The position numbers and the translations under genes are program-made. The notes below the pieces were generated by a model, which worked only from the letters and a program-made list of their open reading frames with translations, ran no database searches and had not been told where the DNA came from. DNA of 64,000 nt from Burkholderiaceae bacterium (GTDB lineage Bacteria > Pseudomonadota > Gammaproteobacteria > Burkholderiales > Burkholderiaceae_C), in assembly GCA_023150375.1 (NCBI GenBank), contig JAKLLA010000012.1, positions 1 to 64,000 of the forward strand, in the 5' to 3' direction. Within the stretch, counting starts at the first letter, position 1. Every line of letters begins with the position of its first letter. Positions 1 to 64,000 of the stretch are shown one piece after another.

Positions 1-2
1 AC

Positions 3-77
3 CAGGAACAGGCCACCTTGCTGGCCTCACTGCAACTAAAGAAGCCTTCGCCCGACGCTCAGATCAGCCTGCTGTAG
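3..77 (+). CDS. C-terminal tail of an unidentified protein (partial)
   Basis: The third frame is open from the left edge to a TAG stop at 75-77 and encodes 24 residues ending in DAQISLL. The stop lies 30 bases from the stop of the convergent metalloprotease gene, a normal spacing for a convergent pair. The fragment is too short to identify, and an open run of this length can occur by chance in this GC-rich DNA, so it is only a possible 3' end of a gene that starts upstream of the window. Confidence 0.3.
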   Translation, partial: QEQATLLASLQLKKPSPDAQISLL

Positions 78-106
78 TGGCAATTCGCAAGGCCAGACTA
101 TGCGAA

Positions 107-3100
107 TCAAGGACTTATGGCGGTTGGCGTCGAACTCGGGAGCACCGCCACCGGCGCCGCGCCGCTGCCGGCCACCACCTGCGGGGCCGTGCCGCCCGTG
201 GCGTCCGTGACGTTGCCGTTGGCACCCACCACCCAGTTGAGCCGCAGGCCGTCGGTGTTGGCCGGGTCGGGCAGGGGGCCGCGGTGGTTGGTGGTGACTT
301 CGCTGGCGGTGATGGCCCGGTCGTACAGGCGGATGTCGCCGATGGCGCCGTTGACGGGGTTGAAGACGACGTTGCCGCTGCCGTTGCCGTTGAGCGTGGC
401 GCCGGCGAGGAAGCCGCTGCCGCTGCGCTGCTCCACGCCGTCCATGTAGTGGGCGTAGGTGCCGGTGGCGTTGTCCCAGGTGAAAGTGATGCGGTGGGGG
501 TCGCTGCCCAGCTCGCCGATCGAGATGCCGGACCAGTTCCAGCTGCCGTTGACCTGGTACCAGAGGTTGGCGCCGTCGAGCAGCATGCTCACGCCGGGCA
601 GGCTGCCGAACCACTGGTAGCTGCTCACCGAGTTGGAATCGAGCACGTACTCGAGCGTGAAGGCGGTGGTGGGCAGGCCGGTGGCGCTGTTCAGGCGCAG
701 CTGCTGGCTGTTGCCGCCGGCGCTGTTGAGGGCGAGGGCATGGGTGGCGGCAAAGCCGGGCTCGCCGCCGTCGCCGATCAGGGTGTCGTGGCCGGCGCCG
801 CCGTGCAGGGTGTCGCTGCCGGCGCCGCCGACCAGGGTGTCGTTGTCGGGCGCGGTATTGACGAAGGGGGTGGTGTCGACGACGGTGGCGCCGCCCTGGA
901 TGGCCAGGTCGGTGTTCAGTTGCGCGGGCGGCACGACGACACCGGCCGGCGGGGTGCCGTAGATGTTGAGGTCGTTGATGTGCAGGAAGTTGCTGTCCTG
1001 GTCGATGCGCACCGCGCTGGCGGTCATCGGCTGGGGCAGCACGACGGTGAAGACGCTGGGCGAGCCGGAGACGGGGGCCGAGGTGTAGAGGACGTTGCCC
1101 TGGTCGTCCAGCACGGAGACGGTGGCGCCGTTGAGGCGGGCGAGCTGGCCGGGGCGGTTGACGATCTCGAGGTGGGTGATTTCGAGCGGCTGGGCGAAGT
1201 CGACCCGCAGCCATTCGTCACCGCTGTTGTGGGTGTGGTTGTAGGTGGTGGTGTCGGGGTCGATGACGCGTTCGGCGCCGCTGCTGCTGTTGTAGCTGCT
1301 GCTCTGGCTGGCGGTGAAGGTGCCGGCGGGCAGCAGGCCGCTGTGCATCAGGGCGGTGAGCTCGACGGCGGGGTTGGCCACGGCCACGTCGGTGACGGTG
1401 GTGGTGTTGCCGGCCTGCACCTGCCAGTTGTGTACCAGGCCCTGCTCGCTGCCGGTGAGGGGGGCGAAGGCGTGGTCGGCAATCTCCTGCGCGCTGCGCA
1501 CGTCGTTGAAGATGCGGATGTCGCCGACGGTGCCGGAGAGCACCTGGGTGGTGTCGAAGCCGCCGCCCAGGCTGTCCTGCTCCTGCCCGACGATGAGGGT
1601 GCCGCCGATGCCCAGGGTGCGGCCGATGGCGGCGGTGTAGACGCCGCTGTGCTCGAGCACGCCGTCGACGTAGAAGGCGACGCTGCCGGTGGTGCTGTCC
1701 CAGCTGACGGAGAGGCGGTGCGGTTCGCCGTCGACCAGGCTGCGCAGCAGGATGGGGGTGTCGTAGGTGGCCAGGCCGTCGATGCCGATGCGCAGGACGC
1801 CGTCGTTGGCGCCTTCGATCACCAGCTCGTTGCTGTTGCCGTTGACCGCGTAGGAGAGGAAGGGCGTGAGCGAGGGCGAGGAGCGGGTGAGGTCGACCAT
1901 CATCTCGACGGTGAAGGCGCTGCCCGACAGGGCCTGCACGTTCGTGAGCGAGAGGTACTGGTTGCGCACCACGGGGTCGTGGTTGAGCTGCACGCCGGTG
2001 AAGTGGCGCGGGTCGACGATGGGGGCGGCGGGGGTTTCGGCGCCGCCGTAGAGGGTGTCGTTGCCCAGGCCGCCGCTGAGGTGGTTGGCCACCTCGTTGC
2101 CGCGCATCCTGTCGTGGCCGAAGCCGCCGACACCGTTCTCGATGACCGCGCCGTAGGCGACGGAGACGTTGTAGGTGTCGACCCCGGTGGAGCTGAAGCT
2201 GCCCTGGCGCAGGTCGAGCACGGTGTTGCCGCCGAAGCCGGAGAAGTCCAGGGTGTCGTTGCCCGCGCCGTCCCAGATGGAGAAGCCCATCGTGGAGTCG
2301 AAGCCGAAGTCGTACGAGTTGCTGCCGGCGGTGCTGTTGAAGCCGTAGGTGGTGTCGGTGGCGCGGGTGGCCCAGTTGATGCCGTACTCGATCTGGATGG
2401 CCAGGATGTCGTGCAGGCCCGGCGTGGCCATGTGCGAGAAGCTGGCGCCGGTGTAGCTGCCGCTCCAGTACGACATGTTGGTGTACTGGCGGCTGTCGTT
2501 GAAGTGGTCGGCGTCGCCGTAGACGGCGGTGTCGCCGTTGTAGTTGCCGGGGTGGTGCAGGCCCAGGCCGTGGCCCAGCTCGTGCATCAGCAGGCGCAGC
2601 GAGTAGGTGCCGGCGTCCATGGTCGGCTCGGCGGTGTAGTGGCCGACCTGGACGTAGCCGCCGCCCGCGCTGGGGAAGTTGGCCCAGCCGCCGCCGTTGG
2701 TGGAGCCGATGCCGAACATGTAGGTGATGTCGGCATCGTTGGGGTCGGCGGCCTGGGCGAAGGTCAGCCCGCTGATCTCGGTGTAGAGCTGCATGGCGGC
2801 CAGCGCACCAGCCTGCGAGGCGCCGTCGCTGAAGGCCTCGTAGCCCGTGGGCAGGGTGGCGCCCACGCCGAAGGAGTAGGTGACCTGCAGGTCGGAGTTC
2901 CAGTTCGCCCAGGTGCCGTACGGCCGCGCGATGTGCATGGCGGTCTCGTAGGCGCTCCACACCGGCAGCCCGCCCAGCGTCGTGCCCACCAGGCCGGAGG
3001 CCGGGTTGGAGGGGTCGAGCAAGAAGCCCTGTTCGTCGAGCTGGGGAAGGCCGGCGCCGTCGGGCACGGCCTGGGCGTCGCCATCGCCACCGACCGGCGC

Positions 3101-3481
3101 CGCGCAGGCGGGGCAGGCGCAGCCCCACTGGGTCTGCGCCTCGGGCGCCGGGGAAGACTCGGGCGTCGACTCGGCCAGCCGCTCGGCTTCCGCACGTGCC
3201 AGCAGATCCGTGAAGAGCCCACCGAGCCCTCCGGGAGAGGTGCTGCCCCCGAACGCCGCCACGGCCTGGTCCACCGCCACCACCTCGAACAGCCCCGCCA
3301 CGCCCGCACCGGCCAGATCCAGGGCCGCCTGCCGCAGCACGTCGACCTGATCACCGACGCCGACGAGCGCCTCCGAGGTGAGGGTGACATGGCTGCTCGC
3401 ATCGGTCGCAGCATCGCCCTGCTCGGCGAGCAGGGCTGCGTTCACGACCGACATGAGTTCGGCAGCATGGACAGAGGTCAT
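107..3481 (-). CDS. Serralysin-like RTX metalloprotease with LamG-type and discoidin-type modules
   Basis: This 1124-residue protein is a probable secreted zinc protease. The metzincin motif HELGHGLGLHH is at about 300-310, followed by a Met-turn NMSYW at about 335-339, as in the M10 serralysin family. Acidic glycine-rich RTX calcium-binding repeats follow in two blocks, GGLGNDTLYGG near 470 and GGAGSDTLHGGAGHDTL near 880. Two concanavalin/LamG-like segments (about 490-690 and 905-1090) and a discoidin-like segment between them suggest carbohydrate or surface binding. There is no N-terminal signal peptide, which fits type I secretion, but no type I exporter is in the window. The ATG at 3481 has AGGAAG about 8 bases upstream. 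The protease call is strong; module boundaries are approximate. Confidence 0.85.
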   Translation of the reverse strand: MTSVHAAELMSVVNAALLAEQGDAATDASSHVTLTSEALVGVGDQVDVLRQAALDLAGAGVAGLFEVVAVDQAVAAFGGSTSPGGLGGLFTDLLARAEAERLAESTPESSPAPEAQTQWGCACPACAAPVGGDGDAQAVPDGAGLPQLDEQGFLLDPSNPASGLVGTTLGGLPVWSAYETAMHIARPYGTWANWNSDLQVTYSFGVGATLPTGYEAFSDGASQAGALAAMQLYTEISGLTFAQAADPNDADITYMFGIGSTNGGGWANFPSAGGGYVQVGHYTAEPTMDAGTYSLRLLMHELGHGLGLHHPGNYNGDTAVYGDADHFNDSRQYTNMSYWSGSYTGASFSHMATPGLHDILAIQIEYGINWATRATDTTYGFNSTAGSNSYDFGFDSTMGFSIWDGAGNDTLDFSGFGGNTVLDLRQGSFSSTGVDTYNVSVAYGAVIENGVGGFGHDRMRGNEVANHLSGGLGNDTLYGGAETPAAPIVDPRHFTGVQLNHDPVVRNQYLSLTNVQALSGSAFTVEMMVDLTRSSPSLTPFLSYAVNGNSNELVIEGANDGVLRIGIDGLATYDTPILLRSLVDGEPHRLSVSWDSTTGSVAFYVDGVLEHSGVYTAAIGRTLGIGGTLIVGQEQDSLGGGFDTTQVLSGTVGDIRIFNDVRSAQEIADHAFAPLTGSEQGLVHNWQVQAGNTTTVTDVAVANPAVELTALMHSGLLPAGTFTASQSSSYNSSSGAERVIDPDTTTYNHTHNSGDEWLRVDFAQPLEITHLEIVNRPGQLARLNGATVSVLDDQGNVLYTSAPVSGSPSVFTVVLPQPMTASAVRIDQDSNFLHINDLNIYGTPPAGVVVPPAQLNTDLAIQGGATVVDTTPFVNTAPDNDTLVGGAGSDTLHGGAGHDTLIGDGGEPGFAATHALALNSAGGNSQQLRLNSATGLPTTAFTLEYVLDSNSVSSYQWFGSLPGVSMLLDGANLWYQVNGSWNWSGISIGELGSDPHRITFTWDNATGTYAHYMDGVEQRSGSGFLAGATLNGNGSGNVVFNPVNGAIGDIRLYDRAITASEVTTNHRGPLPDPANTDGLRLNWVVGANGNVTDATGGTAPQVVAGSGAAPVAVLPSSTPTAISP

Positions 3482-3602
3482 CGGCGTCTTCCTGGGCGGT
3501 TGTTGTGTCTTCCGCCGATTCTTGACGCACCCGCAACGTTACGAAATGCAAAAGCGCATCGCCGCGTGAACATTCCCACCCCACCCGCCCCTCCAATCGA
3601 GT

Positions 3603-3677
3603 GGGGTCAGGTCTTGCCTTTTGCCTGTTCGAAGGTTGACATACCTTGGGGGGTAGCAAAAGGCAAGACCTGACCCC
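3603..3677. repeat. Full REP-like palindromic element, copy 1
   Basis: A 22-base left arm (3603-3624, GGGGTCAGGTCTTGCCTTTT followed by GC) and its exact reverse complement (3656-3677) enclose a 31-base spacer. The same arms recur six more times up to 10.81 kb. This copy sits between the metalloprotease start and the brnTA promoter. Because a RAYT gene in the same region is bracketed by single arms, I infer that this is its REP family. Confidence 0.9.
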
Positions 3678-3702
3678 AGGTGTTCGGGTGTTTCAGCCAA
3701 GA

Positions 3703-3730
3703 TTGACTGCGTTATTTTTGTCAATACAAT
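3703..3730 (+). promoter_or_regulatory. Promoter of brnTA with possible operator
   Basis: TTGACT (3703-3708), a 16-base spacer and TACAAT (3725-3730) form a near-consensus sigma-70 promoter, conspicuous in this GC-rich DNA. The repeat TTGAC (3703-3707) / GTCAA (3720-3724) overlaps it and could be the site at which the BrnTA complex autorepresses. The -10 box ends only 6 bases before the brnT ATG, so the transcript is probably leaderless. Confidence 0.65.
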
Positions 3731-3736
3731 AAATCC

Positions 3737-4036
3737 ATGCAGTTCGAGTTCGATCAGGCAAAAGACGCCATCAACGTGACGAAGCATGGCGTGTCTCTGG
3801 CGCTGGCTCGCGAGCTCGAATGGGATCTGCTGCTTTGCCACCCGGATGCTCGCCGTGACTACGGCGAGCTGCGGGAAGTGGGCTTCGCTCCACTGGCGAG
3901 GCGGGTCTATGTGGTGGTGTTCGTGCAGAGAGCTGATGTGTTGCGCATCATCAGCCTGCGAAGGGCCAACAGGCGAGAGGTAATCCGATATGACAAAGCA
4001 CTCCAGGCACTTCGGGTTCGAGCTGCCAACGGCTGA
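3737..4036 (+). CDS. brnT: BrnT family toxin (ribonuclease)
   Basis: This 99-residue protein has the BrnT/DUF497 features: N-terminal FEFDQAKDAINVTKHGV, the central strand RRVYVVVFVQRADVLRIISLR and the terminal RRANRREVIRY. BrnT toxins are RelE-like ribonucleases that inhibit translation and are neutralised by BrnA. The length is normal for the family. There is no Shine-Dalgarno sequence; the promoter's -10 is so close that the ATG is probably the transcript's first codon. The gene overlaps brnA by 47 bases, a typical toxin-first BrnTA arrangement. Confidence 0.9.
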   Translation: MQFEFDQAKDAINVTKHGVSLALARELEWDLLLCHPDARRDYGELREVGFAPLARRVYVVVFVQRADVLRIISLRRANRREVIRYDKALQALRVRAANG

Positions 4037-4283
4037 GGAGGATGCGGCGATCAACGCTGGTATCGCGGCCGACCCCGATACGTTCGAGCTGTCCGAGGCT
4101 GAGATGGCTGCGCTGCGTCCACTGCCCAGACGCGGCCGGCCCGCCGTTGCCGTGCCTCGTCCGATGCTCAGCATGCGAGTGGACGCCGACGTACTGGCTG
4201 CTTTGCGCGCCACCGGGCCTGGGTGGCAGACCCGCATCAATGCGCTGCTGCGGGAAGCCTTGGAGCAGGGTCGACTGGGATGA
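3990..4283 (+). CDS. brnA: BrnA family antitoxin
   Basis: This 97-residue protein has a C-terminal ribbon-helix-helix region (PMLSMRVDADVLAALRATG, then WQTRINALLREAL), as in BrnA antitoxins. BrnA binds BrnT through its N-terminal part and represses the operon through the C-terminal DNA-binding domain. The ATG at 3990 lies inside brnT and is preceded by GAGAGG, which supports this start and translational coupling. The gene ends 31 bases before the repeat arm that precedes the RAYT gene. Confidence 0.9.
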   Translation: MTKHSRHFGFELPTAEEDAAINAGIAADPDTFELSEAEMAALRPLPRRGRPAVAVPRPMLSMRVDADVLAALRATGPGWQTRINALLREALEQGRLG

Positions 4284-4300
4284 AGGCTTGCGGGATCAGG

Positions 4301-4336
4301 TACCTTGGGGGGTAGCAAAAGGCAAGACCTGACCCC
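4301..4336. repeat. Single REP-like arm upstream of the RAYT gene
   Basis: The right arm of the palindromic element is at 4315-4336. It belongs to a 36-base stretch (4301-4336) identical to the right end of copy 1 (3642-3677), including the TACCTTGGGGGGTA that precedes the arm. It lies 14 bases before the RAYT start codon and forms the left bracket of the transposase. Confidence 0.9.
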
Positions 4337-4350
4337 TAGAATCTGCGGCC

Positions 4351-5232
4351 ATGGCACGTCCTCTTCGCATCGAGTTTCCTGGGGCGGTGTATCACGTGAC
4401 GTCGAGGGGGGATCGCCGCGAGGAGATCTACCGCGACGATGCGGATCGGCGTGAGCATCTGCGGGTGATCGGGCTGGCGATGGAGCGCTTCGAGGCCCGG
4501 GTGCTGGCGTACTGCCTGATGGGCAATCACTATCACTTGGTGCTGCAGACGGCGCAGGCGAATCTGTCGCGGCTGATGCGGCAGGTCAACGGGGTGTACA
4601 CGCAGGCCTTCAACCGGCGGCACGCGGTGACGGGGCATCTGTTCCAGGGCCGGTTCAAGGCGGTCGTGGTGGATCGGGATGCCTATCTGCTGACGCTGTG
4701 CCGCTATGTGGAGCGCAACCCGGTGGCCGCCGGGCTGGTGCATGCGGCGGCGGATTGGCCCTGGTCGAGCTGCCGGGCGCATGTGGGTGCCGATCGGGTG
4801 CCGGCCTGGCTGGACACGGTCACGGTGCTTGCGGCCATGCTGGGGCGTGCGCCGGCGACCGAGGCCGATGCCCGCCTGGCGCAGCGTCGCTACGCGGCCT
4901 GGGTGGAGAGCGTGGACGAGCAGGCGTCGTTCAGTTGGCAGCAGGCGCTGCGTCGGCAGGTGTTCCTGGGCGACGAGGGCTTCGTCGCGCGGATGCAGGC
5001 GCATCTGCCGCCGCCGCTGCGCGAGACGGCGGAGATCCCGAAGACGCAGCGCAGTGGCGCTCCGCTGAGCCTGCAGGAATGCCTCGACCGGGCGGGCGAG
5101 CGCAATCGGGCGATCGCGATGGCCTACCGCGAGGGGGGCATGACGATGACGGCGATCGCCCGGGAGCTGGGGCTGTCGGTGGCGCGGGTGAGCCGGGTGA
5201 TTCAGGGGGTCGAGGCAAAAGTCAAGACCTGA
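4351..5232 (+). CDS. REP-associated tyrosine transposase (RAYT)
   Basis: This 293-residue Y1 (HUH) nuclease is related to the IS200 transposase. The N-terminus ARPLRIEFPGAVYHVTSRG, the HUH motif in GNHYHLV (His60 and His62), GHLFQGRFKA near 95-104 and the probable catalytic tyrosine in RYVERNP (Tyr119) are all present. RAYTs nick and join single-stranded REP hairpins and are thought to spread them. The C-terminus carries a helix-turn-helix-like stretch (TAIARELGLSVARVSRVIQG). The last codons, KVKT and the TGA stop, are encoded by a REP-like arm. Single arms bracket the gene at 4315-4336 and 5215-5236, and full palindromes occur up to 5.6 kb away, so the element family and enzyme are probably cognate. 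Confidence 0.93.
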   Translation: MARPLRIEFPGAVYHVTSRGDRREEIYRDDADRREHLRVIGLAMERFEARVLAYCLMGNHYHLVLQTAQANLSRLMRQVNGVYTQAFNRRHAVTGHLFQGRFKAVVVDRDAYLLTLCRYVERNPVAAGLVHAAADWPWSSCRAHVGADRVPAWLDTVTVLAAMLGRAPATEADARLAQRRYAAWVESVDEQASFSWQQALRRQVFLGDEGFVARMQAHLPPPLRETAEIPKTQRSGAPLSLQECLDRAGERNRAIAMAYREGGMTMTAIARELGLSVARVSRVIQGVEAKVKT

Positions 5233-5236
5233 CCCC
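5215..5236. repeat. Single REP-like arm containing the RAYT stop codon
   Basis: This matches the right arm with one change (GTCAAG in place of GGCAAG). The RAYT stop TGA (5230-5232) lies inside it. It is in the same orientation as the arm at 4315, so the transposase is flanked by direct copies of one arm. Confidence 0.85.
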
Positions 5237-5262
5237 CGGCGGTTCAGACCCCCGGCGGTTCA
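5231..5262. repeat. Perfect 16-bp tandem duplication
   Basis: GACCCCCGGCGGTTCA occurs twice head to tail (5231-5246 and 5247-5262). The first copy overlaps the RAYT-end repeat arm, and the last three bases of the second are the stop codon of the convergent lipoprotein gene. Confidence 0.9.
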
Positions 5263-6765
5263 CTTCACCATCGAGGGGCGCAGGGCGATCATGTAGGCGT
5301 CGATGTCGGTGGCGGCGCCGCCCCAGTCGGAGTTGAAGATGACCCGGCTGAAGTCGTTGCTGACGCTGGCGTGCGGCTCGCCCCAGTACTGGCCGACGGC
5401 GGAGCGGTGGTGGGCCAGGTTGTAGATGACGGGGTTGGCGGCGAGCTGGACGGCCATGACCTTGCGGTGCAGCCACTGGCGGCCGGCGGTGCCGTAGTCG
5501 GCGTAGCTGGAGACGACTACCCAGCCGGGCTTCTTGTAGGCTTTGCCGGAGAAGTGGAAGGCCGTCGCGGTGCCGTTGACGTAGCTGGGGAAGAGCACGG
5601 TGCGCACCCCGGTGCGCAGGTTGGTCATGAAGACGTCGCCTGCGTTGGTGCTGTAGTCGACGGAGACGTACAGGTCGTCACCATTGGCGTCCAGGGCGAT
5701 GTCGGAATGCTCGGACTTGGCCAGCAGCTTGCGCTGGCTGGAGAAGTCGCGCGAGAAGGCCACGGTGCCGCGGGCGCTGTCGCCGGAGACGACGCAGTAG
5801 TTGCCGCTGGGGCTCATGCTGACGTGGTCGGGGCGGTCGCCGGCGGTGTCGAGGTAGCCGAGGATGGTGTCGGTGTCACGGTCCCAGGTGATCACGCCGA
5901 GGCTGCCCCAGCTGCTGTTGTCGACCATGAGGCACCAGTAGCGGCCGTCGGCGGAAGGGGAGCCTTCGGAGCGGGTCCAGGCCGCGGCCGCGCCGGGCCA
6001 GCGGGCCTTCAGGCGGGCGCCGAGGTCGCCGACGACGCGGGTGGCGCCGCTGCTGATGGTGAGTTCGTAGACCTTCATGCCCACGCCGTTGGTGGGCAGG
6101 TAGTACAGGCGGTCGGGGTCGAGGGGGTGCCACTGCGGCTCGGCATCTGCCGCAGGGCCGCTCAGGGTCTTGATGAACTGGTAGGTGTTGGCGTCGTAGA
6201 CGTGCCAGTGGCCGGACAGCGAGTAGATCAGTACCCGGGTGTTGTCGGCGTTGAAGGCCTGGCGGCGCGAGTAGTCGTGCCGGGCGAAGGTGGACAGGCC
6301 TTCGGTGGCGTGCTGGGTGAGGCGCACCAGGCAAGTCCGATAGGTGGGCTCGGCCAGTGCAAGGCCCTTGACCGGCTTGGCCAGGGTGGGGATGGCTTCG
6401 TTGCTGGGGCCGGTCTTCAGCGCGAAGTCGGCGCTGTAGAAGGTGTCGCAGCCGGTGCCGAGCAGCGGGTCGGTGGGCGCGGGGCTGGGGGCCGGTGCCG
6501 GCGCGGGGGGCGGCGGCTCGGGCGCAGGAGCCGGCGCGGGAGCTGGTTCCGGGGCAGGCGCGCGTTTGCCGGGCGGTGTGCGGCCCTTGCTGGCGAGTGC
6601 GGCCATGCTGCCCGGGTCGGTGCTGGCGGCGGCTTGCTCGTCGGTCGCGTCGGTCGCGTCGGTGGCGTTCGAGGCGTCGGTGCCGCCTCCGCCACAGGCT
6701 GCCAAGGCGGCAGACATCGCGAAAAGCCAGGCAAGACGTTGCAGTCGATCGGTCGGGTGGGTCAT
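5260..6765 (-). CDS. Lipoprotein with predicted beta-propeller, function unknown
   Basis: This 501-residue protein starts MTHPTDRLQRLAWLFAMSAALAAC, a signal peptide with lipobox LAAC. It continues into an Ala/Thr/Asp-rich linker and a Pro-Ala-Pro/Glu low-complexity tract (about 65-95). The rest has repeated strand-turn patterns with WHVYD, PQWHPLD, SPSGNYCVVSGD and HSDIALDANGDDLYVS spaced like blades of a WD40/TolB-like propeller. The reading frame is open further upstream, but the ATG at 6765 has GGAGG 8 bases before it and begins the signal peptide. The protein is probably anchored in the outer membrane. I do not recognise a specific family; it superficially resembles oligogalacturonate-lyase-type propellers. 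Confidence 0.8.
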   Translation of the reverse strand: MTHPTDRLQRLAWLFAMSAALAACGGGGTDASNATDATDATDEQAAASTDPGSMAALASKGRTPPGKRAPAPEPAPAPAPAPEPPPPAPAPAPSPAPTDPLLGTGCDTFYSADFALKTGPSNEAIPTLAKPVKGLALAEPTYRTCLVRLTQHATEGLSTFARHDYSRRQAFNADNTRVLIYSLSGHWHVYDANTYQFIKTLSGPAADAEPQWHPLDPDRLYYLPTNGVGMKVYELTISSGATRVVGDLGARLKARWPGAAAAWTRSEGSPSADGRYWCLMVDNSSWGSLGVITWDRDTDTILGYLDTAGDRPDHVSMSPSGNYCVVSGDSARGTVAFSRDFSSQRKLLAKSEHSDIALDANGDDLYVSVDYSTNAGDVFMTNLRTGVRTVLFPSYVNGTATAFHFSGKAYKKPGWVVVSSYADYGTAGRQWLHRKVMAVQLAANPVIYNLAHHRSAVGQYWGEPHASVSNDFSRVIFNSDWGGAATDIDAYMIALRPSMVK

Positions 6766-6906
6766 GTCGGGTCCTCCGTGGGTTCTGCTCAGAGTGCCGT
6801 TCGGGAGTACGGAGGCAGGCTCGTCCAGGTCCCTCGGGCCGGCGCAGTCTGCCGAAATGAAAAAACCTGCAAACACCCCGATCGCGGGGAGCGCGTGAAA
6901 TCCGGT

Positions 6907-6929
6907 GGGGTCAGGTCTTGTCTTTTGCC
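6907..6929. repeat. Single REP-like arm
   Basis: A left arm with one difference from consensus (TTGTCTTTT in place of TTGCCTTTT). It lies between the divergent lipoprotein and small membrane protein genes. No matching right arm follows, so this is a half element. Confidence 0.85.
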
Positions 6930-7058
6930 TTCCGGGCGCCGATCGACGTCATCCACCCTGCTGAAAGCATGCTGTGGCGCGCTACCGGTACGGCGGCGGA
7001 GAAGCGGGGTGTTTCAGGCGATTTTTCGTCTTTGGGGCGTCGATTGGGGGAGGCGAAG

Positions 7059-7505
7059 ATGACCGGGTCGATCACTCCTCGTTCTCCCACCATGAGCGCC
7101 TCTGCCCTGTCCCACCAGCCCGCCGATGCCTTTCTGGGCACTGTGTCCGCGATGCACGGCGGATCGCCGGCGATCGGGAACGTGATGAGTGAGGTGCGGT
7201 CGGACAGTCTGGCGCTGTGCCATCCGGAGTCGCGTCGGGTGCGCCGGGTCAGACTGGGTTTCGCCTGGTCGGTGATGCTGCTCGGCCCGCTGCCGTTCGT
7301 GCACAGAGGGCAGTGGGCGCTGGCCCTGCAGGCCTTGCTGCTGTGCCTGCTGTTGCCGTTCGTCGGACAGGTCTGGGCCGCGCGACAGGCATCACGCTGG
7401 GAGGTTCGCAGCCTGCTGGCGCAGGGCTATCGGGCGCTGCGCACCCGGCCCGGCGCGGTCAGCGCGGCAGAGTGGCAGCTTGGGATGAATCTGCCTCGCT
7501 ATTGA
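7059..7505 (+). CDS. Small membrane protein of unknown function
   Basis: The 148-residue reading from ATG 7059 is preferred over the longer open frame because GGGGAGG (7047-7053) sits 5 bases before it. Residues of roughly 70-110 form two adjacent hydrophobic segments (FAWSVMLLGPLPFV and WALALQALLLCLLLPFVGQV), with basic residues before the first. The C-terminal part is soluble and Arg-rich. I recognise no family. The gene stands alone; a full palindromic element begins 8 bases after its stop and may act as its terminator. Confidence 0.6.
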   Translation: MTGSITPRSPTMSASALSHQPADAFLGTVSAMHGGSPAIGNVMSEVRSDSLALCHPESRRVRRVRLGFAWSVMLLGPLPFVHRGQWALALQALLLCLLLPFVGQVWAARQASRWEVRSLLAQGYRALRTRPGAVSAAEWQLGMNLPRY

Positions 7506-7512
7506 ATCCTTG

Positions 7513-7574
7513 GGGGTCAGGTCTTGCCTTTTGCCTTCGGCGACATGCCAAGGCAAAAGGCAAGACCTGACCCC
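7513..7574. repeat. Full REP-like palindromic element, copy 2
   Basis: Arms 7513-7535 and 7552-7574 are perfect reverse complements over 23 bases around a 16-base spacer. The element fills the gap between two convergent genes (stops at 7505 and 7581), a position where it could stop transcription from both sides. Confidence 0.92.
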
Positions 7575-7580
7575 GGCTGT

Positions 7581-8165
7581 TCAGCGGGCAGCTTGCGCCA
7601 GCTCGAGCAGGCGTTTCTGGACGGCCAGAAGGCGTTGCAGGGCGTCGATTTCGGGGAAGCTGCGGGCGGCGGCGTGCAGGTTCGGGAGTTCGACGCGGTG
7701 CTGCAGGTCGGGCAGGGTGAGTTCGATGCGGGTGACGCCGCCGTCCATGATGGCGGCGAGGCGGCCGGTGTCGGCGGCGATGCGTCGCATGCGGGCCTGG
7801 ATGTCGCGGGCGTCGATCTCGGCGAAGCGCTGCTGGTGCACGAGGTGGACGAGCAGCTCGCGCAGTTCGGTGGGGTCGAGGCGCCCGGTCCTGCGTGGTC
7901 CGCCGAGGGCGGCGGAGGGGGCGGAGTAGCGACCGTCGGCGTGCAGGAGCAGGGCCGGGTCTTCCCCCGCGTCGCTGCTGGCACGCAGGCCACCCAGGCG
8001 GTCCCAGCGGAGGATGACGGCCGAGGAGGAGGGGGGCAGCCGCAGGTCCGGACGGTTCATCGGCGGAGCTGCGTGGGCGCGGGAGCGCATTGCCCCGCCG
8101 CACAGGGCTGCGAGCAGCAGGGTGCGGCGACGGGGTGGGTCTGTGCGTGCGGGGCCTCGGGTCAC
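7581..8165 (-). CDS. Predicted exported protein of unknown function
   Basis: The 194-residue protein starts at GTG 8165, 7 bases after the stop of the PEP-CTERM metalloprotease on the same strand, so the two genes probably form an operon. The N-terminus has a basic stretch (PPRRRTLLLAALCGGAM) and an AHAAP-like cleavage site, consistent with export. The rest has no motif I recognise; the segment 95-194 is rich in helix-forming residues with regularly spaced Leu and Arg. It may be an accessory or target of the neighbouring protease, but that is inference from position only. Confidence 0.6.
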   Translation of the reverse strand: MTRGPARTDPPRRRTLLLAALCGGAMRSRAHAAPPMNRPDLRLPPSSSAVILRWDRLGGLRASSDAGEDPALLLHADGRYSAPSAALGGPRRTGRLDPTELRELLVHLVHQQRFAEIDARDIQARMRRIAADTGRLAAIMDGGVTRIELTLPDLQHRVELPNLHAAARSFPEIDALQRLLAVQKRLLELAQAAR

Positions 8166-8172
8166 GCGGCGA

Positions 8173-8979
8173 TCATGCCTGGGGCTTGTTCTGCCTGCGG
8201 GCGAAGCGCAGCAGCACGGGCAGGCCGAGCGCGAACATCATCATGGTTTCGGGTTCGGGCACGGGGCTGAGGTTGACCGTGTAGCCGATGTCCTGGAACT
8301 GGGCGATGGTGGTGCGGCTGACGTAGGTGGGCGCGTTGAGCCAGCCGGTCATGAGCTCGTTGCGCATGTCGTTGCCGTTGCCATCGGTGATGCCGGTGGT
8401 GCCGGCGCCGTTGTCGACTTCGTTCCAGTGGCCGTCGGCCGTGCCGCCACCGCCGCCGAGTTCGACGGGGATGTAGGTGGCGCCGGGCTGGTTGTACTCG
8501 GTCTGGTACTCGGCCAGGGCGGCGGCACCGGTGTACTGGCCGCTGCCGTCGACATACACGCCGTTGTAGGTCCACAGGGTGCCGAAGCCCAGGACGTGGG
8601 CCATCTCGTGGCGGATGACATCGGCGAAGGTGCCCGATCCGGTCATGTAGGCCATGTCGGCGCTGTCGAACACCATGATGCCGGTGGTGGTGTAGCGAAA
8701 GCCCCCCTGCACGCTGGTGCCGTTCGGTCCGGCATAGCCGAGCGTGCCCCACTGGCCGTCGATGGCCTCGATGCTGGCATCGATGGTGACGCCGGTGAGC
8801 GAGACGCTGCCCTGGTAGCCGGTGATCAGGCCTTCCCAGAAGGAGGCGGCGTTGTCGAAGTAGGACTGGTAGGCCGAGTCACCGCTGTAGTTGACGGTGA
8901 TGTCGAAGGCGGCCTGGGCGCCCATGGAGGCGACCGTCATCAGGGCCGCGGCGGCGAGTTGGTGGAGGCGGTTTTTCAA
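8173..8979 (-). CDS. PEP-CTERM metalloprotease (HExxH)
   Basis: This 268-residue protein has a signal peptide (KNRLHQLAAAALMTVASMGAQA). The mature domain carries the zinc-protease motif HEMAHVLGFG (about 124-133). The C-terminus has a PEP-CTERM sorting signal: VPEPE, a hydrophobic helix and the basic end RFARRQNK. Exosortase would cleave near PEP and pass the protein to the cell surface; an exosortase-B gene is in this window (34.4 kb). The start is TTG at 8979, chosen because AGGAG lies 8 bases upstream and the signal peptide begins there; the frame is open for another 270 codons, so upstream starts would be spurious. It belongs with PEP-CTERM metalloproteases of the NF038122 type, a family assignment from memory. 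Confidence 0.88.
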   Translation of the reverse strand: MKNRLHQLAAAALMTVASMGAQAAFDITVNYSGDSAYQSYFDNAASFWEGLITGYQGSVSLTGVTIDASIEAIDGQWGTLGYAGPNGTSVQGGFRYTTTGIMVFDSADMAYMTGSGTFADVIRHEMAHVLGFGTLWTYNGVYVDGSGQYTGAAALAEYQTEYNQPGATYIPVELGGGGGTADGHWNEVDNGAGTTGITDGNGNDMRNELMTGWLNAPTYVSRTTIAQFQDIGYTVNLSPVPEPETMMMFALGLPVLLRFARRQNKPQA

Positions 8980-9186
8980 GTTCGGAACTCCTGGCGATGT
9001 CGTGATCGGGCGGGCCCCCCGCGGCGCGTCGGGTGATCCGACGGCCTGCAACGGCCCGGGAGCCAGTGTGTTTGCCGGGTGAGATCCGCACAGCCGCGCG
9101 TCCGCGGGGTTCCCCGGATCCGCCCCCGCGACCGTGGGGGGCCCATTCCAGCCAGCGTGGCGCTGACGCGTCAGGCGCCTTGGCTT

Positions 9187-9246
9187 GGGGTCAGGTCTTG
9201 CCTTTTGCCGGCGGCGGTATGCCGAGGCAAAAGGCAAGACCTGACC
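9187..9246. repeat. Full REP-like palindromic element, copy 3
   Basis: The left arm (9187-9209) and right arm (9226-9246) surround a 16-base spacer. The outermost bases of the right arm (GACCGGGG) depart from the consensus GACCCC. The spacer (GGCGGCGGTATGCCGA) resembles that of copy 2 in length and in the central ATGCC. The element lies just upstream of the beta-CASP gene. Confidence 0.9.
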
Positions 9247-9301
9247 GGGGCCGGTCTGTGGCACCGTTTTCGGACGGTTTGCTTCTTCGGGGGAATCTGC
9301 G

Positions 9302-10726
9302 ATGGCGACGGGCGATGTCTCAGGGGCTGCGGGGCGGCCGCGCATTTCGCACCATGGTGCGGTGGATGGGGTGACGGGGTCCTGCCATGAGCTGACGCTG
9401 GCGGATGGGGCGTCGGTGCTGGTGGATTGCGGGCTGTTCCAGGGGGCGGAGACGTCCGGGGATGGGGCGGGTGCGGGGCGGCTGGAGATCACGTTCCCGA
9501 TCGACCGGGTGCGGGCCCTGGTGGTGACGCATGTGCACATCGACCATGTGGGGCGTCTGCCGTACCTGCTGGCCGCAGGGTTCCGGGGGCCGATCGTGTG
9601 TTCGCAGGCGTCGGCGCATCTGCTGCCGATGGTGATCGAGGATGCGCTTGCGGTGGGGGTGACGCGTGACCGGGCGGTGATCGAGGGGGTGGTGAAGCGG
9701 CTGAAGGCGCAGCTGGTGCCTCTGCCGTACGGCGGCTGGCTGCCGCTGCGCCCGGACCTGCGGGTGCGGCTGAGCCCGGCGGGGCACATCCTGGGGTCGG
9801 CCTATGTGGAGTTCGAGGTGAAGCTGCCGGGCGGCGCCGGGCGGGAGCGGGTGCTGTTCTCGGGGGATCTGGGCGCGCCCTACACGCCGCTGCTGCCGGC
9901 GCCGAAGCCGCCGATGGCCGCCGATGTGGTGGTGCTGGAGAGCACCTACGGCGACCGGGAGCACGAGAGCCGCCGCACGCGCCGGCAGCGGCTGCAGGCG
10001 ATGTGCGAGCACGCCTTCGGCAACGGTGGCACGCTGCTGGTGCCGGCCTTCAGCATCGGGCGCACGCAGGAGTTGCTCTACGAGCTCGAGGAGATCATCC
10101 ACCGGCATCGCACGCGGGCGGTGGCGAAGGGGCTGCCCTGGGCCGAGGTGGACGTGGTGGTGGACTCCCCGCTGGCGGCGGACTTCACCGCCGGCTATGC
10201 GCGCCTGCGCGAGCACTGGGATGCGGAGGCGCGGCGCAAGCTGGCGCAAGGGCGGCATCCGCTGGATTTCGAGCAAGTGACGACGGTGCCCGACCACGCG
10301 ACGCATCTGCGGGTGGTGGAGCGGCTGGCGAAGACGGGCCAGCCGGCGATCGTGATCGCCGCCAGCGGCATGTGCAGCGGCGGGCGGATCGTGAACTACC
10401 TGAAGGCGATGCTGGGCGACCCGCGGCACGACGTGCTGTTCTGCGGCTACCAGGCCGCCGGCACGCCGGGCAGGGCAATCCAGACCTACGGGCCCAAGGG
10501 CGGCTGGGTGGAGCTGGACGGCGAGCGCATCACGATCCGCGCGGGCATCCACACGCTGGATGGTTTCTCGGCCCACGCCGACCAGAAGGATCTGCTGAAC
10601 TTCGTCGGCCGCATGCGCACCCCGCCGCGGGAGGTGCGGCTGGTGCATGGTGACGACCGCGCCAAGCAGGTGCTGGCCGGGCTGCTGCGGCAGCGCCATC
10701 CAGGGATGATGGTGACGGTGCCTTGA
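9302..10726 (+). CDS. Beta-CASP metallo-beta-lactamase (RNA-processing nuclease family)
   Basis: This 474-residue protein contains the metallo-beta-lactamase motif HVHIDH (77-82). Later motifs are SPAGHILGSAY, FSGDLG, VVLESTYGD, the beta-CASP SGMCSGGRIVNYL and the C-terminal GFSAHADQKDLL. This is the COG1236 (Ysh1-like) architecture of zinc-dependent endo/exoribonucleases. The bacterial substrate is not established, so an RNA-processing role is by family only. The ATG at 9302 follows GGGGGA. A full palindromic element begins 8 bases after the stop, again between convergent genes. Confidence 0.9.
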   Translation: MATGDVSGAAGRPRISHHGAVDGVTGSCHELTLADGASVLVDCGLFQGAETSGDGAGAGRLEITFPIDRVRALVVTHVHIDHVGRLPYLLAAGFRGPIVCSQASAHLLPMVIEDALAVGVTRDRAVIEGVVKRLKAQLVPLPYGGWLPLRPDLRVRLSPAGHILGSAYVEFEVKLPGGAGRERVLFSGDLGAPYTPLLPAPKPPMAADVVVLESTYGDREHESRRTRRQRLQAMCEHAFGNGGTLLVPAFSIGRTQELLYELEEIIHRHRTRAVAKGLPWAEVDVVVDSPLAADFTAGYARLREHWDAEARRKLAQGRHPLDFEQVTTVPDHATHLRVVERLAKTGQPAIVIAASGMCSGGRIVNYLKAMLGDPRHDVLFCGYQAAGTPGRAIQTYGPKGGWVELDGERITIRAGIHTLDGFSAHADQKDLLNFVGRMRTPPREVRLVHGDDRAKQVLAGLLRQRHPGMMVTVP

Positions 10727-10734
10727 AGCTCGGT

Positions 10735-10809
10735 GGGGTCAGGTCTTGCCTTTTGCCCCCTTCGGGCGCCAGATACAGTGCGGGGTAGCAAAAGGCAAGA
10801 CCTGACCCC
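10735..10809. repeat. Full REP-like palindromic element, copy 4
   Basis: Arms 10735-10757 and 10788-10809 enclose a 30-base spacer. As in copy 1, the right arm is preceded by GGGGTA, so copies 1 and 4 share a long-spacer subtype and copies 2 and 3 a short-spacer subtype. It separates the convergent stops at 10726 and 10817. Confidence 0.92.
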
Positions 10810-10816
10810 CGGCTAT

Positions 10817-12310
10817 TCAGTAGGCCTGGCGGTCCCAGAGCATGAGCTTGAGGGTGCGGGCGATGATGCGCAGGTCGAGGGTGAGGGACCAGTTGCGCAG
10901 GTAGTCGATGTCGTGTTCGACGCGGGCGACCATTTTCTCGACGACGTCGGTTTCGCCGCGGTGGCCGTTGACCTGGGCCCAGCCGGTGATGCCGGGTTTG
11001 ACCTTGTGGCGCACCATGTAGGCGTTGATGATGGCGCGGTACTGTTCGTTGTGGGCCACCGCGTGGGGGCGCGGGCCGACGATGCTCATGCGGCCCTGCA
11101 GGACGTTGATGAACTGGGGCAGTTCGTCCAGCGAGGTCTTGCGGATGAAGGCGCCGAAGGGGGTGATGCGGGCGTCGCCCCGGGTGGCCTGGCGCACGAC
11201 GTTGCCGTTGTCCATGGTGGTCATGGAGCGGAACTTGTAGACGACGATCTCTTCGCCGTCGAGGCCGTTGCGGCGCTGCTTGAAGACGATGGGGCCGGGG
11301 GAACTGAGCTTCACGCCGATGGCCACGGCGAGCATGATCGGTGCGATCAGCACCAGGATGATGCTGGCGAGCACGATGTCGGAGAGGCGCTTGATGACGC
11401 CGTTGATGCCGACGAAGGGGGTGTCGATCAGGCTGACGACGGGCACGCCTTCCATGTTGCGCATGCGGCCCTGGATGACGTGCACGCCGAAGACGTCGGG
11501 CACGAAGTGCACCGAGACGGCGGAGTTGTGCAGCGTGGCCAGCAGGGCGGCGATGCGGGGCTGCTGGCTGAGCGGCAGGGTGATGTAGACGTCCTTGATC
11601 TGGTGGCGGCGAATGGTGGCGCCGAGGTCGTCGAGGCGGCCGATGATCTTGCCCTGGGCAGACTGGACGCAGCGCTGGGGTTCGCGGTCCTCGAGGTAGC
11701 CGACGAAGTCGTGGCCGTAGGGCTTCAGGCGGTTGAGGACGTCGACCATGCGTTCGCCGACCTGCCCGGCGCCGATGACCAGCGCGGCGCGGCGGGCGCT
11801 GGGGTGCGCCGCACGGGCCTTGATGATGGCCGAGCCGGCGCGTGCCGCGGCGAGCTGGATCACCGGGGTGAGCACGGCCCAGGCGATGAGGACGTTCTGG
11901 TCGAAGAAGCCGAAGCTGCGGGTGGCGAAGCCGCACAGCAGCAGCACGGTGAGCACGAAGGCCCAGGCGGACAGGATGTCCACCGTGGTGTTGAGCAGGT
12001 TGTCGTGGAAGCGGTTCGTGCCGGGGAAGGTGAGCAGCAGCGTCAGGATGCTCAGCAGCGCGGCGGCCCGGTTCATCGGCTCGCCGAAAGCCGCCTGCAC
12101 GGCCAGCAGGACGCCCACGGCGAGCAGGGGCTCGAGCAGTGCCGCCACGGCCACGGGAATGGACTGGGGCGGGCGTGAGAAGACCGGGTAGGCCGTACCG
12201 GCGTCCCCCATCGGACTGCGTTGGGGGAGGTTGGCGGAGCGACGGGAGGACGCAAGCGCGTTGGTGGTCAACTTCGGTTCCCTTGGATCTTGTGGCAGCG
12301 AATCGGACAC
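10817..12310 (-). CDS. Undecaprenyl-phosphate glucose phosphotransferase (initiating sugar transferase)
   Basis: This 497-residue polyprenyl glycosylphosphotransferase of the WbaP/WcaJ type transfers a hexose-1-phosphate to undecaprenyl phosphate to start an exopolysaccharide repeat. N-terminal membrane helices (about 50-165), a Rossmann-like middle domain (AALVIGAGQVGERMVDVL, about 175-330) and the bacterial sugar-transferase domain (IKRLSDIVLASIILV to the end) are in the usual order. Family motifs include YKFRSM, RKTSLDELPQFINVL, MSIVGPRPHA and KPGITGWAQVNG. It probably initiates the polymer made by the locus at 30-51 kb, from which it is separated by the defence island. The ATG at 12310 lacks a clear ribosome-binding site. 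Confidence 0.93.
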   Translation of the reverse strand: MSDSLPQDPREPKLTTNALASSRRSANLPQRSPMGDAGTAYPVFSRPPQSIPVAVAALLEPLLAVGVLLAVQAAFGEPMNRAAALLSILTLLLTFPGTNRFHDNLLNTTVDILSAWAFVLTVLLLCGFATRSFGFFDQNVLIAWAVLTPVIQLAAARAGSAIIKARAAHPSARRAALVIGAGQVGERMVDVLNRLKPYGHDFVGYLEDREPQRCVQSAQGKIIGRLDDLGATIRRHQIKDVYITLPLSQQPRIAALLATLHNSAVSVHFVPDVFGVHVIQGRMRNMEGVPVVSLIDTPFVGINGVIKRLSDIVLASIILVLIAPIMLAVAIGVKLSSPGPIVFKQRRNGLDGEEIVVYKFRSMTTMDNGNVVRQATRGDARITPFGAFIRKTSLDELPQFINVLQGRMSIVGPRPHAVAHNEQYRAIINAYMVRHKVKPGITGWAQVNGHRGETDVVEKMVARVEHDIDYLRNWSLTLDLRIIARTLKLMLWDRQAY

Positions 12311-12460
12311 ATCCGGTCAAGGCAGTACGGTTCGACAGCGCAATCCTGATGCCAGACGACGAGAGGTTACGTCGGATGGCTGGGTTGTCGCCGCCGCCGG
12401 TTCTCGCTGGCGTGGAGTATTGGCGCCAGCTGCGCGTGCAGGGCTCGCGGCCCCCCTGTT

Positions 12461-12697
12461 TCAGGGTGGGCTGCGTCGGCGGGAAATGAAAACGAGCGCG
12501 GCCGCTGCGCCCAGGAGCAGCGTCAGGGCGTCGGCTTCCTGGCCTTGCCCGCCGGCAGGGGGGGCGGGGGCGTGCTCGGCCGTGGGGGCCCGGGCGGGGG
12601 TCGGCAGCGCCTCGCCCTGGGCCGACCAGGCCGCGGGGGCGAAGAGCAGTGCGATGAGCGTGGCGCCGATTCGCCGTCGATCCCGGTGACCGTGCAT
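12461..12697 (-). CDS. Small exported protein with C-terminal membrane anchor-like signal
   Basis: This 78-residue ORF has an Arg-rich N-terminus and a hydrophobic stretch (GATLIALLFAPAAWSA) that looks like a signal peptide. A Pro/Ala-rich middle follows, then a C-terminal hydrophobic helix and the basic end (LTLLLGAAAALVFISRRR). The layout mimics PEP-CTERM or GlyGly-CTERM tails but lacks a PEP or GG motif. The ribosome-binding site is weak. It lies between a sugar transferase and a WecG-family gene. The composition argues for a real gene; no function can be given. Confidence 0.5.
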   Translation of the reverse strand: MHGHRDRRRIGATLIALLFAPAAWSAQGEALPTPARAPTAEHAPAPPAGGQGQEADALTLLLGAAAALVFISRRRSPP

Positions 12698-12861
12698 GTC
12701 TGTGTTTCCCGCATTGTTTTATCGATGTGCGCCGATGGTAAGGAGCGCCCGGCGCGGGATGGCCACGGCGTGACACGGCGCTGACGCCGTGGCGTGAGAT
12801 TTGTCAGTTGGAGACGCCCCCACTGCAGGGGAGGGCGGGCGAGAGGGGCGCCGAGGCGCCT

Positions 12862-13704
12862 TCAGCGCATCTTGCTGGCGTGGGGGCCCTGGCTGAAGCG
12901 GCGTTCCAGCAGGGCCAGGGCAGCCCGCCACAGGAACACCGAGTTGGTGTGCAGGTAGCGGCGCCAGAGCCGGCCGGGTTCGGCCCAGAGGCGGTGCAGC
13001 CACTCGAGGCCGCGCTTCTGCATCCAGCGCGGCGCGCGGCTGACGGTGCCGGCGTGGTAGTCGAAGGCGGCGCCCACCCCGATCATGACGGCCTGGATGC
13101 GACCTCTGTGGTCGGCCATCCATTTCTCCTGTTTGGGGCAGCCGAGGCTGACCCAGACGGTGCGCGCGCCGGAGGCGTTGATCTGGCGGACCACCTCGGC
13201 GTCCTCGTCGGGCGTCAGGGGCCGGAATGGGGGCGAGTAGGCGCCGACGATGCGCAGATCCGGAAAACTGGACTGCAGGCGCTGGCGCAGCAGGTCGAGC
13301 GTCTGGCGGGACGAGCCGTAGAGGTAGATGCCTTCACCGCGCGGCGCGGCGTGGTGGAAGTAGCGCAGCATCAGGTCGGGGCCGTTGATGCGCTTCTGCC
13401 CGGGGTGGCCGAGCTGCCGCAGCATCCAGGCCACCGGGGTGCCGTCCGGCGTGGCGAGGTCGGCGCCGCGGATGGCGAGGTCGAGCTCGCGGTCTTCGGA
13501 GGCGGTGACGACCGAGTGGACGTTGCAGATGCAGACGTAGCGGCTCTCACGCTGGGCCGCCCAGCGGGCGATGTGCTCCTCGGTGGCGGCCCAGGACAGC
13601 ACGTCGATCGGCGCACCGAGCACGTCGACCCGGACACGCCCCTGGACCTCCGGCTCGGGCTGTGAGATCGTCGTGTCGAATTGGGTGGGTGTCCAGCGCG
13701 GCAT
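12862..13704 (-). CDS. WecG/TagA/CpsF family glycosyltransferase
   Basis: This 280-residue GT26-family enzyme carries the family signatures CNVHSVV (about 61), ADLATPDGTPVAWMLR (about 82), KRINGPDLM, the VSLGCPKQEKWMADHRG block and the GVGAAFDYHAGTVSRAP block. Members transfer N-acetyl-mannosaminuronic acid or N-acetylmannosamine onto lipid-linked GlcNAc. A clear paralogue lies at 46609-47418 inside the exopolysaccharide locus. Together with the sugar transferase 550 bases away this suggests that an early part of the polysaccharide pathway is encoded here. The acceptor cannot be read from the sequence. Confidence 0.9.
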   Translation of the reverse strand: MPRWTPTQFDTTISQPEPEVQGRVRVDVLGAPIDVLSWAATEEHIARWAAQRESRYVCICNVHSVVTASEDRELDLAIRGADLATPDGTPVAWMLRQLGHPGQKRINGPDLMLRYFHHAAPRGEGIYLYGSSRQTLDLLRQRLQSSFPDLRIVGAYSPPFRPLTPDEDAEVVRQINASGARTVWVSLGCPKQEKWMADHRGRIQAVMIGVGAAFDYHAGTVSRAPRWMQKRGLEWLHRLWAEPGRLWRRYLHTNSVFLWRAALALLERRFSQGPHASKMR

Positions 13705-13810
13705 GTCGGGTTTTCCAGGGCGCAGATCCTAATGCGGGCCTGTGACGCCGGCGGGGGCGTCCTTGTGCAGGTCGGCATATCTGGCAATTCGACACGACCC
13801 GTTGCACCCT

Positions 13811-13834
13811 GAAGACGGGGTTTGTCCCGTCTTC
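13811..13834. terminator. Perfect 9-bp hairpin in the gap between sapC end and a wecG-family gene
   Basis: GAAGACGGG (13811-13819) and CCCGTCTTC (13826-13834) are perfect complements around a 6-base loop. The hairpin lies 29 bases past the stop of the sapC gene on the minus strand and upstream of the glycosyltransferase start. There is no T-run on either side, so it may be a Rho-independent-like stem or another RNA structure. Confidence 0.45.
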
Positions 13835-13862
13835 TTCGGCAGTCGCGCAACGGCGGCCGTGC

Positions 13863-14666
13863 TCAGTGTCCGCGCTGCTGCAGCCGTGCCGCCAGCGCCT
13901 CGACCTGCCCCATGGACACCAGGTGGGCGTGGATCAGCGCCAGGGCGCCACTGCGGTGCAGCTCGAGCACGGTCTCGTCGGGCAGAGCGCGCAGCTTGGC
14001 TTCGTCGATCATGTAGAAGCCGGTGGCTTCCACCGCGCTGCCGTCGGCCAGCTGGCCCTTGATCTCGCCGCCGCGCAGCAGGTCGAGCTGCACCAGGCGT
14101 TCGCAGAAGCGCCGGGTCCGGGCGGCGTCCTCCTCGAAGGCGTCGAGGAACTTCAGCAGCGCGGCCATGTGCGCGGTGATCTCGCCCTGGGCGTCGAAGA
14201 GCGGCTCGCCCTCCTGTTCGCCGAAGCCCGGCCAGGCCGCGTCCACCGCCAGGCTGAAGCGCTCGTCGGTGCCGCGCACATAGGCAAAGGGGTAGCGGCG
14301 CAGGAAGGCCGGCAGGAAGCGCGCATCCCAGCCGCCCTGCGGGGTGACGAGGAGGTTTTCCCGCTCGCGCAGGCCCAGCAGGACGACCGGGGAGACCTGC
14401 GGCTTGCCGTCGCCGCCCGGGCCGACGGGCACGAAGGCGATGGCGAACTCGCGCGCTGCGGCGGCGAACTCCGAGCCGGTGACCAGCACCGCGTTCATCT
14501 CGGCGGCGATGCGCCAGTCCCGCACCGGCTGCACGCGCCGGCGCGCATGGGCCTGGCGGTCGACCAGCACCACCTGGCGGTACAGCGCGGAGGCCACGTT
14601 GGGGCCGGCCTGCGCGTTGCCAGGCGTGTCGGGTGCGGCCGGGGCCGCGGCGGTGGGTTCGGTCAA
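13863..14666 (-). CDS. SapC family protein
   Basis: This 267-residue protein matches the SapC family (PF07277). The segments FVPVGPGG, RRYPFAYVRGTDERFSLAVD and LEVHRSGALALIHAHLVSM-like end (here LELHRSGALALIHAHLVSM) are typical. SapC was first named beside a surface-layer locus in Campylobacter; its biochemical role is unknown. The best start is TTG at 14666, because AGGAG lies 8 bases upstream and the codon overlaps the stop of the preceding CNNM gene (TTGA), so the two are translationally coupled. Only a much longer frame-crossing ORF contains an ATG start. Confidence 0.85.
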   Translation of the reverse strand: MTEPTAAAPAAPDTPGNAQAGPNVASALYRQVVLVDRQAHARRRVQPVRDWRIAAEMNAVLVTGSEFAAAAREFAIAFVPVGPGGDGKPQVSPVVLLGLRERENLLVTPQGGWDARFLPAFLRRYPFAYVRGTDERFSLAVDAAWPGFGEQEGEPLFDAQGEITAHMAALLKFLDAFEEDAARTRRFCERLVQLDLLRGGEIKGQLADGSAVEATGFYMIDEAKLRALPDETVLELHRSGALALIHAHLVSMGQVEALAARLQQRGH

Positions 14667-15967
14667 GCGTCTTCTCCTTCGATGGGCATGCGTGCGGCCA
14701 GCACCTTGTCGACCCGCTTGCCGTCGAGGTCCACGACCTCGAAGCGCCAGCCGTCCCACTCGACCGCGTCGGCGGTCTGCGGCAGCCGGCCCAGCAGCAG
14801 CATGATCATGCCGGCCAGGGTGTTGTAGCGGCCGCGGTCCTCGTCGGGCAGCTGCTTGAGGCCGAGGCGGTCCTTCAGCTCGGGCACGGGGATCAGGCCG
14901 TCGATCAGCCAGGAGCCGTCCTCGCGTTGCACGGCCCAGGCGTCCTCGGACTGCGGCGGGGTGAATTCGCCGGTGATGGCCTCGAGGACGTCGCGCAGGG
15001 TGATCACGCCCTGCACCACGCCGTACTCGTCGACCACGAAGACCATCTGCACCGCCGAGCCGCGGAAATGCTCGAGCAGTTCCATGCCCGAGAGCGTCTC
15101 GGGCACGAACACGGCCGGCTGCATGGCGTCGACCAGCACCAGCTCGCGGCTGGCGGCCAGCTGCATCAGCAGCTGCTGCGCGGTGATGACGCCCAGCACT
15201 TCGTCCAGTCCGCCGCGGCAGACCGGGTAGCGCGAGTGGCCGTGCTCGGTCAGCACGGCGAGGATGGCATCGCGCGGGGCTGCCACGTCCAGCCAGGCGA
15301 TGTCGCCGCGCGGGATCATCATCGAGCCGATCTGGCGGTCGTCGAGGCGGAACACGTTGCGCACCATCAGGTGCTCGTGTGCCTCGATGACGCCGGCATC
15401 CACGCCTTCCTCGAGGCTGGCGGCGATCTCCTCCTCGGTCACGCCGCGCACGCCGCTGTCGCGCAGTCCGAGCAGGCGCAGCACCGCCTGGGTGCTGCCG
15501 GCCAGCATCTTCACGAAGGGGCTGGCCACCAGCGAGAGCAGGTTCATCGGCCGCGCCACCAGCTTGGCCACCGTCTCGGGATGCATCTGGCCGACGCGCT
15601 TGGGTACCAGCTCGCCGAAGATGATGGTCATGAAGGTGATCACCACCACCACGATGCCGGTGGCGCCCAGGTCGGCCGCACGCGCCGGCAGCATCTCGAA
15701 GCTGTCCTTCAGCCAGGCCGCCAGCGGCGCAGAGAAGGCCGCTTCGCCGACGATGCCGTTGAGCACGCCGATGGAGGTGATGCCGATCTGCACCGTGGAG
15801 AGGAACTGCGTCGGGCTTTCGTGCAGCTCCATCGCCGCCCTGGCCCCGGCATCGCCGCTTTCGGCCAGCACCTGCAGTCGGGCCTTGCGGCTGGCGGTCA
15901 GCGCCATTTCCGACATGGCGAAGGCGCCGTTGAGCAGGATCAGGAAGATGAGTAAGGCGATTTCCAT
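14663..15967 (-). CDS. CNNM/CorC-type membrane protein with CBS domains (hemolysin family)
   Basis: This 434-residue protein begins with an N-terminal DUF21/CNNM transmembrane domain (MEIALLIFLILLNGAFAMSEMAL, then helices to about 190). Two CBS domains follow (about 215-340, with MIPRGDIAWLD and FVVDEYGVVQGVITLRDVLEA) and a C-terminal CorC_HlyC domain. Family members are implicated in magnesium or cobalt transport and membrane stress; the hemolysin label is historical. The ATG at 15967 begins the first membrane segment; the open frame extends upstream without coding character. The stop overlaps the TTG start of sapC. Confidence 0.9.
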   Translation of the reverse strand: MEIALLIFLILLNGAFAMSEMALTASRKARLQVLAESGDAGARAAMELHESPTQFLSTVQIGITSIGVLNGIVGEAAFSAPLAAWLKDSFEMLPARAADLGATGIVVVVITFMTIIFGELVPKRVGQMHPETVAKLVARPMNLLSLVASPFVKMLAGSTQAVLRLLGLRDSGVRGVTEEEIAASLEEGVDAGVIEAHEHLMVRNVFRLDDRQIGSMMIPRGDIAWLDVAAPRDAILAVLTEHGHSRYPVCRGGLDEVLGVITAQQLLMQLAASRELVLVDAMQPAVFVPETLSGMELLEHFRGSAVQMVFVVDEYGVVQGVITLRDVLEAITGEFTPPQSEDAWAVQREDGSWLIDGLIPVPELKDRLGLKQLPDEDRGRYNTLAGMIMLLLGRLPQTADAVEWDGWRFEVVDLDGKRVDKVLAARMPIEGEDA

Positions 15968-16178
15968 GGTCGGCACGGAGCAGGATCCGCACCCGAGTGA
16001 AGCGGCTGGGGAGCGTAGCAGAATCCGTGCGCCCGTCGATCCGGGGCTTGCGCGCGGGCGGTCCGCCGGCGAGCAGGTCCGGCCAGCGCCGACCCTGTCC
16101 GTCGCCCAGCGCGCTGCAGCCGCGCGCCGCGTTCGGCCGCCAGTCAGGCGCATGGGGGAATCCAGGGAGAATGCCGCC

Positions 16179-17000
16179 ATGATCTACCTCGTCGGAGACC
16201 TGCAGGGCTGTTGCGATGCCTTCGAGCGGCTGCTCGCGCAGATCGGTTTCTCGCCCTCGCGCGACCGGCTCTACCTGCTGGGCGACCTGGTCAACCGCGG
16301 GCCGGCGTCGCTGGCGGTGCTCGAGCGCCTCGAGGGGCTGGGCGATGCGGCCACCTGCCTGCTGGGCAACCACGACCTGCATCTGCTGGCTGTCGCCCAC
16401 GGGGTACGCAAGCTGCACCGCAGCGACACGCTGGACGCCATCCTCGCCAGCCCGCGGCGCGAGCACTGGCTGCGCTGGCTGCGTGCGCAGCGCCTGGCGG
16501 TGCAGGCGCACGGCTGGCTGATGGTGCACGCCGGCCTGGCGCCGCAGTGGGACGCTGCGCAGGCGCTGGCGCTGGCCGACGAGCTGCACCGCCTGCTCGA
16601 CAGCGACGACCTGCCCGCCTTCCTGCAGGTGATGTACGGCAACGAGCCGGCGCGCTGGGACGACGCCCTGGCCGGCGCGGACCGCTGGCGCTTCGCCATC
16701 AACGTGTTCACCCGCATGCGCTTCTGCAGCGCCGACGGCACGCTGGACTTCAAGGTGAAGGAGGGCGCCGATGCCGCACCGAAGCACCTGATGCCCTGGT
16801 TCGAGGTGCCCGGCCGGCGCAGCGCAGGCGTGCCGGTGGCCTTCGGGCACTGGTCGACACTGGGGCTGCGTTCGCGCCCGGACCTGCTGGCGCTGGACAC
16901 CGGCTGCGTCTGGGGCGGCAGCCTGACGGCCGCGCGCATCGACGGCGGGCGGCGCGAGATCTATTCGGTGCGTTGCGCCCAGGCCCGCAAGCCGGGCTGA
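16179..17000 (+). CDS. apaH: Symmetrical bis(5'-nucleosyl)-tetraphosphatase ApaH
   Basis: This 273-residue calcineurin-like phosphoesterase hydrolyses Ap4A to two ADP. The metal-binding motifs are in order: GDLQGC near 6-11, GDLVNRGP near 36-43, GNHD near 64-67 and the HWSTLG block near 225. The motif RWRFAINVFTRMRFC is specific to ApaH. The ATG at 16179 gives the canonical MIYLVGDLQG start; an earlier ATG at 16171 runs into a stop after two codons. It is divergent from the CNNM gene across a 211-base gap and ends 66 bases before tRNA-Ser. Confidence 0.95.
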   Translation: MIYLVGDLQGCCDAFERLLAQIGFSPSRDRLYLLGDLVNRGPASLAVLERLEGLGDAATCLLGNHDLHLLAVAHGVRKLHRSDTLDAILASPRREHWLRWLRAQRLAVQAHGWLMVHAGLAPQWDAAQALALADELHRLLDSDDLPAFLQVMYGNEPARWDDALAGADRWRFAINVFTRMRFCSADGTLDFKVKEGADAAPKHLMPWFEVPGRRSAGVPVAFGHWSTLGLRSRPDLLALDTGCVWGGSLTAARIDGGRREIYSVRCAQARKPG

Positions 17001-17066
17001 AGCGCCTCGATCAGGCACGGCGGCCCTGGCCTGCGGGCCGGGATCTGACACAATCCAGCCTGCACT

Positions 17067-17156
<90 letters not shown>

Positions 17157-17288
17157 GGATCGAGCTCGAGTGGCTGTCCCGGCTGGGATCCTTTCTTCGG
17201 TGCTGTCTGCACCCATCATCTCACCCATCAGCGCGGAAGCGTGCCCCTCGGTGTGGATACCCGGTCGGATACCGGCCAGCGACGGGCT

Positions 17289-17471
17289 TCACCCTTTCGG
17301 CTGGTCCTGGGGTGCTTCCGATTCAGCACTGAGCCGCTCGAACAGACGCGACAGCGACAGTTCGTTTTGCGCCGCAGCCGTCGCCATCGGGTCATCTTCC
17401 GGGATCACCAGGCCCAGACGGTCCTCGAGCATCTGCAGGCCGCGGGCCTTCTCGTTGTCTGGGTCGCTCAT
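17289..17471 (-). CDS. Small hypothetical protein
   Basis: This 60-residue acidic, helix-rich ORF starts MSDPDNEKARGLQMLEDRLG and contains NELSLSRLFERLSAE near the end. The composition (few stray Arg/Pro, amphipathic helices) differs from noise ORFs here. There is no clear Shine-Dalgarno sequence. I know no family for it, and the call rests on composition alone. Confidence 0.45.
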   Translation of the reverse strand: MSDPDNEKARGLQMLEDRLGLVIPEDDPMATAAAQNELSLSRLFERLSAESEAPQDQPKG

Positions 17472-18104
17472 GGGGGATGGCCTGGGGAGTTCGAAGGGCG
17501 GATGACTTGTGACCGGTGGACCTGACCTATGCCCCCCATCACAGGGGCCCCGCACCGCGGAACAACAGGTCTGCCCGCCGAGGGTATCGCCCGGCCACAC
17601 AGGAGGCAATCTCCTTCCGTGAACTCTCGGCACATCACGCAATGTTGCGGCAATATGCATCCCACTGATTCGCGGGCTTGGACGCCTCGCGCCCGCCGGT
17701 CGACAATGATCTGCCGTCGCTCGGCGGCCTGGGGTTGGAAGCCCAGGTCAGGACCCGCCTTGCCCCAGCCCCCTCGCATGAGGCTGGCGCCGTCCTCAAT
17801 GCCACCAGGTCCAACATGTCCAGCGCCTTCGCTGCATCCTCTGCGCCTATCCCGTCGCCCACTCGCTTGCAGTGGCACGCCGACATCGGCCCGTCCTCCA
17901 CTACGACGGCCTCACGGCCGACCAGGTCTACGCCCTGGACCGGCTGCTTCCCAGCGACCAAAGCGAGACGCCTGGGGCGTGCGTAGAGGCCGCAGGCACG
18001 CTTTTCGAGGTGCGAGCCACCATCGGCACCATCGCATCAGGCCGTGACGGCATCACCAACCCCGAGCAGCTACGCCATCTCCTGTCGCGACCTGGTTTCA
18101 GCCA
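17472..18104. other. Stretch without an intact gene at the left edge of the defence island
   Basis: No intact gene is convincing here. On the plus strand two adjacent frames have protein-like composition: DNDLPSLGGLGLEAQVRTRL near 17690-17870, then HYDGLTADQVYALDRLLP near 17890-17950. Together they could be one frameshifted coding remnant of unknown origin. The downstream end runs antisense into the hsdR scar. This looks like a recombination junction. Confidence 0.35.
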
Positions 18105-18194
18105 GCGGGCGTCGCTGTGGACGGCGCTCTCGGCCCGGTGTGCGGCCTCGAAGACCATGCCCCACTCGGCCTGGAGGAAGGCGAAGTTGCTCAT
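18105..18194 (-). pseudogene. hsdR: Truncated hsdR: N-terminal 30 codons of a type I restriction subunit
   Basis: From ATG 18194 the minus strand encodes MSNFAFLQAEWGMVFEAA and then HRAESAVHSDAR. This closely resembles the start of many type I restriction HsdR proteins (recalled consensus MSNFAFLQAEWPxxFEAAxxAE...DPR). After SDAR the similarity ends abruptly and the frame continues as WLKPGRDRRW, unrelated sequence, for 58 more codons. The 1000-residue helicase/nuclease body is gone. The scar is the downstream end of a lost hsd locus whose hsdS tail is at 21386-21460. Confidence 0.65.
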
Positions 18195-18254
18195 CTTGTG
18201 GGTTCGCTGATTCGTTCTTGGCTGGCCTGCTTCTGGTGACAGGTCTTGGCGGGT

Positions 18255-19382
18255 CTAGGTGTAGCGCACCACCTCATGCGTCTCGCTGGCCAGCAGGCGC
18301 AGCAGACCGGGATGGACGAACAGCTTCTCCTTGCCCACCTCGGTGGGTGTCAGCACACCCAGCTCGGCCAGCGCATGAAGGTAGCGCGACGCAGCCTGGC
18401 GCTGCGCGATGCCGCGCTCCACGAGATTGGCGATTCGGCAATACGGCTGCTCGAACACCACGTCGACCAGTTCGCGGCTGTAGACCTTGGGGGCTCGCTC
18501 GCGCACATGCTGGGCCGTGTGGTCGGCCAGGGCGCGGATGGCCAGAATCTTGGCGGTCGTCCACTGGGCGGTTTCTTCCACGCCCTGCAGCATGAACCGC
18601 AGCCAGGGCTCCCAACCGGCCTGACCGCCGGTCTGCCCACCGGTCTGCGTTACCTCGCGCAGCAGCCGGTAGTAGTCGGACTTGCGGCGCAGGATGGCGC
18701 GGCTGAGGTACAGGATGGGCAGGTCCAGCAGGCCCGCCTGCAGCAGGAACAGCAGGTTCAGCACCCGGCCCGTGCGGCCGTTGCCGTCGACGAAGGGGTG
18801 GATGGCCTCGAACTGGTAGTGCGCCGCCGCCATGCGCACCAGCGGGTCCACGTCGGTGGCCTCGTGCAGGAAGCGCTCCCAGTCGGCCAGCAGGCCGCGC
18901 AGCACCGCCTCGCCCTGGGGCGGGGTGTAGACCACCTCGCCACTGCGGTCGTTGACCAGCTGGGTGCCCGGCGTGCGGCGCACGTCCAGCGCCACGCCCT
19001 TGATTTGCCGGCACACCTCCACCGCCGTGGCGGTGCTGAGCGGCCGTTCGCGCAGCGAGGCCGCGCCCCAGTACAGCGCGCCGCGGTAGCGCAGCGCTTC
19101 CTTGGTGGCGGGGTCGGCCTGCTGCTCCGCGCCGCCCGCGTGCTGGAACAGCCGGTCGGCCGTGGTGACGATGTTCTCGATTTCCGAACTGTCCCGCGCC
19201 TCCAGCATCGGCAGCGTGTTGACCAGCATCGCCGGGTTGGGCATCAGCGCCGCCGCCTGGTTCAGCGCCGCCAGCGCGGCCCGGGCCGGAATGCAGGCCT
19301 TCAGCACCGCCCGCGTCTCCAGCACCTCGGCCGCCGGAACGGGCGGCAGGTCGTTGAAGGGGCGGTCCGGTTGCCAGCTCAT
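18255..19382 (-). CDS. Fic family protein (AMPylase-type) with C-terminal winged helix
   Basis: This 375-residue Fic enzyme transfers AMP (or another nucleotide) to hydroxyl side chains of target proteins. The active-site motif HPFVDGNGRTGR is complete at 195-206. An inhibitory motif SSEIEN at 65-70 marks class II Fic proteins, whose N-terminal helix blocks the ATP site. A C-terminal winged-helix-like region (about 300-365, ERGIAQRQAASRYLHALAELGVL) could bind DNA. A short tandem QTGGQTGGQ occurs near 246. Fic genes often ride between hsdS and hsdR, as seems to be the case here. A strong palindrome upstream may be an operator. The target is unknown. Confidence 0.92.
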   Translation of the reverse strand: MSWQPDRPFNDLPPVPAAEVLETRAVLKACIPARAALAALNQAAALMPNPAMLVNTLPMLEARDSSEIENIVTTADRLFQHAGGAEQQADPATKEALRYRGALYWGAASLRERPLSTATAVEVCRQIKGVALDVRRTPGTQLVNDRSGEVVYTPPQGEAVLRGLLADWERFLHEATDVDPLVRMAAAHYQFEAIHPFVDGNGRTGRVLNLLFLLQAGLLDLPILYLSRAILRRKSDYYRLLREVTQTGGQTGGQAGWEPWLRFMLQGVEETAQWTTAKILAIRALADHTAQHVRERAPKVYSRELVDVVFEQPYCRIANLVERGIAQRQAASRYLHALAELGVLTPTEVGKEKLFVHPGLLRLLASETHEVVRYT

Positions 19383-19420
19383 GATGACCTTTCAGCGTTT
19401 GGGCAATACGTCCTCACCTT

Positions 19421-19484
19421 ATGTCGCTGGCAGCGACATGTCCATCACTCGTGTCGATGTTTTGGCGTTTGGGCGACATGAGTG
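19421..19484 (-). promoter_or_regulatory. Operator-like palindromes upstream of fic
   Basis: A perfect 19-bp palindrome with one central base (ATGTCGCTG G CAGCGACAT, 19421-19439) lies 39 bases before the fic start. A second, imperfect inverted repeat follows (CACTCGTGTCG 19446-19456 / CGACATGAGTG 19474-19484, 10 of 11 positions matching). All four half-sites share GTCG/CGAC. The spacing suggests a cooperative repressor site, possibly for the Fic protein's own winged helix. Confidence 0.6.
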
Positions 19485-19497
19485 ACTACCCTCCTGC

Positions 19498-20088
19498 CTA
19501 AGGCGCCACGCCGCCTCGAGCAATGACCTTCTCGACGGCCTGGGCGATCAGCGGCGCCACGCCCCGCAGTCCGTCCAGCGTCAGGACTCCGCATTTGTAC
19601 ATGTCGTACCAGGACTGACGCCAGCGGATGATGCGCTCGCCATCGCGCAACTTCAGGCGCTTTAAGGTGAACTCCGCCTTGGCTCGCATGGCGTCAGGCA
19701 CCGCGTCGGTGACGCGCATCTGCAGCGAGGGCAGCAGGATCTCGAACCAGCCGGGTTGCACCTCGAACGGGTCCAGCACCGTGTCGTCGGCAGTCTTCTT
19801 CGATGAATTCAAGATGCCTGACGCAAACCGGTAGTTGCCCCAGTCGTAGGCCAGATGCCGGTGGTTCTTGTAGCTCAGGTAGTGATCCACCGTGCCTCCG
19901 GTGGGGTCGAGCATGGCGGCATAGCCGCAGAGCCCGCCAAAGCCCGCGCTCAGGTCTGCCGTGAAGTCGTTCCAGTACGCAGGGGGACGCTGGGTCGACG
20001 TGGGGTTGTCCTTCAACCACCGCTTGCCCGGTTGCCCAGCCTTCTTTTCAAACTGGGTGGGCTTCGGAACTTTGGCCACGCGAATCAT
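19498..20088 (-). CDS. HNH-type nuclease, partner of the AAA ATPase (Septu PtuB-like)
   Basis: This 196-residue protein contains an HNH-like core: TVDHY at 66-70, then YDWGNYRFAS and ILNSSKK (His69, Asn85 and Asn94 as candidate catalytic or structural residues). It resembles PtuB of Septu and the HNH partner of retron-linked ATPases, which cleave nucleic acid when the ATPase is triggered by phage. The zinc-binding Cys pairs of many HNH proteins are missing, with only LCGYA at the first position. The start ATG overlaps the stop of the ATPase gene (ATGA), so the two are one operon. Assignment to Septu is by architecture rather than close similarity. Confidence 0.7.
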   Translation of the reverse strand: MIRVAKVPKPTQFEKKAGQPGKRWLKDNPTSTQRPPAYWNDFTADLSAGFGGLCGYAAMLDPTGGTVDHYLSYKNHRHLAYDWGNYRFASGILNSSKKTADDTVLDPFEVQPGWFEILLPSLQMRVTDAVPDAMRAKAEFTLKRLKLRDGERIIRWRQSWYDMYKCGVLTLDGLRGVAPLIAQAVEKVIARGGVAP

Positions 20089-21347
20089 GTGGCGCCTCCA
20101 CCCGCACCCTTGATGGCCTTCGTCGTCACCAGCCAGCGCGGCCAGAACGGGTCGCCGGCAGGCAGCAGCCGCTGCAGCGCGGCGTGCACCGCCTTGCGCG
20201 TGCCAAGGCCAGGCAGGTGCGAGCGCTCGCCCCGCATCAGCGTCTCAGCCGCCTCGATGGCTTGTTCGGCCTGCACCGAACGCGCCTGCTCCAGGCCAAA
20301 GGTTTCCGACACCAGCCAGCTCGTGGCGTCGCCCTGCGTGGCCCAGCCGCCCTGCTCGGCCACCACATGGCCGTCCTGCAGTGACAGGTGAATCAGGTCA
20401 TCGCGTTCGACATCGAACATCGGCTCCAGCGACGCGGTCACCAGCGGCGAATGGGTCGCCACCAGCATCTGCGGCTCGTGCCCGCCACGGCCCTGCAGCT
20501 TTTCGATGGCCGCCAGCAAGCTGGGCAGCACGGTGCGCTGCCAGCGTGGGTGGAGATGGGTTTCCGGTTCGTCAAAGAGGATGACGACGCGATTCTCCGG
20601 CTGCTTGCCCAGCAGCTTGGCCGCCGTGCGGTGCTCGTGCCAGGCCCACACCAGGAAGTAGGCCAGTGCCAGCATGCGCCGCACGCCGGCGGACGCCAGC
20701 GCGACAGGGATGGACTGCGAGCCCACCAGCAGCGTGGGCCGGTCGCGCCCCTCGCCGATGTACAGCCGCTGCGGCGGCCCGACGCGCAGCCGCTCGCTGG
20801 GCGGCGAAACGGCCTGCAGCACCGCTTCCAGCGCCTCGAACTGGGGTTTGCGGCCCTCTTGCCAGTTGATCCAGTCGCGCTCCAGGCCTTCGCACACCCG
20901 ACGGCCGTCCATGTCCAGGCCGTTCCACACGTCAGCGGCACCGAAGTGGTAGGCCGCCGGGCGGTCGGGGTCGGTGCGCCAGTAGTTGCGCGCCGGGTCC
21001 CACACCGAGAAGCCACCGTCGATGCGGATGTAGATCACGATGCCCGGCATCGTGGGGCGGCTGGCGGGCAGGGGCCACGAGGCATCCGCGCGCCGGTAGG
21101 TGGATACCACCGGGGTCGCAGCCCTGGACTTGCCCTTCACCAGGTATTCGATGGTGGCCTTCTTGCTGCTCGGCGCAGGCAGCGCCACCGGCCCGGCCCA
21201 GGTGCGCGTCAAGGCCCACCAGGCCAAGTCCAGCAAGAAGCTCTTGCCCAGCCCGTTGTCGCCCGCGATCAGGTTGATGCGCTCGGCCCAGTCGATCTGC
21301 AGCGTGGGTGCCAGCCCCACCTGGGTGAGTTTCAAGAACTTCAACAT
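20085..21347 (-). CDS. AAA family ATPase, Septu PtuA-like
   Basis: This 420-residue SMC/ABC-type ATPase has Walker A GDNGLGKS (29-36), an ABC-signature-like LASAGVRRMLALAY (218-230), Walker B VVILFDEPETHLHP (254-267) and an H-loop ATHSPLVTASLEP. The size, single-domain layout and downstream HNH partner match defence ATPases of the PtuA/retron type, which hold a nuclease in check. It starts 39 bases after the hsdS tail scar and so occupies a typical cargo position within a type I restriction locus. It is not a RecF or OLD protein, because the Toprim domain is absent. Confidence 0.78.
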   Translation of the reverse strand: MLKFLKLTQVGLAPTLQIDWAERINLIAGDNGLGKSFLLDLAWWALTRTWAGPVALPAPSSKKATIEYLVKGKSRAATPVVSTYRRADASWPLPASRPTMPGIVIYIRIDGGFSVWDPARNYWRTDPDRPAAYHFGAADVWNGLDMDGRRVCEGLERDWINWQEGRKPQFEALEAVLQAVSPPSERLRVGPPQRLYIGEGRDRPTLLVGSQSIPVALASAGVRRMLALAYFLVWAWHEHRTAAKLLGKQPENRVVILFDEPETHLHPRWQRTVLPSLLAAIEKLQGRGGHEPQMLVATHSPLVTASLEPMFDVERDDLIHLSLQDGHVVAEQGGWATQGDATSWLVSETFGLEQARSVQAEQAIEAAETLMRGERSHLPGLGTRKAVHAALQRLLPAGDPFWPRWLVTTKAIKGAGGGAT

Positions 21348-21385
21348 GACCCCATGCCTCCAGTGGGTGGATTGTGACGCCGCAT

Positions 21386-21460
21386 TCAGAGCTCGCCGTG
21401 GAAGGCGCGGTGTTGGAGGGAGGCGAACATTCGAGATGTCTCCTCATGCTGAGCAGCCAT
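21386..21460 (-). pseudogene. hsdS: C-terminal scar of hsdS (type I specificity subunit)
   Basis: The minus strand encodes MFASLQHRAFHGEL followed by TGA (21386-21388), preceded in frame by AAQHEETSR. LFASLQHRAFRGEL-STOP is the recurrent C-terminus of HsdS proteins, recalled from the family. No recognition domain remains upstream; within 100 bases the capW gene ends. With the hsdR N-terminus at 18105-18194 it shows that the ATPase, HNH and fic genes sit where cargo sits between hsdS and hsdR. Confidence 0.65.
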
Positions 21461-21543
21461 CAACTTCCTGGTTGCGGGGCGGTGTCCACCCTGAAGTGCC
21501 ACCAGCTTAGCCGGCAGATACGGTGGGATTCAGGGCGAGGACG

Positions 21544-22458
21544 CTACGAAATGGGCGTTTGGGCCAGGACCTTCTCCACCTGTGATTTGTCCTTGAGCAC
21601 CACCTGCTGACTCTCGGGGTGCTCTGACAGGTCGACGTGAAGCCCCAGATGCCGCAGCACGTAGAACATCAGCGCCTCGCGGCATGACATCCGAGCCTCA
21701 CCGTCCACCATGCCGTAGTCGACCTCCAGCGCGCGACGGTGCGAGGGCGACAGCTTGGGATTGGGAACTAGCACGAGTTCGGTCAGCGTATTCCATGCGG
21801 TATCGCCCACCGAGCCGGGGCCAGAGGGCTCATCCAGCTGAACATCGTTCATCCGAGCGATGACGAAGTCCCGGAACTCGGCTCGGGAGTCGCAGTAGGC
21901 GCGCACATGCCACCGAAATCCGTCGTGCGCCAAGGCATGTGGGGTCAGTCTGCGTTCTGAAGGCTCCGGGCGCGACATGGACTGGTATTGCACGCGAACG
22001 CCACGCCCCTCGCGGATGGCGCGCAGCAGCGGCACCAGCGTGTCCGCAAGCACGGCACGACCCGGGCTGGGCACGAACGCCATCGGCGGCCGCCAGCCGA
22101 GGAAAGTTGCCTCTGCCGTGAGCAGCCCCGCTTCGGCGGCCAGCAGTTCGCTGAGATAGTGCGAAGAGTTGGTGCTCGGAAACAGTGGTACGAACTGGCT
22201 GCCACTGACGTAGACCCGTGCACTGCGGTCGTACGTCAGGTTGGCGGGGGCCAGTTCGGTGTACCGCGCGATGTCCAGCGACGCCTGCGGCACCGAGATG
22301 CCAAAGAAGCCGATGAGGTCCGAGCGGTTCAGCCGGCCATCCCACCGCAGGCGGAAGTCGATGAACGCCAGGCGACGGTCCTGCCCCCAGCGCGACACAG
22401 CTCGAGGCTCTGGGGTGGGCACCGGCGTCGCGGGTGGTGCGGCGGGGGGTGTTCGCAT
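21544..22458 (-). CDS. CapW/BrxR-like transcriptional repressor with WYL domain
   Basis: The 304-residue protein has an N-terminal winged helix (RLAFIDFRLRWDGRLNRSDLIGFFGISVPQASLDI, about 29-63). YTELAPANLTYDRSARVY follows, and a WYL domain runs at about 145-235 (VQYQSMSRPEPSERRLTPHALAHDGFRWHVRAY). This order and the QAS-DI-Y spacing match CapW/BrxR repressors, which control CBASS, BREX and other phage defence loci and are relieved by a ligand bound to WYL. It is divergent from jetABCD across 171 bases. An inverted repeat between the -35 and -10 boxes is the likely binding site. The link to Wadjet control is inference from position. Confidence 0.85.
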   Translation of the reverse strand: MRTPPAAPPATPVPTPEPRAVSRWGQDRRLAFIDFRLRWDGRLNRSDLIGFFGISVPQASLDIARYTELAPANLTYDRSARVYVSGSQFVPLFPSTNSSHYLSELLAAEAGLLTAEATFLGWRPPMAFVPSPGRAVLADTLVPLLRAIREGRGVRVQYQSMSRPEPSERRLTPHALAHDGFRWHVRAYCDSRAEFRDFVIARMNDVQLDEPSGPGSVGDTAWNTLTELVLVPNPKLSPSHRRALEVDYGMVDGEARMSCREALMFYVLRHLGLHVDLSEHPESQQVVLKDKSQVEKVLAQTPIS

Positions 22459-22468
22459 GGGTTTGATT

Positions 22469-22519
22469 GTTGCACACGTCTATGTAGTAGACGAATATAA
22501 AAACTATGCCCATAATGGG
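22469..22519 (+). promoter_or_regulatory. Promoter and operator of the Wadjet operon
   Basis: In an A/T-rich island, TTGCAC (22469-22474) is followed after 17 bases by GAATAT (22492-22497) or after 20 bases by TATAAA (22495-22500). Between them is a perfect inverted repeat CGTCTA-TGTAG-TAGACG (22476-22492). A smaller palindrome CCCATAATGGG is at 22509-22519. A repressor bound to the larger repeat would block RNA polymerase. The divergent CapW-like gene starts at 22458, so the same site could autoregulate it. Confidence 0.6.
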
Positions 22520-22552
22520 GTCGCCAACCGACAAATCCAAGCCGGGGAGACG

Positions 22553-22633
22553 ATGTTGGAGCAACTCTCGATTCCAATGCCATGCGGCCCACACCGGCGC
22601 CGTGTTCACGTCCACCAAGGGAGTCTGGCGTGA
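22553..22633 (+). CDS. Short leader ORF coupled to jetA
   Basis: ATG 22553 is preceded at 5 bases by GGGGAGA and opens a 26-codon frame (MLEQLSIPMPCGPHRRRVHV, then HQGSLA). Its TGA (22631-22633) overlaps the jetA GTG start by two bases (GTGA). The ribosome-binding site is better than that of many full genes in the window. It may be a translational-coupling leader or a small protein. I recognise no homologue. Confidence 0.5.
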   Translation: MLEQLSIPMPCGPHRRRVHVHQGSLA

Positions 22634-24093
22634 AGGTGCTCCGCACCTCGGAGGCCTACCAAGCGCTGCGTGAAGGCCGCGTGTGGAAGCTGCTGGCCGC
22701 CGACCTCGGCCCGGTGGTGCTGGCCATGCTGAACGCCCTCTTCATGGAAGAGGACAAGGTGCTGCCTGGGTCCGTCCTGCTCGAGCGGCTCACGCGGCAC
22801 ATCGACGCCCTGCGCGGACAGGGGCACGTACTTCCTCAGGCGGCACAGGCCTACACCGCGGACTGGCTGACCCAAGGCTGGCTGACCCGGCGGTTTCCGG
22901 CGGGTGCGTCCGAGGAGGTCTATGAGCTCACCGCCGATGCGGCCACTGCGTTGCGCCTGGTCAACGGCCTTCAGCGCCCCCGCACGGCGGCGACCGAGAG
23001 CCGACTGGCCAACGTGATGCAGCAGGTGATACGCCTCGCCGAGGAGACGGACGCCAACCCCCAGACGCGCCTTGCCGCGCTGATGGCCGAGCGCGAGCGC
23101 ATCGACCAGGAAATCGCTACGGTTCAACGCGGAGGCGTGAAGACCCTGCCGGAGGACCGCGCCGTTGAGCGCGCTCGAGAGGTCATCGAGCTCGCCCAGG
23201 ACCTGGCGGCTGACTTCCGCAATGTGCGCGACGCCTTCGACCGGCTCAATCGCGACTTGCGTCAGAGCCTGATGGAGAACGACGGCAGCCGCGGCGACGT
23301 GCTGGAGCACCTGTTCGCCGGCGTGGACCTGATTGCAGAGAGCGACCCCGGACGCACCTTCACGGCGTTCTGGCGCCTGCTGACCGACGGCGAGCAGTCC
23401 TTTGCGCTGACCGAGGCCCTGGATGCCGTCACCAGCCGCGGCTTCGCGCGTCGCCTGGATGCACGTGAGCGCCGCTTCCTGCAGTCGTTGACCGCGACGC
23501 TGATGGCCGAAGGTGGTGAGGTGCACGAGGTGCTGCAGCAGTTCGCACGCAGCCTCAAGAGCTTCGTGCAAAGTCGCGAGTTCCAGGAGCAGCGCCGCCT
23601 GCATGCGCTGCTGAAACAGGCCCAGCTGGCCGCCCTGGCCGCGAAGGACCATGTCCGCGCCAACGAGCCCATGGGATTCGACCTGTCGCTGACAAGCAGC
23701 CGCATCCGCTCGGTCGCGCAGTGGGGGCTGTATGACCCGAACCTGCGGGTGCCCGATGCCAGCATGGACGACGCGGCGCCGTCCGACCTGAGCATCGACG
23801 ACGTCGAAGAACTGGTGCGGCACTCCGAAATTGACTTCCGCACGCTGCGTGGGCACATCCAGGCTGTGCTCCGAGACACGTCGCAGGCCTCCATCGCCGA
23901 CGTGCTTGCGCGCTTCCCGGCCGAACAGGGCTTCGGCTCGGTGGTGGGCTATGTGGCGCTCGGCGCCAGGCACGGCGAAGTGACCGAGGCCATGCAGCAC
24001 GTCAGCTGGCAGGGCAAGGACGGCCAGCACCGCAGTGCCCGCGTCCCGGCCATCTATTTCCTGAGGGAGAGCTTCCTTGATTCAAGCCACTGA
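22630..24093 (+). CDS. jetA: Wadjet JetA (DUF3375), kleisin-like subunit
   Basis: The 487-residue protein matches the DUF3375 family that forms JetA in type I Wadjet, the kleisin-like subunit that bridges the JetC SMC heads. Visible features are the N-terminal VLRTSEAYQALREGRVWKLL, a helical middle (about 130-330) and the C-terminal FGSVVGYVALG region. The GTG at 22630 is chosen over the upstream in-frame codon because GGGAG lies 6 bases before it and it overlaps the leader's stop. jetA overlaps jetB by 17 bases. The complex extrudes DNA loops and cuts closed circular plasmids of limited size. Confidence 0.92.
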   Translation: MKVLRTSEAYQALREGRVWKLLAADLGPVVLAMLNALFMEEDKVLPGSVLLERLTRHIDALRGQGHVLPQAAQAYTADWLTQGWLTRRFPAGASEEVYELTADAATALRLVNGLQRPRTAATESRLANVMQQVIRLAEETDANPQTRLAALMAERERIDQEIATVQRGGVKTLPEDRAVERAREVIELAQDLAADFRNVRDAFDRLNRDLRQSLMENDGSRGDVLEHLFAGVDLIAESDPGRTFTAFWRLLTDGEQSFALTEALDAVTSRGFARRLDARERRFLQSLTATLMAEGGEVHEVLQQFARSLKSFVQSREFQEQRRLHALLKQAQLAALAAKDHVRANEPMGFDLSLTSSRIRSVAQWGLYDPNLRVPDASMDDAAPSDLSIDDVEELVRHSEIDFRTLRGHIQAVLRDTSQASIADVLARFPAEQGFGSVVGYVALGARHGEVTEAMQHVSWQGKDGQHRSARVPAIYFLRESFLDSSH

Positions 24094-24838
24094 CACCGTG
24101 GACGAGGACCCCGTCGACCAGGTGGAGCCTGCCCCGCCCAGTGATGCAGGCGTGACCTTCGCCGGCGATACCGGTCAGTTGCCGCTCGAGACCCGTCGGG
24201 CGCTCGTCCAGCTGCTGCTCGGCCCCTCCGTCGATGGCCATCGCCAGTCCAAGCTGTGGCTCGTGCTCCTGCGCGACGAGGCCATCCTGCGCTCCCGGCT
24301 GCACGACCTGTTCCTCGACCTCGTCGTCGACCGGGAGCAGAAGGTCGCCTTCACCCGCCAGGTGGTTGCCGATGACATCGACGCGCCCGTCCTGCTGCGC
24401 CGTGCCTCGCTCACCTTCCTGGAGTCGGCGCTGGTCCTGTTCCTGCGCCAACGCCTGACGCAAGCGGACGCCCAGGGCGAGCGTGCGGTGGTCTCCAAGA
24501 CCGAGGTGGTCGAGCACTTGCGGGTCTTCGAGCGCGACAAGAACGTCGACCACGCTCGCTTCGAACGGCAGATGGAGAACGCGCTCGAGAAGGCCAAGAA
24601 GCTGAGCCTGCTGCACAAGCTGCGTGGGGGCGATGAGCGCTTCGAGATTTCGCCGACGCTCAAGCTCTTGTTTCCGGCCGAGGAGATACAGGCCCTGGCG
24701 CAGTCGTACACGGCCATCGCCCAGGCTGGGACGCAAGGCTCAGGCGACACCCTTGACCAAGCTGGCATGGCCAGCAACCCGGCGGTCCAAGCGGCCGCGT
24801 CCGAGGCCGACGACCGTGACGAGGAGGCCCTCGAGTGA
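24077..24838 (+). CDS. jetB: Wadjet JetB (DUF4194), KITE-like subunit
   Basis: The 253-residue protein fits the DUF4194 family, the winged-helix KITE subunit (MukE-like) of Wadjet. It has paired winged-helix stretches (RRALVQLLLGPSVDGHRQSKLW and LRVFERDKNVDHARFERQME) and an Ala/Asp/Glu-rich C-terminal tail of about 40 residues. The start is TTG 24077, inside the jetA end, with GGGAGA upstream. The stop shares bases with the GTG start of jetC (GTGA). The position between a DUF3375 gene and a MukB-like gene makes the call firm. Confidence 0.9.
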   Translation: MIQATDTVDEDPVDQVEPAPPSDAGVTFAGDTGQLPLETRRALVQLLLGPSVDGHRQSKLWLVLLRDEAILRSRLHDLFLDLVVDREQKVAFTRQVVADDIDAPVLLRRASLTFLESALVLFLRQRLTQADAQGERAVVSKTEVVEHLRVFERDKNVDHARFERQMENALEKAKKLSLLHKLRGGDERFEISPTLKLLFPAEEIQALAQSYTAIAQAGTQGSGDTLDQAGMASNPAVQAAASEADDRDEEALE

Positions 24839-27800
24839 ACACGCTCATGACCCCTCAGAGCCTTTTCCCGATGGATGCCTCGATGGACGAGCCGCCCGTC
24901 GACACGGGCGAGCGCGACCAGATGAAGCTCAGGCAGATGCAGCTCTTCAACTGGGGCACCTTCCAGGGGCTGCTGCGCCTGAACATCGCCGAGCAGGGCT
25001 ATCTGTTCGTCGGTCCGTCTGGTTCCGGCAAGTCGACCGTCCTGGATGGCCATGCTTCGGTGATGACCCCGCCGAAGTGGGTCGACTTCAATGTGGCAGC
25101 CCGAGAAGCCGAGAAGCGCTCGAAGGACCGCAACCTGCTGACCTATGTGCGCGGTGCCTGGGCCCAGCAGACCACCGACGCCGGCGAATACGCCTCCCAG
25201 TTCCTGCGCGCCGACACCACCTGGTCGGCCGTGGCGGAGACCTACCGTGACGGTACCGGGCGCGTCGTGGTGCTGGCCCAGGTGCTCTGGGTGCGCGGCA
25301 AGTCGACCAGCCTGTCCGACGTGAAGCGGCTCTACCTGGTGCTCGAACGCGAACTGGACCTGCAGGAGCTGCAGTTCTTCCCCGAGCACGACTTCGACGT
25401 CCGACGCTTCAAGTTCGACCTGCCCGATGCCTTCGTCCGGGATGAGTTCAGCGCTTACCAGGAGCGCTTCCGGCGGCTGCTCGGCATCGAGAGCGAACGG
25501 GCCCTGCGCCTGCTGCACAAGACCCAGGCCGCCAAGAACCTGGGTGACCTGAACGAGTTCATGCGCGACTTCATGCTGGAGCCGCCGGAGACCTTCAAGC
25601 TGGCCGAGAAGCTCGTGGACCAGTTCGCCGAGCTGAACGAGGCCCACCGTGCGGTGGTCTCAGCCCGCCTGCAAATCGAGACGCTCAAGCCGGCCCAGGA
25701 GGAGGCGCAGGCGCTGGACAAGGCGCGCCTAACCAAGAGCGAACTCGACGAGTTGTCCGCCGGCGTGGACAAATACAAGGAGCAGACGCGCAAGCGTCTG
25801 CTCGATGAAGCCGTCGCCGCACAACAGACCGACCTCGCCGGCATGGCCCAGGAAGCAGCCCGCCTGGACGGCGTCGAGAAGAACGAGTTTGCGAAGCTGC
25901 GCTCGCTGCAGGACCAGCGCAGCGGCATGGGCGGCAGTCTGCTGGAGGACCTTTCTGCCCAGCTGGAGGCGGCCGAGACCACCCGGCACAAGCGGGTTGC
26001 CAAGCGCGAGACGGTTCGCGCCGCGTGCGACACCCTGGGCTGGGCGCCGCCCGACAGCGCGGTGTGGTTCACCCAGCGCAAGGACGCGGCCCGTACCGCC
26101 CTGCTCGAAGCCGATGCCAAGCGGGAGGAGCAGGCGGACAGGACCTACGAGCTGCGCAAACAGTCCGACGAGGCCGCGGACAAGTTCCAGAAAGTCGTCA
26201 CCGAGGTCAAGTCCCTCGAACGCCAGCGCTCGAGCATCCCGGCCCGAATGCTGGCGGTGCGCGAGCGCATGGCCCACGCGCTGGGCATCGCCGAAGAGCG
26301 CCTGCCGTTCGCTGGCGAGCTCATCGAGGTCCGCAAGGACGAGGCCCCATGGCGCGGTGCCATCGAGCGGGTGCTCAACGGCTTCGCGCAATCGCTGCTG
26401 GTGGAGGACCGCCACTACGCACAGGTCGCGGCCTACTTGAACGAGACGAACGTCGGTGAGCGGGTCGTCTACTTCCGGACGATGTCCCAGACCTCCGCGC
26501 CGCGCGGCCCGGGCCAGAACTCCCTGATTCTCAAGCTCAACTTCGCCAACGCGCCTCAGGCCGATTGGGTCAAGGAAGAACTCAAGACACACTTCGACTA
26601 CGACTGCGCGGACACGGTCCATGCCTTCCGTGCAGCCCCCCGCGCCATCACCCGCGAAGGCCAGGTCAAGCACAACAGCACCCGTCACGAGAAGAACGAC
26701 CGCCACCGTGTCGACGACCCGAGCCGCTGGGTGCTGGGCTTCGACAACGCCGCCAAGCTTGCCCACTTCAAGGAGGAAGCTCACCGGCTGTCTCAGCAGA
26801 TTGAAGAGCTGCGCAAGGCGCTCGAGACCGCCAAGGCCGAAGAGTCCACCGAGCGTGAACGCTTGAAGGCCTACACCCAGTTGGCGAACACCGAGTGGGA
26901 CGAGGTCGACGTGAACTCGGCCATCGGCACCATCGACGCCTTGAAGGCTCGCATCCAGCGTGAGAAGGATGAACGCCCGGACCTGGCCCGGCTGGACGAT
27001 GACATCAAGGCGCAGGAGGCCACGCACGACCGGGCCCGGCGCGCCCACAGCAACTACCTGGGGCAGGTATCCGCAGAACAAAGCAAGCTCCAGGAGTTGC
27101 AGCGACGCATCGAATCGCTGCGCATTGAGTTCTTGATGGTCGAGCTCACGCCCTTCCAGCGGCAGGGCCTCGACGAGCGCTACGCCCGCTACCTGCCGGA
27201 CATGAGCTGGGAGACGCTCGACAACGCCACCACGCAGGTGGTTCGTGGCATCAATGCCGACGAGCGTGAGGTGAGCAGTCGCATCAAGGACCTGGAGAAC
27301 AGCATCGAGCGCCGCCTGGCGGATTTCGTGCGACTGTGGCCGGCCGACTCGGGTGGACTGGACCCCAGGATGGCCAGTGCCCCGGACTTCTTTGCCAAGT
27401 TGGCGCGCCTGGAAACGGACGGGCTGCCGAAGTACGAGCAGCGCTTCCTGGAGCTCTTGCGCGACCAGAGCGCCCAGAACCTGACCATGCTGCAAACGCA
27501 GCTGGACCAGGAGCGCAAGGCGATTCGGGACCGCATGTCCCTCGTCAACGAGAGCCTGGAAACGGCACCGTTCGGGCCCGGCACGCACCTGGTCATCGAG
27601 ACCCAGGAGAAGCTGCTGGAGGACGTCGTCGCCTTCAAGCAAACCCTGCGCAGCGCCCTCAGCAACATGCTGACGACCAACGCGAAGGAGGCCGAGCAGC
27701 GCTTCGAGGTCATCAGCGGCCTGGTCAAGCGGCTGGCCAGCCAGGAGACGGCCGACAAGAACTGGCGTGCGCTGGTCCTGGATGTCCGCCAGCACGTGGA

Positions 27801-28233
27801 GTTCGTGGCCCGCGAGCTCAACGAATTCAACAAGGAGGTCGAGGTCTACCGCAGCGGTGCAGGCAAGTCCGGCGGTCAGCGACAGAAGCTGGCGGCGACC
27901 TGCCTGGCGGCGGCGCTGCGCTATCAGCTCGGTGGCCAGGACCGGGCGCTGCCGCGCTTCTCGACGGTCTTCCTCGACGAAGCCTTCGACAAGGCCGACG
28001 CCGAGTTCACGACCATGGCCATGAACATCTTCAAGACCTTTGGATTCCAGATGGTCGTCGCCACGCCGCTGAAGTCCGTGATGACGCTTGAGCCCTTCAT
28101 CGGCGGGGCCTGCTTCATCCACATCAAGGACCGCAAGACCTCCTGCGCCATTCCCATCGACTACGACACCGAGGGCAAACGCCTCCTGTTGACCACGAGC
28201 ACCGACGATGTCGAAGAAGCTGCTGACGCCTGA
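24835..28233 (+). CDS. jetC: Wadjet JetC, SMC-like ATPase
   Basis: This 1132-residue SMC-like motor has Walker A GPSGSGKST at 60-68, long coiled coils (about 265-480 and 640-900) flanking a hinge region near 500-640, an ABC signature KSGGQRQKLAA near 1013 and Walker B TVFLDEAFDKAD near 1042. It hydrolyses ATP to extrude DNA loops, and JetD is recruited to cut. The GTG at 24835 follows GAGGAGG and overlaps the end of jetB. The length is normal for the family. The last 26 bases overlap jetD. Confidence 0.94.
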   Translation: MNTLMTPQSLFPMDASMDEPPVDTGERDQMKLRQMQLFNWGTFQGLLRLNIAEQGYLFVGPSGSGKSTVLDGHASVMTPPKWVDFNVAAREAEKRSKDRNLLTYVRGAWAQQTTDAGEYASQFLRADTTWSAVAETYRDGTGRVVVLAQVLWVRGKSTSLSDVKRLYLVLERELDLQELQFFPEHDFDVRRFKFDLPDAFVRDEFSAYQERFRRLLGIESERALRLLHKTQAAKNLGDLNEFMRDFMLEPPETFKLAEKLVDQFAELNEAHRAVVSARLQIETLKPAQEEAQALDKARLTKSELDELSAGVDKYKEQTRKRLLDEAVAAQQTDLAGMAQEAARLDGVEKNEFAKLRSLQDQRSGMGGSLLEDLSAQLEAAETTRHKRVAKRETVRAACDTLGWAPPDSAVWFTQRKDAARTALLEADAKREEQADRTYELRKQSDEAADKFQKVVTEVKSLERQRSSIPARMLAVRERMAHALGIAEERLPFAGELIEVRKDEAPWRGAIERVLNGFAQSLLVEDRHYAQVAAYLNETNVGERVVYFRTMSQTSAPRGPGQNSLILKLNFANAPQADWVKEELKTHFDYDCADTVHAFRAAPRAITREGQVKHNSTRHEKNDRHRVDDPSRWVLGFDNAAKLAHFKEEAHRLSQQIEELRKALETAKAEESTERERLKAYTQLANTEWDEVDVNSAIGTIDALKARIQREKDERPDLARLDDDIKAQEATHDRARRAHSNYLGQVSAEQSKLQELQRRIESLRIEFLMVELTPFQRQGLDERYARYLPDMSWETLDNATTQVVRGINADEREVSSRIKDLENSIERRLADFVRLWPADSGGLDPRMASAPDFFAKLARLETDGLPKYEQRFLELLRDQSAQNLTMLQTQLDQERKAIRDRMSLVNESLETAPFGPGTHLVIETQEKLLEDVVAFKQTLRSALSNMLTTNAKEAEQRFEVISGLVKRLASQETADKNWRALVLDVRQHVEFVARELNEFNKEVEVYRSGAGKSGGQRQKLAATCLAAALRYQLGGQDRALPRFSTVFLDEAFDKADAEFTTMAMNIFKTFGFQMVVATPLKSVMTLEPFIGGACFIHIKDRKTSCAIPIDYDTEGKRLLLTTSTDDVEEAADA

Positions 28234-29398
28234 GCAGGTCAAGGACTGGCTCATACGCCGGTACAACAACCAGCATCGCGCCTGGCTCGAAGGCGGTGGT
28301 GACTGGCCCTTGGAAGTGAGCCTCGGTGTTCCGACGGAAGCGGATTTCACCGCGGACATCTCGGCCGTGCGCCATTGGGTCGACGCCTGGGCGAACTGGC
28401 GGGGTGCCGGCGAACTGCGCCAGGAGCCGCGCAAGTACCTGCGCCTTGGCTCGCAGACGCTGCCCTCCTCGGTCGTGTTGCCCGGTCCTGACGAAGTGGC
28501 CGCCTGGTGCGGGCAGGAGCGGCGCTGGCGGCGGGCGGCCCAGCGGCACGCCGACCTGGTGTCACGCTGGCCGCAGTTCCAGGAGCGCCGAGGGTTGGCA
28601 CGCTACTTCGACGTGCTGGCCGACTATGCCGAGGCGGACTACGCTCGGCTCCTGACGGCCTTGGCCTGGATGCTCGACCACCCCGCGTCGGGTCTCTACG
28701 TGCGGCAGCTGCCCCTCGAGGGGGTGGACACCAAGTGGCTGGAAAAGCGTCGGGGCCTCATCGTGGACTTGCTGGGCTTGCTGCGTGGTGGCGAGGTCGA
28801 GACGGACTTCTACGCGGCCTGCGGCCTGGCTCGCACGCCCCACCGGGTGCGCATGCGAGTCCTGTGTCCTGCCCTACGCGCGCAGGTCGGAGGCCTGAAG
28901 GACATCGAGGCGCCGGTGGAGGAACTGGCGGCTCTCCAGCTGGCGCCGCAGGTGCTGCTGATGGTCGAAAACCAGGAAACAGGTGTGGCGCTCCCCGACA
29001 TGACGGGTGTGGTGGCCTTCATGCGCCTGGGCGCTGCGGTCGCGACGCTGGGTACGATTCCATGGCTCCAGGCGTGCCCTGCGGTCTATTGGGGCGACAT
29101 CGACACGCATGGTCTCGCCATCCTCGCGCGCGCTCGCCAAGTCTTGCCTTTGACCCGGTCCGTGATGATGGACGTGGCCACGCTCGAGCGGTATGCCGCG
29201 CTCACGGTCCAGGAGCCAGCTCAGTACCCCGACGCTGAGCTGGCAGAACTCACCGCGGATGAGCGCGAAGTGTTCGACGGCCTGCGTTCGGGTCGCTGGG
29301 GAGCGAAGGTGCGTCTCGAGCAGGAACGCATCACGTGGCCCGATGCGTTGGAGGCACTGCTGTCCGTCGTCGAGCGGGCGAGACGGCAATGGTCGTGA
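28208..29398 (+). CDS. jetD: Wadjet JetD, Toprim-type nuclease (DUF3322/DUF2220)
   Basis: The 396-residue protein has an N-terminal arm domain (DUF3322; LLTPEQVKDWLIRRYNN to about 190) and a C-terminal Toprim-like DUF2220 domain. The metal-binding residues are visible as VENQET (Glu254) and YWGDIDTHG (Asp297 and Asp299). JetD cleaves plasmid DNA after JetABC has enclosed it. The ATG overlaps jetC by 26 bases, so the four jet genes form one overlapping operon. All catalytic residues I can check are present, and I see no frameshift, so the system is likely active. Confidence 0.93.
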   Translation: MSKKLLTPEQVKDWLIRRYNNQHRAWLEGGGDWPLEVSLGVPTEADFTADISAVRHWVDAWANWRGAGELRQEPRKYLRLGSQTLPSSVVLPGPDEVAAWCGQERRWRRAAQRHADLVSRWPQFQERRGLARYFDVLADYAEADYARLLTALAWMLDHPASGLYVRQLPLEGVDTKWLEKRRGLIVDLLGLLRGGEVETDFYAACGLARTPHRVRMRVLCPALRAQVGGLKDIEAPVEELAALQLAPQVLLMVENQETGVALPDMTGVVAFMRLGAAVATLGTIPWLQACPAVYWGDIDTHGLAILARARQVLPLTRSVMMDVATLERYAALTVQEPAQYPDAELAELTADEREVFDGLRSGRWGAKVRLEQERITWPDALEALLSVVERARRQWS

Positions 29399-29961
29399 GA
29401 TCGACCCGAGGCGCACGCCGCCCATCCTCTCGATGAGGAGGTGCCGTCCCTGAAGACGTGGCCACCAACGTCACTGCCGACCCGACGTCGAACGGCATGG
29501 ATGCGTTGCGCCGGACCTCCGCCCAAGTCACGATTTGCCTAACGGCACAGGCACCCGGCCAAAGGCCACGGCCGTGCCACGCGGTGCGCAATGCCGCCCG
29601 ACAGGCCTTGTCAAGGCAGGTGCGCCCCCCGATGCGGATGCCGAGCGTCCGCCCGAACCGGCCTTGCCGGGCACCTCGCGTCGCTCTCTGGATCAGGCGG
29701 TGAACCACCGCCAGCCTGTCGGCAGGCCCTTTCGTGGGCCGGGCATTGTGATCGGCAACAACTGCTGACATCTTCCGTGCGAACTTAACGGCGCTTGTGC
29801 ACGGGGCCGGTTTCCCCCTCCAAACCGGGGAGTGGCCGGGGAGGGGTGACCGCTAAGATGCCCTCGGTTTCCCTTGCTTATTCCAGCATCTCCATCGATC
29901 ACCTCAGGGCGGCGACATCGGTTCTAGACGTGTCGGGCTGTCCGGGGCAAGCACTCCAAAC
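29399..29961. other. Intergenic region between Wadjet and the exopolysaccharide operon
   Basis: No gene is supported in these 563 bases; the small open frames lack ribosome-binding sites and coding composition. A perfect hairpin CCGGTTT / AAACCGG with an 8-base loop is at 29807-29828, about 135 bases before epsD. It may be a terminator, an attenuator or an element of the eps promoter region. No convincing -35/-10 pair is visible, as is usual in GC-rich genomes. Confidence 0.5.
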
Positions 29962-30909
29962 ATGATGTCAACTCCGATTCAGTCTGCTTCGAAGTCCCGC
30001 CTGCGCCGTCATGCTGCGCGCTTCTCCCTGGGCGGTGTCGCGCTGGGCGTGGCGGTCCTGCTGTCCGCCTGCGGCGGTGGCGGCAAGGAAGGGGGGGCCA
30101 CGCAGGTGGCCGCCAAGGTGAACAAGGAGGAGATCTCGGTTCACCAGATCAACCACGTGCTGCAGGGTCAGCGCGGCATCAAGCCCGAGATGGTGCCGGC
30201 GGCGAGCAAGCGCATCCTCGACGGCCTGATCGATCAGGAGCTGGCGATCCAGCAGGCCGTGGAGCAGAAGCTGGACCGGGATCCGCGCGTCGTGTCTGCC
30301 ATCGAAGCCGCCCGGCGCGAGATCATCGCGCGCGCCTATGCCGATCGCGTCGCCGAGGGCGCCAGCAAGCCCACGCCCGAGGAAATCAGCCAGTACTACG
30401 CCAGCAAGCCGGCGCTGTTTGCCCAGCGTCGGATCTACGCGCTCAGCGAGTTCATGATCGAGGCGCCGGCCGATCAGCGCGAGGCGCTGGGTGCCAAGCT
30501 GCAGGGCGTGCGCAGCGCCGACGAACTGGGCAACGCCCTGCGTGCGGCCAACATCAAGTACGCGGTGCGCAACGTGACCCAGGCGCCCGAGAGCCTGCCC
30601 ATGCCGCTGCTGGACAGGCTGGCGCCGCTGAACGAGGGGCAGTCCCTGGTCATCGCGGTGCCCACCGGCCTGAACGTGATCATCGTGGCCGGCGCGAAGC
30701 CGGCGCCGGTGACCGAAGAGAAGGCCCGGCCGGCCATCGAGCAGTTCCTGCTCAACGAGCGCAAGCGCAAGCTGGTGTCCGAGGAGATCAAGCGGCTGCG
30801 TGCGGCGGCCCAGATCGAGTACAAGGGACAGTTCGCGAACGCACCCGAGGGCGCCGCCAGCGGTGTGGAGGCGCCTACCGTCGCGCCGACGCCGGCTGCC
30901 AGCCAGTGA
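29962..30909 (+). CDS. epsD: EpsD family peptidyl-prolyl cis-trans isomerase lipoprotein
   Basis: The 315-residue lipoprotein has a signal peptide and the lipobox LLSAC near residue 34, followed by a Gly-rich linker. A SurA-like N-terminal domain follows (AAKVNKEEISVHQINHVLQ, then DGLIDQELAIQQAVEQK), and the C-terminus is Pro/Ala-rich. EpsD accompanies exosortase-B exopolysaccharide loci, as in the Methylobacillus methanolan cluster, and is thought to assist export. It is the first gene of the eps run. Two tandem ATG codons (29962, 29965) are possible starts; neither has a good ribosome-binding site. Confidence 0.9.
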   Translation: MMSTPIQSASKSRLRRHAARFSLGGVALGVAVLLSACGGGGKEGGATQVAAKVNKEEISVHQINHVLQGQRGIKPEMVPAASKRILDGLIDQELAIQQAVEQKLDRDPRVVSAIEAARREIIARAYADRVAEGASKPTPEEISQYYASKPALFAQRRIYALSEFMIEAPADQREALGAKLQGVRSADELGNALRAANIKYAVRNVTQAPESLPMPLLDRLAPLNEGQSLVIAVPTGLNVIIVAGAKPAPVTEEKARPAIEQFLLNERKRKLVSEEIKRLRAAAQIEYKGQFANAPEGAASGVEAPTVAPTPAASQ

Positions 30910-30997
30910 TGCGCGTCGCGGGCCGCCTCGGCTGATACGGTTCGGGCCACGCGAAAGCGTGTGCCCGATTCTTTGCTTCCAACTGTCACTGCAACGC

Positions 30998-31846
30998 ATG
31001 AACTCCCGCAACGTCGACATGGTCCGGACCTCTCATCCCCTTCGCCTCGTGCTGATGGCCCTGTGCCTGCTGTGCGTTCTCGCGATGTGGCCGGGGCGCG
31101 CGCAGGCCCAGGATGTCAAGAAGGACTATGTGCTCGGTGCCGGTGACGTGGTGCGCATCAACGTCTACCAGAATCCGGACCTGACGCTCGAGACGCGCAT
31201 CAACGAATCGGGTGCCATCAGCTACCCGCTGCTGGGCCAGGTGGTGCTGGGCGGCCGCTCGGTGACGGAAGCGGAGCGCACCATTGCCGAGGGGCTGCTC
31301 CGCGGCAACTTTCTGCGCCAGCCGCAGGTGAGCATCCTGGTGATGCAGGTGCGCGGCAACCAGGTGAGCGTGCTCGGCATGGTGGGGCGGCCCGGCCGTT
31401 ATCCGCTCGAAGCGCCCGGCATGCGCATGAGCGAGCTGCTGGCCATCGCCGGCGGCGTGGCCCCGGGCGGTGCCGATGTGGTGACGCTGACCGGCCTGCG
31501 CGAAGGCAAGCCTTACCGTGTGGCCATGAACGTGGCCGCGATGTTCTCGGGCTCCACGGGCCTGCAGGATCCGGTGCTCGTCAACGGCGACACCCTCTAC
31601 GTGGACCGCCAGCCGCTGGTCTACATCTACGGCGAGGTGCAGCGGCCCGGCGCCATGCGCCTCGAGCGCGGCATGACCCTGATGCAGGCCCTGGCTGCCG
31701 GCGGCGGTCTCACCCAGCGTGGTACCGAAAAGGGCATCAAGGTGCATCGCCGTGACGCCTCCGGCGTGGTGATGGCCCTCGAACTCCCGATGACGTCCGC
31801 CCTGCAGGACGGCGACGTCGTTCGGGTGGCCGAGAGTCTGTTCTGA
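30998..31846 (+). CDS. epsE: Polysaccharide export protein EpsE (Wza-like)
   Basis: The 282-residue outer-membrane export protein has a signal peptide (LVLMALCLLCVLAMWPGRAQA) and a poly_export domain (YVLGAGDVVRINVYQNPDLTLETRINESG, about 41-130). SLBB domains follow (VSVLGMVGRPGRYPLEAPG and YIYGEVQRPGAMRLERGMT). It would form the channel through which the polymer leaves the cell. The ATG at 30998 and another at 31019 are both usable; I take the first. It lies 88 bases after epsD and 54 before epsF. Confidence 0.92.
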   Translation: MNSRNVDMVRTSHPLRLVLMALCLLCVLAMWPGRAQAQDVKKDYVLGAGDVVRINVYQNPDLTLETRINESGAISYPLLGQVVLGGRSVTEAERTIAEGLLRGNFLRQPQVSILVMQVRGNQVSVLGMVGRPGRYPLEAPGMRMSELLAIAGGVAPGGADVVTLTGLREGKPYRVAMNVAAMFSGSTGLQDPVLVNGDTLYVDRQPLVYIYGEVQRPGAMRLERGMTLMQALAAGGGLTQRGTEKGIKVHRRDASGVVMALELPMTSALQDGDVVRVAESLF

Positions 31847-31900
31847 CCCCTGCACGAGTCGCCCGGCCCCTTCTCCTTCCCGATTCAGAAAGCCCTGGCC

Positions 31901-33322
31901 ATGACCTTCTCCCAGTTCCTCTCGATCCTGAAGGCGCGCTGGCTGCTGGCCGTGTTGGTGTTCGTGCTGACGGTCGGGGCCACCTTGGCCGTCAGTCTGA
32001 TGCTGCCCAAGAAGTACACGGCTTCGGCCGCGGTGGTGCTGGATGTGCGCTCCCCGGATCCAGTGATCGGCATGGTGCTGGGGGCGATGGCCACGCCGGC
32101 CTACATGGCCACGCAGGTGGACATCGTGCAGAGCGAACGTGTTGCGCTGCGCGTGGTGCAGGGCCTGCGGATGACCGAGAACTTCGCCGCGCGGCAGAAG
32201 TGGCTGGAGGCGACGCAGGGCAAGGGCAGCTTTGAGGCTTGGCTAGCAGCTGCAGTCAAGCGTGAGCTGGACGTGAGGCCGTCGCGTGAGAGCAATGTGA
32301 TCAACATTGCCTACACCAGCGACGACCCCCGCAATGCGGCGGCCATGGCGAATGCGTTCGTGCGGGCCTACATGGACGTGAGCATCGGGCTGCGCATCTC
32401 GCCGGCCAAGCAGTACACGGAGTTCTTCGACGCGCGTTCCAAGGAGCTGCGCGACGCCCTCGAGCAGGCGCAGGGGCGGCTGTCGGCCTACCAGAAGAAG
32501 CACGGGATTCTGGCCACCGACGAGCGCTTCGACATCGAGAACCAGCGGCTCAACGAACTCACGTCGCAGCTCGTGGCCCTGCAGGCGGTGTCTGCCGAGT
32601 CGCGCAGCCGCTCGGCCCAGGCGCGCAGCTCGGCCGACCAACTCGCGGACGTGATCAACAACCCCGTGGTCGCCGGACTGCGCTCGGACCTGTCGAGGCA
32701 GGAGGCCCGCCTGCAGGAGCTCGGTGCCCGTCTGGGCGAAGCCCACCCGCAGGTCGTGGAGCTCAAGGCCAACATTGCCGAGTTGCGCCAGCGACTGGCG
32801 ACCGAGAGCCAGCGGGTGTCCGGCAGCGTCGGTGTCACCGACACCATCGCACGCCAGCGTGAGCAGGAGATCCGCGCTTCCCTGGAAGCTCAGCGAGCCA
32901 AGGTGCTGGCGCTCAAGCAGCAGCGTGACGAGGTGAACGTGCTGCAGCGCGAGGTGGAGACCGCGCAGCGCACCTACGACCAGGTGGTGCAGCGCATGAG
33001 CCAGACCAATCTGGAAAGCCAGAATACGCAGACGAACATTTCGGTGCTCAGCCCGGCCACCGAGCCTTCTGAGGCATCTTCGCCGAGAGTGGTACTGAAC
33101 CTGCTGCTGAGTGTCTTCCTCGGCGCCCTCCTGGGCGTGGGTTCTGCACTGCTGCGGGAGCTGACCGACCGCCGGGTGCGAGGCTTGGACGACCTGTCGG
33201 AAGGGCTGGGTCTGCCGGTGCTCGGCAGCCTGCCGCGGCCGATGCGGGGCGGGGCTCGCGGAAGCTCGCTGCAGTTGCCGGGCAATGTGCTGGCCCGACT
33301 CCCCAAACCCAGCATGCAGTGA
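31901..33322 (+). CDS. epsF: Chain length determinant protein EpsF (Wzz/PCP-2 type)
   Basis: The 473-residue inner-membrane protein has a first helix at about 15-34 (LLAVLVFVLTVGATLAVSL) and a long periplasmic coiled coil (about 180-370, rich in Arg/Gln/Glu). A second helix is at about 402-422 (VVLNLLLSVFLGALLGVGSAL), followed by a short cytoplasmic tail. It sets polymer length with the kinase EpsG, whose gene begins at or just after its stop. The family, order and size match XrtB-linked eps loci. Confidence 0.93.
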   Translation: MTFSQFLSILKARWLLAVLVFVLTVGATLAVSLMLPKKYTASAAVVLDVRSPDPVIGMVLGAMATPAYMATQVDIVQSERVALRVVQGLRMTENFAARQKWLEATQGKGSFEAWLAAAVKRELDVRPSRESNVINIAYTSDDPRNAAAMANAFVRAYMDVSIGLRISPAKQYTEFFDARSKELRDALEQAQGRLSAYQKKHGILATDERFDIENQRLNELTSQLVALQAVSAESRSRSAQARSSADQLADVINNPVVAGLRSDLSRQEARLQELGARLGEAHPQVVELKANIAELRQRLATESQRVSGSVGVTDTIARQREQEIRASLEAQRAKVLALKQQRDEVNVLQREVETAQRTYDQVVQRMSQTNLESQNTQTNISVLSPATEPSEASSPRVVLNLLLSVFLGALLGVGSALLRELTDRRVRGLDDLSEGLGLPVLGSLPRPMRGGARGSSLQLPGNVLARLPKPSMQ

Positions 33323-33363
33323 CCGCTCGCCCGGCCATCCAGAAGACCCCTCAGGAGCCCAAC

Positions 33364-34287
33364 TTGAACGCCGCTGCTCGTCCTTCCGCCCTGCATCGGG
33401 GGCCGACCCTCGTGCATCAGCAGTCCTCCGATGATGTTCACAGCCGCTTCGACCAGGAGCGCAGCATCGGTGACATCATCCGCCAGATCAAGAACCTGTC
33501 GGACGAGCAGGTCGACACGATCATCGCCTACCAGCAGCAGCACGGGGTCCGTTTCGGTGAGGCCGCGGTGGCGTTGGGCCTGGCCACCGACTCCGATGTC
33601 GTCTTCGCGCTCAGCCAGCAGTTCCATTACCCGTTCACACCGGACGAACGGCGGGGGACGAACCCGGAGCTGGTGGTCTCGGCACAGCCTTTCAGCCGCC
33701 AGGCCGAAGCTTTCCGGGCTATTCGCAGTCAGCTGATGATGAGGGTGTTCGGGGCCACCGATGGCAAGCGGGCGCTGGCGGTGCTTAGTCCGGATCGGGG
33801 CGACGGCAAGACCTTCTTCGTGGCGAACCTGGGCATCGCGCTGGCGCAGCTGGGAGGCAGGACTCTGGTGGTCGATGCCGACCTGCGCGGCCCTCGGCTG
33901 CACCAGTTGTTCGGCATTCCGAACGGAAGCGGACTGTCGGGCATCCTGAGCGGGCGGCAGGAAGACAACGTTATCTATCAGGCTCCCGATATTCCCAGCC
34001 TGTATGTCATGCCCGTCGGTGTGACGCCACCCAACCCGCTCGAATTGCTGGAGCGTCCGGCGTTTCGCCTGCTGATGGGCGAGCTGCTGCGCAAGTTCGA
34101 TCATGTGGTGGTCGACACTCCGGCCTGCAGTCAGGGCAGCGATGCGGCGGTGGTGGCCTCCAAGTGTGGCGCCGCCCTTCTGCTGGCCCGCAAGAACAAG
34201 ACCCGGGTGAACCGGATGAACGAACTGGTCGAGATGGTCGGCGCGACCACCGCGAAGCTCGCGGGTGTCATCGTCAACGAGTTCTGA
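33364..34287 (+). CDS. epsG: EpsG, bacterial tyrosine-kinase-like ATPase for chain length
   Basis: The 307-residue protein starts with a region similar to the GspE N-terminus (IGDIIRQIKNLSDEQVDTI, then LATDSDVVFALSQQFHYPF). The BY-kinase domain has Walker A DRGDGKT and Walker A' LVVDADLRGPRLH. No Tyr-rich C-terminal cluster is present, as in other EpsG proteins. The frame is open from a GTG at 33319 that overlaps the epsF stop. I prefer TTG 33364 because AGGAG (33353-33357) lies 6 bases upstream, whereas the GTG has no ribosome-binding site. It would couple ATP binding to EpsF for chain-length control. Confidence 0.9.
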   Translation: MNAAARPSALHRGPTLVHQQSSDDVHSRFDQERSIGDIIRQIKNLSDEQVDTIIAYQQQHGVRFGEAAVALGLATDSDVVFALSQQFHYPFTPDERRGTNPELVVSAQPFSRQAEAFRAIRSQLMMRVFGATDGKRALAVLSPDRGDGKTFFVANLGIALAQLGGRTLVVDADLRGPRLHQLFGIPNGSGLSGILSGRQEDNVIYQAPDIPSLYVMPVGVTPPNPLELLERPAFRLLMGELLRKFDHVVVDTPACSQGSDAAVVASKCGAALLLARKNKTRVNRMNELVEMVGATTAKLAGVIVNEF

Positions 34288-34396
34288 CCGTCCGCATCGC
34301 CGACGCCCCGATCGATCGTGCACCGGTTTCACGGCCCCCGTTGGCCTGCTTCGGGCAGCTGCGGGACCCACCGTGGCCACCCTGCCTGCATCGCTG

Positions 34397-35362
34397 ATGT
34401 CCAAGAACATGTCTGTCGTTGCTCCCGAGCGTAGTTCTCCAGATGCGTCCTCCGGCAGATCGGAGGGAATTGCCCATCTTGCCCGGAATGCATGGCGGGT
34501 GCAGGGTGCCGGCACCCTGGTGCCCTGGCTGCTGGTCCTGGCGGGCCTTTTGACGATGTACCTGCCGACCTTCTGGGGGCTGTTCCACGGCATCTGGGCC
34601 AGCGATAACCAGGGCCACGGCCCGATCGTGCTGGGAATCAGCCTCTGGCTGCTATGGCGCAAGTGGCCCGAATTCGTGGCCGCGGCCCATCGGCCACGGC
34701 CCGCGCTCGGCTGGCCCGTCTTCGTCGTCGGCTTGCTGATGTACCTGATCGGGCGCTCTCAGGACATTCTTCTCTTCGAAGTCGGGGCCTTGATCTGGCT
34801 GATCGCTGGAATCGTACTGGCGCTGGCGGGAACCCGGAGCCTGGCAACTCTCTGGTTTCCGCTCTTCTTCATGGTGTTCATGATTCCGCTGCCGGGTGTC
34901 GTTGTCGACACTCTGACGCAGCCGATGAAGATGGCGGTCTCCTATGTCGCCGAGGCGACGCTGGCGCTGTTCGGGTATCCCATCAGCCGCACGGGTGTGG
35001 TGCTGCAGATCGGTCAGTACCAGCTGCTGGTCGCCGATGCCTGCGCCGGTCTGCATACATTGTTCACCCTCGAGGCACTCGGCCTGCTGTACCTTAATCT
35101 GGTGCGGCACGAGAGCGTCGCGCGCAACGTCACGCTCGCCGTGCTGATCGTCCCCATCAGCTTCATTGCCAACGTCATCCGTGTGATCGCGCTGACATTG
35201 ATCACATACCACCTCGGAGACGAGGCGGGGCAGGGCTTCCTGCACGGATTCGCAGGCATGGTGCTCTTCATGGCGGCTCTGCTTCTGATCATGGCCACCG
35301 ATGGCCTGATCCGCTGGGGAGTCCGACGCTTCGGAAATACCCAACACGGCGAAACGGCATGA
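34397..35362 (+). CDS. xrtB: Exosortase B
   Basis: This 321-residue membrane protein with eight or so helices carries the exosortase triad: Cys216 in DACAGLH, Arg262 in ANVIRVIAL and His283 in HGFAGMVLF. It is a transpeptidase-like enzyme that processes PEP-CTERM proteins in the membrane. The neighbours EpsD-G and EpsI identify the XrtB type. A substrate, the metalloprotease at 8173-8979, is in the same window. The ATG at 34397 is the likely start, with 34409 as the alternative; longer readings overlap epsG. The stop overlaps the epsI start (ATGA). Confidence 0.94.
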   Translation: MSKNMSVVAPERSSPDASSGRSEGIAHLARNAWRVQGAGTLVPWLLVLAGLLTMYLPTFWGLFHGIWASDNQGHGPIVLGISLWLLWRKWPEFVAAAHRPRPALGWPVFVVGLLMYLIGRSQDILLFEVGALIWLIAGIVLALAGTRSLATLWFPLFFMVFMIPLPGVVVDTLTQPMKMAVSYVAEATLALFGYPISRTGVVLQIGQYQLLVADACAGLHTLFTLEALGLLYLNLVRHESVARNVTLAVLIVPISFIANVIRVIALTLITYHLGDEAGQGFLHGFAGMVLFMAALLLIMATDGLIRWGVRRFGNTQHGETA

Positions 35363-36084
35363 GCAGCGCTACGTTTCCTTCTAGAGGACAGACCGAATCC
35401 ATGGTGAAGCACACGGCCACTGCAGCAGCGTTCGCGCTGGCTATGGCCTTGACGGCAGGTGCTGCACACTATGTCCGGCCTACTGTCTACTTGGCCGATA
35501 CAAGACCGGTCCTGAAGATCGAGCCCTCCCTCCCCCAATCGTTCGGCGGCTGGAGGCAGGTCCAAGTATCCGGAGGAGTGGTCAATCCTCAGGCTGCTGA
35601 CCTTCTGAATATCCTCTACTCCGAACTGATCAGCAGGACCTATGTGAACGAGCGGGGTGATCGGGTCATGCTCTCGATCGCCTACGGAAAGAATCAGAAC
35701 GACTCCTTTCAGGTCCATAAGCCTGAAATATGTTATCCGGCCCAGGGATTTCAGGTGAAGAGTAACACACCTGGATACCTGTCCACCTCGTTCGGGTACA
35801 TTCCGGTACGCCGCCTCGAGACCTTCTATGGCCATAACCGACCGGAGCCGGTGACGTACTGGACCACATTGGGTGATCAGGCGGTGGAGCCCGGACTGGA
35901 CAAGAAGATCAAGGAGATTCGGTACGCAATGAAAGGCTACATCGCCGATGGACTCCTGTTCAGGATCTCCACCGTCGATCCCGACAGTGAACGAGCGTTC
36001 GAGGTCCACAAGAGCTTTGTGGAGGCTCTCGTGGGAAGCCTTTCCCCTGCCGAGCGGAGAAGATTGGCAGGCCTTGCCGGATAA
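35359..36084 (+). CDS. epsI: EpsI family exosortase-associated protein
   Basis: The 241-residue protein has one N-terminal hydrophobic segment (about 22-40) and the EpsI domain signatures QSFGGWRQ, LLNILYSELISRTYV, MLSIAYGKNQN and HKPEICYPAQGFQV. EpsI accompanies exosortases and is fused to some of them; its role is not established. It overlaps xrtB by 4 bases and ends the conserved core before a 316-base gap. Confidence 0.92.
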   Translation: MSSATFPSRGQTESMVKHTATAAAFALAMALTAGAAHYVRPTVYLADTRPVLKIEPSLPQSFGGWRQVQVSGGVVNPQAADLLNILYSELISRTYVNERGDRVMLSIAYGKNQNDSFQVHKPEICYPAQGFQVKSNTPGYLSTSFGYIPVRRLETFYGHNRPEPVTYWTTLGDQAVEPGLDKKIKEIRYAMKGYIADGLLFRISTVDPDSERAFEVHKSFVEALVGSLSPAERRRLAGLAG

Positions 36085-36400
36085 AGGCGCAAGCATCCTC
36101 TGAACGCCAGCGCCGTACATGGCCAGGACGCTGCAAATGCACCGGCATTCCAGGGTGCTGGACGTCCAAGCAGCCGGGACAGTCTGTTTCGGAGCAGGAA
36201 GAGGGCCGGCCTGTGGGACCGAAGGTCCCGATCGAAAGCTGCCGAGGGCATCGGTGTGAAGCTGTGCACGCCATGAGCGCGAGGCGGTTCGCTCAGGGCA
36301 GACATCGGCTTGGAAAGAGGTCCGGTCGGCGCGTTGGAGAAGAAATGCTCCGGCCGGATTTCGCGCAGCCCGGACACGGCTGTGCCGAACGACAAGCACG
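36085..36400. other. Gap between the eps core and the sugar cassette
   Basis: I see no supported gene in this stretch. A perfect short hairpin GGGACC-GAA-GGTCCC is at 36215-36229, without a T-run. Base composition changes across this gap: the genes to its right are richer in A/T and in AGG/AGA codons. It is a plausible boundary of cassette exchange and may hold an internal promoter. Confidence 0.45.
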
Positions 36401-37648
36401 ATGAAGTTATCATCTCGTCTGAATCCCCTCGCGGCAATTGTCGATCAGGCTTTTCTGAGCCTGCTGGGCCTGACTGTCTCGATGATTCTCATCACGACAG
36501 TCAGCAAGCAGGAATATGGGTATTATGTTCTGTTGGGGTCGATGCTGCTCCTCGTTCAGGGCATACAGAACGCTCTGATCAACTCTCCTGTCGCCACGTT
36601 GCTGCCGGCATCCGGTCCAGAAACGAAGACCGCCCTGAAGCGAACCGCCGTCACGCTGCACATGATTCTCGCTGGTGCAGGGGCGTTGCTCGCCGGTGTG
36701 TTGCTCTGGGGCTACCTCCGGGTGACGGGAGACGCGGGGGAAGGGATCCGGGCAGTTCTCTGTCTCGGATTCGCACTGGCTGTGATTGGAACGGTGATTC
36801 GGGAGGCTCAGCGTTCGTTGAGTTATGTGCAAGGCCAAGGGGTTCAGGCCCTTCTCGGTGACCTTGTTTATGGCACCTTGCTCCTTGCAGGACTCGGAGT
36901 GGCAGCGTGGAACCGAGTGCTGGACGCCGGCATGGCACTGGCCCTGACAGGGCTTGCAGCTGCCCTGCCGCTTGTGGGCAGGGTCGGGGGCACGCAGGGT
37001 GCATCGATCCATCGTCCGTCGATGACCTCGATCTGGTCCTGTGCCCGATGGGCTCTTCCGTCGGTTCTGTTGACTTGGATAAATCTGACTTCCTTTTCGA
37101 CGGTTGCAGCCTATTTCGCCGGACTTGCTGCAGTCGCGGATCTCGGGGCATCACGATTGTTTGTGATGCCGTTGGGACTTCTGGCCACGGCCTGGGGTAA
37201 CTGGTATCGACCGAAGTTCTCCGGCTGGCTTCCCGCGGGTGAGGTCGTCTCGGTGAGGAGGGTGACCAACGTCAGCAGCGCAGCCGCCATCGTGTTCTCG
37301 ATCGTCCTCACCCTGGTGCTCCTGACGGTCTATCCATGGATCGAGCCGCTGCTCGGTGCGGAGTACAGCGGTCTGCAGACGCTCGTGCTGGCCTGGCTGG
37401 TCTACTTCACCCTCGCGTTTGTCAGAAACGTGTATATGGCCACGCTGATGACGGACCCCGGCGGCTACAGGATCCTGCATCACGTGACATTGTTTGCGGT
37501 ACTCGGTTCCGTGCCCTGCTACCTCGTCTTCGCCGAGAGGGGCCCGCTCTGGATCATCGGAACTCTGTGCGTGGTGGAGGTGCTCCAACTCGCGCTGATC
37601 GTGCCACGTGCCAGAAATTACTGGGAGAGGCGGCTTCAGCCGTCTTGA
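36401..37648 (+). CDS. Polysaccharide flippase (Wzx/MATE-like oligosaccharide transporter)
   Basis: The 415-residue protein has 12 or so hydrophobic segments, starting with AFLSLLGLTVSMILITTVSKQEYGYYVLLGS, the pattern of the Wzx/PST flippase superfamily. It would move the lipid-linked repeat unit across the inner membrane for polymerisation. It precedes the O-antigen-ligase-like gene by a few bases, possibly overlapping it if a TTG at 37645 is used. Sequence motifs in this family are weak, so the call rests on topology and context. Confidence 0.8.
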   Translation: MKLSSRLNPLAAIVDQAFLSLLGLTVSMILITTVSKQEYGYYVLLGSMLLLVQGIQNALINSPVATLLPASGPETKTALKRTAVTLHMILAGAGALLAGVLLWGYLRVTGDAGEGIRAVLCLGFALAVIGTVIREAQRSLSYVQGQGVQALLGDLVYGTLLLAGLGVAAWNRVLDAGMALALTGLAAALPLVGRVGGTQGASIHRPSMTSIWSCARWALPSVLLTWINLTSFSTVAAYFAGLAAVADLGASRLFVMPLGLLATAWGNWYRPKFSGWLPAGEVVSVRRVTNVSSAAAIVFSIVLTLVLLTVYPWIEPLLGAEYSGLQTLVLAWLVYFTLAFVRNVYMATLMTDPGGYRILHHVTLFAVLGSVPCYLVFAERGPLWIIGTLCVVEVLQLALIVPRARNYWERRLQPS

Positions 37649-37653
37649 GTGAA

Positions 37654-39018
37654 ATGCTCCAGACCGTCTATGCGTATCTGATCGGGCTCGGTCCCTACTT
37701 TCTCGTGGCAGCCTTTCTCGGTGCTGCCCTCCCGGCTGTTCTCGTGGCCGGAAAGCCGGAGAAGTGGCTGGTCGCAACGATGGTGCTGATCCTCTGCCTG
37801 ATCCCCTTCGGAGGAGGGTCCCTCGCGAGCGCATCCGAAGGAAGCACGTTGCGACAGGTCGGCTGGAGTCTGCTCTTTACCATCGCCCTCTACCTTTCTC
37901 TTCGCGGTCCGGACAAGAGACTCTCGTTGGACCGGACCAGTCTCTCCATACCCTATTTCGTCTTGCTTGCTTTCGCGGTCCTTTCGCTGATCTGGTCGAA
38001 CGAACTGCTGGTGTCTGCGAAGCGTGTCCTGCAGCTAGTCGGCGTCGGAGTTGTTGCCATGGCACTGGTGCGCCAGAAGGCCGACGGCGACGCCCTGCTG
38101 GCCTTCACATGGCCGGGCATGGTCATCCTCCTGCTGGGGTTGCTCGCGGGACTGACCATCGACTCTTCGTTCGATTCGGCAGGTGGTTTCAGGGGGATCA
38201 CGTTCACCAAGAACGTCTGGGGGCAGTTCTCGATGCTGATGGTGATCCTCGTTCTCTACCACGCGCTTCGGCATGGAGGTGGCGTCGTGATCTGGGGAGC
38301 CTGGGCCCTGACATGGGCGTCTTTGCTCGCGACCGGCAGTACCACGAGCATCGCAACGGCTGCAGCGAGTGTCTTCATGATTCTCTACTGGATGCTTTGC
38401 CTGAAACATGGGGCGCCGGCACTTGCCATGGGGATAGCCGCGGCCATGCTGACTCTTGCCGGAGCCTTCGGCTACTTCGTCGTGGAAGGTACCGTGCCCC
38501 TCCACGCACTGTTCTCTGCAGGCGTGGAGTCGGTCGGCAAGGACGCGACCCTGACGGGTCGGACCGATCTCTGGACGATGATGTTCAACGAGATACTGCG
38601 ACATCCCTACCTGGGCACCGGCTACGGTGCGTTCTGGACCGGCGTCGATGGAGAATCGGCCACCATCGTCCGCAGTTTCGCGTGGCAGCCTGGACAGGCC
38701 CACAGTGGCTACATCGACGTCACGAACGAACTTGGGATCCTGGGTCTTCTTCTGCTGTTCGTGGTCCTGGGGTTCCATTTCGTCGCCCTGATTCGACGGT
38801 ATCGCAGCGGAGATCGTGTTCCCGCGCTCTGTCACGGGGCCATTCTGCTGGCTGCCATGCTCCTCAACGTCTCGGAGACCAGCTTCGTTCGAACTGGACA
38901 TCTGTGGTGGATCGTGCTTTCCGTATCGATATTCGAGGTCGCGTCGAACGAACGCCGTCGCACCCTGGGAAGCGGTGTCGGAAGAAAATCCGCATCCGTC
39001 GGAGTGCGGAGCGTATGA
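37654..39018 (+). CDS. O-antigen ligase/polymerase (Wzy-like, Wzy_C domain)
   Basis: The 454-residue membrane protein has about 11 helices. The large periplasmic loop contains GRTDLW, HPYLGTGYGAFW and AHSGYIDVTNELGILGLLL, the Wzy_C/WaaL signature with the His and Arg/Gly residues used in polymerisation or ligation. Here it is likely the polymerase of the exopolysaccharide. The reading frame extends upstream, but translation probably begins at ATG 37654 or TTG 37645; neither has a good ribosome-binding site. The stop overlaps the ATG of the next gene. Confidence 0.88.
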   Translation: MLQTVYAYLIGLGPYFLVAAFLGAALPAVLVAGKPEKWLVATMVLILCLIPFGGGSLASASEGSTLRQVGWSLLFTIALYLSLRGPDKRLSLDRTSLSIPYFVLLAFAVLSLIWSNELLVSAKRVLQLVGVGVVAMALVRQKADGDALLAFTWPGMVILLLGLLAGLTIDSSFDSAGGFRGITFTKNVWGQFSMLMVILVLYHALRHGGGVVIWGAWALTWASLLATGSTTSIATAAASVFMILYWMLCLKHGAPALAMGIAAAMLTLAGAFGYFVVEGTVPLHALFSAGVESVGKDATLTGRTDLWTMMFNEILRHPYLGTGYGAFWTGVDGESATIVRSFAWQPGQAHSGYIDVTNELGILGLLLLFVVLGFHFVALIRRYRSGDRVPALCHGAILLAAMLLNVSETSFVRTGHLWWIVLSVSIFEVASNERRRTLGSGVGRKSASVGVRSV

Positions 39019-40346
39019 CACGGGCGTTCGTTCTGGCTCTGCTACTTTGTGTCACCGAGGGCGGAGAAGCCTCTCCCCCCGAAGTAGAACGCCTGCTCGA
39101 AGTTGCGAATGTGTCGCCGACCGGCGATGTGTCCGCGGCTGCGACACCGCTGGCTGTCCGCAACGGCTATGTGGTGCTCGCTCAGGTCGAAGACGATCCG
39201 GCACGACAGGCCATCGGCTTTCTGACGACACGAGTCCGGCTGGGCAAGCGTGGCCCGACCGGAGTGTGGGAATGGAGCGAGAGGACGCTCGAGACCAGAA
39301 CACTCCACGACGCCTATCACACCCAGCCGTCCGTGGCCTTCGACCGCCACGGTCACATTCATGTGGCATACAACATGCATCACATGCCATGGCAATATGT
39401 CGTCTCTGCATCTGCGTACTCGATCGATGCGTTCGAATTCCGTGGCGAGAATGTTTCCGTGCAGGAGCTTGAGACGATACGTGATAGAAACAAGACGAAC
39501 TTCCCAGGTCCCGGTAGGGCGGCAGTTCCAGGAAATCAGATTACGTATCCAGCCTTTTTCACGGCGCCACGCGGTGATCTGTACCTGACGTATCGATATG
39601 CCCTGAAGCCGGCCAGGCCATGGGGACGGAGGAGCTTTGCAGCAGGAATAGCCCGATACGACTCGGAGAGAAGAGTCTGGAACTCGATCGGCAAGGAGAT
39701 GCGACTCGATCACGGAGATGCTGTCGACGAAATCGGAGAGAGCCTGCATTCGAGGCCATTTCTGTTCGACCAACGCCATGTTCCATACAACGTCAGGATC
39801 GGCTTCGACGGAGCAGGCAGTCTTCACGCGATATGGACGACCTGGGACTCCAGATCCGGTCTGGATGGATCCTACACGATAGCGCCCAGTCATTCGAAGC
39901 TGATCGAATCGGGCTACCCTTCCGATATTTCTGTCCGCTCGGCTGAAAGGGAGATCGGTCTGTGGCCGCAGGGCACCTACTTCAATACAGCGAAGGATCT
40001 CGCCGTCAAGAGCAACGGCGAGGTTCTTGCCATACTCGAGCCTCGTGGTGCGGAGAGGATGCTGGCACGACTGGACCCGACAACTGGTCGGTGGCAGGGG
40101 CCCGAGGCTCTTCCGTTCGGAGCATCGAAGGTGCTGATCACGCCCGACGGTACGGAGTGGCTATTTGCCTCTGGGATCAGGGTGCTGCGACGCGAGGCCG
40201 GATCCTGGAGAACGTTCGTTCGTATTCCCGGAAATCTCTGCGACCCATTCCCCGTCTACGACGAAAAGGAGAACGCGTTCGTTGTGCGGGCAAGGGTTTG
40301 CCCGGAACGACGCGCCTCTGTGATATACAGGATCGGGATGAACTGA
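39015..40346 (+). CDS. BNR_4 beta-propeller protein, possible polysaccharide lyase
   Basis: The 443-residue protein has an N-terminal signal sequence (RAFVLALLLCVTEGGEA). The propeller block includes HDAYHTQPSVAFDRHGHIHV, directly followed by AYNMHHMPWQYVVS, the signature of BNR_4 proteins, a family that includes ulvan lyases (PL24/PL25-type). His in HDAYH and HHM are candidate catalytic or ligand residues. Its place in the polymer operon, overlapping the polymerase gene by 4 bases, suggests periplasmic trimming or degradation of the polymer. It could also be a non-catalytic propeller. No frameshift or lost motif is visible. Confidence 0.75.
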   Translation: MTRAFVLALLLCVTEGGEASPPEVERLLEVANVSPTGDVSAAATPLAVRNGYVVLAQVEDDPARQAIGFLTTRVRLGKRGPTGVWEWSERTLETRTLHDAYHTQPSVAFDRHGHIHVAYNMHHMPWQYVVSASAYSIDAFEFRGENVSVQELETIRDRNKTNFPGPGRAAVPGNQITYPAFFTAPRGDLYLTYRYALKPARPWGRRSFAAGIARYDSERRVWNSIGKEMRLDHGDAVDEIGESLHSRPFLFDQRHVPYNVRIGFDGAGSLHAIWTTWDSRSGLDGSYTIAPSHSKLIESGYPSDISVRSAEREIGLWPQGTYFNTAKDLAVKSNGEVLAILEPRGAERMLARLDPTTGRWQGPEALPFGASKVLITPDGTEWLFASGIRVLRREAGSWRTFVRIPGNLCDPFPVYDEKENAFVVRARVCPERRASVIYRIGMN

Positions 40347-40347
40347 G

Positions 40348-41466
40348 ATGTCAAAGCGTGTCGTCCTCGTGTCCCATGGATTCCAGCCAAACTACGAGAA
40401 AGGCTTTGCGAACGGACTTGCAGACAACGGTGTGGCGGTGACTTTGATCGGTTCTGACAGGACTCTGTGCGAGGACCTTCGTCGTACGATCGAGTTCGTC
40501 AATCTCCGAGGATCACAGAATCCTGCACGTTCTGCCTTTCGAAAGGCCATCGGCCTGCTTTCCTACATCGTTCGACTCTACTACTATGTCGCGACTCGAA
40601 GGCCGGCCATCGTCCATCTTAACGGTCTCCTTCTTGGTGGAGTTGGCCCGGGTGCAGTCCTGGAGTTGCTGCTGCTGCGCCTCCTCTCCAAGCGCCTGTG
40701 GCTGACGGTTCACAATATCGTGCCCCATGACTCCGGGAAAGGGGCCGATCGCCTGCTTGCGAGTATATACAGGATCCCCTCTCTTTTGATCGTCCATACG
40801 GAGCGGGCTGCGTCCGAACTTGCAGCCAGATTCGGGATATCGGTCGCACGCATCGTGATCATGGAGCATGGCGTCGACGATATCCCGGACCATGGAGAAC
40901 CTGGAGTCGGTGAAATGCAAGGCCAAGACGAAGGGCGACTGCGTGTCCTTCTTTTCGGCGCTGTCATGAGGTACAAGGGCGTGGACATTCTGCTCGAGGC
41001 ACTCGAATACTGTGCTCAGCCAGTGAGTGTTTCGATCGTGGGTGTACCGCGTGAGCGGAGGTACGAGTCGGAGATCGAAGCGCTGATGGCATCCGTCGCT
41101 CCTCGTCATCGGGTGAAGTGGAGAAAATCTTTCGTTCCAGAGGGTGAGGTCAGTCTCGTCTTCGAAGGTGCGGATGTGGTCGTCCTTCCCTATCGGCACA
41201 TCGACCAGAGCGGCGTGCTCTTCACGGCGTTTCGGTTCGGTGTGCCGGTAATTTGCTTCGAAGTCGGCTCGTTTTCATCGAGTGTGCCAGAGTTTGCGGG
41301 TATCGTTGTCACTCAGCGAACCCCCGAAGGACTTGGGCGCGCCCTGATGACATTCGCAACGCGCCGCGTGGATTTCGACAGGGTGAGAATTACTTCACAT
41401 GCGCGATCGAAGGCATGGTCAAGCACGGTGCAAGTTCTGCTGCCGATGATCGGAAATGAATCATGA
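40348..41466 (+). CDS. Glycosyltransferase family 4
   Basis: The 372-residue GT-B enzyme starts KRVVLVSHGFQPNYEKGF. The C-terminal nucleotide-binding domain has RVLLFGAVMRYKGVDILLEAL (about 198-218) and the family 4 acidic/hydrophobic block VVLPYRHIDQSGVLFTAFRFGVPVI. The donor sugar cannot be read. It starts 1 base after the preceding stop and overlaps the methyltransferase start by 4 bases. Confidence 0.85.
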   Translation: MSKRVVLVSHGFQPNYEKGFANGLADNGVAVTLIGSDRTLCEDLRRTIEFVNLRGSQNPARSAFRKAIGLLSYIVRLYYYVATRRPAIVHLNGLLLGGVGPGAVLELLLLRLLSKRLWLTVHNIVPHDSGKGADRLLASIYRIPSLLIVHTERAASELAARFGISVARIVIMEHGVDDIPDHGEPGVGEMQGQDEGRLRVLLFGAVMRYKGVDILLEALEYCAQPVSVSIVGVPRERRYESEIEALMASVAPRHRVKWRKSFVPEGEVSLVFEGADVVVLPYRHIDQSGVLFTAFRFGVPVICFEVGSFSSSVPEFAGIVVTQRTPEGLGRALMTFATRRVDFDRVRITSHARSKAWSSTVQVLLPMIGNES

Positions 41467-42086
41467 ATCGTTACGAAGCTCTCAACTCCGACCAGTCCGT
41501 CAGTGAAACCGACCCATTCACGGAGGAGCGGTACAGGCAGTTCTTCCGTCACATCCCAAACGGTTCGAAGGATGTCCTCGATGTCGGATGCAACACGGGC
41601 AGGGGTGGAAGAGTCCTCAAGGATCTGAACGGCGCTCTGTCGATCGCAGGTCTGGATGCGGTCCGGGATCGGCTGGACCGGTTGCCGTCGGCTGTATATT
41701 CGACGACCGTCCATGGACTTTCTACTGCGATTCCTGTGCCGGACGAGAGCTATGACGTCGTGGTTGCCGGAGAGTTTTTGGAGCACCTGTATCCCAGAGA
41801 CGTCGAATCGACGCTGGCCGAGGTGTTCCGTGTTCTCAGGATAGGTGGAAAGTTCCTTCTGACCACTCCGAACCCTGGTGACATCAAGAGGATCGTGCGT
41901 CGGCAGAGTATTCTTGGAGGTGCACATCTTACCCAGCATCATGCTGGAATCCTAGCCCTGCGGCTTGGGATGGTTGGTTTCTCTCGTATCCGTGTGCGTG
42001 GAAGCGGAAAGATGACAAGGTACCTTGGGGAAAGATTTCCAATGGCTCTGTACGGCAGCTATCTGATGACTGCCGAAAAGTTCTGA
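41463..42086 (+). CDS. Class I SAM-dependent methyltransferase
   Basis: The 207-residue Rossmann methyltransferase has motif I VLDVGCNTGRGG (38-49), an acidic motif II GLDAV, motif IV YDVVVAGEFLEHL (101-113) and FRVLRIGGKFLLTTPN. It probably methylates a sugar or a lipid-linked intermediate of the exopolysaccharide. The start ATG overlaps the end of the glycosyltransferase gene. It is slightly short for the family but all SAM motifs are present. Confidence 0.85.
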   Translation: MNRYEALNSDQSVSETDPFTEERYRQFFRHIPNGSKDVLDVGCNTGRGGRVLKDLNGALSIAGLDAVRDRLDRLPSAVYSTTVHGLSTAIPVPDESYDVVVAGEFLEHLYPRDVESTLAEVFRVLRIGGKFLLTTPNPGDIKRIVRRQSILGGAHLTQHHAGILALRLGMVGFSRIRVRGSGKMTRYLGERFPMALYGSYLMTAEKF

Positions 42087-42200
42087 GCCGAGCTGATCCG
42101 ATCGGACCGACGACGTTCTACCTCGCGCGGCTGAAAGCTGTGCTTCCTAACTTTCCGATATGGCCCTGACTGGTTCGTCGCTCACCTGGTGCGTTCTGGT

Positions 42201-43448
42201 ATGAGAATTCTGCTGAGTGCCTTTGCCTTCGCACCGGGAGTCGGTAGTGAGCCCGGAGTTGGGTGGAGATGGGCTGTCGAACTTGGGCGTACCCACGAGG
42301 TGGTGGTTATCACGGATGTCAGTCGCCGGGATGCCGTCGAAGGCTGGTCCGAACCGCTCCCGCCTGGAGTTCGCGTCGTTTACTACAGGCCCGTTCTGAC
42401 ACGGAGGATTCGGCTTTCTCCGCTGACGGCACAGATGACCTATTCGAGCTGGCAATACGGCGTGATAGGACTATGTCGAAAATTGCATATGGAGCGCCCC
42501 TTCGACGCTGCAATTCATCTGACCTATGGTGTTTTCAGGCATCCTTCGTTTCTTGGGAACCTCGGTGTACCATTCATTTTCGGACCACTCGGCGGCGGAG
42601 AGGATGCACCCTTTCGACTCAAGAGGTCTCTCGGCGCACGTGAACTGGCGAAGGAGATAGCTCGCAGTCTGGTGAACAAGATGGCACTTGTCAATCCAAT
42701 GCTGTGGTTGTCGCTGCAGAAGTCGACGGCCATCCTCGTGAAGACCGCGGAGACCAAAGGAGCGCTGCCTTGGCCATTTCGTGCGAGGGCGGTTGTTTTT
42801 CCGGAGATCGGTGTCGATTGCGACGGTGAGCGGCAGCCGTCCGTCCGGCCGCCCGGTTCTCCGTTGAAGGTTCTGTTCGTCGGCCGGTTGCTTGGTTGGA
42901 AGGGCGTCCATCTGGCGATCCGCGCCGTTGCCGATGCAGTTGGTCGAGGGGCCGATCTCCAGTTCACGATCGTTGGATCGGGGCCCTACGAGGATGTTCT
43001 CAGAAGGCTGGCTGCGGGATTGGGTCTGTCCGACAGAATCAGTTGGATCGCCAGATTGTCCCAGGCCGATCTGTTCGAACTGTATCGATCGATGCACTGT
43101 CTTCTCTTCCCGAGTCTGCATGATTCGAGTGGAAATGTGGTTCTGGAGGCGCAAGCGAACGGCTTGCCTGTGGTGTGTCTGGACCTCGGTGGACCTGCGA
43201 CGCTGGTGGGTCCAGGGGCCGGTGTCGTGGTTCCGGTGGGAAGCCGCAACGAGGTGGGCGTCGTGACGTCTCTGGCTACCGCGCTCTGCCGTTTCGATGC
43301 CGACGAGGTTGGGCGCCAGGGCATGGCGCAAGCCGCAATGACTTGGACCAGAACGGCGATGACCTGGCGGTCCAGGGCCGAAGGTGCCCTCAGATTGGTC
43401 GGACTGCCGGACGATGCGGACGATGGACGTCCGATTTTCGGGAGTTGA
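42201..43448 (+). CDS. Glycosyltransferase family 4
   Basis: The 415-residue GT-B enzyme starts RILLSAFAFAPGVGSEPGVGWRW, a start common in this family. The donor domain has VLFVGRLLGWKGVHLAIRA, then FTIVGSGPYEDVLRRL, and the signature SLHDSSGNVVLEAQANGLPVV. The ATG at 42201 is preferred over GTG 42189, which adds four residues before the hydrophobic strand. A 114-base gap precedes it, so a separate promoter is possible. Confidence 0.88.
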   Translation: MRILLSAFAFAPGVGSEPGVGWRWAVELGRTHEVVVITDVSRRDAVEGWSEPLPPGVRVVYYRPVLTRRIRLSPLTAQMTYSSWQYGVIGLCRKLHMERPFDAAIHLTYGVFRHPSFLGNLGVPFIFGPLGGGEDAPFRLKRSLGARELAKEIARSLVNKMALVNPMLWLSLQKSTAILVKTAETKGALPWPFRARAVVFPEIGVDCDGERQPSVRPPGSPLKVLFVGRLLGWKGVHLAIRAVADAVGRGADLQFTIVGSGPYEDVLRRLAAGLGLSDRISWIARLSQADLFELYRSMHCLLFPSLHDSSGNVVLEAQANGLPVVCLDLGGPATLVGPGAGVVVPVGSRNEVGVVTSLATALCRFDADEVGRQGMAQAAMTWTRTAMTWRSRAEGALRLVGLPDDADDGRPIFGS

Positions 43449-43449
43449 G

Positions 43450-44049
43450 ATGCGACTTGCTTTGATGGCGGGCCTGCGGCGCCTGAGAACCTGGCTGTTC
43501 GTGCGTTCCTGTCGGAGCATCGAGTCCGCCGGTCTCGATCTGCACATCGGTGCCAGAGCACGGATGTGGGCTCCAGTGGGGATTCGGATAGGAGATCACG
43601 TCTACATCGGCAAAGACGTGCATATAGAGTGCAATGCCGATATCGGGGATTATGCATTGATTGCGAACCGCGTCGCATTCGTCGGCCGACTGGATCACGA
43701 CTACCACACCGTCGGAATACCTGTGAGGTTCTCTCCGTGGGTTGGCTCAGATCGGTCGGATGCAGGGCGGACGCGGAACCAGGTCATTGTCGAGGACGAT
43801 GTCTGGGTCGGGTTCGGTGCGATCCTGTTGTCGGGCGTCCGTGTCGGGCGTGGAGCGATCGTGGCCAGCGGGGCCGTGGTCGTGAAGGACGTGGCGCCGT
43901 ACACGATTGTCGGTGGGAATCCTGCAAGGGAGATCGGCAGGAGGTTTTCAGGAGATGAGGTGGCGGCGCACGAGAGAAAGGTTGAGAGTGGCAGGTTCCA
44001 GTCCTCCGAGCGTGGCTATAGATACTGGCTTGTGAACCCCGGGGAATGA
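43450..44049 (+). CDS. Left-handed beta-helix acyltransferase (WcaF/CysE-like)
   Basis: This 199-residue hexapeptide-repeat O-acetyltransferase has many imperfect [LIV]GxxxX repeats (IGDHVYIGKDVHIECNADIG, VIVEDDVWVGFGAILLSG, VRVGRGAIVASGAVV) and the closing VGGNPAREIG. Residues 75-80 (RLDHDYHTVG) supply a likely catalytic His. It probably acetylates a sugar of the exopolysaccharide using acetyl-CoA. A close paralogue is at 48807-49454. The ATG follows GGAG and lies 1 base after the glycosyltransferase stop. Confidence 0.88.
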   Translation: MRLALMAGLRRLRTWLFVRSCRSIESAGLDLHIGARARMWAPVGIRIGDHVYIGKDVHIECNADIGDYALIANRVAFVGRLDHDYHTVGIPVRFSPWVGSDRSDAGRTRNQVIVEDDVWVGFGAILLSGVRVGRGAIVASGAVVVKDVAPYTIVGGNPAREIGRRFSGDEVAAHERKVESGRFQSSERGYRYWLVNPGE

Positions 44050-45200
44050 AGATGGAAAGCCTTGTCCGCGTAGTGTTCGTGTTCGATCGGGTGGCACATT
44101 ACCACAGGGAGTTGTTTCGGGCGTTGGAGTGTGAATTGCCCCTCCATGGAATGGAGATCCATCTCTTGTCCGGTGTTCCCGAGCAAGGTGGCAAGGGGCG
44201 GGTCGGGCTTGCAGAAAAGGTCGTCGAGAACGAGCGGAAGTACGAGTTCAGGGAGTTCCACGTAGGAAGCTTTACGTTCCGGAGGCATATTGGCGTTCTC
44301 GAATGGCTGGAGACTAACCGTCCCGAGATCGTGGTGGTTCTGGGTCATGTCGGGAACATTTCACATTGGGGGCTGATCTCGGCGAGACGTCGGCTCGGTT
44401 TCAAGCTTGTCGCCTGGCAATGTGGATACGAATACAACAAGAGTTGGATCAAGGACAGACTGCTTGGCTACTTCATTCCTGGATTCGACTTTCACCTCGC
44501 GTATCACAGCAATGCCAGGAAGTATGCTTTGGAACATGGCTGTCCGGAGCGTCAGGTTGTGGTCGTCCACAATACGATCAACGAAGAGAAGATCGAGTTA
44601 TTGACTCGCGATGAGGCCCGTGCGCGTCTTCGCCGTCGTCATCCTGAAGTCGGGGAATCGAAGATCGTCCTGTTCGTGGGGGCAGTTCTGGCAGAGAAGC
44701 GGGTGGAAGCCCTCGTGGAGGCCATGGACAGGCTCGCCAGGAAGGATGCCGTGCTGATCGTGGTGGGTGACGGGGAGCATCTCGGAACGATACGGAAACT
44801 GGCTGAGTCACGACCTTGGATGATTCTCCCTGGTGCTGTCCTGGATGGCGTCGGAATGTATTTCGATGCGGCAGAGGTCTATGTACTTCCGGGAACGGGC
44901 GGTCTGGGGATCAATGAGGCCATGGCCCACGGTCTGCCGATAGTGTCCGGATTTGCGGATGGAAGTGCAGATGATCTGGTCGTCGATGGCGTGAATGGAT
45001 TCAGACTGCGGGGGGGGACGAGCGAGGAGATTGCTGGATGCATCGAGAAGATTCTCGAGGATCCGTCGCTGGCTGCGCAGATGGGACGGAGGTCGAGAGA
45101 GATGATCCGCGGTGTTTTCTCATTCCGGTCCTTCCTCTCCAGAATCGTCGGCGCGCTGGAGGGACTCAAGGGCGGTAGGCCCGGGCCTCTCGCTCGTTGA
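44046..45200 (+). CDS. Glycosyltransferase family 4
   Basis: The 384-residue enzyme has an N-terminal domain with VFDRVAHYHRELFRALE. A GT-B nucleotide-binding domain follows, with IVLFVGAVLAEKRVEALVEAMDRL and the signature YVLPGTGGLGINEAMAHGLP, where Glu (E in NEAMA) is the conserved family 4 residue. The start ATG overlaps the acyltransferase stop (ATGA), with ATG 44052 as the alternative. A 138-base gap follows before wecB. Confidence 0.87.
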   Translation: MKMESLVRVVFVFDRVAHYHRELFRALECELPLHGMEIHLLSGVPEQGGKGRVGLAEKVVENERKYEFREFHVGSFTFRRHIGVLEWLETNRPEIVVVLGHVGNISHWGLISARRRLGFKLVAWQCGYEYNKSWIKDRLLGYFIPGFDFHLAYHSNARKYALEHGCPERQVVVVHNTINEEKIELLTRDEARARLRRRHPEVGESKIVLFVGAVLAEKRVEALVEAMDRLARKDAVLIVVGDGEHLGTIRKLAESRPWMILPGAVLDGVGMYFDAAEVYVLPGTGGLGINEAMAHGLPIVSGFADGSADDLVVDGVNGFRLRGGTSEEIAGCIEKILEDPSLAAQMGRRSREMIRGVFSFRSFLSRIVGALEGLKGGRPGPLAR

Positions 45201-45338
45201 ACGTCGCGACAGTATGCCGGGGCCTGTTCCCACTATTGCCGTTCGGCAGGCTTGTCGCTCCTGATCGTCGAGTGGTTTGGTCAGCTTTGCCACGGTCTTT
45301 CGATGTCGGATTGATGGTATTTTTCGTCGAGGAATGAT

Positions 45339-46454
45339 ATGAGGAAACCTGTCGTTTGCATCGTTGCCGGTGCGAGGCCGAATTTCATGAAGATCGCGCC
45401 GATCATGAGGGCGATCGACCGCAGCGGCAGGCTGGACCGGGTTCTCGTTCATACCGGACAGCACTACGATCGCGAGATGAACGACGTCTTCTTCGAGGAG
45501 CTCGGAATTCCCCGCCCGGATGTGTATCTCGGCGCAGGTGGAGGTGGCCACGCGGAGCAGACTGCGAGAATAATGGTTGCATTCGAGGCGGAGTGCCGAA
45601 GGCTTTGTCCGGATGTGGTTCTGGTGGTCGGCGATGTGAATTCGACGCTGGCCTGCTCGATCGTGGCGAAGAAGCTTGGAATTCGCGTTGCTCATGTCGA
45701 GGCCGGGCTTCGCAGTGGTGACATGTCGATGCCGGAGGAAGTCAACCGGATCGTGACGGACAGTATCTCGGACTTCTTTTTCGTTACGGAGCCGAGTGGT
45801 CTGTCGAATCTCGTGAAAGAGGGAAAACCGAGGGAATCCATCTTCGAGGTCGGGCACGTGATGGTGGACAACCTGCTGTATCAGGTCGAGAGGCTCTCTC
45901 AGGGCGGCGTCGCTCCCGCCGAGGTACAGGACTTCCTGGCGTCGATGGCTTGTCCGGCAGGGAGGTTCGGGGTTGTGACGTTGCACCGTCCAGCGAATGT
46001 GGATGATCCCGTGGTGCTTCTCCGCATCGTCGAGGCGCTGGGGCGTGTGTCGGCCATGTGTCCGCTTCTCTTTCCGGTTCATCCCCGCACGAGGGCGAAT
46101 TTGGAGAGGTTTGGCGTGGATCTGGGTGGCAGCATCATGCTGACCGGTCCGCTTTCCTATATGAGTTTCTTGCGGGTATGGAAGGACGCTGCCATCGTGC
46201 TGACGGACAGTGGTGGCTTGCAGGAGGAAACCACTGCGCTCGGCGTTCCCTGCCTGACGTTGCGGGACAACACCGAGCGTCCCGTGACGGTGGAGGAGGG
46301 AACGAACATCATCGTCGGAACCGACCCACTGAGGATCGTGGCCTGCGCCGAAGAGATTCTGAGGGGGGGTGTGAAGCGAGGGAGGTGTCCGGATCTGTGG
46401 GATGGTCGTGCCGCTGAGCGAATTGTCGAGGTCCTTTGCCGGCAGTTCCCTTGA
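45339..46454 (+). CDS. wecB: UDP-N-acetylglucosamine 2-epimerase (non-hydrolysing)
   Basis: The 371-residue enzyme interconverts UDP-GlcNAc and UDP-ManNAc. Family motifs are GARPNFMKIAPIMRAI, HTGQHYDREM, VVGDVNSTLACSIVAKKLG, HVEAGLRSGDMSMPEEVNR, HRPANVD, LTDSGGLQEETTALGVPCLTLR and NTERPVTVEEGTN. The presence of a WecG-family transferase right after it (46609) suggests that ManNAc or its uronic acid is part of the polymer. The length is normal. Confidence 0.95.
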   Translation: MRKPVVCIVAGARPNFMKIAPIMRAIDRSGRLDRVLVHTGQHYDREMNDVFFEELGIPRPDVYLGAGGGGHAEQTARIMVAFEAECRRLCPDVVLVVGDVNSTLACSIVAKKLGIRVAHVEAGLRSGDMSMPEEVNRIVTDSISDFFFVTEPSGLSNLVKEGKPRESIFEVGHVMVDNLLYQVERLSQGGVAPAEVQDFLASMACPAGRFGVVTLHRPANVDDPVVLLRIVEALGRVSAMCPLLFPVHPRTRANLERFGVDLGGSIMLTGPLSYMSFLRVWKDAAIVLTDSGGLQEETTALGVPCLTLRDNTERPVTVEEGTNIIVGTDPLRIVACAEEILRGGVKRGRCPDLWDGRAAERIVEVLCRQFP

Positions 46455-46608
46455 GCTGGCTATCGGTCCAGCGTGTCAGCGGTACGGATCGCGTGACCCT
46501 TGTCAGCCGGTGTTCGGCAGGGGGGCGGACAGCAGGTTCGACCGTGCAGGGAAAGCTTGCCGGAGCCTGGCATCGTAGATCCGTTCGGCATGGGGTCGGG
46601 TCGCGTCG

Positions 46609-47418
46609 ATGAGCAAGGTGGAGGTACGGGAGTTGGGTCGGAGGACTGGGCGTGTCCTGGGAGTGTCGGTCGATGTGCTCGATTGGTCGGGTGCAGTCGA
46701 AAGGATCATCGATTGGGGGCACAGGGGTGAATCCCGCTACGTCTCCATCTGCGACGCCCACTCCGTCGTCCTGGCCGGGCGCAATGCGGCGCATGGGCGG
46801 CACATTGCCGCGGCCGACATGGTCACGCCCGATGGCTGGCCGGTGGCCTGGATGCTGCGCCGGACGGTGGATCGCACGCAGCAGCGCATCAACGGCCCTG
46901 ATCTGATGTGGAAGCTGCTCGGGCGTGCAGAGGAGCTCGGTCTGGCGGTGTACTTCTACGGGACGACGCCGCAGACGCTGGAGGCCCTGCGGACTCGGCT
47001 CGAGGCGGCGTTCCCCCGCCTGCGCATCGTGGGCATGCACTCGCCGCCCTTCCGGCCGCTGACGCCCGAAGAGGACGAGGCGGACGTGGCACGCATCAAT
47101 GCCAGTGGCGCGCAGCTGGTGATGACCGGGCTGGGCTGCCCGAAGGAGGATCGCTGGATGTTCGAGCATCGCGGCCGTGTGCAGGCCGTGACCCTGGGCA
47201 TCGGGGCGGGGATCGATTTCTGGGCCGGCACGGTGCGGCGTGCGCCGCCGTGGATGCGCGAGAACGGCCTGGAGTGGCTCTTCCGCCTGGGCTGCGAGCC
47301 GAGGCGGCTCTGGAAGCGCTATCTGGTGCACAACAGCCTGTTCGTCTGGGGGGCCTTGAAGCAGTTGACACGCCATTACGCGCTCGGGCGAAACGGGCGT
47401 GAATCTTCACCCCCTTGA
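46609..47418 (+). CDS. WecG/TagA/CpsF family glycosyltransferase (second copy)
   Basis: The 269-residue GT26-family enzyme shows the same blocks as the copy at 12862-13704: ICDAHSVVLAGRN, ADMVTPDGWPVAWMLRR, QRINGPDLMWKLL, GLGCPKEDRWMFEHRG and GIGAGIDFWAGTVRRAPPWM. It probably transfers ManNAc-type sugar to a lipid-linked acceptor; the nearby wecB supplies the likely donor. Base composition rises in GC here, marking the right edge of the A/T-richer cassette. Confidence 0.9.
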   Translation: MSKVEVRELGRRTGRVLGVSVDVLDWSGAVERIIDWGHRGESRYVSICDAHSVVLAGRNAAHGRHIAAADMVTPDGWPVAWMLRRTVDRTQQRINGPDLMWKLLGRAEELGLAVYFYGTTPQTLEALRTRLEAAFPRLRIVGMHSPPFRPLTPEEDEADVARINASGAQLVMTGLGCPKEDRWMFEHRGRVQAVTLGIGAGIDFWAGTVRRAPPWMRENGLEWLFRLGCEPRRLWKRYLVHNSLFVWGALKQLTRHYALGRNGRESSPP

Positions 47419-47616
47419 TCCGGTGGCGCGGTTCCGGAGTGCGCAATTCTGGCGAGGCGTTTCCGGCGAGCCGTGGCATCGTGGCGACTCGGTTCGACGT
47501 GCACTGCTCGGGTGCACCCGGCATCGGGTCACCGGCACCCGGAGGCCCGGCAGGTCGCCATCAGCCGGAGATCGGTGCGGTTGGGGCCGGTCGACAACGA
47601 TCGGGGGTTTGATTCG

Positions 47617-48747
47617 ATGCAACAGCGGATGTCGGTTTGCCAGGTTCAGCCCTGGCTGGATGCCGCGGAACAGGAAGCGGTGGCGGGGTGCTTCGAGCGC
47701 CAGTGGCTGACCGAGGGGCCGCAGGCAGCCTATCTGCGTGATCAGCTCGGCACGCTGACGCAGGCCGCGCACGTGGCGCTGGCACCCAACGGGACGCTGG
47801 GGCTGTTCCTCGCCCTGCTGGCGCTGGACCTGCCGCGCGGCTCGGAGGTGATCATGCCCAGCTTCACCTTCATGGCCACGGCCAGCGCGGCGGTGTTCGC
47901 CGGGCTGAAGCCGGTGCTGGTGGACGTGGATCCGCATACGTTCAGTGCCACGCCGGAGGCCTTCGAGCGGGCCGTGACGGCGCGCACGTCGGCCTTCATG
48001 CCGGTGCACATCTATGGTCAGGCGGCCTATGCCGAGGACGTGGCCGCGCTGGGTGAGCGGCTGGACATCCCGGTGCTGGAGGATGCCGCGCAGGCCTGCG
48101 GGGTGCGCTACCGGGGCCGGCATGCGGGCACGCTGGGAACGCTGGGGGTGCTGTCGTTCTTCGCGGACAAGTCGGTCACGATGGGCGAGGGCGGCGCGGT
48201 GCTCACCGACGACGCGGCGCTGGGCCGGCGTCTGAAGCTGCTGCGCAACCAGGGGCGCGAGCACAGCGGCACCTTCGTGCACGAGGCGCTGGGGATGAAC
48301 TTCCGCGTCACCGACATGCAGTGCGCGGTGGGCAATGTGCAGCTGGCGCGCCTGGAGCAGGTGCGTGCCGACCGGTTGCGCCGCTACGCGCTGTACGAGG
48401 AGGGGTTGCGTGGGCTGCCGGGCCTCGAGTTCATGGCGGTGGACCCCGATTCGGAGTTCATTCCGTTCCGCTTTCCGCTGCTGAGCCGGCGCATGCCGGA
48501 GCTGCGCCAGGCGCTGGAGGCGGCCGGGGTGCAGACCCGCTCGATGTTCTACCCGCTGCACCTGCAGCCCTGCCTGAAGGGGCTGATCGACCCGGTGTCG
48601 CTGCCGGTGTCGGAGCGCCTGTACGAGCAGGGCATCTGCCTGCCGATCCATCAGGGCGTGACGGACGAGGAAGTGGCGCAGATCGTGGGGCTGATCCGCT
48701 CGACCCTGGTGCCGCGGGTGAACCGGGGTCTGGTGGCGGTGGGCTGA
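47617..48747 (+). CDS. DegT/DnrJ/EryC1/StrS aminotransferase
   Basis: This 376-residue PLP-dependent enzyme adds an amino group to a keto-sugar nucleotide. The PLP lysine is Lys185 in FFADKSVTMGEGG. Other motifs are APNGTLGLFLALLALDL, PSFTFMATASA, VLEDAAQACG and GMNFRVTDMQCAVGNVQL. The frame is open upstream, but the protein starts at ATG 47617 (MQQRMSVCQVQPWL), the usual family start; ATG 47629 is possible. It suggests an aminodeoxy sugar in the polymer. An acyltransferase follows. Confidence 0.92.
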   Translation: MQQRMSVCQVQPWLDAAEQEAVAGCFERQWLTEGPQAAYLRDQLGTLTQAAHVALAPNGTLGLFLALLALDLPRGSEVIMPSFTFMATASAAVFAGLKPVLVDVDPHTFSATPEAFERAVTARTSAFMPVHIYGQAAYAEDVAALGERLDIPVLEDAAQACGVRYRGRHAGTLGTLGVLSFFADKSVTMGEGGAVLTDDAALGRRLKLLRNQGREHSGTFVHEALGMNFRVTDMQCAVGNVQLARLEQVRADRLRRYALYEEGLRGLPGLEFMAVDPDSEFIPFRFPLLSRRMPELRQALEAAGVQTRSMFYPLHLQPCLKGLIDPVSLPVSERLYEQGICLPIHQGVTDEEVAQIVGLIRSTLVPRVNRGLVAVG

Positions 48748-48806
48748 CGAGGCGGGCTGAAGGGGCCGGTGCTGGGCGCAGGCCAGCCGGCCCGGAGGTG
48801 AAGGCT

Positions 48807-49454
48807 GTGCGGGTGTCGCATGCGTTGTGGGATTGGGCGGCCTGGCCGGTTGCTGCGTTGCGCCGGCTGCGCACCGGGTGGGCAGTGCAACGCGCCGGGT
48901 CTGTCCTGCAGGCCGGGGAGGACCTGCACATCGGCCGGGGCAGCCGCCTGTGGGCGCCCCAGCGGCTGCGCATCGGGCAGGGCGTCTACCTGGGCAAGGA
49001 GGTGCACATTGCCTGCAATGCCGAGATCGGCGACTACGTGCTGATCGCGGACCGTGTGGCGCTGGTCGGGCGCAACGATCACGATTTCCGTGCGGTGGGC
49101 ATCCCGATGCGCTTCACGCCCCAGGTCTCGCCCACCATGGCCGAGATGCCGGCGCATGTCGACCCGGCCCGTCACCTGGTCCGGGTGGAAGACGATGTCT
49201 GGCTGGGTTTCGGCTGCGTCGTGCTGTCGGGGGTGACCATCGGACGGGGCGCCGTCGTGGCGGCCGGTGCGGTGGTGGGCCGGGATGTGGCGCCCTACGA
49301 CATCGTGGCGGGCAATCCGGCCCGACCGGTCGGGCGGCGCTTCGACGATGCGCAATGCATCGCCGAGCACGAGCGGCGCATTCGAACAGGCACCTTCCGG
49401 CTTTCGGAGCGCGGCGACGCGCACTGGGTCGTGCAGCCCGGTGCTGCCGGCTGA
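48807..49454 (+). CDS. Left-handed beta-helix acyltransferase (second copy)
   Basis: This 215-residue hexapeptide-repeat protein has blocks parallel to those of 43450-44049: DLHIGRGSRLWAPQRLRIGQ, GVYLGKEVHIACNAEIGDYV, DHDFRAVGIPMRF, VEDDVWLGFGCVVLSG and VAGNPARPVGRRF. It may N-acylate the amino sugar made by the adjacent aminotransferase. GTG 48807 is preferred because GGAGG (48794-48798) lies 8 bases upstream; GTG 48798 would overlap that site. The gene ends 25 bases before a convergent glycosyltransferase gene. Confidence 0.87.
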   Translation: MRVSHALWDWAAWPVAALRRLRTGWAVQRAGSVLQAGEDLHIGRGSRLWAPQRLRIGQGVYLGKEVHIACNAEIGDYVLIADRVALVGRNDHDFRAVGIPMRFTPQVSPTMAEMPAHVDPARHLVRVEDDVWLGFGCVVLSGVTIGRGAVVAAGAVVGRDVAPYDIVAGNPARPVGRRFDDAQCIAEHERRIRTGTFRLSERGDAHWVVQPGAAG

Positions 49455-49479
49455 ACGCCGGCGGGACCTCGCGCCGGAT

Positions 49480-50403
49480 TCAGGGGGTCGACCGGGGGCG
49501 CATCGGCAGCCGCAGGCGCCGCATCGCCCGGGCGACGAAGGTGTTCTGCGCGGCCAGGTAGCGGCGTACCGCGGCGTAGGTGTCCTGATCCAGTGCGGCG
49601 GGAGGGAGGCGCTCGATCGTGTCGGCCGCCAGCGGGCCGACCGGGTCGTACGGCGATCCGCCGTGGCCGCAGTGGACGCCGCTGCCGTCGAAGCCGAGGT
49701 TGCGCACCAGGCTGCGGCGCGGGTACAGCACCAGCCCGCGGCGGTGGAAGAGGCTGAGGTACCAGCGGATGAACCAGGAGTCGGCCTGGCCCTTGCGCTG
49801 CCGCTCCAGGTAGGTGAAGTAGGGCATCGCGCCGTCGGCATCGAAGCGGCGGCGCAGCTGGGGGTCGCGCCGCAGGGCTTCGTACTGCGTCATGTCCGGG
49901 TCGAAGTGCCGCCAGGCGCGCTCCCAGGTGGCCCAGCCCCAGGAGGTGGCCAGCGGGAGAAAGACCGCATCGTGGGTGCCCGCCGGCTCCACCGGATACA
50001 TGTGGCCGGAGATCTGCATCACCTGCGCGTCGTCACGATAGTGGTCCAGCGCATGGTTCATGTAGGCGAGGAAGGTCGGAGCGGTGACCAGATCGTCCTC
50101 GACCACGATGGCGCGACCCATGCGGTGGCACAGCTGCGTCACCCCCGCGATCACGGACGCAGCCAGTCCGCGGTTGGCGGGCGCTTCATGGATGGTCTTG
50201 GCCGGGTGGGGCCACTGGTGCACCAGTCGGCGCACCGCCTCGACGCGATCGAGGTCACTGCGCTGTCGCGAGCCGTCCGAGAAGACGAACAGCGGGCTGT
50301 CGGAGAACTCCGGGTTGCGCGCGAGGGCGTCGAGGCAGCGGCGGGTGTGTTCGGGACGATCGAAGACGAACAGCGCAATGGGAGCGGTCTGGGGTCCGGG
50401 CAT
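49480..50403 (-). CDS. Glycosyltransferase (GT-A fold, GT2-like)
   Basis: The 307-residue protein starts PIALFVFDRPEHTRRCLDAL. It has a DD-type motif in AIVVEDDLVTAPTFLAYMNHAL for metal and nucleotide-sugar binding, followed by SWGWATWERAWRHFDPDM. It resembles the GT-A glycosyltransferases with an N-terminal FNRPxHxxxxL-type start found in exopolysaccharide and O-antigen loci. The ATG at 50403 is chosen because it begins the conserved strand. It is convergent with the acyltransferase. Confidence 0.8.
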   Translation of the reverse strand: MPGPQTAPIALFVFDRPEHTRRCLDALARNPEFSDSPLFVFSDGSRQRSDLDRVEAVRRLVHQWPHPAKTIHEAPANRGLAASVIAGVTQLCHRMGRAIVVEDDLVTAPTFLAYMNHALDHYRDDAQVMQISGHMYPVEPAGTHDAVFLPLATSWGWATWERAWRHFDPDMTQYEALRRDPQLRRRFDADGAMPYFTYLERQRKGQADSWFIRWYLSLFHRRGLVLYPRRSLVRNLGFDGSGVHCGHGGSPYDPVGPLAADTIERLPPAALDQDTYAAVRRYLAAQNTFVARAMRRLRLPMRPRSTP

Positions 50404-50474
50404 CGAGGGGCAGATTCGAGGCGGCCTGTCGTGGCCGCGCGGGAAGTCGGTGTCCGGTCGGCGGACCGGTCGGC

Positions 50475-51539
50475 TCAGGTGAAGGTCGGGTTCGACGTGC
50501 CTTCGGACAGGATGCTCGCATACCACCCGGCTGCGCGCGTGCTCGGCCCGCACTCCACCCGCTGGCCGTCCAGCGCATCGACCAGTTCGGCGATGGACTG
50601 CATCAGCTCGCCCTGGGGCTGCCAGCCCAGGCGGTGGCCGAACTTGTCGAAGTCGATGCAGGCGCGCGGCGCAGCGGGCCGGGTCGCGTCGGGCTGGACC
50701 GTGATGTGGCTGCCCAGCACCAGGCGCACGGCCCGGGCGATGTCCAGGCCGCGCAGGTTGCCGGCGCCGACGTTGAAGATCTGCCGCGACACGCTGGCCA
50801 TCGGGGCGCCCAGGGCTGCGACGATGGCGCGCGCCGCGTCGCGTACCTGCAGCAGGGGCTGCCAGCCCTGACCGTCGTCGGGCAGGGTGATGCAGCGCTG
50901 GTGCAGCGCCTGCTCGGCCATGGCGTTGACGGTGAGGTCGAAGCGGGTGCGCGGGGCCAGGCCGTGGCAGTTGGCCAGGCGCAGCACGGTGGGCGCGAAG
51001 CCGGGACGCGCCAGCGGCAGCACGGCGGCCTCGGCCCGCAGGTTGGCCCGGGCGTAGGGGTCGTGGTCCTGCGTGGCGGCGGTCTCGTCGAGGGGGGCGG
51101 CCTCCGCCGGGCCCGGGTCGTCCGTGGGAGCCGGCGCGGCGTAGACGCTGCAGCAGCTGGCCAGCAGGTAGCGCTGCACGCCCGCGGTGGGGGCCAGCTG
51201 GGCCAGACGCACACGGGCGAGGTGGTTGACGGCCTGGGTCCAGGCCGGGTCGAGGGCGGCGGCGGCCGCATCGCCGATGCCGGCCAGGTCGACGATGGCG
51301 TGCACGCCGTTCAGGTGCTCGCGCTGCAGGCCGCGCACGTCCATGCGCCGCACCGTCAGCGCGGGGTGGTGGGCCACGGCGCTCAGGCCGCGGGCGCCGA
51401 AGATCATGGTGTCGACCGCGACGACCTCGTGGCCGAGCGCGAGCAGTTCGGGCACCAGGGCGCTGCCGAGGTAGCCGGCCGCCCCGGTGACGAGGATGCG
51501 TCGCCGGGGGCCCTGGGCCATCAGGGTCAGGGGATGCAT
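50475..51539 (-). CDS. NAD-dependent epimerase/dehydratase-like protein (extended SDR) with altered catalytic motif
   Basis: The 354-residue protein has an extended-SDR Rossmann start (ILVTGAAGYLGSALVPELL), the ASCCSVYA strand expected at the catalytic Ser/Thr, and DATRPAAPRACIDFDKFGHRLGW near the end. The catalytic YxxxK is YARAN (Tyr162, Asn166), so the lysine that lowers the tyrosine pKa is replaced. It may be a non-catalytic or altered-chemistry member, or work as a binding protein for a nucleotide sugar. The ATG at 51539 follows AAGGA. It is probably cotranscribed with the glycosyltransferase 71 bases downstream. Confidence 0.8.
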   Translation of the reverse strand: MHPLTLMAQGPRRRILVTGAAGYLGSALVPELLALGHEVVAVDTMIFGARGLSAVAHHPALTVRRMDVRGLQREHLNGVHAIVDLAGIGDAAAAALDPAWTQAVNHLARVRLAQLAPTAGVQRYLLASCCSVYAAPAPTDDPGPAEAAPLDETAATQDHDPYARANLRAEAAVLPLARPGFAPTVLRLANCHGLAPRTRFDLTVNAMAEQALHQRCITLPDDGQGWQPLLQVRDAARAIVAALGAPMASVSRQIFNVGAGNLRGLDIARAVRLVLGSHITVQPDATRPAAPRACIDFDKFGHRLGWQPQGELMQSIAELVDALDGQRVECGPSTRAAGWYASILSEGTSNPTFT

Positions 51540-51697
51540 GGTCGTTCCTTGCTTGCAGGCTGGATCTGAAAAAGTGGCATGTTCGCCACGCAACGGACTT
51601 TGCCTGCTCGCAACCGGCCTGACCTCCCCTCGAGCGGGTGCCGGTCGGGGTGGGCGTGAACTGCTCCCGGTGCTTTTTCCGGGACGGCGCGGCGGGT

Positions 51698-52024
51698 TCA
51701 GTCCGCCAGTTCCATGTCGCAATCGCAGCCGGCGCCGGCGGCGATCCAGCGTCCGGCGCGGCGCTGCAGCCAGCCGCCCAGCGGGCGCAGCCAGCGGGGC
51801 AGCCGGTCGCGCCGGCCGGCGAGCACGCCGCAGCGGTACTGGCCGTTGCCGTGCGGCCCGTCTTCCCAGACGAGGGCGCGGCAGGCCCCCCGCCGGCGCA
51901 GGCTGATCAGCCGGCCGATCGGGCAGGGTTCGGCCAGGCAGCACAGGCCGCAGCCGTTGCAGGCTGCGCCCCAGGGGGGTTTGGGCGGTGCGGCGGGGTG
52001 GATGGCGATGTGGCGCTCGCCCAT
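51698..52024 (-). CDS. Cysteine-rich protein (YkgJ-like metal-cluster domain)
   Basis: The 108-residue protein has a dense cysteine group: ACNGCGLCCLAEPCPIG (Cys22, 25, 28, 29, 34), then Cys48, Cys65 and a terminal CDC (100, 102). This resembles the YkgJ zinc/iron-chelating family. It follows the subtilase by 17 bases on the same strand and may be cotranscribed with it. Function is unknown; metal binding is inferred from the cysteines. Confidence 0.7.
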   Translation of the reverse strand: MGERHIAIHPAAPPKPPWGAACNGCGLCCLAEPCPIGRLISLRRRGACRALVWEDGPHGNGQYRCGVLAGRRDRLPRWLRPLGGWLQRRAGRWIAAGAGCDCDMELAD

Positions 52025-52041
52025 GGCCCGGGCGCCTGGCC

Positions 52042-54141
52042 TCAGCGCCCCGCGGCGGGAGCGCGGCGGCGGGTGGCGAGCAGTCCGCCCAGGAGCAGCA
52101 GGCCGGCGAGCAGGCTGGCCGGGTCGAAGCTGCCGCCACCGCCGTCCTCCTTGCCGCTGCCATTGCCCGGGTCGGGCTCGGGCGTGCAGCTGGCGGCCGG
52201 CGCCGCGCCGGTGCGAAGCACCGCGGTGCTGCTGCTGCGCGCGCCGCTGCTGTCGGTCAGGCTGAGCGTGACCAGGGCGTTGCCGTCGGCCAGGGCGCTC
52301 AGGCGGGCGGTGCTGGCCACCACGCTGCCGTCGAAGCGCGCCAGGGCGGGGTCGTTCAGCGCCCACTGCCAGCCGGTGACATGGCGGCCGTCGGCCAGCT
52401 GCGAGGCCGTGCCGCTGAGCAGCGCGCTGCCGCCCAGCGGAATGCGGCTGCTGGCACCCTCGTCGATCAGCACCACGCTGCGCCCGGCGGCAGCCGCCTG
52501 CACGGCCGCCCCGGCATCGAGCATGCCGGCGCCGCAGGTGGCGGTGTTGCAGTAGCACTCGCCGGTGTCGGGCTGGGTGGCCGGGCAGGCGGGCACGCCG
52601 GCTTCTGCGCCGGACGTGGGGAAGGGGCGGGCACTGCGGCGCAGCAGCTCGGCCAGCGCGTCGGGGTCGAGGCCCGGGTGCGCCGCGCGCATCAGCGCCA
52701 GGGTGCCGGCCACCAGCGGGGCGGAGAAGCTGGTGCCCACGGCGAAGTCGTCGCCGCTGCCGGTGTAGGCCGGGCAGGCCGGATGGGTACGGCCGCTGTT
52801 GCTGGTGCTGGTGATGGGGTAGAGGCAGGCGCCGGTCTCGTTGACGCAGTTGCCGGCCGGGGCGCTGAGGGTGACCTCGGCGCCCAGGCTGGAGTAGCCG
52901 CTCTTCGTGCCGATGTGGCGCAGGCCGGCCACCGCCACCACGCCGCGGCAGTTGGCCGGGGCGTTGACCGCGGCACCGTCGTTGCCGGCCGAGACCACCA
53001 CGACGGCACCGCGCGCGCGCGCCTCGTCGATCGCCTCCTGGTAGGCCGGGGTGCAGCTGCCGCCCGAACCCAGGCTCATGCTGATCACCCGGGCCGGATG
53101 CGGGTTGGCCGGCACGCCGGGCACCGCGATGCCGGCGGCCCAGCGCAGGCCGGCGAGGATGTCCGAGTCGTGCCCGATGCACTTGCCCAGCACCCGCACC
53201 GGCTGCACCCGCACATGCCGGCCGATGCCGGCGATGCCCACGCCGTTGTTCGTCGCCGCGGCGATCAGGCCGGCGGTCTGGGTGCCGTGCCAGGAGCTGT
53301 CGCTGGCGCCGCAGTCGAACAGCTCGGAGCTTGCGTCGTCGCTCTCGGCCTGGGTGACCCAGTCGCCGGGGTCGGAGGCGTCGCCGTCGCGGCCGTCGCC
53401 GTCGTTGGAGATGGTGGTGTCGGTGACGAAATCGTGCCCGGGCACGAGCTTGCCGACCAGGTCGGGGTGGTCGAAGCGCACCCCGGTGTCCAGCACCGCG
53501 ACCACCAGATCGGCGCTGCCGCGGCTGTAGCTCCAGGCGGCCTCGGCGCCGATCGCGGAGGCGAAGCCGCTGTCCGGGCTGCGCAGGTACCACTGGCCGG
53601 CGCTCGGCTCGACCGCGGCGCCGCCCGCGTAGGCCGGGTCGCTCGGGGCCGCGTGGGCGCGCTTGCGGCCATCGGGCACGGCGTACTCGACCTCGCTGTC
53701 GGCGGCCAGCCGGGCGGCCAGGGCGGCGCTGCTCAGGCCGCGGGCCTGGATGACCTGCAGCCGCGCCCCCGCCATGGGCCCGTCGCGCAGGGTCAGGCCG
53801 ACCCGCTCGCCCAGGCGGCCGGCCTGGCGCAGCACGCCGCGCTCGGCAGAGCTGCCGGCTGTGCTGTCGGCGGCCAGCACTGCCCGGCTGCCGCTGCGGA
53901 ACTTGACGAGCACGCGGGCCTCCTCGCCCTGCACCTGGGCCGGCAGGCCACGGCGCTGCGGGCCGCGTTCGGCCGCCGCGGCGTCGGCCAGCGGTAGCAG
54001 GGCGGCCAGCACCAGCGCGGCCAGGGCGCCCGCCGGTCGCCGGCCGGCCCGCGGGACCGGGGGCGGCTCGATCGACGGCGCGGCCGGCGAGGCGGCCTGC
54101 AGGGCGGGGCGAGGGTGCGGGGCGGGAGGGCGACGTTCCAT
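52042..54141 (-). CDS. S8 family subtilase with GlyGly-CTERM sorting signal
   Basis: The 699-residue secreted serine protease has a hydrophobic signal segment (AGALAALVLAALLPLADA, about 38-55). A propeptide-like region (ARVLVKFRSG to VEYAVPDG) follows, then a peptidase domain with Asp218 (VAVLDTGVRFDHPD), His285 (SSWHGTQTAG) and Ser471 (GTSFSAPLVAG). A C-terminal Ig-like region precedes the tail: GGGGSFDPASLLAGLLLLGG, then LLATRRR, a GlyGly-CTERM signal. Such tails are processed by rhombosortase; no rhombosortase gene is in the window. The ATG at 54141 has only a weak ribosome-binding site, but the frame downstream is fully consistent. Confidence 0.9.
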   Translation of the reverse strand: MERRPPAPHPRPALQAASPAAPSIEPPPVPRAGRRPAGALAALVLAALLPLADAAAAERGPQRRGLPAQVQGEEARVLVKFRSGSRAVLAADSTAGSSAERGVLRQAGRLGERVGLTLRDGPMAGARLQVIQARGLSSAALAARLAADSEVEYAVPDGRKRAHAAPSDPAYAGGAAVEPSAGQWYLRSPDSGFASAIGAEAAWSYSRGSADLVVAVLDTGVRFDHPDLVGKLVPGHDFVTDTTISNDGDGRDGDASDPGDWVTQAESDDASSELFDCGASDSSWHGTQTAGLIAAATNNGVGIAGIGRHVRVQPVRVLGKCIGHDSDILAGLRWAAGIAVPGVPANPHPARVISMSLGSGGSCTPAYQEAIDEARARGAVVVVSAGNDGAAVNAPANCRGVVAVAGLRHIGTKSGYSSLGAEVTLSAPAGNCVNETGACLYPITSTSNSGRTHPACPAYTGSGDDFAVGTSFSAPLVAGTLALMRAAHPGLDPDALAELLRRSARPFPTSGAEAGVPACPATQPDTGECYCNTATCGAGMLDAGAAVQAAAAGRSVVLIDEGASSRIPLGGSALLSGTASQLADGRHVTGWQWALNDPALARFDGSVVASTARLSALADGNALVTLSLTDSSGARSSSTAVLRTGAAPAASCTPEPDPGNGSGKEDGGGGSFDPASLLAGLLLLGGLLATRRRAPAAGR

Positions 54142-54248
54142 GCCCGCAGTGTAGGCAGCCCGGCGCTGCCGCCAACGGGGCCGCCCGGCAAAGGAGGTGC
54201 CAGGCCGTGACGAAGCGGGCAGGTCTGCCCGCTGGTGCTGCGTGCGGA

Positions 54249-55397
54249 TCAGAGCGGCAGCGGCAGCTGGGTGCTGCCGGCAGCGCCCAGCGGCCGGCCG
54301 GGGCGGGCCGCCGGGGTGCGCCGGGGCAGGCGCGGCAGGGCTGCCGGCGTGTGCACCGTGTCCACGAAGCCGCGCGTGGCCAGGGCCCAGCCGTCGGTGG
54401 CCTGCTCCGGGCTGTGCAGCTGCACGCGCTGGCCCATCAGGCCTTCGGCGGTGGCGCGCTCGAGCAGCGTCTGGGCCTGCCCGGCGTCGAGCTGCAGGGC
54501 GAAGCGCTGCCACAGGCGCAGCACCTCGGCGTCGCGCCAGGCGTCCTCCAGGGCCCAGCGGCGGCGCAGGGGGTCGGTGGGTGCGCCGGCGGCGATCACG
54601 CGCGGCAGCAGGGCCAGGAAGAACTGCTGGAAGTCGCCGCGCAGCGCCGGCGTGGGCAGCAGGGCGAGCAGGCGGGTGAGCCGGGTGCTCCAGCCGCTGC
54701 GGTCCAGCAGCCGGGTGGCCAGCACCTGCAGGCCCTGGATGGGGTTGAGCAGGTGCAGCCGGTTGGGCGGCAGCACGAGCAGCGGCAGGCGCGCCGCGTC
54801 GGTGTGCGCCAGCGGAGTCACGAAGGACAGCAGCACCGCCAGGCGGCGCCAGGCCCCGGCGCTCAGACCGTCGGACTGCGCGGCGCCGCGTGCCTGCAGG
54901 GCGTCGGCCTGGGACCAGGCATCGTCCCAGGCCAGGTCGGCCTTGGCCAGCTCGGCGGCCAGGCTGATCACCGCCAGGTTGCCGGCGGCGTAGCCGGCGT
55001 CCTCGCAGATGCGGGCCACCACACGGTCGCCGGGGGCGCCGTGCGGCGGCAGCTGGCGGCCCACCGCCAGCGCGGCGCGGGTCACCGGGCAGTGGCTGGT
55101 CTGCAGCTGGCCGAGGTAGTTGGGGGTGACGCTGAGCGTCTCGAAGGCGCGCCCGCGCAGCCAGGCCTGCAGGCGCAGCTGCAGCCACAGCCGCACCATC
55201 GGCGTGGCCAGACGGGTGCGGCCGCCGAAGCTGGCGCGCGCGCTCTCGTAGCCCTGCCGGATCGCGCTGGCGGCGCTGAGGTGCTCGGGCGGCGGCGTCA
55301 GGCCATGGCGGCCGTGGTCCCAGCCCAGTTCGAAGCCGCTGCGGGTCAGGTCGCTCTCGAGCAGGTGTTCGACGATCATGGTGAATTCGGCAGACAT
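54249..55397 (-). CDS. Protein of unknown function, divergent from a WYL regulator
   Basis: The 382-residue protein has a strong start (ATG 55397 with GAGGAG 8 bases upstream). It is rich in Leu/Ala/Arg with regular helices; segments include RLWLQLRLQAWLRGRAF, FVTPLAHTDAARLPLLVLP and LLALLPTPALRGDFQQFFLALLPRV. No signal peptide or membrane span is obvious and I recognise no family. It faces the WYL regulator gene across a shared 407-base control region, so that regulator may govern it. Confidence 0.65.
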   Translation of the reverse strand: MSAEFTMIVEHLLESDLTRSGFELGWDHGRHGLTPPPEHLSAASAIRQGYESARASFGGRTRLATPMVRLWLQLRLQAWLRGRAFETLSVTPNYLGQLQTSHCPVTRAALAVGRQLPPHGAPGDRVVARICEDAGYAAGNLAVISLAAELAKADLAWDDAWSQADALQARGAAQSDGLSAGAWRRLAVLLSFVTPLAHTDAARLPLLVLPPNRLHLLNPIQGLQVLATRLLDRSGWSTRLTRLLALLPTPALRGDFQQFFLALLPRVIAAGAPTDPLRRRWALEDAWRDAEVLRLWQRFALQLDAGQAQTLLERATAEGLMGQRVQLHSPEQATDGWALATRGFVDTVHTPAALPRLPRRTPAARPGRPLGAAGSTQLPLPL

Positions 55398-55804
55398 GGG
55401 GTGAACTCCTCGGCGGCGCCGGGCACCGTGCCCGACCTGCGGACCAGTATCCTGCTCGTGTGGCTCACCAGGTGAGCCTGTGTGCCGAGTCGACGGTTCC
55501 AATGTGCGCGCTCGCGCCGGGCCGGCCCAGACCATGCCTGCGGGGGCGGCCGCTGCGGGTTCTGCGGGTGCGGGGGCGGCTTTGCGGGAAGTTCGCGCCC
55601 CACCCGGGCGACGGGGCCGCGCGGCGTGCGGATCGTCACGCTGCGGCGTGGCGAATTTGCCGGTGATGCGCCCGACCCGCGTTCGGGGGATCCTGTGGCG
55701 GGATCAGCGATTGGGCCTGCGGCTACGATGCGCGGGCCATGCCGGGCCGCAGGGCCGGGCGCGGCCGGGCCGAGGCCCGAGGGAGCAGCCGTACAGAGGC
55801 GACG
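55398..55804. promoter_or_regulatory. Divergent intergenic region between an unknown gene and a WYL regulator
   Basis: I see no gene here. A 12-bp direct repeat TGCGGGGGCGGC occurs at 55539-55550 and 55569-55580, 30 bases apart (about three helical turns), and could be a binding site for the WYL protein. No clear -35/-10 is visible. The ribosome-binding site of the minus-strand gene (GAGGAG) lies next to its ATG at 55397. Confidence 0.4.
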
Positions 55805-56797
55805 ATGGACCGCACGGAACGTTTCTACCGCATCGAGATGCTGATCCGCCAGCGCGGCTCGGTGAGCTTTGCCGCGCTGATGGAGGACCTGGAGGTCTCG
55901 CGCGCCACGCTCAAGCGTGATCTGGACTACCTGCGCAGCCGGCTGGACGCGCCGATCGTCTACGACCGGGCCAGCAACGGCTACCGCTTCTCGCCGGCGC
56001 CGGTCGGGCGCGGCGGCAGGAAGGCTGCCAGCCACGAGCTGCCCGGGGTCTGGTTCAGCGAGCGCGAAATCCACGCCCTGCTGACGATGCACCAGCTGAT
56101 CGACGGGCTGGACGGCGGCGGCACGCTCGGGCGCCACCTGCAGCCCCTGCTCGAGAAGCTGCACGGCATGCTGGGCAGCAGCGCGGCCGAGGCGCGCGAG
56201 CTGCTGCGGCGTGTCAGGATCAGCCTGCCGGCGCGCCGCCCGGTGCCGGCGCGCTGGTTCGAGCGCGTGGCCAGCGCCCTGCTGCAGCGGCGCCGTCTCG
56301 AGCTGGTCTATTTCACGCGCAGCAAGGGGGTCGAGTCGCGCCGCCAGGTCTCGCCGCAGCGCCTGCTGCACCATCGCAACACCTGGTACCTGGACGCCTG
56401 GTGCCACGCCAGCGACGGCCTGCGCCGCTTCGCGCTGGATGCGGTGCGCGGCGCCGAGCTGAGCGACGAGCGCGCCCGTGACGTCTCGCTGCGCAGCGTC
56501 GAGGCGGCACTGGACGGCGGCTACGGCGTCTACGGCGGCGGCGAGCTGCGCCACGCGGTGCTGTGCTTCAGCCCGACGGCCGCGCAGTGGGTCGCCAACG
56601 AGCAGTGGCACCCGAAGCAGGCCGTGGAGAAGCTGCCCGACGGCAGCCTGCGCATGACGCTGCCCTACGCCGACGACACCGAGCTGCTGATGGACCTGCT
56701 GCGCCACGGCCCGGACGTGCAGGTCGAGGCGCCCGAGGCCCTGCGCACGAAGCTGCGCGAGCGGCTGCAGGCCACGCTGGCACGCTACGCGAGCTAG
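55805..56797 (+). CDS. WYL domain-containing transcriptional regulator (YafY type)
   Basis: The 330-residue protein starts MDRTERFYRIEMLIRQRGSV with a helix-turn-helix (FAALMEDLEVSRATLKRDLDYL, about 22-43). A WYL domain follows (ELVYFTRSKGVESRRQVSPQRLLHHRNTWYLDAW, about 163-200) and a C-terminal WCX region ends it. WYL regulators respond to nucleic-acid-like or other ligands and often control defence or stress genes. The ATG at 55805 matches the usual family start. The gene is followed after 130 bases by recC, and the unknown divergent gene is the nearest likely target. Confidence 0.88.
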   Translation: MDRTERFYRIEMLIRQRGSVSFAALMEDLEVSRATLKRDLDYLRSRLDAPIVYDRASNGYRFSPAPVGRGGRKAASHELPGVWFSEREIHALLTMHQLIDGLDGGGTLGRHLQPLLEKLHGMLGSSAAEARELLRRVRISLPARRPVPARWFERVASALLQRRRLELVYFTRSKGVESRRQVSPQRLLHHRNTWYLDAWCHASDGLRRFALDAVRGAELSDERARDVSLRSVEAALDGGYGVYGGGELRHAVLCFSPTAAQWVANEQWHPKQAVEKLPDGSLRMTLPYADDTELLMDLLRHGPDVQVEAPEALRTKLRERLQATLARYAS

Positions 56798-56927
56798 TCC
56801 GTCCGCCGTCCGTCGGTTGCGCCCTTGCTCCGCTGGCCGGCCGGGCGCGGACGAGAACTGTCCGCGCCCGGCCGGACAATCGCCGCGCCGCCCCCCGCGC
56901 CCCCCTGCGCCCCCGATATCCTGCACG

Positions 56928-59900
56928 ATGTCCCCCGACTGCCCGACCGACCGCCCGCCCGTTGCGCCACACGCCGCCGCGCTGCCTCCCGGCCTGCTCG
57001 TGCTGCAGGGCAACCGCCTCGAATGGCTGCTCGAGACGCTGGTCGACTGGCTGGCCGCGCATCCGCTGGCGCCGCTGGAGACCGAGACCGTGCTGGTGCA
57101 GAGCAACGGCATCGCCGAGTGGCTGAAGATGGCGCTGGCGCAGCGCGCCGGGGTCTGCGCGGCCACCCGGGTGGAGCTGCCGGCGCGCTTCCTGTGGCGG
57201 CTCTACCGCGGGGTGCTGGGGCGCGCGGGAGCGCCGGCGCGCTCGCCGCTGGACGAGGCGCCGCTGGCCTGGCGCCTGATGCGGCTGCTGCCGCGGCTGG
57301 CGTCGCAGCCGGGCTACGCGCCGCTGGCGCAGTTCCTCGCAGCCGGCCAGGACGGGCCTGCGGGTGACGCCGCGGCCGACCTGCCGCGCCGCCTGCAGCT
57401 GGCGCGCAAGCTGGCCGACCTCTACGACCAGTACCAGGTCTACCGGGCCGACTGGCTGCAGGCCTGGCGGGCCGGCGAGGCCGTGCTGATCGACGCGCGC
57501 GGCCAGCGCAGCGCGCTGCCCGCCGAGCAGCGCTGGCAGGCGCTGCTGTGGCAGGCCCTGTGCGACGAGCTGGACGAGACCCAGGCCGCCGGTGTGCGCA
57601 GCGAGGTCCATGCCCGCGCGGTCGCCGCGCTGGACGCTGCGGCCGAGGGCGGGCCACCGCCGCTGCAGCCGCTGCCGCGCCGCGTGGTGGTCTTCGGCGT
57701 CAGCCACCTGCCGCAGCAGACGCTGCAGGCCCTGGGCGCGCTGGCGCGCCATGCCCAGGTGCTGCTGGCCGTGCCCAACCCCTGCCGCTACCACTGGGCC
57801 GACGTGATCGAGGGCCGCGAGCTGCTCGGCCGTGCCAGGCCGCTGCGCCAGGGCCACCGCGGCGGGGTCGACCTGCTCGCACTGCCGCTGGAGGCCGCCC
57901 ACGCCCGGGCCAACCCGCTGCTGGCCGCCTGGGGCCGGCAGGCGCGCGACTTCCTGCGCCTGCTCGACGCCTTCGACGACACCCAGGCCCACGCCCGGGC
58001 GATGGACCTGCCGCGCGTGGACCTGTTCGACGAGGCCCCCGGCAGCACGCTGCTGGCCCAGTTGCAGGCGCGCATCCGCGACAACCTCAGCGCCGCCGAG
58101 CCGCTGGAGGGCGCGACGCCGCCGCCCGCACAGGACCGCTCCATCGTCTTCCACGTGGCGCACAGCGCGATGCGCGAGGTGGAGATCCTGCACGACGAGC
58201 TGCTGGCGCTGCTGGCCGCGCCGCCGCCACCCGGCGAAGCGGCGCTGGCGCCGCGCGACATCGTGGTCATGGTGCCCGACATCGAGCCCTGGGCGCCGCT
58301 GATCCACGCCGTCTTCGGCCGCCACGCGCCGGGGGATGCGCGGCGCATCCCCTACGAGATCGCCGACCTGCGTGCCCGCTCGCGCGCGCCGCTGCTGCGC
58401 GCGCTGGAGTGGCTGCTGCGCGTGGACGAGCAGCGCTGCACCGCCGGCGAGCTGCGCGACCTGCTGGAGGTGCCGGCGGTGGCGCGCCGCTTCGGCCTGG
58501 ACGCGCAGGCAGACGAGGGCCGCGAGGTGGCCGCACGCTGGCTGGCCGGCGCAGGCGTGCGCTGGGGGCTGGACGGCGCGCAGCGCGACAGCCTGGGCCT
58601 GGGCGCCTGCGGCGAGGCCAACACCTGGCGCTTCGGCCTGCGGCGCATGCTGCTGGGCTACGCGGTGGGGCAGGACGACGCGGACGCCGCCGAGGCAGGG
58701 GCCGGCGACTGGCAGGGCATCGCGCCCTACGACGAGGTGGGCGGACTCGAGGCGGTGGTGGCCGGCTCGCTGGCCGCGCTGGTCGACGCGCTGGCGTCCT
58801 GGTGGGCGACCTCGCGCCAGCCCGCCGCTGCCGCCGACTGGGGACCGCGCTGCCGGGCGCTGCTGCAGGCCTTCTTCCAGCCGGCCGACGAGGACGACCG
58901 ACTGCTGCTGGCCGGGCTGGAGGAGGCGCTGGCACGCTGGCAGGACGACTGCGAGGCCGCCGGCTACGACGAGCCCGTGCCGCTGGCCGTGCTGCGCGAG
59001 GCCTGGCTGGCCGGTGTCGACGAGCCCGGCCTGCGCAGCCGCTTCCTCTGCGGCGGGGTGGTGTTCTGCACCCTGATGCCGATGCGCGCGATCCCCTTCC
59101 CGGTGGTGGCCCTGCTGGGCATGAACGACGGCGACTACCCGCGCCGCACACCGCGCAGCGACTTCGACCTGATCGGCGCACCCGGCCAGCGCCGCCCCGG
59201 CGACCGCGCCCGGCGCGACGACGACCGCCTGCTGATGCTCGAAGCCGTGCTGGCCGCGCGCCGCGTGCTGCACGTCAGCTGGGCCGGGCGCAGCCTGCGC
59301 GACAACAGCGTGCAGCCGCCCTCGGTGCTGGTGGCGCAGCTGCGCGACGCCATCGCCGCCAGCTGGGGCCCGCAGCGCCTGGCCGCCCTGACCACCGAGC
59401 ACCCGCTGCAGCCCTTCAGCCGCCGCTACTTCGAGGCCGGCAGCCCGCTGCGCACCTGGGCGCGCGAGTGGCGGGCCGCGCACGATGGCGCGCCGGCGGC
59501 CGCTCCCGGCCCGACCCCGCTGCCCGGGGGCGCGGTGCGCCTGCCGCTGGACCTGCGCCGGCTGGAGACCTGGCTGCGCCGGCCGGTGGCCGCGCACTGG
59601 CGCGAGCGCCTGGGCGTGGACTTCCCGCCGCTGGAGGCCGCCGCGCAGGACGACGAGCCGCTGGCGCTGGACGCGCTGGACGAGACGGTGCTGCTGCAGG
59701 ATCTGGTGGCCGGCCTGCGGGGTGCGGCGCCGCGGTCTGCCGCCGAGCTCGGCGACCGGCTGGCCCGGCGCGTGCAGCAACTGGCCCGGCGCGGCCTGCT
59801 GCCGCTGGGCGCGCTGGGGCCGCGCTGGCAGCGCCACTTCCAGGCCATCGCCGAGCCCATGCTGCGCCAGTGGGCCCAATGGCAGGTCGAACTGCCGCAG

Positions 59901-60680
59901 GCCGCCAAGCCGCTGCACCTGGTCTGGCCGGACCGGTCGGGCGCTGCCGGGGCGGCACCGCTGCTCGACGACTGGCTCGACGGCCTGCGCAGCAGCGCCG
60001 ATGCCGGCCCCGTCTGGCTGCAGCTGCAGGCACGCCGCCTTGCGCAGCGGCCCCGGGGTGGCCGCAAGGCCGAAGCGGGCCGGCCGTCGGCGCCCGTGCC
60101 GCGCCCCGAGGCCTTCCTGGGCGCCTGGCTGCGCCTGACCGTCGCCGCCGCGATGGGCGTGGCGCTGCCGGGCCGGCTGCTCGGCCGCGACATCGTGGCG
60201 CTGCTGACGCCCCCCCCGGCCGAGGTGGCCCGCCAGCAGCTCGAGCGGCTGCTGGCGGCCTGGCGTCAGAGCCTGCTGGCGCCGCCGCCGGTGGCGCTGC
60301 GGACCGCCCTGGCCTTCCTGGAGGCGCTGGCCGAAGACGCGCTGAAGGCCGGCCGCGCGGCCGAAGCGGTCTACGACGACCTGCAGGGCCGCGGCAGGGC
60401 CGAGGGCCTGGAGCCTGCGCTGGCGCGCTGCTGGCCGGACTGGGAGAGCCTGGCCGCCGAGCCCTGGCCGCCTGCCGCGCTGGACCCCGCCCTGGCCGCG
60501 GAGATGGCCCCGCCCGATCCGGCACTGGCTCCGGCTTTCGGTGCCTGGGCACAATGCCTGTACGCACCGCTGCGAGAGTGGGTGCACACCTGCGTGCAGT
60601 CGCGGTGGCTGGAGGGTGCCGCGCCCGGGGACGACGACGAGGACGCCGCGGGGGATGCTCCCGGGGAGGACGAGGCATGA
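56928..60680 (+). CDS. recC: Exodeoxyribonuclease V gamma subunit RecC
   Basis: The 1250-residue protein starts LLVLQGNRLEWLLETLVDWL, as RecC does, and includes VVFGVSHLPQQTLQALGALA, VMVPDIEPWAPLIHAVFG and VVALLGMNDGDYPRRTPRSDFDLI. RecC recognises Chi and splits the duplex for RecB and RecD in double-strand break repair and plasmid/phage DNA degradation. The ATG at 56928 begins the conserved N-terminus; the open frame upstream is not coding-like. The stop overlaps the recB ATG (ATGA). The length is typical. Confidence 0.94.
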   Translation: MSPDCPTDRPPVAPHAAALPPGLLVLQGNRLEWLLETLVDWLAAHPLAPLETETVLVQSNGIAEWLKMALAQRAGVCAATRVELPARFLWRLYRGVLGRAGAPARSPLDEAPLAWRLMRLLPRLASQPGYAPLAQFLAAGQDGPAGDAAADLPRRLQLARKLADLYDQYQVYRADWLQAWRAGEAVLIDARGQRSALPAEQRWQALLWQALCDELDETQAAGVRSEVHARAVAALDAAAEGGPPPLQPLPRRVVVFGVSHLPQQTLQALGALARHAQVLLAVPNPCRYHWADVIEGRELLGRARPLRQGHRGGVDLLALPLEAAHARANPLLAAWGRQARDFLRLLDAFDDTQAHARAMDLPRVDLFDEAPGSTLLAQLQARIRDNLSAAEPLEGATPPPAQDRSIVFHVAHSAMREVEILHDELLALLAAPPPPGEAALAPRDIVVMVPDIEPWAPLIHAVFGRHAPGDARRIPYEIADLRARSRAPLLRALEWLLRVDEQRCTAGELRDLLEVPAVARRFGLDAQADEGREVAARWLAGAGVRWGLDGAQRDSLGLGACGEANTWRFGLRRMLLGYAVGQDDADAAEAGAGDWQGIAPYDEVGGLEAVVAGSLAALVDALASWWATSRQPAAAADWGPRCRALLQAFFQPADEDDRLLLAGLEEALARWQDDCEAAGYDEPVPLAVLREAWLAGVDEPGLRSRFLCGGVVFCTLMPMRAIPFPVVALLGMNDGDYPRRTPRSDFDLIGAPGQRRPGDRARRDDDRLLMLEAVLAARRVLHVSWAGRSLRDNSVQPPSVLVAQLRDAIAASWGPQRLAALTTEHPLQPFSRRYFEAGSPLRTWAREWRAAHDGAPAAAPGPTPLPGGAVRLPLDLRRLETWLRRPVAAHWRERLGVDFPPLEAAAQDDEPLALDALDETVLLQDLVAGLRGAAPRSAAELGDRLARRVQQLARRGLLPLGALGPRWQRHFQAIAEPMLRQWAQWQVELPQAAKPLHLVWPDRSGAAGAAPLLDDWLDGLRSSADAGPVWLQLQARRLAQRPRGGRKAEAGRPSAPVPRPEAFLGAWLRLTVAAAMGVALPGRLLGRDIVALLTPPPAEVARQQLERLLAAWRQSLLAPPPVALRTALAFLEALAEDALKAGRAAEAVYDDLQGRGRAEGLEPALARCWPDWESLAAEPWPPAALDPALAAEMAPPDPALAPAFGAWAQCLYAPLREWVHTCVQSRWLEGAAPGDDDEDAAGDAPGEDEA

Positions 60681-63600
60681 CGAGCCTGAGCGGCGCTGCC
60701 CAGCGCCTGGACCCGCTGACCCTGCCGCTGGCTGGCTCGCGCCTGATCGAGGCCAGTGCCGGCACCGGCAAGACCTGGACGATCGCCGCGCTGTACCTGC
60801 GCCTGGTGCTGGGCCACGGCGATGCCGCCAGCCGCCCGCCGCGCGCGCTGGCGCCGGGCGAGATCCTGGTCATGACCTTCACCCGCGCGGCCACCCGCGA
60901 GCTCTCCGACCGCATCCGCACCCGCCTGGCCGAGGCGGCGATGTGCTTTCGGGGCGAGGCCGAGCCGGCCGCGCAGGACGACTTCCTGCGCGCGCTGATC
61001 GCCGCCTACCCCGAGGACGCTGCGCCGGATGCCGACGCGCCGACCCCCGGGGCGCCGCGCAGCCGGCTGGCCGCGGCCCACCGGCTGGCGCTGGCCGCCG
61101 AGGCGATGGACGACGCGGCGGTGCACACCATCGACGCCTGGTGCCAGCGCATGCTGCTCGAGCACGCCTTCGACAGCGGCCAGCGCTTCGACGAGGAACT
61201 GGTGGCCGACGAGCTGTCGCTGCAGCGCGCTGCCCTGCACGACTACTGGCGGCGCGAGGTCTACCCGCTGGCCGGCGCGCCGCTGGAGGCGGTGCTGCGC
61301 GTCTGGCCCGGCGTCGATGCGCTGGCGCAGCAGCTGCGCGGCCTGCTGGGCCAGCGCGAGGCGCTCGGGAACTTCGAGGGCCGCGCGCTGAGCCTGGGCG
61401 ACTGGGTGGCGCAGTGGCAGGACGGCCTGGCCGCGCTCAAGGCGCCCTGGGCCGAGCGGGCGGTGGCGCTGCGCGACTGGCTGCAGGCGCAGTGCGATGC
61501 CAAGGTCTTCAACGGCACGCGGCTGCGGGCACAGTACTTCGAGCCCTGGTGTGCCGCGCTGGCCGACTGGGCCGAGGACCCGGAGGCGCTCGAGCCCGAG
61601 CTGGGGGCCGGTCGCCTGCGCCTGACCCCCGACGGTCTGGCGCAGGCGCTGGCCAAGGGACGGACCCTGCCGGCGCTGCCGCCGGAGATCGACCTGCTGG
61701 CCGGGCTGTTCCAGGCGCTGGACGCGCGCGTGCCGCTGCGCGAGGCCCTGCTGCGCCACGCCGCCGACGGCGTGGAGCGGCAGCTCGCCCAGCTCAAGCG
61801 GCGCAGCGGCTGCTTCGGCTTCGCCGACCTGCAGGCGCGTCTGGACGCGGCGCTGGCCGGCCCGGCCGGCCCCCGGCTGCGCGAGCGCATCGTCGGCCAG
61901 TACCCGGCGGTGCTGATCGACGAGTTCCAGGACACCTCGCCGCTGCAGTACCGCCTGTTCGACCGGCTCTACGACGTGGCGGCCGACGCGCGCGAAACGC
62001 TGCTGCTGCTGATCGGTGACCCCAAGCAGTCGATCTACGGCTTTCGCGGGGCCGACATCTACAGCTACCTGGCCGCCCGTCAGGCCACCGCCGGCCGGCA
62101 GCATGTGCTGGGCACCAACTACCGCTCCACCGAAGCGCTGGTGGCGGCGGTGAACCAGATCTTCGCCCAGGCCGAGGCTGGCTGGCCGGGGGCCGCGGCC
62201 TGCCTGGACGAAGTGCCGGACGGCGGGCTCGGCGCCTTCGCGTTGCCGCGTACGGGCCGGCATGCGCTGCCCTTCGAGTCCGTGCGTGCGCAGGGCCGGC
62301 GCGAACGGCTGGTGGCCCGGGGGGACGACGGTGCGCCGGCCACGCTGCCGGCACTGACGCTGCAATGGCTGCCCGCGCCCTTGCCGGCGCAGCCGCTGCG
62401 GCGCGCCCAGGCCCGGCTGGCCGCGGCCACGCTGGTCGGGCTGCTGAACGATCCGCAGGCCGGCTTTGCCGACGCCGACGGGGGCTGGCGCCGCCTCGGC
62501 CCGGGCGACATCGCGGTGCTGGTGCGCAACCGCCGCGAGGCGCAGGCGATGCGCCGCGAGCTGCAGAAGGCCGGCGTGCCCTCGGTGTACCTGTCGGACC
62601 AGGACTCGGTGCTGCGCAGCATCGAGGCCGTCGACCTGCTGCGCTGGCTGCAGGCCGTGGCCGACCCGCTCGAGGTCGCGCGGGTGCGCACCGCCTACGC
62701 CGGCGCCACCTTCGGACTCGATGCGGCGGACCTGCAGGCCCTGCGCGACGACGAGGACAGCTGGGAGGCCCGCCAGGGCCTGCTGCTGCGCCTGCGTGGC
62801 GTCTGGCAGCGCCAGGGCGTGCTGGCCATGCTGCTGCAGACCCTGCATGCGCTGGAACTGCCGGCGCGCTGGCTGGCCGAGCCGGCCGGGCCGGCCGACG
62901 GGGCCTTCGCTGACCCCGCCCGCCGCGACGGCGAGCGCCGCCTGACCAACTGGCTGCACCTGGCCGAGCTGCTGCAGGGCGCCGCGGCGACGCTGCAGGG
63001 CGAGCAGGCGCTGATCCGCTGGCTGGCCGAGGAGATCCAGGCCGACGCCGCCAGCGCCGACGAGCGCATCCTGCGCCTGGAAAGCGACGCCGAGCTGGTG
63101 CAGGTGGTCACGGTGCACAAGTCCAAGGGGCTGGAGTACCCGCTGGTCTTCCTGCCCTTTGCCCAGGCGGCCCGCCCGGTGGACCGGCGTGGCCGGCAGA
63201 TGCTCGAGCTGCCGCAGGACGCGGGGGCCGGTCTGCCTCCCGGGGCCGCGACGGGCCAGGCCGGCCGGCGCATCGATTTCCGCCTGGGGAAGGCCGAACT
63301 GGCGCTGGCCGATGCCGAGCGGCTGCGCGAGGAGCTGCGCCTGCTCTACGTGGCGCTGACCCGCGCGCGCCATGCGCTCTGGCTGGGAGTGGGCCTGCCC
63401 GCGCGTGGCACGTCGAACCAGCTGCACGTCGGGGCGCTGGGGCACCTGCTCGGCGCCGGGCAGAAGATGACGCCCGGGCAGGCCGAGGCCCTGCTGCAGG
63501 GCTGGGCGGCCGCCGATCCGGGCACGCGGCTGCAGCGCTTCGAGGCGCTGCCCGATCCGGGCGGCTGGCAGCGCCCGCGGGCGAGCACCGCCCTGCCGCC

Positions 63601-64000
63601 GCCGCCCGAGTACCGCGCCACCTTCGCGCGCGACTGGGGCGTGGGCAGTTTCTCGGCCCTGGTGCGCGACCTGGCGCCCATGCTGCCGGCGGCCGTGGCC
63701 GTGCCGGTCGAGGAGGCCGGGGGGGTCCGTGCGCCGGTCGGCGACCTCGACCCGGCCGGACCGGCCGGCCCGGCGGGAGTCGACGAGCTCGACCCGATCG
63801 ACCCGGTCGGCCCGGTGGAGCGCCCCGAGCGGCGCGCCGACGCGCTGCGGGTGGAGCGCTGGCGCGAGGAGCTGCGCAGTGCGTCGGCGCAGGGCGTCGC
63901 GGTCGACGGGGACGAGGCCACGCCGGCGGCGCAGCCCTGGCACCGCTTTCCCAGGGGCGCCCTGCCGGGCAACTTCCTGCACGATCAGCTCGAATGGCTG
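60677..64000 (+). CDS. recB: Exodeoxyribonuclease V beta subunit RecB (partial, cut by window end)
   Basis: 1108 codons are visible in one open frame that runs off the right edge. Helicase motifs of UvrD/RecB are in order: Walker A EASAGTGKTWTIAALYLR (25-42), VMTFTRAATRELSDRIR, VLIDEFQDTSPLQ near 411, LIGDPKQSIYGFRGAD near 440, TNYRSTEALV, VVTVHKSKGLEYPLVF near 808 and LLYVALTRARHALW near 886. The C-terminal nuclease domain lies beyond the window. RecB is the 3'-5' helicase and nuclease of the RecBCD complex; recD would be expected next. Confidence 0.95.
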   Translation, partial: MTSLSGAAQRLDPLTLPLAGSRLIEASAGTGKTWTIAALYLRLVLGHGDAASRPPRALAPGEILVMTFTRAATRELSDRIRTRLAEAAMCFRGEAEPAAQDDFLRALIAAYPEDAAPDADAPTPGAPRSRLAAAHRLALAAEAMDDAAVHTIDAWCQRMLLEHAFDSGQRFDEELVADELSLQRAALHDYWRREVYPLAGAPLEAVLRVWPGVDALAQQLRGLLGQREALGNFEGRALSLGDWVAQWQDGLAALKAPWAERAVALRDWLQAQCDAKVFNGTRLRAQYFEPWCAALADWAEDPEALEPELGAGRLRLTPDGLAQALAKGRTLPALPPEIDLLAGLFQALDARVPLREALLRHAADGVERQLAQLKRRSGCFGFADLQARLDAALAGPAGPRLRERIVGQYPAVLIDEFQDTSPLQYRLFDRLYDVAADARETLLLLIGDPKQSIYGFRGADIYSYLAARQATAGRQHVLGTNYRSTEALVAAVNQIFAQAEAGWPGAAACLDEVPDGGLGAFALPRTGRHALPFESVRAQGRRERLVARGDDGAPATLPALTLQWLPAPLPAQPLRRAQARLAAATLVGLLNDPQAGFADADGGWRRLGPGDIAVLVRNRREAQAMRRELQKAGVPSVYLSDQDSVLRSIEAVDLLRWLQAVADPLEVARVRTAYAGATFGLDAADLQALRDDEDSWEARQGLLLRLRGVWQRQGVLAMLLQTLHALELPARWLAEPAGPADGAFADPARRDGERRLTNWLHLAELLQGAAATLQGEQALIRWLAEEIQADAASADERILRLESDAELVQVVTVHKSKGLEYPLVFLPFAQAARPVDRRGRQMLELPQDAGAGLPPGAATGQAGRRIDFRLGKAELALADAERLREELRLLYVALTRARHALWLGVGLPARGTSNQLHVGALGHLLGAGQKMTPGQAEALLQGWAAADPGTRLQRFEALPDPGGWQRPRASTALPPPPEYRATFARDWGVGSFSALVRDLAPMLPAAVAVPVEEAGGVRAPVGDLDPAGPAGPAGVDELDPIDPVGPVERPERRADALRVERWREELRSASAQGVAVDGDEATPAAQPWHRFPRGALPGNFLHDQLEWL

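Follow-up and report, generated by a model that had tools for sequence, protein, structure and literature searches.

The window analysed, 64,000 nucleotides of a Burkholderiaceae contig, carries a ptuA-ptuB-fic block on the minus strand, flanked by the last codons of an hsdS gene and the first codons of an hsdR gene (Table 1). Judged by sequence comparison, the block is cargo of the hsdS-hsdR interval of a type I restriction-modification locus. It is probably an orphan cassette, produced by one-sided recombination in hsd loci that left stumps on older cargo, and it more likely arrived already trimmed than lost its parent genes in place.

Table 1. Coordinates of the block and its neighbours in the window
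Feature	Position	Strand	Basis and remarks
tRNA-Ser(tga), edge of the variable site	17067..17156	+	ARAGORN; same-genus genome comparison
60-aa ORF, candidate third remnant	17289..17471	-	70% over 53 aa to the C1 ORF
HsdR N-terminal stump	18105..18194	-	30 codons; HsdR-head model and tblastn
SoFic-type Fic adenylyltransferase (predicted)	18255..19382	-	NF046030, 583.2 bits (cut-off 550); open gene
PtuB, Septu HNH-type nuclease (predicted)	19498..20088	-	PDLC00348, E 2.4e-67; adjoins ptuA; open gene
PtuA, Septu AAA ATPase (predicted)	20085..21347	-	PDLC00307, E 4.8e-165, protein 1-411; open gene
Leader, hsdS stop to ptuA	21348..21385	-	38 bases; equal length in intact L004 and L008
HsdS C-terminal stump	21386..21430	-	14 codons (MFASLQHRAFHGEL) and stop; tail model, PADLOC, L004 tail
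WYL-domain regulator	21544..22458	-	PF13280, 3.1e-16; island also in G003
Wadjet JetA	22582-24093	+	PADLOC
Wadjet JetB	24077-24838	+	PADLOC
Wadjet JetC	24835-28233	+	PADLOC
Wadjet JetD	28208-29398	+	PADLOC

Stumps of hsdS and hsdR

The gene order, the strand and the presence of both scars are as a preliminary description of this DNA had given them, and its scar peptides do match HsdS and HsdR ends. A 7-row HsdS-tail model scored 31.5 bits at 21389-21433(-), and a 10-row HsdR-head model built without the window's row scored 60.1 bits at 18105-18194(-), against maxima of 8.2 and 6.3 bits, respectively, over ten shuffles. The HsdS stump corresponds to the last positions of PADLOC Specificity_I (362-387 of 387, E 7.6e-6) and the HsdR stump, weakly, to positions 3-31 of NCBIfam PRK11448 (E 0.053); Pfam gave zero matches for either scar. 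By tblastn, the HsdR stump aligned with the intact HsdR of locus L013 at 67% over 30 aa (E 6e-8) and with that of L010 at 65% over 34 aa (E 3e-8), both alignments ending at 18105. Four of the five HsdR queries of the stump's class stop at this base, in agreement with the proposed break after 30 codons, and the query from L007 extends weakly beyond it to 17976 (33% over 90, E 5e-4). The HsdS scar had been drawn as far as 21460, of which the part up to 21430 stands: DNA homology to the Aquabacterium lacunae locus L004 begins at 21430 and extends without interruption across ptuA and ptuB (83.9% over 1932 columns), two other HsdS queries reach 4-5 codons further, weakly, to 21445, and the rest of 21386-21460 holds nothing recognisable as hsdS. 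Both scars are real on these matches. That such short scars should be chance matches or an assembly artefact is highly improbable, and this reading is refuted by scores far above those of the shuffles, by the correct order, strand and register, and by the MAG contig L003, in which the arrangement is identical at 100% identity over 16,092 bases. L003, which may be the same organism and hence not an independent case, speaks against an assembly slip.

The cargo genes

All three genes previously called AAA ATPase, HNH nuclease and Fic are present and open, as claimed, and their identities are refined here to PtuA and PtuB of Septu and a SoFic-type Fic. PtuA and PtuB match the PADLOC models of Septu type I over nearly their full length and are predicted to form a Septu defence pair; compared with Septu type I, the window's pair travels with SoFic between hsd stumps. 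PtuB was blank in Pfam up to E 1, and Fic matched solved SoFic chains at E ~1e-142. Going by their families, PtuA presumably detects infection and regulates the nuclease PtuB, and Fic presumably adds AMP to target proteins; what we take by eye to be a Walker A motif (PtuA), an HNH region (PtuB), and HPFxxGNGR with an inhibitory S...EN (Fic) carry no claim. A retron Ec78-type PtuAB was rejected since both proteins fell short of the NCBIfam equivalog cut-offs (PtuA 46.4 of 500 bits, PtuB 17.9 of 150 bits); no reverse transcriptase occurs among the genes identified beside PtuAB. Phage or plasmid carriage of PtuA was likewise rejected, its plasmid relatives (n=5) being 42-43% identical and those on viral contigs (n=3) 41-46%.

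PtuA is 94% identical to that of L004 (tblastn). Between the window and L004, dN/dS (NG86) was ~0.07 for PtuA and 0.13 for PtuB, the latter with dS > 1, along an undivided path that takes the time before and after the loss together. These values are consistent with selection on PtuA and PtuB; the earlier proposal that the cargo is selected on its own agrees with them to this extent, the path not being divisible at the loss.

Cargo between hsdS and hsdR in relatives

The claim that such cargo rides between hsdS and hsdR is supported among relatives. An hsdR of the class of the window's stump lies downstream of PtuA in 10 of the 79 loci kept, and hsdS is the next gene upstream in six of these ten (L012 is truncated by the contig start). 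L004 has the arrangement hsdMS-ptuAB-hsdR, and L013 holds all three cargo genes in order followed by hsdR, the sole such locus seen, with its hsdS reduced to a stump and its hsdR frame interrupted where the contig has an N run. An intact hsdS together with all three cargo genes and hsdR was seen in none of the PtuA loci. The real scars, L013 and the ten loci are the grounds for assigning the window's block to the type I interval.

Embedded defence genes of this kind are already known. DarTG2 lies between hsdS and hsdR in the EPEC RptR island, a place described as a potential recombination hotspot (PMC12255303), and TgvAB lies there in VPI-2 of V. cholerae, with RloF of C. jejuni named as another embedded case (PMC11411939). 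The window shares the cargo position with all three. As far as the available portions of these papers go, the type I genes of the DarTG2 and TgvAB loci are whole, whereas the window has cut ends only and its relatives, unlike those loci, carry chimeric stumps between stacked cassettes. No report of hsd stumps beside cargo was found in full-text literature searches. Decayed type I loci (G385, L013) contain partial hsd genes as the window does; in contrast to the window's whole cargo, none of the cargo kinds searched for remains in G385, and L013 keeps hsdR, whereas the window retains 14 codons of hsdS on one flank and 30 codons of hsdR on the other.

The genomic site

Whole-window tblastn (E up to 0.1) found HsdS at the stump only with three HsdS queries, no HsdM with three HsdM queries, and, with four HsdR queries, the stump, its weak extension and a match at 50299-50466 (29% over 56 aa, E 0.005) taken as chance. 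A complete type I system (hsdM+hsdS+hsdR) is absent from the locus. The restriction system is missing from the window as stated, but its loss at this very site is not supported by the genus. The block lies between a tRNA-Ser and an island of a WYL-domain regulator with a complete Wadjet system (22582..29398(+), PADLOC). In the same-genus genome G003 this island is present without the block, and a PIN/antitoxin pair occupies the block's site. The tRNA-Ser site is empty in four other genus genomes and holds other content in G006, G010 and G011, in a comparison that leaves out G001, G002, G007 and G008. PtuA was found at E 1e-60 in none of the 12 other genus genomes searched.

These observations bear on an in-place loss, in which a complete hsdM-hsdS-ptuAB-fic-hsdR locus at the tRNA-Ser site was reduced by two deletions that removed hsdM, the bulk of hsdS and the body of hsdR. 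Such a history is possible and rather doubtful. It would fit the two clean stumps with the correct ends, and deletion joins do occur elsewhere, from hsdM codon ~107 to the hsdS tail in L013 and from hsdM codon 95 to hsdR codon 933 in G385. The 60-aa ORF beyond the R stump would fit as well: its counterpart on contig C1 overlaps the last part of another hsdR of the window's genome, and the ORF itself is possibly, though unproven, a third hsd remnant. Nevertheless, two separate deletions would be required, and the empty sites, the PIN/antitoxin pair and the absence of PtuA from the genus genomes searched argue against a locus resident here.

As a general hsdR-linked gene the 60-aa ORF was rejected, since among 200 family genomes it occurs in the window's genome alone, in two copies; it is absent from the plasmids searched. 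Site-specific integration at tRNA-Ser was also rejected, repeats of the tRNA 3' end in 17201-36000 being at most 10 exact bases, and no integrase is among the genes annotated around it. Of 49 relatives, a single one matched the 639 bases adjoining the R stump, in two places, both short and weak and neither informative, and 17157-18300 gave zero plasmid matches.

Stumps in other loci

Similar stumps were observed in other loci, several of which are metagenome assemblies. An old hsdS tail precedes PtuA in both L007 and L011, placed after another hsdS that is intact; their PtuAs are sisters, and the two loci may share one event. In L011 this tail is fused to hsdR codons 1-18, a chimera with cargo sets on both sides, and its head agrees with the locus's own hsdR at 53/54 bases, the best of nine other intact heads reaching 41/54. 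Stumps therefore form while the restriction system persists, and a stump alone does not signify a vanished system; the dating of a recent loss by the scars is unsupported. In L142 and L177 an hsdR-head stump separates a Fic from an AlbA_2 cassette, the order of the two being reversed between the loci, and an hsdR head follows the stump and cassettes, up to the contig end.

Against eight intact hsdS tails, compared over 42 bases each so that differences of two bases are soft, every S stump was closest to the tail of a near PtuA relative. The window's stump agreed with L004 at 39/42 (next L010 and L008, 37), that of L007 with L020 at 37/42 (next 31, its own hsdS lowest at 23), that of L013 with L010 at 35/42 (next L012, 33) and, a weak case, that of L011 with L020 at 32/42 (its own hsdS 30).

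A survey of 300 genomes of the order, with a model that includes the window row, gave 16 HsdR-head matches in 12 genomes: seven stumps, six with an hsdR body and three contig ends, that is, stumps in 7 of 13 decidable matches. In 369 genomes of the class, 13 further matches comprised two stumps, ten with a body and one contig end (2 of 12 decidable in the class sample alone). Controls in the order sample were broken in 2 of 22 cases for HsdM heads (10 inspected, 12 judged via frame length) and 1 of 7 decidable for the HsdR C-terminal segment; Fisher tests of the HsdR-head stumps with the controls in this sample gave p 0.006 and 0.005, on small counts uncorrected for kinship. None of the survey loci is >=97% identical to any model locus. 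The S-tail survey of 300 genomes gave two orphan tails in 12 matches. Dropped before counting, as lying at or close to contig ends or as undecidable, were G347:C222:56, G371 and G347:C15 (order), G633:C3:15750 (class) and G333 (HsdR-tail control).

A proposed model for stump formation

A process behind the stumps can be proposed from these joints. Cargo would occupy the hsdS-hsdR interval, and a new hsdM-hsdS set or an additional cassette would recombine into it. Homology within the conserved hsd genes would fix one end while the opposite end would join illegitimately, so that an old hsdS tail or hsdR head would remain attached to the older cargo. Repeated events would stack cassettes with stumps between them, and joins losing both hsd genes would yield an orphan cassette such as that of the window, beside WYL and Wadjet at tRNA-Ser. 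No locus among those compared represents an intermediate of the event in the window, and for the window alone a simple deletion explains the data equally well.

Alternatively, the stumps may be functional, the hsdS tail and leader holding a ptuA promoter or translation-coupling signal that losses cannot pass. The S side kept ~80-100 bases ahead of ptuA in the window and L013 would suit this proposal, which is unlikely given zero sigma-70-like sites on the minus strand of 17150-22700 in a crude scan and ptuAB loci that lack a recognisable S tail (L005, L006, L014-L016, L045); it also leaves the R-head stump unexplained.

Implications

The gain and exit of defence genes in restriction loci are usually inferred from gene order alone, and the stumps provide physical joints. 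Similar stumps elsewhere suggest that sloppy, one-sided recombination lets these loci take up, accumulate and lose defence genes and exchange both cargo and specificity genes, and that cargo is able to survive its carrier restriction system. Orphan HsdR heads and HsdS tails offer a simple marker for unrecognised defence cassettes outside restriction loci. Tentatively, and with some reserve, the hsdS-hsdR interval might be regarded as both a recorder and an exchange platform, each stump marking one specificity-gene replacement or cassette addition with homology at one end only. If so, stumps would give the order of a lineage's specificity changes and defence gains, and they may act as short homology handles by which trimmed cassettes re-enter type I loci.

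Identity of the block and its stumps

On the minus strand of the window the order HsdS tail, ATPase, HNH nuclease, Fic and 30-codon HsdR head was confirmed as in the preliminary description, together with strand and frames. Profile searches recognized both ends as type I restriction stumps. An HsdR-head model built on ten intact sequences, the window row excluded, gave 60.1 bits (E 1.1e-17, model positions 1-30) and a seven-row HsdS-tail model gave 31.5 bits (E 9.1e-9), against top scores of 6.3 and 8.2 bits, respectively, in a shuffle control (n=10). The HsdS stump reaches the final position of the PADLOC Specificity_I profile, but it is shorter than first described: DNA homology to an Aquabacterium lacunae locus (L004) starts only at 21430 and runs onward through ptuA and ptuB at 83.9%, while a weak match to two further HsdS proteins extends to 21445. 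A separately recorded contig (L003), identical across 16,092 bases, may belong to the same organism.

The ATPase and the HNH nuclease were identified as Septu PtuA (E 4.8e-165) and PtuB (E 2.4e-67), and the Fic protein is SoFic-type, exceeding the NCBIfam cut-off. All three frames are open, in line with the earlier claim of intact cargo. In the comparison of the window with L004 (NG86), ptuA has dN 0.036 and dS 0.536, and ptuB has dN 0.160 and dS 1.237. These values fit purifying selection, consistent with the proposal that the cargo is under selection, but are not assignable to the period after a loss.

Coordinates of features in the window and in comparison loci (L)
Locus	Coordinates	Strand	Feature
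Window	18105-18194	-	HsdR-head stump, profile match
Window	21389-21433	-	HsdS-tail stump, profile match
Window			WYL regulator, neighbour of the block
Window			Wadjet JetABCD, neighbour of the block
Window	17289-17471	-	small ORF family, copy
L084	1444-1677	-	small ORF family, copy
Window	35000-40000		stretch past the island
L107 (G003)	1286-1944		PIN toxin and MazE-like antitoxin
L141	2286-2612		HsdR-head stump, about 109 codons
L178	9246-9572		HsdR-head stump, about 109 codons
L180 (G385:C5)	8386-9280		hsdM codons 1-95 adjoining hsdR from codon 933
L139	9248-9358	-	solitary 37-codon HsdR head

Origin of the cargo

A PtuA scan of species genomes yielded 232 stretches encoding a relative, the best 80 of which were retained as 79 loci, L003 included. 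Counting hsdR of this class only, on contigs that are often short, hsdR lies 3' of ptuB in 10 of these best 79 (L004, L007-L013, L019 and L020), all within the group with roughly 70% identity or higher. Six of these ten have hsdS directly upstream (L004, L008, L009, L010, L012 and L020); L012 is cut by its own contig start and L019 within ptuA. None of the ten was seen to be an intact hsdMS-ATPase-HNH-fic-hsdR locus: L013 alone carries ptuA, ptuB and fic ahead of hsdR, but there hsdS is a tail only, fused to hsdM codons 1 to ~107, and the hsdR frame is broken on a contig with a run of N. Based on the gene order in these ten loci, L013 included, the block is the cargo of an hsdS-hsdR interval.

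In L007, hsdM and hsdS are followed by a gene of 278 aa, a stump of an hsdS tail, ptuA, ptuB, another hsdS tail that is itself broken, a nucleotidyltransferase and hsdR. In L011 they are followed by a nucleotidyltransferase set, a chimera of 38 aa, ptuA, ptuB, a PIN gene and hsdR. The chimera joins an hsdR head to an hsdS tail; 53 of its 54 hsdR bases match the hsdR of its own locus (best of nine other intact heads, 41), and hsdR and an hsdS tail have just GCC in common where they meet. Among eight intact hsdS tails compared, the one nearest to each stump belongs to a near relative in the PtuA tree: L004 for the window (39/42; next best 37), L020 for L007 (37/42; next best 31), L010 for L013 (35/42; next best 33) and L020 for L011 (32/42; next its own hsdS, 30). 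Since the L007 stump is nearest the L020 tail and least like the adjoining present-day hsdS (23/42, lowest of the eight), the stump, at least in L007, comes from the end of an earlier hsdS since replaced.

The tRNA-Ser site in the genus

The apaH/tRNA-Ser flank is kept in 13/13 genus genomes, the source genome counted. The site was compared with that in G003-G006 and G009-G012. It is empty in G004, G005, G009 and G012, where window-matching flanks (apaH or tRNA-Ser to one side, eps genes to the other) stand 0.4 to 1.4 kb apart versus 12.6 kb in the window. G003 shares the WYL-Wadjet island (88.9% over 7820 columns) and has a toxin-antitoxin pair between tRNA-Ser and the island in place of the Septu-Fic block; G006, G010 and G011 hold different content, annotated in part. 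PtuA was not found in the 12 other genus genomes at E 1e-60. The source genome carries further type I loci, with hsdM, hsdS, AlbA_2 ATPase and hsdR on contig C1, and hsdM, GmrSD and an HsdR-like gene on C14. The block had been read as cargo left in place after the recent disappearance of a type I restriction locus; no result establishes an hsd locus at this site in the past, and arrival of the block already trimmed is favoured, with modest confidence, over such loss.

A small ORF family (MLEDR.GLVIP.DDPMA.AAAQNELSL) has two copies, found in the source genome only among 200 family genomes; one overlaps the hsdR end on C1 and the other lies downstream of the HsdR stump. Past the island, G+C, calculated as far as 40 kb, falls to 0.58-0.61 from about 0.67, the low part being exopolysaccharide genes as read by eye.

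Surveys of orphan ends

An 11-row HsdR-head model, window row included, gave 16 matches over 12 genomes among 300 of the order, and surroundings were examined for the 15 outside the window. Of the 16, seven are stumps (the window, G273, one in G347:C222 and two each in G138 and G490), six carry an hsdR body, its frame broken in one, and three at contig ends were left out. A Fic gene directly precedes four stumps (window, L142, L144 and L145). With control models drawn from the same loci and run on the order sample, 2/22 HsdM heads were broken (G385 and G372; ten inspected, twelve assessed by frame length), and eight matches to the HsdR C-terminal segment included one broken and one undecided. 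Fisher p for HsdR-head stumps was 0.006 versus HsdM heads and 0.005 versus both controls, from small numbers and with kinship ignored. HsdS tails matched 12 times in 12/300 genomes, two being orphan (window and G138). Identity between any survey locus and any model locus stays below 97%. A class survey of 369 genomes, overlapping the order sample by at least the source genome, added 13 HsdR-head matches: two stumps (G633, between AlbA_2 ATPase and Fic, and G840), ten whose HsdR homology spans about 500 codons or more, and one contig end. As the class sample gives only 2/12 stumps, the excess stems from the order sample.

The stumps of L141 and L178 break at a near-identical point in genomes of different families, each beside another type I locus; perhaps they are one old stump that travelled with its neighbour. 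L180 is an entire type I locus shrunk to two ends. No hsd, PtuAB or Fic genes were found near the L139 head.

Proposed process and relation to known systems

Stumps, parent loci, chimeric joints and stacked cassettes were all observed, the last in either order (L142 has Fic before AlbA_2, L177 the reverse). Most likely, recombination anchored at one end by homology, with a random join at the opposite end, swaps hsdMS or inserts cargo; such a join would keep the end of the old gene attached to the old cargo, and joins losing both sides would produce an orphan cassette.

In the portions of the literature covered, DarTG2 (PMC12255303), TgvAB (PMC11411939) and RloF (named in PMC11411939) are documented between hsdS and hsdR, a position they share with the cargo type here, and the place was termed a potential recombination hotspot (PMC12255303). 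No description of orphan hsd ends on cargo was found in the full-text literature searched, which mostly excluded subscription papers. Because the position is documented and such ends are not described in that literature, cargo between hsdS and hsdR is known, and the evidence suggests that orphan ends on cargo are an apparently new variant of it.
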